IMG/VR virus record: IMGVR_UViG_3300022208_000025
Span: 1-26,289 of that record
DNA length: 26,289 nt
Strand: one strand, 5' to 3'
From: a virus
Part shown: positions 1-26,289 of the stretch, one piece after another
Layout of the letters: each line of letters begins with the position of its first letter
How positions within the stretch are numbered: the first letter of the stretch is position 1
The notes under the pieces: model-generated
Seen by the model: the letters and a program-made list of their open reading frames with translations, nothing else
Database searches by the model: none
Told to the model about the DNA's origin: nothing
Translations under genes and position numbers: made by a program

Positions 1-51
1 CTTACCGCTGGCGATAATTATGTTCGATAGCCTATAATTTGCCCTGTCGGC

Positions 52-127
52 GCCGGAGTAGCTCAGTTGGTAGAGCAACGCACTCGTAACGCGTAGGTCG
101 GAGGTTCGATTCCTCTCTCCGGCACCA
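52..127 (+). tRNA. tRNA-Thr (anticodon CGT)
   Basis: The 76-nt cloverleaf folds fully. The acceptor stem GCCGGAG pairs with CTCCGGC, followed by ACCA with an encoded CCA end. The D arm GCTC/GAGC, a seven-base anticodon loop CTCGTAA with anticodon CGT, and a T arm with the TTCGATT loop are all present. The closing pair of the anticodon stem is an A-C mismatch. A TATAAT box at 33-38 followed by a GC-rich discriminator suggests the native promoter. The integrase lies directly downstream, so this gene is very probably the attachment site. E. coli thrW, also tRNA-Thr(CGT), is a known phage target. Confidence 0.95.
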
Positions 128-155
128 GCCTTATTAAATGATATGTTGCACCATG

Positions 156-187
156 CCGCAAAGCCTTTAGTTTTGCGGTTTTTTTAT
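156..187 (+). terminator. Intrinsic terminator after tRNA-Thr
   Basis: CCGCAAA (156-162) pairs with TTTGCGG (172-178) and is followed by a run of eight T. This is a strong Rho-independent terminator separating the tRNA transcript from the integrase promoter. Whether it belongs to host or phage depends on where the att core ends, which cannot be told without the other prophage end. Confidence 0.85.
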
Positions 188-203
188 TTGCGCAATAAAG
201 AGT

Positions 204-232
204 TTGACACGTTGAATCGCATTTTATACGAT
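204..232 (+). promoter_or_regulatory. Predicted integrase promoter
   Basis: TTGACA at 204-209 and TACGAT at 227-232 are separated by 17 bp. Transcription would start near 239. This supports the integrase start at 270 over the in-frame ATG at 231, which lies inside the -10 box. Confidence 0.55.
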
Positions 233-269
233 GCAACTCCCCATAAATTCCCCACGGGATTACCCACGG

Positions 270-1280
270 ATGGCATCGATTACGAAGCACAAGGATGGAT
301 ACAGGGCGCAGGTGTATGTCAGCGGCCAGCGCGATAGTGCTGTGCGGCGTACTAAGCGCGAGGCGGAGGTGTGGGCGGCGGCGCGGGAGACTGAGCTGCG
401 GGCGCTGGCGGCGGCTTTGCCTGGTGTTCGGCATACGCTTGGGGATGCGTTGCAGCGGTATTCGGATGAGGTGTCGCCGACTAAGCGGGGCTGCAGGTGG
501 GAGCAGATCCGGATTGCGGTTTTTTTGCGGGACGATAATCTGCCATGTGGGCAGGCGATCGGGCGGCTGACGACGCCGCAGCTGGCAGATTGGCGGGATG
601 CCCGGTTGCGGCAGGTGTCGGCGGGGTCGGTTTTGCGGGAGATAGGCATTCTGGCGGCGGTGTTGGAGACGGCGCGGCGGGAGTGGCGCTGGATCTCTGT
701 GAATCCGATGGCGGATATGCGGAAGCCGAAGGCGCCGGAGCATCGGTCTGTGGTGATCTCGCGGCGTGAGGTGCGGCTGATGTTGCGGGAGATGGGTTAT
801 TCCAGCCGGAAGCCTGTGCGGTCGATGTCGCAGGCGGTGGCGGTGTGCTTTTTGGTGGCGCTGCGCACGGGGATGCGCGCGGGTGAGTTGTGCGGCCTGC
901 GCTGGGATCTGGTGCATGACGGGTATTGCACGTTGCCGGTGACGAAGACGAAGCCGCGGGATGTGCCGTTGACGGCGAAGGCGATGGCGCTGATCAGGCG
1001 CATGGATGGGTGGGATGGGGTATTGGTATTCGGCGTGAGTCCGCAATCGCTTGATGCCTTGTTTCGCAAGTACAGGAAGCGTGCCGGGCTGGAGGGTTTC
1101 ACTTTCCATGATTCGCGGCACACTGCGGCCACCTGGATCGCGGGGCGGATGAAGTCGAGCAATATTCCTGCGCAGCAGGCGGTGTTTGATATGTGCAAGA
1201 TGTTCGGGTGGTCTAGCGTGGACCAGGCGCTGGCGTATTACAATCCATCAGCGAAGGACATTGCGCTGCGGATCGGGTAA
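270..1280 (+). CDS. int: Phage site-specific tyrosine recombinase (integrase)
   Basis: A 336-residue integrase that would join phage attP to the tRNA attachment site. The N-terminal part (MASITKHKDGYRAQV) resembles the arm-binding domain of phage integrases, followed by a core-binding helical region. The catalytic set is visible: Arg in the RTGMRAGEL motif (about residue 203), Lys in the TKTKPRD hairpin, HxxR in FHDSRHT (about 280-283), a late Trp in FGWSS, and Tyr in LAYYNP (about 323-324). I chose ATG 270 because the upstream ATG at 231 overlaps the promoter. It lacks the extra helix of integron integrases as far as I can see, so it is not an IntI. Position beside the tRNA fits prophage integration. 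The 3' end almost touches the convergent gene at 1284. Confidence 0.93.
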   Translation: MASITKHKDGYRAQVYVSGQRDSAVRRTKREAEVWAAARETELRALAAALPGVRHTLGDALQRYSDEVSPTKRGCRWEQIRIAVFLRDDNLPCGQAIGRLTTPQLADWRDARLRQVSAGSVLREIGILAAVLETARREWRWISVNPMADMRKPKAPEHRSVVISRREVRLMLREMGYSSRKPVRSMSQAVAVCFLVALRTGMRAGELCGLRWDLVHDGYCTLPVTKTKPRDVPLTAKAMALIRRMDGWDGVLVFGVSPQSLDALFRKYRKRAGLEGFTFHDSRHTAATWIAGRMKSSNIPAQQAVFDMCKMFGWSSVDQALAYYNPSAKDIALRIG

Positions 1281-1283
1281 AAT

Positions 1284-1592
1284 TCAGTCGATAGATGATG
1301 CCAGTCGCGGCATCGACTTCCGCAGCCCAGCCAGAATACGAGACATGCCAATACGTGCTTTCCATGGCTTTCCATCCACTTTGACCAGGTAGCAATCAAC
1401 CCGATCGGTTCGGTACAGCTCGAGCGTATGCGTGACTTCGCCAAAATCAAAGTCTGTGACCGTGATACGCTTACGCAATTCCGGCAGCGGCTCCGCATAG
1501 TCTGGCTGCGGCCCGTTCAGGCGCAATCTCTCCTTTGCCTCGCGCATTCTGGCAAGCTGCTTGCGCCGTTTTTCACTTACTCTGTATGCCAT
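1284..1592 (-). CDS. Small phage protein of unknown function
   Basis: A 102-residue protein starting MAYRVSEKRRKQ. The N-terminal quarter is strongly basic and probably helical (Lys/Arg-rich to about residue 25), followed by a mixed alpha/beta part with an LYRTDRVDCYLVKVDGKPW stretch. I do not recognise the family. The start overlaps the last 20 nt of the methyltransferase gene, so the two are probably translationally coupled. A GGAG about nine bases upstream of the ATG supports the start. It is the last gene of the leftward early operon and ends 4 nt from the convergent integrase. Confidence 0.7.
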   Translation of the reverse strand: MAYRVSEKRRKQLARMREAKERLRLNGPQPDYAEPLPELRKRITVTDFDFGEVTHTLELYRTDRVDCYLVKVDGKPWKARIGMSRILAGLRKSMPRLASSID

Positions 1593-2367
1593 TTTCCTGA
1601 TCTCCAACCTTGCACGGTTCGGATATTCTGTAGTTATACGTCTCGGCAATCGCCGCGAATATCGGGTACGCCTGCAAAGGCACAACCGCGTTTCCAAGGG
1701 CTTTCAGCCGCTCACGTCTGTCCATCCGGGCGGAAAGCCCATCAACCACTCGACCCATTCCGGGTTGAGCACCCCATCCGCAGCCGTCCCGCCGAACCCT
1801 CGCGCCGCTTCTGAAAGCGTCCATCCCGCCTTTGCTGCGCTCGCCTCCGGTCGGTTCCCTGTTTTCCCTCGCGGGTCTTTCCAGTCGGTCGCCCTTGGCG
1901 TGGGCCAGTACGAAAACCCGCTCTCGCGTATGCGGGGCGCCTGCGGCGCAAGCCGGTAAAACAACCGGCCTGACGGCGTAGCCTGCTGCCTCCAGGTCAT
2001 CGCAAACGGAATCGAGGCCAATGGCAATGTGGCCTGTAACGTTTTCACCAACCACCCAAGCTGGTCGCAGGTCTTGCACGACCCGGAGCATTGCGGGCCA
2101 CAGGTGCCGCTCGTCGGCGTGGCCTGCGCGTCTCCCTGCTTGGCTGAACGGCTGGCATGGGTAGCCTCCATGCACAAGCTCAACTGCTGGCAGTTCGCTG
2201 GTGTCAATTGTTCGTACATCGTCGTAAATCCTTACGTTCGGCCACCGTGCCGCCAGCACCGACTTGCAAAACCTGTCGCGCTCGCAGAAAGCCACGGTCT
2301 TAAATCCCGCCCACTCGGCGGCAATGTCCAGTCCGCCAATCCCAGAAAACAAGCTCAGTGCGTTCAT
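1573..2367 (-). CDS. C5-cytosine DNA methyltransferase (Dcm family)
   Basis: A 264-residue enzyme transferring a methyl group from S-adenosylmethionine to cytosine C5 in DNA. Family motifs are in order: SAM-binding LFSGIGGLD (6-14), the catalytic loop GYPCQPFS with nucleophile Cys71, ENV (108-110), RERVFVLA, and LKALGNAVVP near the C-terminus. It is short for the family (usually 330 or more), with a small target-recognition region between the RERVF and LKALGN motifs, typical of phage versions. No restriction endonuclease is adjacent, so an orphan role in protecting phage DNA is likely. Its ATG overlaps the upstream stop as ATGA. A second, conserved-looking frame lies wholly within it (1704-2219). 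Confidence 0.92.
   Translation of the reverse strand: MNALSLFSGIGGLDIAAEWAGFKTVAFCERDRFCKSVLAARWPNVRIYDDVRTIDTSELPAVELVHGGYPCQPFSQAGRRAGHADERHLWPAMLRVVQDLRPAWVVGENVTGHIAIGLDSVCDDLEAAGYAVRPVVLPACAAGAPHTRERVFVLAHAKGDRLERPARENREPTGGERSKGGMDAFRSGARVRRDGCGWGAQPGMGRVVDGLSARMDRRERLKALGNAVVPLQAYPIFAAIAETYNYRISEPCKVGDQENGIQSK
1704..2219 (-). CDS. Overlapping gene nested out of frame in the C5 methyltransferase
   Basis: A 171-residue frame on the same strand as the methyltransferase but in another reading frame. It reads like a real protein: CGPQCSGSCKTCDQLGWL, TWRQQATPSGRLFYRLAP, FSYWPTPRATDW and a C-terminal LNPEWVEWLMGFPPGWTD. From memory, this set of motifs recurs in phage and metagenome proteins annotated as hypothetical or methyltransferase-associated, sometimes outside an overlap. 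The ATG at 2219 has an AAGGA about nine bases upstream. The region covers everything from the catalytic loop to the target-recognition part of the methyltransferase. Function is unknown; a partner or alternative recognition subunit is only a guess. Confidence 0.6.
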   Translation of the reverse strand: MYEQLTPANCQQLSLCMEATHASRSAKQGDAQATPTSGTCGPQCSGSCKTCDQLGWLVKTLQATLPLASIPFAMTWRQQATPSGRLFYRLAPQAPRIRESGFSYWPTPRATDWKDPRGKTGNRPEASAAKAGWTLSEAARGFGGTAADGVLNPEWVEWLMGFPPGWTDVSG

Positions 2368-2792
2368 GGTCGTGTAGCCGTATAACCCGTCGCTCCAGGG
2401 GACGCTTCGCCTGTCGGCTCGCGTCCCTGAGCTGTTGCGTTAGCCGCCGTCAATGCTTCGTATCTATCTTCCCCGTAAGCTTCTCTTACATATGTTGTCG
2501 GGAACGCTCCGCGATCACCTTGTTTTGCCGAAATGTACATACACGTATATCCAGAATTCTTTGGTGCTGGAACGGTCTTTGTCCATTCATGTTCCGGCAT
2601 GCCGAGAGGCCATTCGTACCCTTCCTCACGCACAACGCGCATAAATTCATGCGGGTCGTGGTGTCCTTTGCTCATCAGGATGTAGGTATCTTCACCAACA
2701 TTCATGATTTCCAGAGGGTATTTGGCGGCTAACCCTACGTGCAAGCGGGACTGCGCTACGGCGGGATTTGTGTCTTTTGTCTGTTCATTCAT
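2364..2792 (-). CDS. Phage protein of unknown function
   Basis: A 142-residue protein. I chose the third in-frame ATG (2792) because GGAG lies eight bases upstream; ATGs at 2798 and 2810 sit too close to or before it. The N-terminus carries the short motif NPAVAQSRL, which recurs as KPAVALSEL and KPAEAQSFL in two cassette genes to the right. The middle (EDTYILMSKGHHDPHEFMRVV) looks globular. The tail is rich in Ala, Thr and Gly. The stop overlaps the methyltransferase start. The 5' leader abuts the leftmost attC-like element, so this may be the last gene of the array or the first resident gene beyond it. Family not recognised. Confidence 0.75.
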   Translation of the reverse strand: MNEQTKDTNPAVAQSRLHVGLAAKYPLEIMNVGEDTYILMSKGHHDPHEFMRVVREEGYEWPLGMPEHEWTKTVPAPKNSGYTCMYISAKQGDRGAFPTTYVREAYGEDRYEALTAANATAQGREPTGEASPGATGYTATRP

Positions 2793-2810
2793 ATCCATAT
2801 CTCCGGTCAT

Positions 2811-2847
2811 AGGGCTGCAAGCGCAGCCCCTTCACTCCATGTTGGGC
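2811..2847 (+). repeat. attC-like site 0 (partial, right arm plus hairpin)
   Basis: A hairpin GGGCTGC/GCAGCCC (2812-2829) is followed by CTTCACTCCAT and GTTGGGC (2841-2847), matching the 3' arm of the complete sites further right. No matching 5' arm is seen on its left. It is the leftmost element of the array, and the stop of the gene starting at 3224 lies within it. Confidence 0.6.
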
Positions 2848-3224
2848 GTCTTAGGCTCATGAACCACGAACCAGCAACAGCCGCATTCAAAGTTCGCCGC
2901 AGGCCATTTTCTCCCGCTCTTCCGCTGTGGTGGATCGTCGTCATACCATGCGCGCCCAAACTCCTCCTCTATGGCATCGGTAATTTCGTCTATGCGCTCA
3001 TAAATCTCATCGCTCTTGAATTGGTATTTCGTATCAAGCCACGCCGAGTCAACCCGCACGACGTAGTACTGCGGCCGCGTGTTCAGCGGCTGTACGCCAA
3101 GCAAGGCTTTTCCATCTCCCCAGGTTCGCTCAATCAGGCGTGGCGAGACAAGGTATTTTCCGCCCCAAAATTCAGTCCTGTAGCGTTTTTCAACATGCGT
3201 CCGCAGTTCGTTTTCGGTTATCAT
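2832..3224 (-). CDS. Cassette gene: small protein of unknown function
   Basis: A 130-residue protein starting MITENELRTHVEKRY, with GGAG six bases before the ATG. The longer frame back to 3263 runs into the neighbouring recombination site and is rejected. The C-terminal part contains EIYERIDEITDAIEEEFGR, an amphipathic acidic helix, then FECGCCWFVV with three Cys. Family not recognised. The stop codon lies inside the leftmost attC-like element, which contributes the last residues (TPNME). It lies between attC-like sites 0 and 1. Confidence 0.72.
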   Translation of the reverse strand: MITENELRTHVEKRYRTEFWGGKYLVSPRLIERTWGDGKALLGVQPLNTRPQYYVVRVDSAWLDTKYQFKSDEIYERIDEITDAIEEEFGRAWYDDDPPQRKSGRKWPAANFECGCCWFVVHEPKTPNME

Positions 3225-3245
3225 TTTTTCTCCGTTGAAAAAGAC

Positions 3246-3330
3246 GCCCAACCCGGCGCTCAACTTTCACTCCGCTTCGCTGCGTCGGACTCCGCAAAAG
3301 CGCGGAGCCGGTTATTTCTGTTCGTTCGGC
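3246..3330 (+). repeat. attC-like site 1 (complete)
   Basis: The left arm is GCCCAAC, five spacer bases, then GCTCAAC. The right arm is GGTTAT, a spacer, then GTTCGGC. Between them are two stem-loops, including GGACTCCGC/GCGGAGCC. Comparing the arms, the left inner box has one extra C relative to the right one. In aadA-type attC sites this asymmetry marks the 5' arm, so the site points along the + strand. Confidence 0.75.
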
Positions 3331-3331
3331 G

Positions 3332-3601
3332 TCATTGCCGCACGCGCTTGAGGTTAAAAAATTGCCCTTCACTGTTCTGGTATGTACGCCGGAATTCGCC
3401 CTCGAATTGCGTCTTAAAACGCAGGCGCAGGGTCAGTTCGTTATCGACAGTTTTTCGATAGACACCGCCGATTTCCGTGCTTCGCCCTTGCGACTCCCAC
3501 AAGCCTTCCTCTCGTCTGCACTCGCTGTAATCAAACGGCTCTACCGCCGTGTCGTCCGGCAGGTTTTGAATCAGTTCAAGAAGTTGTTTCTTATCCATCA
3601 T
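3332..3601 (-). CDS. Cassette gene: small acidic protein of unknown function
   Basis: An 89-residue protein starting MMDKKQLLELIQNLPDD, with GGAG five bases before the first ATG. An N-terminal helix (DKKQLLELIQNL) is followed by a beta-rich part (DNELTLRLRFKTQFEGEF). The opening helix followed by DDT or GD and then beta strands is shared in style with the cassette proteins at 3879 and 5751, which could mean one small-domain family. The stop TGA falls one base before the right arm of attC-like site 1. It lies between sites 1 and 2. Confidence 0.72.
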   Translation of the reverse strand: MMDKKQLLELIQNLPDDTAVEPFDYSECRREEGLWESQGRSTEIGGVYRKTVDNELTLRLRFKTQFEGEFRRTYQNSEGQFFNLKRVRQ

Positions 3602-3616
3602 AGTTTCTCCGATCAC

Positions 3617-3700
3617 GCCGAACCCGGCGCTCAAGTTTGTTCCGGGCTTTCGCCCTCCACGGGACGCGCCTTCGGCGCGCCCCTTACCTTCACGTTAGGC
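3617..3700 (+). repeat. attC-like site 2 (complete)
   Basis: The left arm is GCCGAAC-CCGGC-GCTCAAG and the right arm CTTACCTTCAC-GTTAGGC (core box 3694-3700). An internal GGGC/GCCC hairpin and an apical stem closed by a TTCG loop lie between. It is nearly identical to site 10 (6229-6312) except in the apical stem, where a G-C pair here is a T-A pair there. That is compensatory change preserving a folded single strand, as expected for attC. Confidence 0.8.
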
Positions 3701-3879
3701 ACTTCATTTAATTCACCAGTGGTCAATATCGTCATTGTGTCCAAATCGATCCCGAGAAGTTCTCGGGCGAATGCCCTGCGAAAAGCATCTGCATCTCCGG
3801 TACTTACGTCCACACTGATCGTTATTTCAAGATCGTCTTTGAGGCTATATATCGCTCGTTTTAGGTCGATCACTTTCAT
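3631..3879 (-). CDS. Cassette gene: small protein of unknown function
   Basis: An 82-residue protein starting MKVIDLKRAIYSLKDD. The ATG directly follows GTTAGGC of attC-like site 3, and the ribosome-binding GGAGGG lies inside that site's arm, six bases upstream. Residues 1-59 look native (an N-terminal helix, then DLEITISVDV). The last 22 or so residues (from VPNVKVRG) are translated from attC-like site 2, where the frame finally stops, so the tail may be a non-functional extension. Family not recognised. Confidence 0.7.
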   Translation of the reverse strand: MKVIDLKRAIYSLKDDLEITISVDVSTGDADAFRRAFARELLGIDLDTMTILTTGELNEVPNVKVRGAPKARPVEGESPEQT

Positions 3880-3937
3880 GCCTAACCCTCCATTCCAGCG
3901 GGACCGCTACGCGGCCCCTGAATTACCTTGATGTGCG
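3880..3937 (+). repeat. attC-like site 3 (right core box degenerate)
   Basis: GCCTAAC at 3880-3886 starts the left arm, with the hairpin GGACCGC/GCGGCCC in the middle and TTACCTTGATG on the right, where a GTTRGGC box is expected but only GTGCGTC is seen. The left box touches the ATG of the gene ending at 3631. The loss of the right core suggests an old, inactive boundary. Confidence 0.5.
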
Positions 3938-4153
3938 TCAATCAGGCCAAAGATGGCAGCCGTGGCAATCATCGTCATCACCTCCTGACACTTTGCACTT
4001 CGCCCTTGCTTCTTCTTCTGTCATAGCACCACATCGCTGACAAGGTGGTTTGCTATAGTCTGGCTCGACGCACATCACGTCAGTCAATTCGGACAGCGCT
4101 ACTGCGGGTTTCTGGTCGTGCTGCGTCTGCCCTTCGGGCAAGTCCTTAAACAT
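3938..4153 (-). CDS. Cassette gene: Cys-rich small protein, possible zinc ribbon
   Basis: A 71-residue protein starting MFKDLPEGQ. Residues 15-24 carry the shared motif KPAVALSEL. The C-terminal half contains C-x2-C (CQRC), a further Cys, and C-x2-C (CHGC) after a GGDDDD turn, consistent with one zinc-binding site, ending HLWPD. An AAAGGTGGG stretch about six bases upstream serves as ribosome-binding site. It lies between attC-like sites 3 and 4. Function unknown; small zinc ribbons of this type are common among phage early proteins. Confidence 0.7.
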   Translation of the reverse strand: MFKDLPEGQTQHDQKPAVALSELTDVMCVEPDYSKPPCQRCGAMTEEEARAKCKVSGGDDDDCHGCHLWPD

Positions 4154-4170
4154 TTTAATCCCACCTTTCT

Positions 4171-4203
4171 GCGGCAGCGCCGCCGTTTACTTCGATGTTA
4201 GGC
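4171..4203 (+). repeat. attC-like site 4 (partial, right arm plus hairpin)
   Basis: The hairpin GCGGC/GCCGC (4171-4183) is followed by GTTTACTTCGAT and GTTAGGC (4197-4203). The left arm is absent or too degraded to recognise. The core box supplies the TAA stop of the ASCH-like gene. Confidence 0.55.
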
Positions 4204-4527
4204 CCATTCAATTTGCTGCCCCTCGAAAGGTAGCCCGTGCGTATTATTAAACCACGCTTGCATTTCCGCATGGCTAGAAAAACCATCAGCCCGCGCGAGC
4301 ATTTCGCTTGTTTCTGTGGATGGCCCTTCATAAATTTGCACCTCCTGAACGCGGGTGCATACGCTATTGCGCAGCGTTTCTTGCTTGCTTCGGTACGGCT
4401 TTCCAGTCCACTTACGCAAGCTCAGTTCATCGCCCGGCTTGCATCGCGCCGACAGCCTTATAGTTTGCTTCTTCTCTCCAGAGCGCACCAGTTCGGCGAA
4501 TTTATCTTGGAATAAAATGACCCTCAT
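4198..4527 (-). CDS. Cassette gene: ASCH-domain-like protein
   Basis: A 109-residue protein starting MRVILFQDKFAELVRSGEKKQTIR. The pattern of an N-terminal strand, helix with FAELV, then a QTIR segment, PGDELSLRKWTGKPYRS, and a C-terminal GLPFEGQQIEW matches small ASCH-domain proteins as I remember them; these belong to the PUA-like fold and are thought to bind RNA or modified nucleotides. GAGGTG about five bases before the ATG supports the start. The stop TAA is made by the GCCTAAC box of attC-like site 4. It lies between sites 4 and 5. Confidence 0.78.
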   Translation of the reverse strand: MRVILFQDKFAELVRSGEKKQTIRLSARCKPGDELSLRKWTGKPYRSKQETLRNSVCTRVQEVQIYEGPSTETSEMLARADGFSSHAEMQAWFNNTHGLPFEGQQIEWA

Positions 4528-4557
4528 CACCCACCTCTTTGTTGTTTAATTCAAACC

Positions 4558-4638
4558 GCCTAACCCGGCGCTCAAGGTTCGTTCCGCTTCGCTCCACCGG
4601 ATTCGCCTTCGGCGAACCGCCTTACCTCAGAGTTAGAG
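4558..4638 (+). repeat. attC-like site 5 (complete)
   Basis: The left arm is GCCTAAC-CCGGC-GCTCAAG and the right arm CTTACCTCAGA-GTTAGAG. The apical stem GATTCGCC/GGCGAACC is closed by TTCG and differs from sites 2 and 10 by paired changes. The right box provides the TAA stop of the adjacent cassette gene. Confidence 0.75.
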
Positions 4639-4833
4639 CGCAAGCCCGCATCCCATACCAGAGTGATTGCCGTACTCATCTTCTGTTGGTATTTCATGTT
4701 CGCAAGTGCCGTGCTTCGTACACCATCCGCTCTTGCACCAGCGGCAGCAATCATCCGTCGAAGAAATGCGCTCTAACTCGTCGGTCAAAAAGGACTGCGC
4801 CTCGGCGGGCTTGGTTGGTTCAGTTGTTTGCAT
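4633..4833 (-). CDS. Cassette gene: Cys-rich small protein
   Basis: A 66-residue protein starting MQTTEPTKPAEAQSFLTDELERI. The N-terminal KPAEAQSFL is the third copy of a motif shared with the genes ending at 3938 and 2364. It is followed by CCRWCKSGWCTKHGTCEHE, dense in Cys and His and probably zinc-binding. The ATG has GGAG nine bases upstream. The TAA stop is formed by the core box of attC-like site 5. Family not recognised; the Cys spacing recalls restriction-alleviation (Lar-like) proteins only loosely. Confidence 0.7.
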   Translation of the reverse strand: MQTTEPTKPAEAQSFLTDELERISSTDDCCRWCKSGWCTKHGTCEHEIPTEDEYGNHSGMGCGLAL

Positions 4834-4857
4834 AGTTCAGTTCTCCTCTTGCGGTTC

Positions 4858-4891
4858 GGTTGTGGCGCAGCCTCTTACCTTCAAGTTCGGC
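4858..4891 (+). repeat. attC-like site 6 (partial, right arm plus hairpin)
   Basis: A short wobble-containing hairpin GGTTG/CAGCC (4858-4872) precedes CTCTTACCTTCAA and GTTCGGC (4885-4891). The right arm closely matches sites 2 and 10, but no left arm is recognisable. Confidence 0.55.
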
Positions 4892-4892
4892 G

Positions 4893-5213
4893 TCACAACT
4901 GCACCGCCACCACGGCCTTGCCTTCCAGCGGGTTCGGCTGGGCCTTGTAGCGCTCAAACATAGCCGCCCTGTCGGCCTCCGTAGGCTCGGGCAATTCATG
5001 CTCGCCGGTGTGGGTGGTGTCGTATTCGCCGTCCCAGAATCGCGGGTCGGTTACGTGCTCGCGCAGCCACGGTTCAACCGCTCTGGCCGCCCTCGGCAGC
5101 ATGTGCGTCATCAACCCGCGCTCGCCAGTGATCGCCTCCAGGTCTTCGTAGATGTGTCCGATTTCGGTATGCAGCCTTCCTGTGGTCAGGTTGCGCAGTC
5201 GCTGGATGTTCAT
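4893..5213 (-). CDS. Cassette gene: small protein of unknown function
   Basis: A 106-residue protein starting MNIQRLRNLTTGRLHTEIG, preceded by AGGAG eight bases upstream. It looks mainly helical and acidic, with EYDTTHTGEHELPEPTEAD in the middle and a second helix with AMFERYKAQPNPLEGK. The TGA stop is followed at once by the core box of attC-like site 6. It lies between sites 6 and 7. Family not recognised. Confidence 0.72.
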   Translation of the reverse strand: MNIQRLRNLTTGRLHTEIGHIYEDLEAITGERGLMTHMLPRAARAVEPWLREHVTDPRFWDGEYDTTHTGEHELPEPTEADRAAMFERYKAQPNPLEGKAVVAVQL

Positions 5214-5256
5214 GGTCAATCTCCTGTTCAAAAGTCAGTGCTGGTGGGACGGCGAC

Positions 5257-5318
5257 GCCGAACCCATCCATCGAGAGGGACGCCGCTAAAGCGTCGCCCC
5301 TCATGTCAAAAGTTAGGC
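5257..5318 (+). repeat. attC-like site 7 (short form)
   Basis: GCCGAAC (5257-5263) and GTTAGGC (5312-5318) bound a 62-bp element with the stem GGGACGC/GCGTCGCCCC. The inner boxes are less conserved than in sites 2 and 10. Such variation in the centre with fixed outer boxes is usual for attC families. Confidence 0.65.
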
Positions 5319-5319
5319 A

Positions 5320-5463
5320 TCATTCGCAGTTGAGCCAATAAAGACCAGCAGCCAACGCACCTACAGCAACCACAGATTCAAAGTGCAATCCAAATCCAAA
5401 CGCAAGCGAGGTTGTTAGTGCTCCAAGCGCGACAATCAAATTTTTTTTTATTCGTCCAGTCAT
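5320..5463 (-). CDS. Cassette gene: 47-residue membrane peptide
   Basis: Found by reading the frame by hand. Starts MTGRIKKNLIVALGA and ends GLYWLNCE. After a short basic N-terminus there are two hydrophobic stretches (LIVALGALTTSLAFGFGL and VVAVGALAAGLYWL) joined by HFES, so a two-helix hairpin in the inner membrane is likely. GGAGAG four bases before the ATG supports translation. The stop overlaps the base next to the core box of attC-like site 7. It fills the cassette between sites 7 and 8. Small hydrophobic proteins are frequent in cassette arrays; function unknown. Confidence 0.68.
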   Translation of the reverse strand: MTGRIKKNLIVALGALTTSLAFGFGLHFESVVAVGALAAGLYWLNCE

Positions 5464-5484
5464 TTCGCTCTCCATTGAAAAAAT

Positions 5485-5544
5485 GCCTAACCCACCGTTG
5501 AAGGCGCGACCGCCTTCGGCGTCGGCCTTAACTATTTGTTAGGT
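5485..5544 (+). repeat. attC-like site 8 (short form)
   Basis: GCCTAAC (5485-5491) and GTTAGGT (5538-5544) bound a 60-bp element with the central stem GCGAC-CGCC/GGCGTCG and a GGCCTTAACTAT right arm. The right box provides the TAA stop of the next cassette gene. A GCCTTAACTAT stretch recurs at about 6680 as a possible remnant of one more site. Confidence 0.65.
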
Positions 5545-5751
5545 CCCGTCATCGCCTTCTGTCGGATCGACAGCAAAGGATCTCTTGCAGCAGTTTCCGT
5601 CAGCGTCGATATACAACGGCCCGTCCTTGCTCTTGTAGACCGCGTCTGTGGAAATTGCCCTAGTGATACCTTCCCACGTAACTTCGACTTCAATGTCTCC
5701 GTGTTTTCTCATCCTGTTTTGCAGTGTCGCAATAAGTTTAGAAATCTTCAT
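5539..5751 (-). CDS. Cassette gene: small protein of unknown function
   Basis: A 70-residue protein starting MKISKLIATLQNRMRKHGDIEVEV. The longer frame from 5790 begins inside attC-like site 9 and lacks a ribosome-binding site, while AAGG precedes the ATG at 5751. The layout (helix, then HGDIEVEVTWEG strand and a short DGPLYIDADG strand) resembles small phage proteins with a KxxDLI...YGDxEV pattern. The TAA stop is formed by the core box of site 8. It lies between sites 8 and 9. Confidence 0.72.
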   Translation of the reverse strand: MKISKLIATLQNRMRKHGDIEVEVTWEGITRAISTDAVYKSKDGPLYIDADGNCCKRSFAVDPTEGDDGT

Positions 5752-5780
5752 CGCCTTATCCTTTGCTACGTTGAAAAAAA

Positions 5781-5873
5781 GCCTAACCATGCATTCGAGA
5801 GCGACGGCGCAAAAGCGTGGCTGGTTTCTTGTTTGTCGGTCATAGTGCGCGCCCCCTCAAATCTACGTTGGGC
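5781..5873 (+). repeat. attC-like site 9 (long form)
   Basis: GCCTAAC (5781-5787) and GTTGGGC (5867-5873) are the outer boxes. The left arm continues CATGCATTCGAG, and the right arm reads CCCCCTCAAATCTAC. The interior is less clearly paired than in other sites. The last residues of the gene starting at 6199 are encoded in its right arm. Confidence 0.6.
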
Positions 5874-6199
5874 GCTTTGCGCGGAAGGTTCAATTTTTCC
5901 GCCCACTCCCAAAGTTCAGCGCCGGATTTAAATCGACTTTGGAGGTCAGTTAAAAATTGTTCACGTTTTTTTGTTTGCTTAAGGTGTTGTCCGCTCCAGT
6001 CTTCTGCGCCGAGCAATTCACGCGCGTCAATGTGTATAAATCTGAGGGTCGGAACGCAAACGACCATCCAGAATGGTGCTGGGATACCGTCTTTGAGGCT
6101 GTGGTGAACTGTCACAGGGTCGCCCCCAAGCAGTCCGCATGAATTAATTTTCCCGCACATAAAATCCGCGTTGATTGTTCCACCCATATTGATGTTCAT
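5840..6199 (-). CDS. Cassette gene: small protein of unknown function
   Basis: A 119-residue protein starting MNINMGGTINADFMCGKIN, with AAGGA about seven bases upstream. The segment NADFMCGKINSCGLLGG and the later HIDARELLGAEDW suggest a mixed fold, and the C-terminal third is helical and basic. The last ten or so residues come from the arm of attC-like site 9. It lies between sites 9 and 10. Family not recognised. Confidence 0.7.
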   Translation of the reverse strand: MNINMGGTINADFMCGKINSCGLLGGDPVTVHHSLKDGIPAPFWMVVCVPTLRFIHIDARELLGAEDWSGQHLKQTKKREQFLTDLQSRFKSGAELWEWAEKLNLPRKAPNVDLRGRAL

Positions 6200-6228
6200 T
6201 GAGTTTCCTTCGCTTCGTTATAAAAACC

Positions 6229-6312
6229 GCCTAACCCGGCGCTCAAGTTTGTTCCGGGCTTTCGCCCTCCACGGGACTCGCCTTCGGCGAGCCCCTTACC
6301 TTTGCGTTGGCT
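6229..6312 (+). repeat. attC-like site 10 (complete)
   Basis: The left arm is GCCTAAC-CCGGC-GCTCAAG and the right arm CTTACCTTTGC-GTTGGCT. It is almost a copy of site 2, with the same GGGC/GCCC hairpin and TTCG loop. The only stem difference is a coupled base-pair swap (GACTCGCC/GGCGAGC here). It is the rightmost clear element of the array. Confidence 0.8.
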
Positions 6313-6648
6313 TACTTCTCCAGCATCACCAGGTTCCGCGCCATCAGCTCGCGCGACTGCATGGCCAGAATCGTGTCCACCAGTTCGGCTTTGCTCGTCT
6401 CCACCTGGCGCATGCCCCGCGTGCGCAAGTCTTCCTCCGGCAGCGTCCGTGTCCCGTTGGCGTTCCCATCGAACTGTCGGGTACTTCTGCCGGAGGTTTT
6501 TGGTTGCCCCGCAGTGATTGCACTTATGGGGCCACTGCGGCGGGTCTGTTGGCAGCATGACTCCGGTCTGCTCCATCACGCCGGTATTGCAGTCGTCGCA
6601 GACGTAATCCACGCCGACCGTCTTCACTTCGTAGGTTCTTTCGCTCAT
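6312..6648 (-). pseudogene. Zinc-finger phage protein with apparent frameshift
   Basis: The first part (MSERTYEVKTVGVDYVCDD) has two C-x2-C pairs (CDDC and CNHC), a likely zinc ribbon, up to KYPTVRW. From there the same frame degenerates into Gly/Arg/His-rich text running into attC-like site 10. The frame shifted by one base reads TRTLPEEDLRTRGMRQVET and ends NLVMLEK at a TAA at 6312, next to the site. Removing one G of the GGG at 6465-6467 would restore one protein of about 111 residues. Alternatives are a sequencing error, or a second gene starting at TTG 6428 behind GGAGGA. The upstream ATG at 6648 has AAAGGA before it. Confidence 0.6.
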
Positions 6649-6692
6649 CGCTCTATCCTTTCTCCGATTAACCAGCCGCCTTAACTATACCG

Positions 6693-6911
6693 CTAAACAC
6701 TCACCGCCAGCGCTTCGTCGATCTGGCCGATGGGTATTTGTCCGATGCCGTTTAGTTTGAATGTTCCCGCCCGCACCAGTTTTGTCATGGTGCCCTCGCT
6801 GATGCCTAGCATTTCGGCGGCTTGTTTTTGGGTGACGCATGCCGGGCGCGGATGGGTTTCGACATATAGCCTAACGGCGGCGGTGGCGACTTTTAGTGTT
6901 TGTGGATCCAT
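6693..6911 (-). CDS. HTH DNA-binding protein (excisionase-like)
   Basis: A 72-residue protein. Residues 25-50 (CVTQKQAAEMLGISEGTMTKLVRAG) form a helix-turn-helix of the MerR/excisionase type, followed by a short wing (FKLNGIGQIPIGQIDEAL). It could act as recombination directionality factor for the integrase or as an early regulator. It sits in the leftward operon 20 nt downstream of the lysozyme-like gene. Excisionases usually lie closer to int, so the role is uncertain. Confidence 0.75.
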   Translation of the reverse strand: MDPQTLKVATAAVRLYVETHPRPACVTQKQAAEMLGISEGTMTKLVRAGTFKLNGIGQIPIGQIDEALAVSV

Positions 6912-6930
6912 GATGATTCCGTTCGGTTGG

Positions 6931-7260
6931 TTATTCGGTGTGTTCTAACCTGATGTAGCAGGTCCAGTGATTGCCCAGCCCGTTGTCGATGGCCCATTCG
7001 AGTAGCTTGACCTGGTGGATCTGGTTGTTCCATTCTGGCTTGCCCAGCCCCCAGTTTTGCAGCTTGGCGAGGCGGGCGAAGCGGTAGAACGTCTCGCGCT
7101 GAAATTGGGCGATGCCGCAGCTTTTGCCGCCGTCGCTGCAGACTTTGGTGCGGTATCCTGATTCGCATTCGAGGATGTCGAGGATCAGCCTGGCATCGGC
7201 AGCGAGGGCAGCGGCTGGGCTGATGGCCAGCATGGCGAGCAATGTGCGCAGGGTTTTCAT
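6931..7260 (-). CDS. Secreted lysozyme-like (transglycosylase fold) protein
   Basis: A 109-residue protein starting MKTLRTLLAMLAISPAAALAAD, a typical signal peptide with a cut after about residue 20. The mature part opens LILDILECESGYRT, then GGKSCGIAQFQRETF, matching the catalytic Glu-Ser and GIAQF motifs of soluble lytic transglycosylase/lysozyme-like domains. It is short for the family. Cys residues may pair in the periplasm. I chose ATG 7260, which overlaps the upstream stop as ATGA, over an earlier frame start at 7287. Placement in the early operon rather than the lysis module is unusual; a role in wall remodelling is inference. Confidence 0.75.
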   Translation of the reverse strand: MKTLRTLLAMLAISPAAALAADARLILDILECESGYRTKVCSDGGKSCGIAQFQRETFYRFARLAKLQNWGLGKPEWNNQIHQVKLLEWAIDNGLGNHWTCYIRLEHTE

Positions 7261-7481
7261 GAGATCGTGTTCTGCGCGTTCTTCCACGCTTCGCGGGGCG
7301 CGTGGTTCAGTTGGCGATAGAAGCGGTAGTTGAGGATCAGCCGCGGCACTTTGCGCAGGGCGGTTATCCTTGTACGCATGCGCTGGCAGGTGTGCACGAG
7401 GTCATCCAGCAGCCAGTCGATAACGGGGCTGGCCGAGGGCATGGTGTGCAGCCTGGGGAGGTGGGTGCTGTGTTTCATCAT
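7257..7481 (-). CDS. Small basic phage protein of unknown function
   Basis: A 74-residue protein starting MMKHSTHLPRL. It is rich in Arg and His with a central helix (VIDWLLDDLVHTCQRMRTRITAL) that is amphipathic. It overlaps its neighbours on both sides by four bases (ATGA arrangements), so it is translationally coupled in the leftward operon. Family not recognised. Confidence 0.62.
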   Translation of the reverse strand: MMKHSTHLPRLHTMPSASPVIDWLLDDLVHTCQRMRTRITALRKVPRLILNYRFYRQLNHAPREAWKNAQNTIS

Positions 7482-7660
7482 GCCGCCACCTCGCTCGCTT
7501 TCAACAATGGCCGGCTGGTGAGGGTGCGCAGCTTGGCGGTATCGTCCAGGTCGGGATATGTCCGCAGGGCGATCTGCATCGCCTTGACGCTGCTCTGTGC
7601 GATGATGTTGCGGGTGATCTTTTGCTCGGCGGTGGCTAATGTGACGATGTGTATGCGCAT
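7478..7660 (-). CDS. Small phage protein of unknown function
   Basis: A 60-residue protein starting MRIHIVTLATAEQKITRN. The ATG at 7660 has GAGG six bases upstream and is preferred over 7672. It is mainly helical with a C-terminal LTSRPLLKASEVAA. Its stop overlaps the next ATG. Family not recognised. Confidence 0.62.
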   Translation of the reverse strand: MRIHIVTLATAEQKITRNIIAQSSVKAMQIALRTYPDLDDTAKLRTLTSRPLLKASEVAA

Positions 7661-7668
7661 GATTGGCC

Positions 7669-7770
7669 TCACTTGAAAAAAGCTAAATAAACCAGTCCGC
7701 AGACCAGCGTGTCGTCGTCGAGGTGGGTCAGGTCGCGGTTGGCAAGTGCGAATCTGATTCTTGAGTTCAT
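7669..7770 (-). CDS. 33-residue phage peptide
   Basis: Found by reading the frame by hand: starts MNSRIRFALANRDLTH and ends VCGLVYLAFFK. The ATG overlaps the upstream stop as ATGA, and GAGGTG precedes it by five bases. It fills the gap between two coupled genes exactly, which supports it. Function unknown. Confidence 0.5.
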   Translation of the reverse strand: MNSRIRFALANRDLTHLDDDTLVCGLVYLAFFK

Positions 7771-7985
7771 TCGATCACCTCAAAAATAGCCCGCTGCATC
7801 GGTGCGGGCTTGCCGTGTTGCTGTTCGAAGCGCTTGCGCATGTCCTTGACGAAAATCTTCATCCCGCGCAGTACAGCGTCGGTGGTGGTGGCGCGCTGGA
7901 AGCTCCAGCCGCTGCGCCACAATCCGCTCTGCTTGTATGCCTCGCGCAATTCGCGCTCGGTGTAGTTTTCGTTCGGTTCTGGCAT
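7767..7985 (-). CDS. First gene of the PL operon, unknown function
   Basis: A 72-residue acidic-then-basic helical protein starting MPEPNENYTERELREAYKQ. GGAGG lies four bases before the ATG at 7985; longer frames back to 8045 have no such site. It includes TERELREAYKQSGLW and RKRFEQQHGKP helices. It is the promoter-proximal gene of the leftward operon, the place of lambda N, but I see no arginine-rich N-type motif. About 145 nt of leader separate it from PL. Confidence 0.65.
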   Translation of the reverse strand: MPEPNENYTERELREAYKQSGLWRSGWSFQRATTTDAVLRGMKIFVKDMRKRFEQQHGKPAPMQRAIFEVIE

Positions 7986-8137
7986 ATCGCCTCCGTGTCC
8001 GTGTGGGCGCGCCTGGTAAGAGGAGAAACCCATCGCGCCCTGCAATCGGTGAATGGTGGCACCGCCTTGCCTGCCCTGCGCCCGCTTTTTGTAACTTTGG
8101 GTTGATAAAAATCGCGGGCGGCGAGGTAGCGGGGTGA

Positions 8138-8167
8138 ATAATATCCATAGGTGGGTATCCTTGTCAA
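8138..8167 (-). promoter_or_regulatory. Leftward early promoter PL
   Basis: Read on the minus strand, TTGACA (8162-8167) and TATTAT (8138-8143) are separated by 18 bp. Both boxes are near consensus. Two operator-like sequences cover the spacer and the -35 box, so repressor binding would block it. Confidence 0.82.
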
Positions 8168-8182
8168 CCCATAAACGGGTAT
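8142..8182. promoter_or_regulatory. Left operators OL (two sites)
   Basis: Site 1 (8142-8158) contains ATCCATAGGTGGGTAT and site 2 (8166-8182) ACCCATAAACGGGT. Both are imperfect palindromes of the same form as three sites at OR, with shared consensus ACCCATAAATGGGT. They are 24 bp apart centre to centre and overlap PL, as in lambdoid phages. Confidence 0.78.
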
Positions 8183-8189
8183 TTGTGAT

Positions 8190-8225
8190 AAAATTAAACC
8201 GCAGGGGTGTCCTGCGATTTAATTT
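8190..8225 (-). terminator. Terminator between lysogenic operon and PL
   Basis: The stem CGCAGG/CCTGCG (8200-8216) is flanked by T-rich sequence in both directions (GTTTAATTTTAT on the minus strand). It would end leftward transcripts of the repressor-lipoprotein operon before PL. The remaining stretch up to 8384 holds no convincing gene; it contains a further AGAGGGC/GCCCTCT inverted repeat near 8247-8275. Confidence 0.55.
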
Positions 8226-8384
8226 GGGGGTGTGATGAAGCAGTTTAGAGGGCGCTTGGCTGGTGATTGATGCCCTCTCCCGCAGTCATGCCGTCATTGT
8301 TGCCGTTTGCATATAGTTTGCCAGCATGAGATTGGGCATCAAGAACGACGATATAGCGCATTTATATTTGTCTCATAAGTGCAT

Positions 8385-8753
8385 TTACTGGCATGCCGTT
8401 ACCGCATCATCATAGTCGCCCAGTCCGCTGGCGGATTGCCTGTAATATTTAATTTGTACTTGATTATCAATTTCAATTATATCGACCAGCGCGATGGTAT
8501 TTGTATTTCCTGCTGTGGCGGTAGTTGTGGCAGTTATTGCGTAACCATTTGGTTTCATGCTGGTTGAGACGGGTATGCTGGATAATGCGAAAAAAGGTTT
8601 TGAGTTTTCCCATTTGTCTGCGATGCAGATGGCAACTTCTTTGGCGGATTTTTCACTGAATAGGTTTAAATCAGGCCGTTGGCTGCGTCGATCTGCTGGG
8701 GTGGCGCATGCGGCAAGCAGGGCGATCAGGATTGAGGCAATAATGATTCTCAT
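8385..8753 (-). CDS. Predicted lipoprotein in rex-like position
   Basis: A 122-residue protein starting MRIIIASILIALLAACATP: a short hydrophobic signal ending in the lipobox LAAC, so it should be lipidated at Cys16. The mature part (about 107 residues) has a DLNLFSEKSAKEVAICIADKW helix, then alternating strands ending DDAVTACQ. It is the last gene downstream of the repressor on the same strand, like rexAB of lambda, so it is probably expressed in the lysogen. Phage lipoproteins expressed this way often block superinfection (Cor, Llp types), but no specific family is recognised. The start overlaps the membrane peptide stop as ATGA. Confidence 0.72.
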   Translation of the reverse strand: MRIIIASILIALLAACATPADRRSQRPDLNLFSEKSAKEVAICIADKWENSKPFFALSSIPVSTSMKPNGYAITATTTATAGNTNTIALVDIIEIDNQVQIKYYRQSASGLGDYDDAVTACQ

Positions 8754-8863
8754 GGCTTGGTATTGGTGTCGTTTAACTTTTTAAGTTCAATATAGATTTT
8801 ATTAAGGCGCCAGTCGACCAAGAACATGAAAATTATAAAAAGAATCAGAATTGCAATATCCAC
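8750..8863 (-). CDS. 37-residue single-span membrane peptide
   Basis: Found by reading the frame by hand. It starts at GTG with AGGGG six bases upstream. The sequence opens VDIAILILFIIFMFLVDW, a strong membrane helix, then a charged tail (RLNKIYIELKKLND). The stop overlaps the lipoprotein start, so the two are coupled. It lies between the repressor and lipoprotein genes and would be made in lysogens. A two-part membrane complex with the lipoprotein is inference. Confidence 0.62.
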   Translation of the reverse strand: MDIAILILFIIFMFLVDWRLNKIYIELKKLNDTNTKP

Positions 8864-8914
8864 GGCTTACCCCTTTAAAATTTAAAACCAAGTTGAATTT
8901 GTAGCTGGATCACG

Positions 8915-9316
8915 TTATTGCGCGTCACCTGTTTTCTTTTTTTGTCTCGGGTATTGTATGGACAATACTTTTGCCATGCCTATCAGTTGTTGGATCCCTT
9001 GGTCGCTCATTGTGTTGACCTGCTCAAATAATTCTTTTTCAGTGAGAGAGTAGGTTGGTACCGGTTCTTTGGCTACTAGAGGAACTACGTTTCCCTCGCT
9101 GGGCGGCGCTGACAGCAAGTCTTCAACCCTGCGCCCGAACGCCCGCGCGATGTCGCACAGGTTGGTGATCGTCGGGTTTCCATCTCCGTTTTTTACGCGC
9201 TGGATTGTACCAAACCCGACCCGCGATTTGATCGACACCTTTTTAATTGTGTCCAGGTTTGGGTGTTGATCCATCCAGGCATTCAGGTTGGCCGAGATGT
9301 TATCTGTAATCCGCAT
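8915..9316 (-). CDS. Phage repressor (XRE-family HTH, no protease domain)
   Basis: A 133-residue protein. Residues about 18-68 form an XRE helix-turn-helix (LDTIKKVSIKSRVGFGTIQ, then GNPTITNLCDIARAFGRRVEDLL). The C-terminal half (PVPTYSLTEKELFEQVNTM...) is helical, with no S24 Ser-Lys peptidase. Self-cleavage on RecA activation is therefore not expected, and induction must use another signal or an antirepressor. It lies between the OL and OR clusters and points left, divergent from the Cro-like gene, as in lambda. No strong ribosome-binding site precedes ATG 9316, so PRM transcripts may be nearly leaderless. Confidence 0.83.
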   Translation of the reverse strand: MRITDNISANLNAWMDQHPNLDTIKKVSIKSRVGFGTIQRVKNGDGNPTITNLCDIARAFGRRVEDLLSAPPSEGNVVPLVAKEPVPTYSLTEKELFEQVNTMSDQGIQQLIGMAKVLSIQYPRQKKKTGDAQ

Positions 9317-9323
9317 GCCCTAT

Positions 9324-9378
9324 TATCCATAAAAGGATAATCCATAGGTGGGTGTTGCAAACACCCATAAATGGGTAT
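9324..9378. promoter_or_regulatory. Right operators OR (three sites)
   Basis: Three sites related to those at OL: 9324-9340 (TATCC...GGATA), 9339-9355 (ATCCATAGGTGGGTGT) and 9362-9378 (ACCCATAAATGGGT, the most perfect palindrome). The last fills the PR spacer. The first two lie between PR and the repressor start, where they could control repressor synthesis. Confidence 0.8.
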
Positions 9379-9383
9379 ATTAT
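9355..9383 (+). promoter_or_regulatory. Rightward early promoter PR
   Basis: TTGCAA (9355-9360) and TATTAT (9378-9383) are separated by 17 bp. The start point would fall at about 9390, directly at the ATG of the Cro-like gene (9391), so the mRNA may be leaderless. Confidence 0.75.
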
Positions 9384-9390
9384 CGCCGCC

Positions 9391-9588
9391 ATGGATACCT
9401 CAAAAAATATTTACACGGAAGTAATGGCGAAATTGCGTGCCAAGCGCATCCCGCAGCGCCGCGTTTCGGAAGGCTCCGGTGTGCCGTTTTCGACGTTGAC
9501 CAAGATCGCGCAAGGCCAAATTAAGGCGCCTTCGGTGCATCACATTCAGGCGATTTATGATTTTTTTACACAACAGGAGGCCGCGTGA
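9391..9588 (+). CDS. Cro-like HTH regulator
   Basis: A 65-residue protein starting MDTSKNIYTEVMAKLRAKR. The helix-turn-helix is RVSEGSGVPFSTLTKIAQG, in a small one-domain protein like lambda Cro. It is the first gene from PR and divergent from the repressor, so it probably competes for the same operators and shuts down repressor synthesis. ATG 9391 lies at the predicted transcription start. The alternative ATG 9424 has GGAAG only two bases upstream, too close to be good. The gene ends in GGAGG, followed by ATG at 9588, which opens a Ser-rich frame that I do not accept as a gene. Confidence 0.8.
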   Translation: MDTSKNIYTEVMAKLRAKRIPQRRVSEGSGVPFSTLTKIAQGQIKAPSVHHIQAIYDFFTQQEAA

Positions 9589-9628
9589 TGCGTTCTCTCT
9601 CTTCTTCGTGCTCGCTCTACAGCGAAGT

Positions 9629-9681
9629 CCGCACGTCTGTGCGGGTTGTGCCGCCCGGTTTGCGCTGGGCGACATTTTTTT
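9629..9681 (+). terminator. Terminator after the Cro-like gene (tR1-like)
   Basis: A first hairpin CCGCAC/GTGCGG (9629-9644) is followed by CGCCC/GGGCG (9652-9671) and ACATTTTTTT. The second stem plus T-run looks like an intrinsic terminator on the rightward transcript, at the place of lambda tR1. Read-through would need antitermination or leakage. Confidence 0.5.
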
Positions 9682-9931
9682 ATTCCACCGTGATCGCATT
9701 GCGGTCTCCCAATACCGTCCGCCCCACCTTGGCAAATGTCGCGCGCTGGATCGCAACGGCATCTGCATCGGCATTAGGTTCGGTGACGATTCTGAATATG
9801 GCGCAACGCGCATGGTATTCGTCGTCCACGTTTAGCCCGGCTTGCCTGATCACTGCCGCAAGAAGATGCATCAGCGCGATGTTCTGCGCCTGCAGGGTGT
9901 TGAGTCGTTCGATGAGTTCGTTTTCGTTCAT
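9680..9931 (-). CDS. Antisense small gene between cro and cII-like genes
   Basis: An 83-residue protein starting MNENELIERLNTLQAQNIAL. An N-terminal amphipathic helix, then a natural-looking acidic segment (AGLNVDDEYHARCAIFRIV). I prefer this frame to the Ser/Arg-rich frames on the other strand. It is the only leftward gene in the early rightward region and would be transcribed against PR. No strong ribosome-binding site was seen; a perfect TTGCGGC/GCCGCAA inverted repeat (9941-9957) lies just upstream. Family not recognised. Confidence 0.55.
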   Translation of the reverse strand: MNENELIERLNTLQAQNIALMHLLAAVIRQAGLNVDDEYHARCAIFRIVTEPNADADAVAIQRATFAKVGRTVLGDRNAITVE

Positions 9932-9991
9932 GGGCGTACTTTGCGGCAAAGCCGCAAGGTAATCCACGTTTAAGTTTGGGGGGATAAAACG

Positions 9992-10480
9992 ATGAGTATT
10001 GAAGATTTTGCCTATCGCGTTGCACACGATTATCCGGGCGGAGTGAGGCCTTTGGCGACGCGGATGCGTCCTCCGACCGATGATGATCCTGCCCCGAATT
10101 ACGGTCAGGTGTTGATTAACAAGCTCAATCCGAATTGCGGGACACATAGTTTGCTGGCTAGGGAATTCGAGCAGATTGTAGATTTCACTGGCACGAATCT
10201 TGAGGCTGCGGATTATTTCGCGGCGAAGGTGGGCGCTCTGGTGGTGAGGTTGGATGCATTCGCCGGTTCGGATCTCGAGCTGTTGGATGCTTTTATGTCT
10301 GTGATGAAAGAATTGGGCGAGTTGTCAGCGGAGTTCCAGAAGGATTATGCGGACGGCAACATCAGTGCAGATGATCTGCACCGAATATCCAAAGAGGCGC
10401 GTGATGTGCACATGAGGCTTTGCGCGTTTGTGATGCGCGTTGAGCAAATTAGTGAGTTCAGCGCGGCAGGTGGTAAATGA
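9992..10480 (+). CDS. Phage regulatory protein CII (CP76 family)
   Basis: A 162-residue protein starting MSIEDFAYRVAHDYPGGVRPLATRM. The DYPGG motif, followed by LINKLNPNCGTHSLLAREFEQIV, is the hallmark of the CP76/CII regulatory family of phages in Gram-negative bacteria. These act in the lysis-lysogeny decision, by family knowledge. The C-terminal half is helical and probably oligomerises. A G-rich ribosome-binding site (GGGGGG) lies about nine bases upstream. It is the first long rightward gene after the terminator. Confidence 0.85.
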   Translation: MSIEDFAYRVAHDYPGGVRPLATRMRPPTDDDPAPNYGQVLINKLNPNCGTHSLLAREFEQIVDFTGTNLEAADYFAAKVGALVVRLDAFAGSDLELLDAFMSVMKELGELSAEFQKDYADGNISADDLHRISKEARDVHMRLCAFVMRVEQISEFSAAGGK

Positions 10481-10701
10481 TGGTCATTGTTGCATCTTGC
10501 CGCCAAGAAAGTCCGTGCATGATTTTTATCCCCGCACCCCTTAATAGACAGTATCGGCACAGCAGTGCACATAGTTGCAACGTATCTGCAACAGATGCAA
10601 CTCAAGCACAACATCAGCCAGTGCACGGGTCCTTCCCAACTTCCTCCCCTGCGGGTAATTCGCACCTCGAATATCCGCTAGGTTGTGGCTTTTCAAACTA
10701 G
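10480..10701 (+). CDS. Doubtful small ORF after the CII-like gene
   Basis: A 73-residue frame starting MVIVASCRQESPCMIF, coupled to the preceding stop and preceded by AGGTGG. Composition (Ser, His, Pro, Gln) is not convincing. The same stretch holds three TGCAAC repeats spaced about 10-11 bp (10572-10600), so it may be mostly regulatory. I see no better gene between 10480 and 10722. Confidence 0.25.
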   Translation: MVIVASCRQESPCMIFIPAPLNRQYRHSSAHSCNVSATDATQAQHQPVHGSFPTSSPAGNSHLEYPLGCGFSN

Positions 10702-10721
10702 GTCAACTGCGAGGGCGTGAT

Positions 10722-11489
10722 GTGATCAAGATCAATGTAGGTTCTGGCGGTTTAATGCGATTAAGTGCTGGAATTTCCGGAATGGATAAGCAGGTGAGAT
10801 TCGCCACAATGCGCGCGCTGAATGCTGCTGCTTTCAAAGGGAAGCAGGGTACAGAACGCGAGATTGGCAAGACGTTCGACAGGCCTACCCTTTGGGTTTC
10901 GAGGTCGGTGCGATATCGCAAGGCAACGAAAGATAAGCTGGAGGCTCAAATTGATTTTGATGCGTGGGGCAATAAGCAAGGTGTCACGGCGTCGCAGGTG
11001 TTGAATGCCGAGATACACGGTGGGGCGCGGCGGATGAAGCGGCATGAAGTGGCGCTGCAGCGTATCGGAATACTGCCGCCCGGCATGCGCATCATCCCTG
11101 GCGATGCTGCCAAGATGGATGGCTATGGAAATATGCAGGCAGGGCAGATCAACCAGATCATGTCGTGGTTTCAGGCATTTGGTCAGCAAGGCTATAGCGC
11201 GAATATGCGCGACGGAGGGAAGCGATTAGGGCGCGACAACAAGCGCACAGGATCAAAAGGGTTTTCATATTTCGCGCTGCAAACAAAGCGCGGCAACTTG
11301 CTGCCTGGTGTGTACCAGCGGTTCACCTTTTCGGCAGGTAGCGCAGTCAAGCCGGTGATGATTTTCGTACGCACCACAAACTACAAGCGGCGACTGGATT
11401 TTTACGGGCTGGCCGAGAAGATTGCGCGCGCCGAGTTCAATGCGCAATTCCCATTGATGCTGGAAGAAACCATAAGAACCGCGCGATGA
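10722..11489 (+). CDS. Conserved phage protein, probably virion morphogenesis
   Basis: A 255-residue basic protein. I chose GTG 10722 (VIKINVGSGGLMRL) because GAGGG lies six bases before it; ATG 10683 gives a poor extension. Motifs such as RALNAAAF, TFDRPTLWV, EIHGGARRMKRHEVAL, ILPPGMRIIPG, KMDGYGNMQAGQINQI and NLLPGVYQRF match a conserved phage family I remember from near neck or tail genes (minor tail protein Z-like). Its place between the lysogeny regulator and the primase is out of line for such a role, so it could be a late-acquired gene. It ends in ATGA overlap with the next small gene. Confidence 0.6.
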   Translation: MIKINVGSGGLMRLSAGISGMDKQVRFATMRALNAAAFKGKQGTEREIGKTFDRPTLWVSRSVRYRKATKDKLEAQIDFDAWGNKQGVTASQVLNAEIHGGARRMKRHEVALQRIGILPPGMRIIPGDAAKMDGYGNMQAGQINQIMSWFQAFGQQGYSANMRDGGKRLGRDNKRTGSKGFSYFALQTKRGNLLPGVYQRFTFSAGSAVKPVMIFVRTTNYKRRLDFYGLAEKIARAEFNAQFPLMLEETIRTAR

Positions 11490-11584
11490 TTTACCGATTG
11501 CCGCCTTTGCCGCCAAAAACTCATTGGGAAAACTACCTGAATTATTTGTGGGCGCGCATCAAGACTGTTGAGGGCGGTCGATGA
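11486..11584 (+). CDS. 32-residue coupled phage peptide
   Basis: Found by reading the frame by hand: MIYRLPPLPPKTHWENYLNYL, ending KTVEGGR. Both ends overlap neighbours by four bases (ATGA at 11486 and 11581), linking the morphogenesis-like gene to the primase. Pro-rich N-terminus, then one amphipathic helix. Function unknown. Confidence 0.5.
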   Translation: MIYRLPPLPPKTHWENYLNYLWARIKTVEGGR

Positions 11585-14037
11585 GCTACGTCAATTTCGA
11601 TGACGCGCTGGACCAGATGCGGATGATGGGTCTGGTGATCGAGCCGTCGCGGTTGTCATTCGACGGACGCATCCAGCGCTGGCAGGTTGAGGGTGAAGAT
11701 CGCGAAAAGCGCGGGTGGACGAGGTTGCGCGAGTGGCAATCGGCCAAGGGCCACACCTACATCGTCGGGGTGTATGGGGTATGGCGCGGCAACGACGACG
11801 GCAAGCAGAAGATCGAACTCAGCAAGGACAACGCAGCCGCGCTATCGACCAAGGATATCGCCGCCATCAAGGAATCGCACAAAGAGTCCGACCGCAAGCT
11901 GCGCGAGATCCGCAACAACGAGATCAAGCGCGCCGCGCAGTGGGCCGCGTCGGTGTGGAACAAGAGCGCGCCATGCGAAACGCACGACTACCTCACCGCC
12001 AAACAGATCAAGCCGCACGGCCTGCGCATCCTGCCGGACGATATCGGCGGCATCACCCTGGCGGACATCGACGACGCGAACTTTTACCGCCTGAAATCCG
12101 CCGCCGGCGCGCTGATCGTCCCGATGCACAACGCCAGGGGCGAAGTGCAAGGGCTGCAATTCATCTATGCCAAGGGCCACCCGCGCCGCACCAAGATCGA
12201 GCGCGACAAGGAATTCTGGCCCAGCGGCATGGCGATGGGCGGCACCTTTGGCCTGATCGGCCCGATACGCCGCGAGGGCGTGCTGCTGATCGCCGAGGGC
12301 TATGCCACCGCCGCCAGCCTGCACGAATGCACCGGACAATCCGTCGCCTACGCATTCAGCGCAAACAACCTGATCAAGGCCGGCAAGGAGCTGGCCAAAG
12401 CCTACCCGCGGCTGCGCCTGCTGTTCTGCGCCGATGACGACTACCTGACAGAAGGCAACCCGGGATGCACCGCCGCCGCCAATGCCTGCGCCGCGATCGA
12501 ACGCACCGCATGGATCAAGCCGATATTCCCGACCAACGAGGCGGGCGAAGATATCCGGGAAGGCAAAAAACTCACCGACTTCAACGATCTCTATGTGCTC
12601 ACCGGTTCGCCGCTTACGCTGGCCGACCAGGTCAATGCCAAACTCGAAGAGGTGGAGTGGAAGGACGCCCCCACGCTGGCCGCTTCACGCCCGCGCGCGG
12701 GCGACACAACACAGGGGGGCGGGGAGCGCGCCGCGATGAAATCCATGCTTACCATCGATGAGGCGCTGGAGCGTTTCGCGCTGGTGTATGGCGGCAAGGG
12801 CACGCTGTTCGACCATCAAGAACACATCCTCGTCCCCAAGGCCGACGTGATGGATATCATCCCTGAGCACGGCTGGCGCGACATGCGCGCAGTCAAGCAA
12901 GTCGTGCGCATGGATGAGGTCGGATTCGACCCGGCCTGCACCGACAAGCGCATCCTGTGCAACCTGTGGGGTGGGTGGCCGACAGTTCCAAAACAAGGAC
13001 GCTGCGATGTATTGATCGAGCTGCTCGAGTACCTGTGCAGCGACGAAGAGAACAGCGCCAAAGTATTCGAATGGGTGTTCAAGTGGATCGCCTACCCAAT
13101 CCAGCACCCCGGCGCAAAGATGCGCACCGCGCTGGTATTCCACGGGCCGCAGGGAACCGGAAAAAATCTTTTTTTCGAGGCCGTCATGGCCATCTATGGC
13201 GAATACGGCCGCATCGTCGACCAGGCCGCCATCGAGGATAAATTTAACGACTGGGCATCGCGCAAGCTGCTGATGATCGCCGACGAAGTGGTCGCGCGGC
13301 AGGAACTCTACCACGTCAAGAACAAACTCAAGAGTTTCGTCACCGGCGAATGGATACGCATCAACCCCAAAAACGTCGCCGCGCATGACGAAAAAAACCA
13401 CGTCAACCTGGTGTTCCTGTCAAACGAATCACAGCCGCTGGTACTCGAAAAAGACGACCGCCGCTACACCGTCATCCACACCCCTGAAAAACTCGACGCC
13501 GAGTTCTACCAGCAAGTGCGCGACGAAATCAACAACGGCGGCATCGCAGCACTCCACCACTACCTGCGCAACCTGGACCTGGGCGACTTCGACGAGCACA
13601 GCAAGCCGCCGATGACCCGCGCCAAAGAAGACCTGATCGAAGTCAGCCTCGACAGCGTCCAGCGCTTCGTTAAGGAATGGCAGGCGGGTGAAGTGCAATA
13701 CAACGGCGACGAAGCTATACCGTTCATCCCGTGCCTCGGGCGGCACCTGTACATCGTCTACAAGCGCTGGTGCGAACACACCGGCGAACGCTCCCCGCGA
13801 TCGCTGCCGCAGTTCATTGGTGCCATCAAAAACATCCCGAGGTGGAAAGCGGGGCAACCCGTCACCACACTCAAGGCCCAACACGCGCCGGCCACCATCA
13901 GCCGAAAACTGGTCATCCCGCCCGATGAACTTCTGCCAACTTCTGCCAACTTTCCACAAAAAGAAGGAAAAACGCAGGCAATCTGGCTAACAGAATGTTT
14001 TTTTACGTTCGCAAAAGCAGGGGGTTTCGATCAATGA
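11581..14037 (+). CDS. Phage primase-helicase (Toprim plus superfamily 3-type ATPase)
   Basis: An 818-residue replication protein. The N-terminal part carries a Toprim-type catalytic region: VLLIAEGYATAASLHE (about 235-250) with its Glu, then LLFCADDDY (about 279-287) with the acidic patch. The C-terminal part is a DUF5906-type helicase with Walker A GPQGTGKN (about 522-529), Walker B LLMIADE, and VNLVFLSNESQPL sensor region. No separate zinc-finger motif is evident at the N-terminus. Such proteins prime and unwind at the phage origin. The start overlaps the small upstream gene. Direct repeats TACG begin at its stop codon, suggesting the origin lies just downstream. Confidence 0.92.
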   Translation: MSYVNFDDALDQMRMMGLVIEPSRLSFDGRIQRWQVEGEDREKRGWTRLREWQSAKGHTYIVGVYGVWRGNDDGKQKIELSKDNAAALSTKDIAAIKESHKESDRKLREIRNNEIKRAAQWAASVWNKSAPCETHDYLTAKQIKPHGLRILPDDIGGITLADIDDANFYRLKSAAGALIVPMHNARGEVQGLQFIYAKGHPRRTKIERDKEFWPSGMAMGGTFGLIGPIRREGVLLIAEGYATAASLHECTGQSVAYAFSANNLIKAGKELAKAYPRLRLLFCADDDYLTEGNPGCTAAANACAAIERTAWIKPIFPTNEAGEDIREGKKLTDFNDLYVLTGSPLTLADQVNAKLEEVEWKDAPTLAASRPRAGDTTQGGGERAAMKSMLTIDEALERFALVYGGKGTLFDHQEHILVPKADVMDIIPEHGWRDMRAVKQVVRMDEVGFDPACTDKRILCNLWGGWPTVPKQGRCDVLIELLEYLCSDEENSAKVFEWVFKWIAYPIQHPGAKMRTALVFHGPQGTGKNLFFEAVMAIYGEYGRIVDQAAIEDKFNDWASRKLLMIADEVVARQELYHVKNKLKSFVTGEWIRINPKNVAAHDEKNHVNLVFLSNESQPLVLEKDDRRYTVIHTPEKLDAEFYQQVRDEINNGGIAALHHYLRNLDLGDFDEHSKPPMTRAKEDLIEVSLDSVQRFVKEWQAGEVQYNGDEAIPFIPCLGRHLYIVYKRWCEHTGERSPRSLPQFIGAIKNIPRWKAGQPVTTLKAQHAPATISRKLVIPPDELLPTSANFPQKEGKTQAIWLTECFFTFAKAGGFDQ

Positions 14038-14267
14038 ACTTACGCCAGTTACGCTGCAACTTACGGGAAAACTTACGTCGCAAAGCCGCGCCCAGCTTCA
14101 AAGTTACGCCAGTTACGGCATTTTCTCACGTGTATATGCGCACATGCGCAGGCGCACACATGCGCGCGCTCGCGCGCGCAGATATTTCACCGTAACTACC
14201 GTAAGTTAAGTAATGACGTGGGTTTGGGGCGTAAGTTTTGCCTGTTTTTCCGTAACTGGCAGCGTAA
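14037..14267. other. Probable replication origin: mirrored iterons around an alternating tract
   Basis: On the left, AACTTACG occurs at 14037, 14058 and 14070, and GTTACG at 14048, 14103 and 14112. On the right, the inverse forms occur: CGTAAC at 14191 and 14250, CGTAAGTT at 14200 and 14230, GCGTAA at 14262. Between them (about 14130-14183) lies a purine-pyrimidine alternating tract of GTGTATATGCGCACATGCGC type and CGCGCG runs, which could unwind or form Z-DNA. The region follows the primase-helicase directly and has no gene. Mirrored iterons at this place fit an origin. Confidence 0.62.
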
Positions 14268-14298
14268 TTTTTCTGTTTTTGCATGAAAAGGGGAAATT

Positions 14299-14902
14299 GT
14301 GAAAGTACAAAACAAAATTGAAATGCTTGACACAGCAAAATTGATAGAGGATCCGCGTAATGCGCGGCGACACAACAGAAGAAATCTTGAGACCATCAAG
14401 GCAAGCCTGGTCAGGTTTGGACAGCAAAAGCCCATTGTTGTAGATGGCGACGGCATCGTGCGCGCAGGAAATGGAACTCTGGCTGCTGCGCGCGAATTAG
14501 GCTGGGGAAAAAATTGCCACCATCCACACCTCGCTAACCGGAGAAGAGGCGATAGCTTTCGGAATTGCTGACAACCGAAGCAATGAGTTGAGCGACTGGG
14601 ACGATGATATGTTGGCGAATTTACTGGGTGGGATGGCAGATAAGGAATTGGTGGCAATCGCCGGGTTCGACGAAATCGAGCTTGATGAAATGTTTGGCAC
14701 TGACACACACAAAGCGCCAGAACATCGCGCCTTGAGCATGACAAAAATTTCCAAAGACACATCGGTTCGCATCGTCATATTCGTTTCCGATGTTTCCATT
14801 ATCGAGCGCGCCCTATACCTGACCGGATGTGAAAACCGCGCCCAAGCCTTGATCACGATTTGCGAAGATTATGAAAAAAGACAACAGCACAATCCGGCTT
14901 AA
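14299..14902 (+). pseudogene. ParB/Srx-like protein gene with apparent frameshift
   Basis: The first frame (14299 on) reads as a ParB-type N-terminal domain: IEMLDTAKLIEDPRNARRH, IKASLVRFGQQKPIVVD, VRAGNGTLAAARELGW. It then breaks at a GGGGAAAAAA run (14505-14514). Skipping one A gives GKIATIHTSLTGEEAIAFG, then IADNRSNELSDWDDDML, the usual continuation, to a stop at 14902 (about 200 residues in all). A single extra A is the simplest reading: real decay, slippage or a sequencing error. Such proteins often accompany phage DNA methyltransferases or terminases; the neighbour at 14871 is methyltransferase-like. An independent start at TTG 14588 exists. Confidence 0.7.
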
Positions 14903-15479
14903 AGTTGCGCTGCGCCAGCGCGCGCTCAAAGTTACTTCGGCAGAACTGCCGGTGCTGGAAACGCACGGCGGAGCCGGACGCATCTATGAACGCTGCTATG
15001 ATACGCGGGTCGGGGTGGTGCTGGAGAAAAAGCCGGAAAAGGCTGAGCACCTGGCGAAGCAGCGCCCGACTTGGCGCGTGTATCAATGCGACAGTGCCAA
15101 GGCGCTGGCCTGCGGGCTGGCGAATGATCTCGCCTTCGGTTTGGTTGATATTGATCCATACGGATCGCCCTGGCCCATCCTCGAAGCGTTGTTGTTGAAA
15201 TCGCGCAGACAATGGCCTGACGTGGTGCAGATCGTGGTAAACGATGGGCTGCGGCAGAAATGCAAGATGGGCGGAAGTTGGAACGCGGGCGACCTGCGCG
15301 AGATGGTCGAGCAATACGGCAACAACCTGTATCCGATCTATCTGGAGGTGGCGCGCGAGAAGTTGGAAAAAATAGCCGGTCAAGCGGGATTCAAACTCAC
15401 CGGCTGGGTTGGTTACTATTGCGGACACGCTGGAGACATGACCCATTACTGGGCCACGCTCCAGAAGGTGAATCAGTGA
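14871..15479 (+). CDS. Methyltransferase-like phage protein (DPYG motif)
   Basis: A 202-residue protein starting MKKDNSTIRLKVALRQRAL. ELPVLETHGGAGRIYERCY recalls a SAM-binding motif I, RVYQCDSAKAL motif II/III, and FGLVDIDPYGSPWP the catalytic DPFG/DPYG motif known from the Trm1-like tRNA methyltransferases. Its substrate (DNA, RNA or other) cannot be told. It overlaps the end of the ParB-like gene and its stop overlaps the convergent radical SAM gene by seven bases. There is no terminator between these convergent genes. Confidence 0.65.
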   Translation: MKKDNSTIRLKVALRQRALKVTSAELPVLETHGGAGRIYERCYDTRVGVVLEKKPEKAEHLAKQRPTWRVYQCDSAKALACGLANDLAFGLVDIDPYGSPWPILEALLLKSRRQWPDVVQIVVNDGLRQKCKMGGSWNAGDLREMVEQYGNNLYPIYLEVAREKLEKIAGQAGFKLTGWVGYYCGHAGDMTHYWATLQKVNQ

Positions 15480-16288
15480 TGCTGTTTGACGCGCAAGGGA
15501 TTGTGGTATCCGGGCGGCAGGAAGGGCTGCAAGTCCTTCTTGATGTAATGCGCCACGCCAAGCCGGTTCACCATCTCCAGGATTCGGTGCGTGTAGCTTT
15601 CCCAGTCAGTCGTCTTCGTCATTGGCAGATAGTTCGCGCGCCCGATCTTGTACAGATTCACGAACTCATGAGTCCTCTCGATGATGTCGAGACTGGATTC
15701 TGTATTGAGCGTCGGCTCCAGACTCACCCAGGTGAATATCCCGGCATGGTGAAACGTGCGCAGCGCGTCCATGCGGTCTTTGGGAAGCGCCGCGCCAGGC
15801 TCCCACTTGCGCGAAAAATCAACATCGAGTGTCGTCATGGTACTGGCGAATGCGTCGCGGTCTGGCCTGAACAGATCGAGGTCGCGCATGGCTCGCGTCC
15901 CGCCTTTGGTCAGCGTGCAGATGCCCATGCCATGATCTTGCAGGATCGTGATCGTGCTGCGCGTGAGCGAGTTGTCGTCCGGGTGATAGGGGTCTGTCGT
16001 GAACGCGAGCATTACTTGCCCGTTTATGCCTGCCGCCTGATACTTGCGCGCATCCTTGAGCAGTGCCGCCTTATAGTTCGGGCGAGGCGCTGCGCCCTCA
16101 TTGAATGCCGATCGATCCATGCGCAGCACGGACGGCACATAGCAGTACGCGCACTTGTGTCCGCATCCACGGTATGGGTTGGTAGCCAGAGGCGCATATT
16201 CCCCTGCCTGTCCGCGTGGCGCGTAAATGGTGGAACACCCCGGCAGGGCGGTGTCGATTTCTTCTTTGATGTCGAAAAGTTTATTCAT
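15473..16288 (-). CDS. Radical SAM protein (SPL-like)
   Basis: A 271-residue enzyme. The cluster motif CGHKCAYCYVP (C-x3-C-x2-C) binds the 4Fe-4S cluster that cleaves S-adenosylmethionine. NPYRGCGHKC, FTTDPYHPDD, LTKGGTRAMRD and VSLEPTLN match the radical SAM family related to spore photoproduct lyase (Rv2578c type), often annotated as DNA repair photolyase. The real substrate in phages is not known to me. It is the last gene of the leftward 19.2-15.5 kb operon, behind a terminator-like hairpin, so it may be partly attenuated. Confidence 0.82.
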   Translation of the reverse strand: MNKLFDIKEEIDTALPGCSTIYAPRGQAGEYAPLATNPYRGCGHKCAYCYVPSVLRMDRSAFNEGAAPRPNYKAALLKDARKYQAAGINGQVMLAFTTDPYHPDDNSLTRSTITILQDHGMGICTLTKGGTRAMRDLDLFRPDRDAFASTMTTLDVDFSRKWEPGAALPKDRMDALRTFHHAGIFTWVSLEPTLNTESSLDIIERTHEFVNLYKIGRANYLPMTKTTDWESYTHRILEMVNRLGVAHYIKKDLQPFLPPGYHNPLRVKQHH

Positions 16289-16300
16289 GACTTTGGCTCC

Positions 16301-16327
16301 AAAAATGCCGCCGGCATTGCCGGCGGC
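16301..16327 (-). terminator. Intrinsic terminator or attenuator upstream of the radical SAM gene
   Basis: On the minus strand a perfect nine-pair stem GCCGCCGGC/GCCGGCGGC (16307-16327) with a three-base loop is followed by ATTTTTGG. It lies between the clamp gene and the radical SAM gene, only 13 bases before the latter's ATG, so it could limit expression of the last gene. Confidence 0.72.
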
Positions 16328-16336
16328 GTATTGTCG

Positions 16337-17215
16337 TTAGGCGGCTGGCAACGCTTGCGGATTGTTCATCAAACTGGTCAATTCGATGATGCGTTTTTCG
16401 GCCTCTTCGATCTTGCTGGTGATGCGCAATTTTTGCGCATCAGTCTTGGCAAGGTTCAGGTTGCTGAGCAAGCGGGTGCGATGCGCGCGGAAGGCGGCGA
16501 TGCTGCCCTTGAGCCCGCTTCCGATCATACGCAGTGTGCCTTCCGATACCTTTTGCTCGACACGCACCGGCATGATGTAGAGCAGGGCAGGGAAAGCCGC
16601 GTCGAACGTGAACAGGATCGCCTCGTCCGCTTTGCCTATGAATGGCGAGATATTCGTCGCACCGAGAACGGATGCAACCGCTCCCGCCTCTTTCAAGTAT
16701 TTGGAATTCACCGAGGCGGTTTCCATCGGCTTGCGCGCCTCATTTCCCATGGCGTGGCTGCTCTCCACGATGCGACGCCAGTCCGGAAATTTTCCGTCAA
16801 CCACATCGAGGCCGATGGTAGTGTTTCCGTCCAGTGTTCGCAGGTTTGCTTTTTTGTGACCGGGAGCCCATTCGATGGCGATCTGCTCTCCGTTCAGTTT
16901 GCAGAGCAGGCCGAGCGATTCGGAAAGATTGTCACGGTCAATGACAAAGCCTTCCTGGAGCCAGGCAGGGAAGTCCGACTGTTCGGTATTGCTTACAACA
17001 AGCATGCGGTGGCCGTCTGTGCCGACGACTCGCAGGTCGCGGCCTTCGGCTATGATCTGCACCCCGTTCAGGTAGTAGCGAACATCGTTTTTTGCTGCAA
17101 CAGCCAGCGCGGATTTCAAAAGCGCTGCGGGCAAAATGATGCGCTCGCGCTCCGGCAGTTGTTGTGCATCTGTTTGGGTATCATTGCTGTTTGTCGTTAC
17201 AATGTTGGTAGCCAT
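16337..17215 (-). CDS. Phage sliding clamp homologue (DnaN-like) with helical tail
   Basis: A 292-residue protein. LLKSALAVAAKNDVRYYLNGVQI, DLRVVGTDGHRMLVV and a later AFPALLYIMPVRV match the beta sliding clamp of DNA polymerase III, in particular the TDGHRM loop and the LxxMPV end. The clamp part is about 220 residues, shorter than host DnaN (about 366), and a charged coiled-coil-like tail of about 70 residues follows (LSNLNLAKTDAQKLRI, IEEAEKRIIELTSL). It may form a phage-specific clamp or divert the host clamp. AAGGAG seven bases before the ATG. It has its own promoter at 17306-17334. Confidence 0.8.
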   Translation of the reverse strand: MATNIVTTNSNDTQTDAQQLPERERIILPAALLKSALAVAAKNDVRYYLNGVQIIAEGRDLRVVGTDGHRMLVVSNTEQSDFPAWLQEGFVIDRDNLSESLGLLCKLNGEQIAIEWAPGHKKANLRTLDGNTTIGLDVVDGKFPDWRRIVESSHAMGNEARKPMETASVNSKYLKEAGAVASVLGATNISPFIGKADEAILFTFDAAFPALLYIMPVRVEQKVSEGTLRMIGSGLKGSIAAFRAHRTRLLSNLNLAKTDAQKLRITSKIEEAEKRIIELTSLMNNPQALPAA

Positions 17216-17245
17216 ATCAATCTCCTTTTCAGGTTGGTTTGGTTA

Positions 17246-17286
17246 GATGCCTGGCCGGGTTGCAGCCCTGCCGGGCATCGCTTTTT
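17246..17286 (+). terminator. Rightward-facing terminator in the clamp leader
   Basis: GATGCCTGGC (17246-17255) pairs with GCCGGGCATC (17270-17279), followed by GCTTTTT on the + strand. It would stop rightward (antisense) transcription entering from the early region. It lies between the clamp start and its promoter and could also fold in the leader RNA. Confidence 0.45.
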
Positions 17287-17305
17287 ACGGGGTCTCCGTA
17301 TTCTT

Positions 17306-17334
17306 ATTATTGCAAAAAATTACAAAAAAGTCAA
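17306..17334 (-). promoter_or_regulatory. Promoter of the clamp gene
   Basis: On the minus strand TTGACT (17329-17334) and AATAAT (17306-17311) are separated by 17 bp in a very AT-rich stretch, unlike the surrounding sequence. Transcription would start at about 17299, giving an 80-base leader before the clamp ATG. Confidence 0.65.
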
Positions 17335-17358
17335 CAAAAACAACAGGCTAGATTGTTT

Positions 17359-17640
17359 TTATTTTTCTACCTTCAGGTTTAGCATTTCCAAAAGCTCAAG
17401 CGGCAGGCTGTCCATGTTGCCGCGTGCGAAGATCTTCGCGCGGAAGTCCTCCCACAACGCCGGATGCATCCGCGCGATGCCCGCCTCCCAATCCTGCCAG
17501 GTGCGCAGGGTGGAATGGATGAGCAACGCGGCCTCGGTCTGCGTGAGTTCCGCCGCTTCGCGCGCGGCGCGGATTTCCTCCGGCTTCGGGTTGCGGGCGG
17601 CGCTGGGCGAGCGGCGGGAACGGTTCGGATGGTTACTCAT
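17359..17640 (-). CDS. HTH regulator (YiaG/antitoxin-like)
   Basis: A 93-residue protein. A basic N-terminal tail (SNHPNRSRRSPSAARNPK) precedes the helix-turn-helix EIRAAREAAELTQTEAALL, then IHSTLRTWQDWEAGIARMHP, a pattern seen in small phage XRE-type regulators. The start overlaps the upstream stop by eight bases. It may control the promoter at 19166-19193, which contains a palindrome, but that is inference. Confidence 0.78.
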   Translation of the reverse strand: MSNHPNRSRRSPSAARNPKPEEIRAAREAAELTQTEAALLIHSTLRTWQDWEAGIARMHPALWEDFRAKIFARGNMDSLPLELLEMLNLKVEK

Positions 17641-17989
17641 TCCATTCCACCATCTGCTCGCCGATCACGCGCGCCATACGCGCCAGGCCGGATGCGTCGG
17701 TCATGGTGATGCGGCGCGGCTCGCAGAGCTGATAGCAGGAACACATTACCAACCACACCTCGCCCTCGGCGTTCGCAAGCCAGGCGGTGGCATTCTCGAT
17801 GGCTTCATCGGCCATCGCCTGCACATCATCCTGACACCTGACTTCCATCGGATCGAAGAGGCCAACCATCTGTCCATCCACGAAGCGGGCGAGCTTCCAC
17901 CCCGCGCCGCTGTAAATGTCCTTCTCGGCCTCGGTGAGGTTGATCACTTCGCAGGCCGGAGCCTGCTCGATACGGTCTTTAACGTTCAT
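17633..17989 (-). CDS. Phage protein of unknown function
   Basis: A 118-residue acidic protein starting MNVKDRIEQAPACEVINL. GAGGTG six bases before ATG 17989 favours it over GTG 17998. The middle includes ADEAIENATAWLANAEGEVWLVM, followed by CSCYQLCEPRR with three Cys. Family not recognised. It sits between two other operon genes and overlaps the HTH gene. Confidence 0.68.
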   Translation of the reverse strand: MNVKDRIEQAPACEVINLTEAEKDIYSGAGWKLARFVDGQMVGLFDPMEVRCQDDVQAMADEAIENATAWLANAEGEVWLVMCSCYQLCEPRRITMTDASGLARMARVIGEQMVEWNE

Positions 17990-18001
17990 GTTGCTCACCT
18001 C

Positions 18002-18391
18002 TCAGTATGCGAATTGTTCGGATTTGCGAATTTCACGCGCGGCACGGGCGCGATCCCCTCGCGCATGTTTTTCGTCGGCCACCGCGTGGCGGCTAGACTC
18101 ATCCGCCCATACCTTCCGGTACAGGCCGTTTGCGTACAGGTTTCGACCCTTGATCCGCAACTCGCCGCCTTCGGAAAGTTCCAGGGTGAAGGTGTGCTGT
18201 TGCTTGTCCCGCCCGTAGCTGTCGCGGACGATCTTGCCGGTAATCATCTCGAATCCGGAAAACTTCGCATTGCGGAAACTGCCGGAGAACGTGGCACGCT
18301 CGAAGCGCACCTCGTCTCCGACGACTGCGTCGCCGGTGCAGTTGATGGTGAACTCGGCATCGCCGCTGAATGTGGAAATTTCGTAAGGCAT
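18002..18391 (-). CDS. Phage protein of unknown function, beta-rich
   Basis: A 129-residue protein starting MPYEISTFSGDAEFTI; AAGGAG seven bases upstream fixes the start at 18391. Residues 1-90 are mostly strands (FTINCTGDAVVGDEVRFERA, HTFTLELSEGGELRIKGR) and the last 35 are a basic helix. Family not recognised; possibly a nucleic-acid-binding beta-barrel. Next to it an uninterrupted GCCCGGC/GCCGGGC hairpin (18415-18432) separates it from the gene at 18443. Confidence 0.68.
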   Translation of the reverse strand: MPYEISTFSGDAEFTINCTGDAVVGDEVRFERATFSGSFRNAKFSGFEMITGKIVRDSYGRDKQQHTFTLELSEGGELRIKGRNLYANGLYRKVWADESSRHAVADEKHARGDRARAAREIRKSEQFAY

Positions 18392-18442
18392 TTTAAGTCT
18401 CCTTTGTCTGTGCGCCCGGCTTGCGCCGGGCATGATGTATTT

Positions 18443-19105
18443 TTAAGCGTAGGCTGTCCAGTGGTCAGGCTTGAAGCACTTTATGCCTGCCACGATCACC
18501 GGCTCGACGAGGTGCGCGTACTTGTAAGATTCAAAGGACAGATACGGCTTGCCGTTGTGCCCCATCTGCGGAATCATGCGGCGCGCCTTTGGAACTACTC
18601 GCAGGTAACCTCCGGTCTTTTCGTGGTGCGCCTTGCTTTCAGGGCTGTCATAGTCTGGTTCGGTGGCGTAACTGCCAGGAACCGGGACGCAGTCACCCTG
18701 GAGCCATCCGGTCTCCGTGGTCTGTTGCGCGAGTTCAAGCACTTCGACGGCCTTACCCTTGACGGCCACCACTTCGTAATAGTCGATATTGGTCTGTTCG
18801 TATCCCCACGATGCCTTGAAGATGTCGCCGACCTTGAGGCTGTGTTGCCACTCCTTGCGCGCCGAGCGCCGTGCGATCTTGTCCTCCATGCTCTTGCGCA
18901 GGCCGTCAAGCCACTTATTGACGTACTCTTCACGGCGTTCCGTGCTTCCGAACTTGATATAAAAATCCGGCTTTGCGCGCTTGCCCGCAAAGCCCTTCGC
19001 GGTGCGGCTATCGTCGAAAAAGTAAACCTCAACGCCGAGCGCTTCATCGGTAATGGCCGCTTCAAATTTTGGCCTGTAAAAGTCGCGTGTTGGTGTGAAT
19101 CTCAT
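18443..19105 (-). CDS. Phage protein of unknown function
   Basis: A 220-residue protein starting MRFTPTRDFYRPKFEA, with TAAGGAG upstream. The first third resembles a small alpha/beta unit (GVEVYFFDDSRTAKGFAG, DFYIKFGSTERREEYVNKW), the middle has SLKVGDIFKASWGYEQTNIDYYEVVAVKG, a strand-rich KOW-like stretch, and the end repeats aromatic residues. I have seen similar text in phage and plasmid genomes but have no function for it. It is the first gene of the leftward operon behind a consensus promoter. Confidence 0.72.
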   Translation of the reverse strand: MRFTPTRDFYRPKFEAAITDEALGVEVYFFDDSRTAKGFAGKRAKPDFYIKFGSTERREEYVNKWLDGLRKSMEDKIARRSARKEWQHSLKVGDIFKASWGYEQTNIDYYEVVAVKGKAVEVLELAQQTTETGWLQGDCVPVPGSYATEPDYDSPESKAHHEKTGGYLRVVPKARRMIPQMGHNGKPYLSFESYKYAHLVEPVIVAGIKCFKPDHWTAYA

Positions 19106-19165
19106 TTTAACTCCTTAGCCCACTGTATCCCGAGGCGCGGTGCAAGCGATGTGCTTACGGTTCCC

Positions 19166-19193
19166 ATTATATACGGAATCCGTGCATTGTCAA
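19166..19193 (-). promoter_or_regulatory. Consensus leftward promoter with operator palindrome
   Basis: On the minus strand TTGACA (19188-19193) and TATAAT (19166-19171) are both perfect boxes, 16 bp apart. The palindrome ACGGATTCCGT (19173-19183) fills the spacer and a related half-site ACGGTTCC lies just downstream, so a repressor probably controls this operon (15473-19105). The 137-bp gap to the small terminase gene is otherwise AT-rich and shows no further gene. Confidence 0.78.
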
Positions 19194-19241
19194 GCTATTT
19201 TTAACGATTTTTTATTTAATTAAATATCAATAACTTACAAG

Positions 19242-19769
19242 ATGACCACCGCCACCCAATCCGAATTCGCCGCCATCCTTGGCAAGGACAAAAGCTACGT
19301 CACGCGCTTGAAACAGGCCGGGCGGTTGGTGCTCACGGCGGAGGGGTTGGTGGATGTGCAAAAGAGCCGCGCGCTGATTGACATGACCGCCGACCCGAGC
19401 CGCGCCGATGCTGTGGCGGCGCGTCAGAAAGACCAAACCCAGCAGCGCCAGTCGGCCAACCCCGGCGGCGATACCATCGGTACCAACTACCAGACCGCCA
19501 AGGCTGTAAATGAAAAATACAAGGCGCTCACCGCCAAGGCGGAATACGAACAGCTCATCGGTAAGCTGGTGGATGCAGAAGAAGCCCGCCTCTTCGCCAC
19601 CGATCTGGCGGCGACATTTCGCGGGCAAATGGAAACGCTGTGGGACCGCCTCGCGCCCGAGGTCGTCGCGCTCAACGACATCGAGGCCATCCGCGCGGTG
19701 ATGGTCGAGCACGGCGAACACATCCTGAACGAGATCGCCGACAAGGTTGCGGCATGGGGGAAGGAATGA
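19242..19769 (+). CDS. Terminase small subunit (Nu1-like)
   Basis: A 175-residue protein. The N-terminal winged helix-turn-helix (TQSEFAAILGKDKSYVTRL, then QAGRLVLTAEGLVDVQKS) matches the DNA-binding domain of Nu1-type small terminases, which recognise the packaging site. A helical dimerisation region follows (YKALTAKAEYEQLIGKLVDAEEARLFATDL). It is the first gene of the packaging module and precedes the GpA-like large subunit. Its stop overlaps the next start as ATGA. Confidence 0.82.
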   Translation: MTTATQSEFAAILGKDKSYVTRLKQAGRLVLTAEGLVDVQKSRALIDMTADPSRADAVAARQKDQTQQRQSANPGGDTIGTNYQTAKAVNEKYKALTAKAEYEQLIGKLVDAEEARLFATDLAATFRGQMETLWDRLAPEVVALNDIEAIRAVMVEHGEHILNEIADKVAAWGKE

Positions 19770-20038
19770 AAAAACGATATAGAAAAAATGGCAATGCGCT
19801 GCGCTGGATCGACACATTCCATGCAAAAAAATATCGCGCAATGCTGCCGTTCAGGATAGCGCATCTGGCGGGAATATCACTTTCAGCTTACTGCCAAATT
19901 AAAACGATCAGCGCAACGCCCGCGAAAACAAGCGAAGAAAGAGCAAAAAAAATGCAGGCGGTCGCGGATGTAGTTGTTGGGTGCAAAAAAGCGCAGGCGG
20001 CGGCGTGGAAAGAGTCTGAGGGATGGTGGAAGCCGTGA
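19766..20038 (+). CDS. Small basic phage protein
   Basis: A 90-residue protein starting MKKRYRKNGNALRWID. Very Lys/Arg-rich N-terminus, a middle with FRIAHLAGISLSAYCQI, and a Lys-rich end KESEGWWKP. ATGA overlap with the small terminase stop on one side and with the membrane peptide on the other. Family not recognised. Confidence 0.6.
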   Translation: MKKRYRKNGNALRWIDTFHAKKYRAMLPFRIAHLAGISLSAYCQIKTISATPAKTSEERAKKMQAVADVVVGCKKAQAAAWKESEGWWKP

Positions 20039-20187
20039 TCGACCCGCGCATATTCAACTACCTAATCATGACGCTGTATTGCATCAACGCGGTGTGGTGG
20101 GCGTGGCATGGCAAGTGGGCAGATTTCAGTTACTGGATGTCCGCATTCGCCATCACCGCAACGGTCACATGGGGGTATGGGCATTGA
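20035..20187 (+). CDS. 50-residue two-span membrane peptide
   Basis: Found by reading the frame by hand. It begins at GTG overlapping the upstream stop (alternative ATG 20023). VIDPRIFNYLIMTLYCINA and SYWMSAFAITATVTWGY are two hydrophobic helices joined by WHGKWADF. Similar short membrane proteins sit in the packaging regions of other phages, from memory. No function known. Confidence 0.58.
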   Translation: MIDPRIFNYLIMTLYCINAVWWAWHGKWADFSYWMSAFAITATVTWGYGH

Positions 20188-20978
20188 ATAAGCTACACCA
20201 ACATTTCACCCCGTCATGGGCTGCGGCGATGTTGGTCCGCCGCAATTTTCCAGATTTAGGCTGCAATGATGTTGTCGCAGAGCCGTCATGTGGGGACGGT
20301 CGTTTTTTAATGGCAATTCCTCAGCATGTTGACGCCTATGGGATAGAGATTGATCCAACTGCAGCGGCTGCGGCGGTAAAAAACACGGGGCGCGAGGTGA
20401 TTACAGGAAACTTTCTTTCCGTGGAGCTGCCGCGCCGGCCAACTGTGGTGATAGGCAACCCGCCATTTCAAGCTGATTTAATCGATGGGTTCATCGATCG
20501 CTGTTACCACGAAATGGAATATGGGGGCCGCATAGGTTTTTTGTTGCCGGTATATATGTTTCAAACAGCAAGCAGGGTGGTTGGGTATCAGCGGCGCTGG
20601 TCGATCAGTCAGGAAATGATACCGCGCAACCTATTTGAGCGGCTTTCCTGCCCATTGATGTTCGCTAAATTTACCAAGGAACGTCAGACCACCGTATCCG
20701 GGCTTTTCCTGTACGCAGAGACGGATGCGATCGCCAGCCTGAAAAGCGATATCCGTGAGTTGGTGTTGGGTAACAAGAGCACGGCCAACTGTTGGCGCGA
20801 TGTTGTGGAGCTGGCATTGCGTGCGCTGGGTGGTCGCGCAACCCTTAATCAGCTGTATTTGGCGATCGAGAATAACCGGCCGACAGCTAACCCATGGTGG
20901 CGGGAGAAGGTGCGTCAAATTTGCGGTATGTACCACATTAGAGTTGGCGCTGGCGAATATGCATTGGAGGCGACATGA
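20169..20978 (+). CDS. N6-adenine-type DNA methyltransferase
   Basis: A 269-residue enzyme. Motif I is VVAEPSCGDGRFLMAIP (SAM binding), followed by AYGIEIDP, and the catalytic motif IV is GNPPFQ, placing it with amino-methyltransferases of the NPPF class. After the catalytic domain, ALRALGGRATLNQLYLAI and WWREKVRQICGMY form a winged-helix-like end. I start at ATG 20169; a TTG at 20184 overlapping the preceding stop is the alternative. It overlaps the large terminase start as ATGA. It probably modifies phage DNA against host restriction. Confidence 0.82.
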   Translation: MGVWALNKLHQHFTPSWAAAMLVRRNFPDLGCNDVVAEPSCGDGRFLMAIPQHVDAYGIEIDPTAAAAAVKNTGREVITGNFLSVELPRRPTVVIGNPPFQADLIDGFIDRCYHEMEYGGRIGFLLPVYMFQTASRVVGYQRRWSISQEMIPRNLFERLSCPLMFAKFTKERQTTVSGLFLYAETDAIASLKSDIRELVLGNKSTANCWRDVVELALRALGGRATLNQLYLAIENNRPTANPWWREKVRQICGMYHIRVGAGEYALEAT

Positions 20979-22999
20979 ACGCCCCCGTCTCCGCCCGTCA
21001 CTTGATGTCCGCCGCCGCGTCGCGGGCGGTGCGGCCGCGTGGCAGGCTGACGGTGTCGCAGTGGGCGGACAATCATCGCAAGTTGTCCAGCAAGGGCAGC
21101 AATGAGGTGGGCAACTGGCGCACGGCGCGCAACCCGATCTTGCGCGAGATCATGGATTGTCTGTCGCTGCATTCGCCGGTGCGCGAGATCACGGTGATGA
21201 AATCGTCGCAGGTTGGGGTGACGGATGGCCCGTTCATCTGTTCGCTCGGCTACTACATGGAATATGCGCCCTGCCCGGTGATGGTGTTCATGCCGACGCT
21301 GGAGGCGCGCGATACCTGGAAGGTGCAGAAGTTCAACCCGCTGCTGACCGAGACGCCAATCATCCGCAACATCATGGGCGGGCTGCGCTCGCGCGATGCG
21401 CAGCACAGCAAGGATGTGATCGAGGGGCCGGGCTTTATCATCTTTCTGGCCGGCGGCAATTCGCCGAACAGCTACGCGCAAAAGTCCGCAAAGGTGGTCG
21501 AGGCGGACGACCTTGACCGCTTCACCGATTCGGTCGGCGAATCGACCCGCAAGGTTGGCGACCAGAAGGTGCGGACGAGTGAGGGTGATCCGGTCGAGCT
21601 GATGCGCTCGCGCTTCAAGTCGTTCCCAAACAGCTATAAATTCCTGAAAGCCAGCACGCCAACGATCAAGGATGCCTCGCTGATCGAGCGCGAATTCAAC
21701 AGCGGAGACGGTCGCAGATATCACATCGAATGTCCATCCTGCGGCGAGTTTCAGGTGCTCAAGTGGTCAAACGTCAAAGCCAACGTGCAGATGACCGAGG
21801 CGTGGTACGTGTGCGAACACAATGGCTGCATCATCCACCATCAAGACAAGGCTAAATTCCTGCCCGAGATGGGCCACGGCGGCACGGCGCGCTGGATACC
21901 CGAGCGGCCCGAGATCACCAAGCACCGCAGCTACCACATCAGCGCGCTGTATGCGCCCATCGGGCTGGGGCCAAGCTGGCTCGACCTGATGATCCACTTC
22001 AAGCGCGTCCACAAAAACCCGCAGCAGCTGATGACCTTCATCAACTCAAACCTGGGCGAATGCTGGGAAGACAGATCCGCCGAAAAACTCAAAACCAACG
22101 AGCTGCAAAAACGCGCGGGCAATTATACGCACGGAGAAATACCACCTGGGTGTCTGGTGTTGACGATGGGCGTGGATACGCAAGATAAATGGCTGGCCTA
22201 TAAGTGGCTTGGCTGGGGTGCACCGCTAACAGATGGCGGCCCGATGCGTCACTGGATCATCAAGTATGGAGCGATACTGGGAGACACCACCGGATATCAA
22301 GTATGGGATGACCTGGAGGCTGAGATACACCTGACGATGGTCAACAGTTACGGCAAAGAGATGCGACTGCGTGCCGTTGGCATCGACTCACGCGGACATC
22401 GTGGTGAGCAGGTGAAAAACTTCGTTATGCGTCCCAGTCTTAAAGTGCCTGTCTATGCGGTGCAGGGCAGCACCACCCACATGGGTCGCGCCATCGCGCA
22501 GACCGGCAGCTACCCGAACAAGGGCAAGACCGGCAAAGTCATCAAGCACGGATACTGCACCTGGAACATCGGCACCGAGCACTGCAAGGACTACCTGTTC
22601 GGCAACCTCGTCGCCGATGCCGACCGGCAGCAATCGGAATACGTCATCAACTTCCCGCAGGGGCTGGAGGTCGAGTATTACGACGGCCTGATCTCCGAGG
22701 TCTACGACCCCGAGAAAAAGCGCTACATCCCCCGCGTCGGCGCGAAATACAAACGCAACGAACCGCTCGACTGCTTCGTCTACGCATGGGCCATCGGCCA
22801 GCACCGCGACATCAACATCGGGCGCGGCAGGTCAGGGCGACCCGACCCGAGATACTGGGAGCGGCTGGCCGTGACGCTGGAAGGGGAATACAAGGTGGAG
22901 AAGGTGGAAGGCGCGGGTGAAGAAAAGCCGCGCGCCATTCCCGCACCGATGTCAGACGGAAAAATCTCGCTCGGTAACTCTAAAAGGTTCGGCAGATGA
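20975..22999 (+). CDS. Terminase large subunit (GpA family)
   Basis: A 674-residue packaging motor (lambda gpA: 641). The ATPase part has the deviant Walker A KSSQVGVTDG, a Walker B KVVEADDLDRF, and GGNSPNSYAQKSAK. The nuclease part includes TMGVDTQ and RAVGIDSRGHRGEQV, the Asp-rich residues that cut concatemers. A C-terminal ECPSCGEFQ / CEHNGC pattern is a zinc-binding insert of GpA proteins. It works with the Nu1-like subunit at 19242. The overlapping ATGA junctions on both sides keep the module coupled. Confidence 0.95.
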   Translation: MNAPVSARHLMSAAASRAVRPRGRLTVSQWADNHRKLSSKGSNEVGNWRTARNPILREIMDCLSLHSPVREITVMKSSQVGVTDGPFICSLGYYMEYAPCPVMVFMPTLEARDTWKVQKFNPLLTETPIIRNIMGGLRSRDAQHSKDVIEGPGFIIFLAGGNSPNSYAQKSAKVVEADDLDRFTDSVGESTRKVGDQKVRTSEGDPVELMRSRFKSFPNSYKFLKASTPTIKDASLIEREFNSGDGRRYHIECPSCGEFQVLKWSNVKANVQMTEAWYVCEHNGCIIHHQDKAKFLPEMGHGGTARWIPERPEITKHRSYHISALYAPIGLGPSWLDLMIHFKRVHKNPQQLMTFINSNLGECWEDRSAEKLKTNELQKRAGNYTHGEIPPGCLVLTMGVDTQDKWLAYKWLGWGAPLTDGGPMRHWIIKYGAILGDTTGYQVWDDLEAEIHLTMVNSYGKEMRLRAVGIDSRGHRGEQVKNFVMRPSLKVPVYAVQGSTTHMGRAIAQTGSYPNKGKTGKVIKHGYCTWNIGTEHCKDYLFGNLVADADRQQSEYVINFPQGLEVEYYDGLISEVYDPEKKRYIPRVGAKYKRNEPLDCFVYAWAIGQHRDINIGRGRSGRPDPRYWERLAVTLEGEYKVEKVEGAGEEKPRAIPAPMSDGKISLGNSKRFGR

Positions 23000-23268
23000 G
23001 CGACAAAACTTTCACCGATTATCTGTATGACAAACTGGTCAAGCAGATCGGTGAAGAAGGCGCGCGGCAATTCATCAAGGACGTTATTCATCATTGGGGT
23101 GGGGAGCGCACCTTTATCGCCAAGCGGGTGACGCATTTAAGGGTGGCAAAGGAGAAGGTGCTGCAGCAGGTTGGCACCAAGCCGGATAAGCAAGTGGCAG
23201 AAGAAAACGGCATTTCGCGCCGGACGCTGTATCGCTACATTCAAAAATCAGAGACAACGAAAGGATGA
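22996..23268 (+). CDS. Small HTH protein (Mor-like)
   Basis: A 90-residue protein. N-terminal helices (FTDYLYDKLVKQIGEEGARQFI) precede QVAEENGISRRTLYRYIQ, a helix-turn-helix of the Mor/sigma-like type. It could be an activator of late genes. It sits directly after the large terminase with a four-base overlap. Confidence 0.7.
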   Translation: MSDKTFTDYLYDKLVKQIGEEGARQFIKDVIHHWGGERTFIAKRVTHLRVAKEKVLQQVGTKPDKQVAEENGISRRTLYRYIQKSETTKG

Positions 23269-23270
23269 TG

Positions 23271-23450
23271 ATGGACGAGATCGACCGCGCACAAAAGCGC
23301 GAGCAGGAGGACAGGGATCGCGCCATCGCCGCCGCCGCCGCAGACATACCGAAAGGTGTGGAAGGCGAATGCGAGTTGTGTGGTGAATGGTTTGGCAGGT
23401 TGGTGGGTGGCGCTTGTGTACCGTGCCGTAATAGGTATCATTTGCCGTGA
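23271..23450 (+). CDS. TraR/DksA-type zinc-finger protein
   Basis: A 59-residue protein. An Arg/Glu/Ala coiled-coil-like helix (DEIDRAQKREQEDRDRA) is followed by a four-Cys finger C-x2-C...C-x2-C (ECELCGEWF and CVPCRN). This is the usual layout of phage TraR-like DksA homologues, which bind the RNA polymerase secondary channel. Three ATGs in a row precede it; I take the third, six bases from AAAGG. Confidence 0.83.
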   Translation: MDEIDRAQKREQEDRDRAIAAAAADIPKGVEGECELCGEWFGRLVGGACVPCRNRYHLP

Positions 23451-23569
23451 ACCTGCGCGAAGCCATGCCCGAGACCTATGCCTTCATCGAGGCATGCCGC
23501 GAGGCATTTGGCAAGGAATCCATAACCAGAAAAAACAACCTCACGCAGGCGGTGACAGTTTTGTCTTAA
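23447..23569 (+). CDS. Short phage protein, apparently truncated
   Basis: A 40-residue frame starting at GTG overlapping the preceding stop: VNLREAMPETYAFIEACREAF, ending AVTVLS. The N-terminus recalls phage proteins of about 70-80 residues with MPETAAFIDALREAFG, as I remember, so this one may be shortened. Its last codons lie in the first copy of a 26-bp repeat (23553-23578). Confidence 0.5.
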   Translation: MNLREAMPETYAFIEACREAFGKESITRKNNLTQAVTVLS

Positions 23570-23578
23570 CTTGTCACA
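23553..23578. repeat. 26-bp direct repeat, copy A
   Basis: Begins TGACAG and ends TTAACTTGTCACA; 24 of 26 positions match copy B (25601-25626). Its ends TGACA/TGTCA are inverted. It lies 27 bp before the head-joining gene start. Confidence 0.75.
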
Positions 23579-23604
23579 CCCCTTCCGGACATGATGCAAC
23601 CCTC

Positions 23605-23829
23605 ATGGCCGGAATCACACTCGCACAAGCACAAGCCCAACTCGACGCCTATTTGGTCGCCGAGACCAAGATATTAACCAATCAAGAATACACTTTTGCC
23701 GGTCGCAGCCTTAAGCGTGCAGACCTTGCCAGCATTCAAGCAGGTATTTCGCTGTGGAATGAGCGCGTGCAGACGCTGACACGGTCCGCGCAAGGCCGCG
23801 GCCGCGCCATTACGGTGTCGCCGCGATGA
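23605..23829 (+). CDS. Head-tail joining-type protein (gpW/DUF6148-like)
   Basis: A 74-residue protein starting MAGITLAQAQAQLDAYLVAE, then GRSLKRADLASIQAGISLWNERV. This is the pattern of short gpW/DUF6148-type proteins just before the portal gene in lambda-like siphophages; gpW of lambda joins head and tail. A gene of this size and place fits. The stop overlaps the next start. Confidence 0.78.
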   Translation: MAGITLAQAQAQLDAYLVAETKILTNQEYTFAGRSLKRADLASIQAGISLWNERVQTLTRSAQGRGRAITVSPR

Positions 23830-24017
23830 AAAATATTTCACGCCGAATTCGTGCCGCGCTGACCGCCATAAAAGACAGCGCGCCTGATCTGGATATTATC
23901 GACGCGCACACGTATGGCGGATTGGCTTTGCTTGGTTATGGATTGCACCAATTATCACCGGCCGCTGCCTTTGCGGTTTGTGGCCTGATGTTATTTTGGA
24001 TGGGGGTTCGGCGCTAA
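23826..24017 (+). CDS. Small membrane protein
   Basis: A 63-residue protein starting MKNISRRIRAALTAIKD. The second half, GLALLGYGLHQL and AAAFAVCGLMLFWMGV, holds two short hydrophobic segments, so it is probably inner-membrane bound. It overlaps the gene before by four bases and the portal by one base. Function unknown. Confidence 0.65.
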   Translation: MKNISRRIRAALTAIKDSAPDLDIIDAHTYGGLALLGYGLHQLSPAAAFAVCGLMLFWMGVRR

Positions 24018-25603
24018 TGGGATTGGTTTCCAGACTTAACGCCGCGACACTCGATGCGCGGCATTCTGCCGCGATGGCTGTTGCCAGCGGTTATCACGGC
24101 GGACGCATGGATCGCTCCGCGTTGCGTAACTGGCGCCCAGGGGCTGGGTCAGCCAATGCCGACACCACATTCGACCGCACCGACCTGCGCGCCCGTTCGC
24201 GCGATCTGGCGCGCAATAATCCCACCGCCTGCGCCGCCATCAATGCCAACGTCACCAGCGTGATCGGCACCGGGCTTTCAATGCGCCCGCGCATCGATGC
24301 CGAGACGCTGGGGCTGGACGATGACCAGGCGGAAATATACGAAGACGCCATCGAGCGAGAATGGAGCTTGTGGGCCAATAGCCAAAACTGCGACGCAGCG
24401 CGCACACTGGATTTTTACGGCATACAAGAGCAAGCCTTCCGCGCGATGCTGGAGTCTGGCGACGTGTTCGGTTTGCTGCCCAGCATCAAGCGCACCGGCA
24501 CCCCCTACACCCTGGCGGTGCAATTGGTCGAGGCCGACCGCGTCAGCAACCCGTCATTCAAGGCGGACAGTGACAACCTCGTCGGCGGTGTCGAATTCGA
24601 CACCTACGGCGCGCCGAAGCAATACCACATCAGCAATAAACACCCGGGAGGCCTGCGCCGCACCGGCATGACCTGGTCGGCTTATCCGGCATTCGGCGCC
24701 AAGACCGGACGCCGCAACGTGCTGCACCTGTTCGAGCAGCTGCGCCCCGGGCAGGCGCGCGGTGTGCCTTTCCTGTCGCCGGTGATCGAGCCGCTGCGCC
24801 AGTTGGGCGTCTATACCGATGCCGAGCTGCAGGCCGCCGTGATCAGCGGCGCATTCTCGGTGTTCATCAAGATGGACCCGGATGCGTTTCAGGATTTATT
24901 CGAGCCTGATGCGCAAAAAGCAATTACAAACAGTGCAGGCAAGTGGGACGGCAACCTTGCCAGCGGCAAGGCCGTCAACCTGCTGCCTGGCGAAGAAATA
25001 TCCAGCGCCACCCCGGGCCGCCCCAATTCGGAATTCGACCCGTTCGTCGCCAGCATCTTCAAGCAGATCGGCATGGCGCTGGAGATCCCTTACGAAGTGT
25101 TGACAATGTCGTTCCAGTCCAGTTACTCGGCGGCACGCGCCGCGCTGCTCACGGCATGGCGGGTGTTCTACAAGCGCCGCAGTTTCATGGCCGCGCGATT
25201 CTGCCAGCCCATCTATGAAGAATTCCTCGCCGAAGCCGTCAGCCTCCGCCGCCTGGTCCTGCCAGGATTCTTTGCCGACCCCATCGTGCGCCAGGCATGG
25301 TGTGGTGCCGAGTGGGCGGGCGACGGCCCCGCCAGCATCGACCCGGTCAAGGATGTCACCGCAGCAAAAATGCGTATTGAAGAAGACATCAGCACTCGCG
25401 ATGCAGAGTCCATCCGCTTCGACGGCATCGACTTCGAGACCAAGCATCGCCAGCGCGTGAAGGAAGAAACGATGCGCAAGGCGGGCGGATTGGGTCAAGC
25501 GCCTGCGCCGCAGCAGGCCGCCGCGCCGGTACCCGATCCGCTTGAAACAGACCCGCAAAAACCGGGCATTGACCCAAAGACCGGCGAGCCGCTGGATGAG
25601 TGA
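24017..25603 (+). CDS. Portal protein (lambda gpB-type)
   Basis: A 528-residue protein (lambda gpB: 533). SRDLARNNPTACAAINANV, GVEFDTYGAPKQYHI, NVLHLFEQLRPGQARGVPFL and FQSSYSAARAALL are motifs of the Phage_portal_2 family, forming the dodecameric ring through which DNA enters the head. The ATG at 24017 overlaps the preceding stop by one base. The C-terminus is Pro/Ala-rich. A copy of the 26-bp repeat starts at its stop codon. Confidence 0.93.
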   Translation: MGLVSRLNAATLDARHSAAMAVASGYHGGRMDRSALRNWRPGAGSANADTTFDRTDLRARSRDLARNNPTACAAINANVTSVIGTGLSMRPRIDAETLGLDDDQAEIYEDAIEREWSLWANSQNCDAARTLDFYGIQEQAFRAMLESGDVFGLLPSIKRTGTPYTLAVQLVEADRVSNPSFKADSDNLVGGVEFDTYGAPKQYHISNKHPGGLRRTGMTWSAYPAFGAKTGRRNVLHLFEQLRPGQARGVPFLSPVIEPLRQLGVYTDAELQAAVISGAFSVFIKMDPDAFQDLFEPDAQKAITNSAGKWDGNLASGKAVNLLPGEEISSATPGRPNSEFDPFVASIFKQIGMALEIPYEVLTMSFQSSYSAARAALLTAWRVFYKRRSFMAARFCQPIYEEFLAEAVSLRRLVLPGFFADPIVRQAWCGAEWAGDGPASIDPVKDVTAAKMRIEEDISTRDAESIRFDGIDFETKHRQRVKEETMRKAGGLGQAPAPQQAAAPVPDPLETDPQKPGIDPKTGEPLDE

Positions 25604-25626
25604 CAGCTTTGCCTTAACTTGTCACA
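25601..25626. repeat. 26-bp direct repeat, copy B
   Basis: Same ends as copy A, with T-to-C changes at positions 7 and 11. Its first three bases are the portal stop codon, and it lies 23 bp before the protease start. Confidence 0.75.
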
Positions 25627-25649
25627 ACCATGACGAATAGGATACGACC

Positions 25650-26289
25650 ATGAGCAAACTATTGAACGTGATCCACGGGCCTTGGGCGATTGAACCTCCG
25701 AAACTGCTGGAGATTCAGGGAATCTATGCCACGCACTTGCGCGGTGAAAAGATCGACATCAAGGGTGTCGAGGCTGCATTGGGTCGCCCATTGAACAATG
25801 CCGATCAGGGTTATGACGTGATCGACGGCGTGGCCGTGTTGCCAATCACCGGCGTGATCAGCAAGCGCATGAACCTGTTTACGCAGATAAGCGGCGGGGC
25901 CAGCTCCGAATTGGTCGCGCGCGATCTTAAGGCAGCGATTGCCGATCCGGTAGTCAAAGCAATCATTCTGCAGATCGATTCTCCCGGCGGCACCGTGGAC
26001 GGCACGCAGACGCTGGCCGACATGGTGCGCGCCGCATCCTCCACCAAGCCGGTGGTCGCGCTGGCAGACGGCACCATGGCATCCGCCGCCTACTGGATAG
26101 GCAGTGCCGCAGACGCGATCTATATTGCAGACGGAAGTACGCAAGTCGGTTCCATCGGCGTGGTGGCCACGCATACCGACATCAGCGGCGCAGAAGCGCA
26201 GCGCGGCCTCAAGACCACCGAGATCACCGCCGGCAAATTCAAGTGTGTCGCCAGCCAGCATGCGCCGCTCACCGAGAGCGGCAAGCAGA
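25650..26289 (+). CDS. S49-family capsid protease (gpC-like), 3' end outside window
   Basis: 213 codons are visible with no stop before the window ends. It starts MSKLLNVIHGPWAIEP. The crotonase-like fold of S49 peptidases is clear: VAVLPITGVI, IILQIDSPGGTVDG, ALADGTMASAAYWIGS with the nucleophile Ser145, and TAGKFK with the probable partner Lys196. In lambda the homologue gpC processes head proteins, and an internal start makes the scaffold; whether that holds here cannot be seen. It follows the portal after 46 bp holding the repeat. Confidence 0.9.
   Translation, partial: MSKLLNVIHGPWAIEPPKLLEIQGIYATHLRGEKIDIKGVEAALGRPLNNADQGYDVIDGVAVLPITGVISKRMNLFTQISGGASSELVARDLKAAIADPVVKAIILQIDSPGGTVDGTQTLADMVRAASSTKPVVALADGTMASAAYWIGSAADAIYIADGSTQVGSIGVVATHTDISGAEAQRGLKTTEITAGKFKCVASQHAPLTESGKQ

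Follow-up and report, generated by a model that had tools for sequence, protein, structure and literature searches.

The window, by which we mean the whole 26,289-bp stretch of viral DNA analysed here, opens with a plus-strand tRNA-Thr(CGT) gene (52..127; ARAGORN) that together with its upstream DNA is 92-93% identical to Gallionellaceae tRNA-Thr over ~95 bp (97% for the tRNA alone) and is a probable left prophage attachment site. A plus-strand phage tyrosine integrase follows (231..1280; PF00589, E=1.4e-14), and beyond it lie minus-strand genes: a C5 cytosine DNA methyltransferase (1573..2367; PF00145, E=6.8e-39), a series of small genes interspersed with attC sites, fixed non-cassette leftward early phage genes that hold no attC (6312..8753; phrog_9369, phrog_914, SLT and HTH_17 matches) and a repressor-like HTH protein (8915..9316; PF01381, phrog_3949/phrog_8). 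With integrase, repressor, primase, TerL and portal genes in the same record, the phage is a temperate one and its leftward early operon does contain the array, as the first-pass annotation had proposed; that annotation was also correct in seeing no integron integrase, since TIGR02249 finds no match in the whole record and the tyrosine integrase is of phage type.

The sites were located with a covariance model (R1) built only from 29 attC of Gallionellaceae chromosomal integrons, all adjoining intI, whose helices show covariation among these source sites; it was run with filters off on both strands of the full window. Twelve matches are found at 2380-6312, all on the plus strand and 11 of them at E-values from 1.7e-14 to 1.1e-4, and the rest of the window yields on either strand only chance-level matches (E 2.5 or worse). 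The elements display R''-L''...L'-R' boxes, a left arm with an extrahelical base, and covariation-supported pairing, and two of them reach 55-61 bits with intact GTT cores: the attC array, suspected before from the letters alone, is confirmed.

The array begins with attC 1 (2380..2445; 26.6 bits, E=3.5e-5), 13 bp upstream of the start of the operon-distal methyltransferase gene at the array end. The first 24 residues of cassette gene c1 (2364..2798; phrog_10472, E=3.2e-25), which starts at 2798, are encoded by attC 2 (2727..2847; 50.9 bits, E=7.7e-12), and its homologue in L327 begins past this leader. Genes c2 (2832..3224) and c3 (3332..3601) flank attC 3 (3246..3330; 32.5 bits, E=8.6e-7); attC 4 (3617..3700; 60.7 bits, E=1.7e-14) contains the stop codon of c4 (3631..3879); and attC 5 (3880..3936; 24.8 bits, E=1.1e-4) is followed by c5 (3938..4153), which starts with a leader peptide inside attC 6 (4070..4203), the weak member of the set with a degenerate left arm (13.5 bits, E=0.13). 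Next come the ASCH-domain protein c6 (4198..4527; PF04266, E=1.9e-5; phrog_8581, E=4.2e-14), attC 7 (4558..4638; 34.6 bits, E=2.2e-7) and c7 (4633..4833), whose start and leader peptide lie within attC 8 (4771..4891; 27.5 bits, E=1.9e-5), then the DUF7736 gene c8 (4893..5213; PF24875, E=1.1e-18), attC 9 (5257..5318; 43.4 bits, E=8.7e-10) and c9 (5320..5463; weak phrog_36897 match, E=0.0043), coding for a small hydrophobic protein that, judged from its sequence, is probably membrane-bound. The operon-proximal part consists of attC 10 (5485..5544; 31.9 bits, E=1.2e-6), c10 (5539..5751; phrog_10692, E=1.6e-5), attC 11 (5781..5873; 40.8 bits, E=4.6e-9), c11 (5840..6199) and the terminal attC 12 (6229..6312; 55.6 bits, E=4.0e-13), which is 94% identical to attC 4 over 81 bp. 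Genes c2 to c5, c7 and c9 to c11 are ORFs with ribosome-binding sites.

This map refines the earlier description in several respects. The array does occupy the range 2811-6312 first given for it, but a further attC at 2380-2445 extends it to the left; of the eight complete and three right-arm-only elements counted then, the three supposedly partial ones possess left arms at 2727, 4070 and 4771, which overlap the 5' ends of minus-strand ORFs. Inner CTCAAG and CTTACC boxes are the L boxes of some attC but not of all, and the unit spacing of 226-483 bp is reproduced when measured core to core.

One could read these elements instead as RNA or DNA hairpins that resemble attC and serve another role, in termination, translation initiation or RNA processing. 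Start codons indeed lie inside 39 of 200 viral attC examined, and when eight window attC were folded as DNA, several bottom strands folded somewhat better than shuffled sequences; however, three of the eight did so barely or not at all, giving no sign of selection for an RNA hairpin, R1 was derived from chromosomal attC beside intI, and in relatives whole units are inserted beside intI exactly at the AAC/GTT core, all of which makes this reading exceedingly improbable. An Rfam scan of the window matched the tRNA and, below threshold, an antisense RNA, but no attC family.

Polarity of the cassette genes

In a canonical array the genes run parallel to attC and away from intI. All cassette genes of the window lie on the minus strand, antiparallel to its plus-strand attC, and across 43 deduplicated viral contigs 183 cassette genes are likewise reversed and 5 run in the same direction as attC, reversed genes forming the majority in 42 of the 43; these counts come from a home-made codon-usage gene caller, with which the minus-strand Pfam and PHROG matches agree in the window. 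The same model and caller applied to chromosomal integrons give 64 genes in the same direction and 19 reversed. The codon-usage model was used because longest-ORF calls are noisy in GC-rich DNA; strand calls of the latter kind (34 same, 62 reversed) were discarded for this reason. Antiparallel genes are thus a general feature of phage arrays, one that the first-pass annotation overlooked.

This polarity bears directly on a rival account of the locus, namely that it is an ordinary CALIN, a piece of a host chromosomal integron captured by a phage. The window attC are of Gallionellaceae type, IntI is present in 57 of 100 sampled genomes of this host family, and other phages are known to hold CALINs and captured integron pieces (PMC9892861). 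Host arrays, however, are mostly parallel, whereas those of the phages are antiparallel, and capture of a host array is therefore disfavoured by the orientation of the genes both in the window and in phage arrays at large. A second argument against it comes from the integrases of related viruses.

Integron integrases, attI and cassette exchange in related viruses

Relatives of IntI are encoded at 68 viral loci. In the IntI tree 45 of them form a virus-only clade (SH-aLRT 99) that includes no chromosomal IntI, and the nearest IntI among 300 order-level genomes is at most 65% identical to this phage clade; together with the polarity of the arrays, such a clade renders capture from the host very improbable. 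IntI relatives are found in only 9 INPHARED records, and none of them reaches 60% identity. Near the viral IntI loci 101 of 103 attC lie on the strand opposite intI, and in the intI-bearing relatives the attC are found upstream of intI with their genes antiparallel to them. Furthermore, an attI-like motif, AAC-TTAAATTC, occurs in 31 of 60 viral loci as against 0 of 28 Gallionellaceae loci, and a short conserved attI is frequent beside the intI of the virus-only clade.

Most IMG/VR records are metagenome fragments, and intI is present in 4 of the 44 phage-array records searched (G112, G126, G135 and G145). The last of these belongs to a tailed temperate phage: it encodes TerL, portal, head and tape measure proteins and a phage integrase, which its IntI adjoins.

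Near-identical phages provide snapshots of cassette gain and loss: the junctions of the differing cassettes fall precisely on the AAC (G^TT) core, insertions at attI included. L232 and L233 differ by a 521-bp cassette inserted at CTAAC| beside intI between flanks that are 100% identical, and whole-cassette differences also distinguish L214/L215, L206/L209 and L219/L220/L221. Exchange at the GTT core, as proposed at the outset, is therefore observed in related phage arrays (L232/L233 and L214/L215) rather than at the window's own sites.

Among the viral cassettes are genes for Mom, methyltransferases, Lar and Acb2/Tad1, and the recognisable cargo, judged by its sequence, appears to be largely counter-defence, a share seen within arrays alone. 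The chromosomal integrons of Gallionellaceae carry toxin-antitoxin, TIR and Mrr genes. For most cassette cargo no function is recognisable.

An intI-less array and a proposed reversed phage integron

The window record contains neither intI, nor an attI beside it, nor the phage-type attI motif, and its 12 attC, clustered within 3.9 kb where two would suffice, therefore represent the CALIN form. Searches for close relations gave little: no phage nearly identical to this one was found, relatives by phage integrase (L322-L324) have no attC, homologues of the cassette genes are nearly absent from the fetched loci, and c1 occurs outside arrays in L327/L328. In host genomes, elements located at this tRNA-Thr have no attC between the tRNA repeats, INPHARED phages give no BLAST match to a window attC, and a search of PLSDB plasmids with a window attC gave none.

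Such a locus could be a dead remnant, in which intI and attI have been lost and immobile attC are kept as spacers or have been grown into by genes. The lack of both components, the degeneracy of several attC under R1 and the three ORFs that start inside attC all fit this description. Against it, intI-less phage arrays are common and many still hold well-formed attC, the two best sites of the window retain high scores and intact cores, and a host IntI could act on them in trans; we regard a dead array as possible, if on the unlikely side. A remnant of this kind is compatible with the reversed-type phage integron class.

In light of these results, we consider it highly probable that the cassette array here is that of a reversed-type phage integron in its intI-less form. 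The array part of this type, with antiparallel genes and attC inside a phage operon, is found in the window, whereas an intI of the virus clade at the distal array end is found in the relatives and not in the window. The attC are ordinary integron sites, whose folded bottom strands an integron integrase would recombine, and the genes of these phage cassettes point to the attI/intI end, antiparallel to attC; since they run toward that end, transcription would proceed from the early leftward promoter (PL) at the far end and not from Pc. In intI-bearing relatives intI follows the cassettes and is oriented the same way, and the short conserved attI between array and intI would serve as the entry point for new cassettes. 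Selection for co-directionality may have brought about the reversal. The window array itself may be a remnant, or may be moved by an IntI of the host or of a co-infecting phage, since any mobility of its own would require IntI supplied in trans.

More broadly, temperate phages of Betaproteobacteria seem likely to own an integron lineage, with its IntI clade, its attI and flipped cassettes read from an early promoter, through which counter-defence genes are traded, the opposite of the storage of defence and toxin-antitoxin genes in their hosts. If so, the flipped polarity would separate phage and host cassette pools functionally, a phage-owned integron would explain the one-by-one swapping of small early and anti-restriction genes, and these arrays would be both a natural test case for conserved cassette polarity and an extensive source of counter-defence genes still to be sampled.

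Comparison with known integrons

Integrons are known as bacterial platforms, and phage cases have so far been read as captured fragments. The first-pass statement that attC arrays are hardly known in phages is outdated: a survey of 10,705 phage genomes by Qi et al. (2023) yielded 17 CALINs as well as 3 complete integrons; five of the phage attC proved active with IntI1, and methyltransferases were among the cassettes (PMC9892861). They interpreted these arrays as captured bacterial pieces, the cassettes of TJE1 and PH101 having the typical bacterial layout (PMC9892861). The arrays described here share with that set the attC arrays in phage genomes and the methyltransferase cargo, but their genes run against attC, their intI falls in a virus-only clade and, where seen, adjoins a phage integrase, and they reside mostly in metagenomic temperate phages. 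Phage CALINs are hence already known, while we found no published report of the reversed, phage-encoded type.

The sedentary integrons in chromosomes of Gallionellaceae and further Betaproteobacteria resemble the phage systems in attC sequence and structure and in intI-attI-attC polarity; they differ in that their genes are mostly parallel to attC and directed away from intI, and in their attI and cargo. With class 1 mobile integrons the phage type shares the IntI family (TIGR02249) and the principle of attC recombination, the phage IntI being ~56% identical to a class 1 IntI on a P1 record, but not the divergent array driven by Pc. A further comparison is the "reverse integron" of Treponema denticola, where intI and the cassette genes also run in the same direction; the first cassette gene there directly follows intI and ends with a stop codon in the attC R'' box (PMC4909258, PMC7691350). 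That system, however, flips intI and has its array downstream of it with genes parallel to attC, an arrangement not found in the intI-bearing relatives: the phages flip the genes within the cassettes, which lie upstream of intI and are directed toward it.

attC sites and the probable host of the phage

The first-pass annotation had read part of the early operon as an attC-like cassette array, a reading that held up against an attC detector made independently of the window. IntI is present in 57 of 100 Gallionellaceae genomes, and 29 attC sites adjoining intI on IntI-bearing contigs of this family were aligned and converted into a calibrated covariance model (R1); changes on both sides of the alignment's R and L helices exceed nearly all shuffles. 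Scanning both strands of the window with filters off, we find 12 R1 sites between 2380 and 6312, all on the plus strand and 11 of them with E ≤ 1.1e-4, while scores outside this interval are at chance level only. The phage elements resemble host attC (host GCCTAACCCTACGCTCAAGTTCGC...GGGACGCGCCTTCGGCGCGCCCCTTAGCTGCACGTTAGGC vs. window GCCGAACCCGGCGCTCAAG...GGGACGCGCCTTCGGCGCGCCCCTTACCTTCACGTTAGGC), and at the sequence level the identity of the sites is established. R1 returned no match at E ≤ 0.1 on six related array-less phage loci (L043, L044, L046, L051, L063 and L067).

The window is a complete IMG/VR record of 26,289 bp with the gene content of the left portion of a temperate phage: tRNA-Thr, tyrosine integrase, C5 methyltransferase, the leftward early operon and a repressor-like gene, followed by rightward genes for a CII-like protein, primase, TerL and portal. 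Because the tRNA-Thr and its upstream DNA match Gallionellaceae genomes at 92-93% identity over ~95 bp, and the nearest primase in named genomes belongs to a Gallionellaceae MAG (72%), the host is probably a member of this family. In three Gallionellaceae genomes (G102:C23, G630:C31 and G631:C15) the 3' portion of this tRNA-Thr recurs 15-42 kb off, as expected for elements integrated at that tRNA; the stretches between the repeats yielded no attC.

Within the early operon, the gene at 6931-7287 (minus strand) matches a transglycosylase SLT domain (PF01464, E = 1.2e-4), an unusual location for a lysis-type domain, and p1 (phrog_9369; 6196-6648, minus strand) has an apparent frame change, its PHROG match spanning the first ~65 residues and the second frame running on to a stop at the edge of attC 12 (6229-6312, plus strand). 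A sub-threshold match to an R1162-like plasmid antisense RNA (17208-17280, minus strand; 40.4 bits against a gathering threshold of 55, E = 8e-4) sits within a 1,314-aa ORF (15260-19204, plus strand) that has no match in PHROG or Pfam.

Polarity and content of the cassettes

The strand of an attC is informative because R1 is asymmetric, with an extra C in the left arm. In the window attC lie on the plus and genes on the minus strand, the latter assigned from ribosome-binding sites, Pfam/PHROG matches (ASCH, DUF7736, phrog_10472 and phrog_10692) and a codon-usage caller trained on long ORFs, which also gave one low-scoring 32-aa plus-strand ORF. Scored by this model and caller, 64 genes of chromosomal arrays run parallel to attC and 19 antiparallel, against 2 and 133 in viral loci found by an attC pattern, related phages and the window together, and 3 and 90 in viral loci found independently via IntI. 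With duplicates and the window removed, the reversed polarity is established for 42 of 43 viral contigs by gene majority (5 parallel, 183 antiparallel genes), the sole exception being L236, whose IntI lies in a virus-only clade and whose two scored cassette genes are parallel to attC. Reversed genes form a minority of chromosomal cassettes (19/83 over all host loci; e.g., L168 and L170), and some of these could be phage-derived.

Three window ORFs start inside an attC, so that their predicted 21-28 N-terminal residues are translated attC bottom strand, containing PAVAQSRL, PAVALSEL or PAEAQSFL; in locus L327, the homologue of cassette gene c1 (2364-2798, minus strand; phrog_10472) starts directly past the leader. 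Of the reversed start codons in viral loci, 39 fall inside the 200 attC sites examined. Two adjacent cassettes of L021 (1690-1941 and 1931-2188) have near-identical initial peptides (..SKDHKAAAEPPLDCRVG) beginning inside attC, a further instance of predicted attC-encoded leaders. The majority of the 133 reversed phage cassette proteins have no Pfam match; where a match exists, it is mostly to Mom, Lar or a methyltransferase (N6/N4, Dam or C5), and also present are a single Acb2/Tad1 hairpin, MazG, PAPS reductase, DHH and a dGTP/dATP hydrolase domain. Among 72 chromosomal cassette proteins, the families recovered are BrnT/BrnA, TIR, Mrr, SUKH and HTH. We claim no enrichment over ordinary phage early regions, since those carry methyltransferases too.

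IntI and cassette movement in related phages

IntI exceeds the TIGR02249 cut-off in 4 of 44 viral records searched, and a scan with one of these four led to 68 viral loci. There, 101/103 attC lie on the strand opposite intI, and upstream of it in the loci inspected; this is the normal integron layout with only the genes within cassettes flipped, which therefore point towards intI. In a quick-search tree whose viral loci were collected with a query from the clade itself, a virus-only clade groups 45 viral IntI (SH-aLRT 99), and when 300 genomes of the order were searched independently, no IntI exceeded 65% identity. Catalytic motifs were found in 41 of the 44 full-length clade members, the remaining three being missed by the text pattern only. 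Phage record G145 encodes TerL, portal, major head, tape measure and a phage integrase, with intI ~160 bp from the latter; of the 89 other large proteins encoded at 24 clade loci, phage integrases are matched by 21, and further matches include tail fibre, endolysin, terminase and RecE families. In a named phage record, Virus Rctr41k (L259, KX853513), an IntI relative annotated xerD is co-directional with the surrounding small genes; R1 found no attC there at E ≤ 0.1.

Related loci differ by exact insertions. L232 and L233 share two 100%-identical stretches (580 and 1,095 bp), between which L233 carries 521 additional bp encoding two genes, immediately before intI; the joints (marked ^), ...GGGCTAAC^GTCGGC... 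and ...CGCCCAAC^AGGAATTC..., fall at the reverse complement of the G^TT core. The inserted cassette's end recurs on the array's far side (L233 60-115 and 1190-1215), and this cassette apparently occurs in two copies. L215 has two cassettes more than L214, both with joints at AAC^ and one adjoining intI (AAC^TTAAATTCAACGACACC). In L206/L209 and L219-L221/L220, flanks of 99-100% identity enclose a difference of several complete cassettes. The post-core sequence adjoining intI, AAC^TTAAATTC(A/G)ACGACACC, is common to many phages, its loose form occurring in 31/60 viral, 0/28 Gallionellaceae and 2/30 class-level loci; we read it as a putative phage attI. A search for this motif in the window found none.

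Proposed mechanism and known systems

IntI1 acts on folded bottom strands, and the phage IntI would work likewise, as in bacteria. The array would be transcribed from PL, the early leftward promoter, and flipped genes may have been selected by co-directionality with the operon. Because the window has no intI, its array would either be moved in trans or be a remnant, both compatible with the present data. Five attC from other phages function with IntI1, and CALINs and captured integrons in phages are already known (PMC9892861). No phage-owned integron carrying flipped cassettes is described in the literature searched, preprints and most subscription journals being outside its scope. In the 'reverse integron' of Treponema the flipped element is intI rather than the cassette genes (PMC4909258, PMC7691350), whereas in the phage arrays the cassette genes themselves are flipped.
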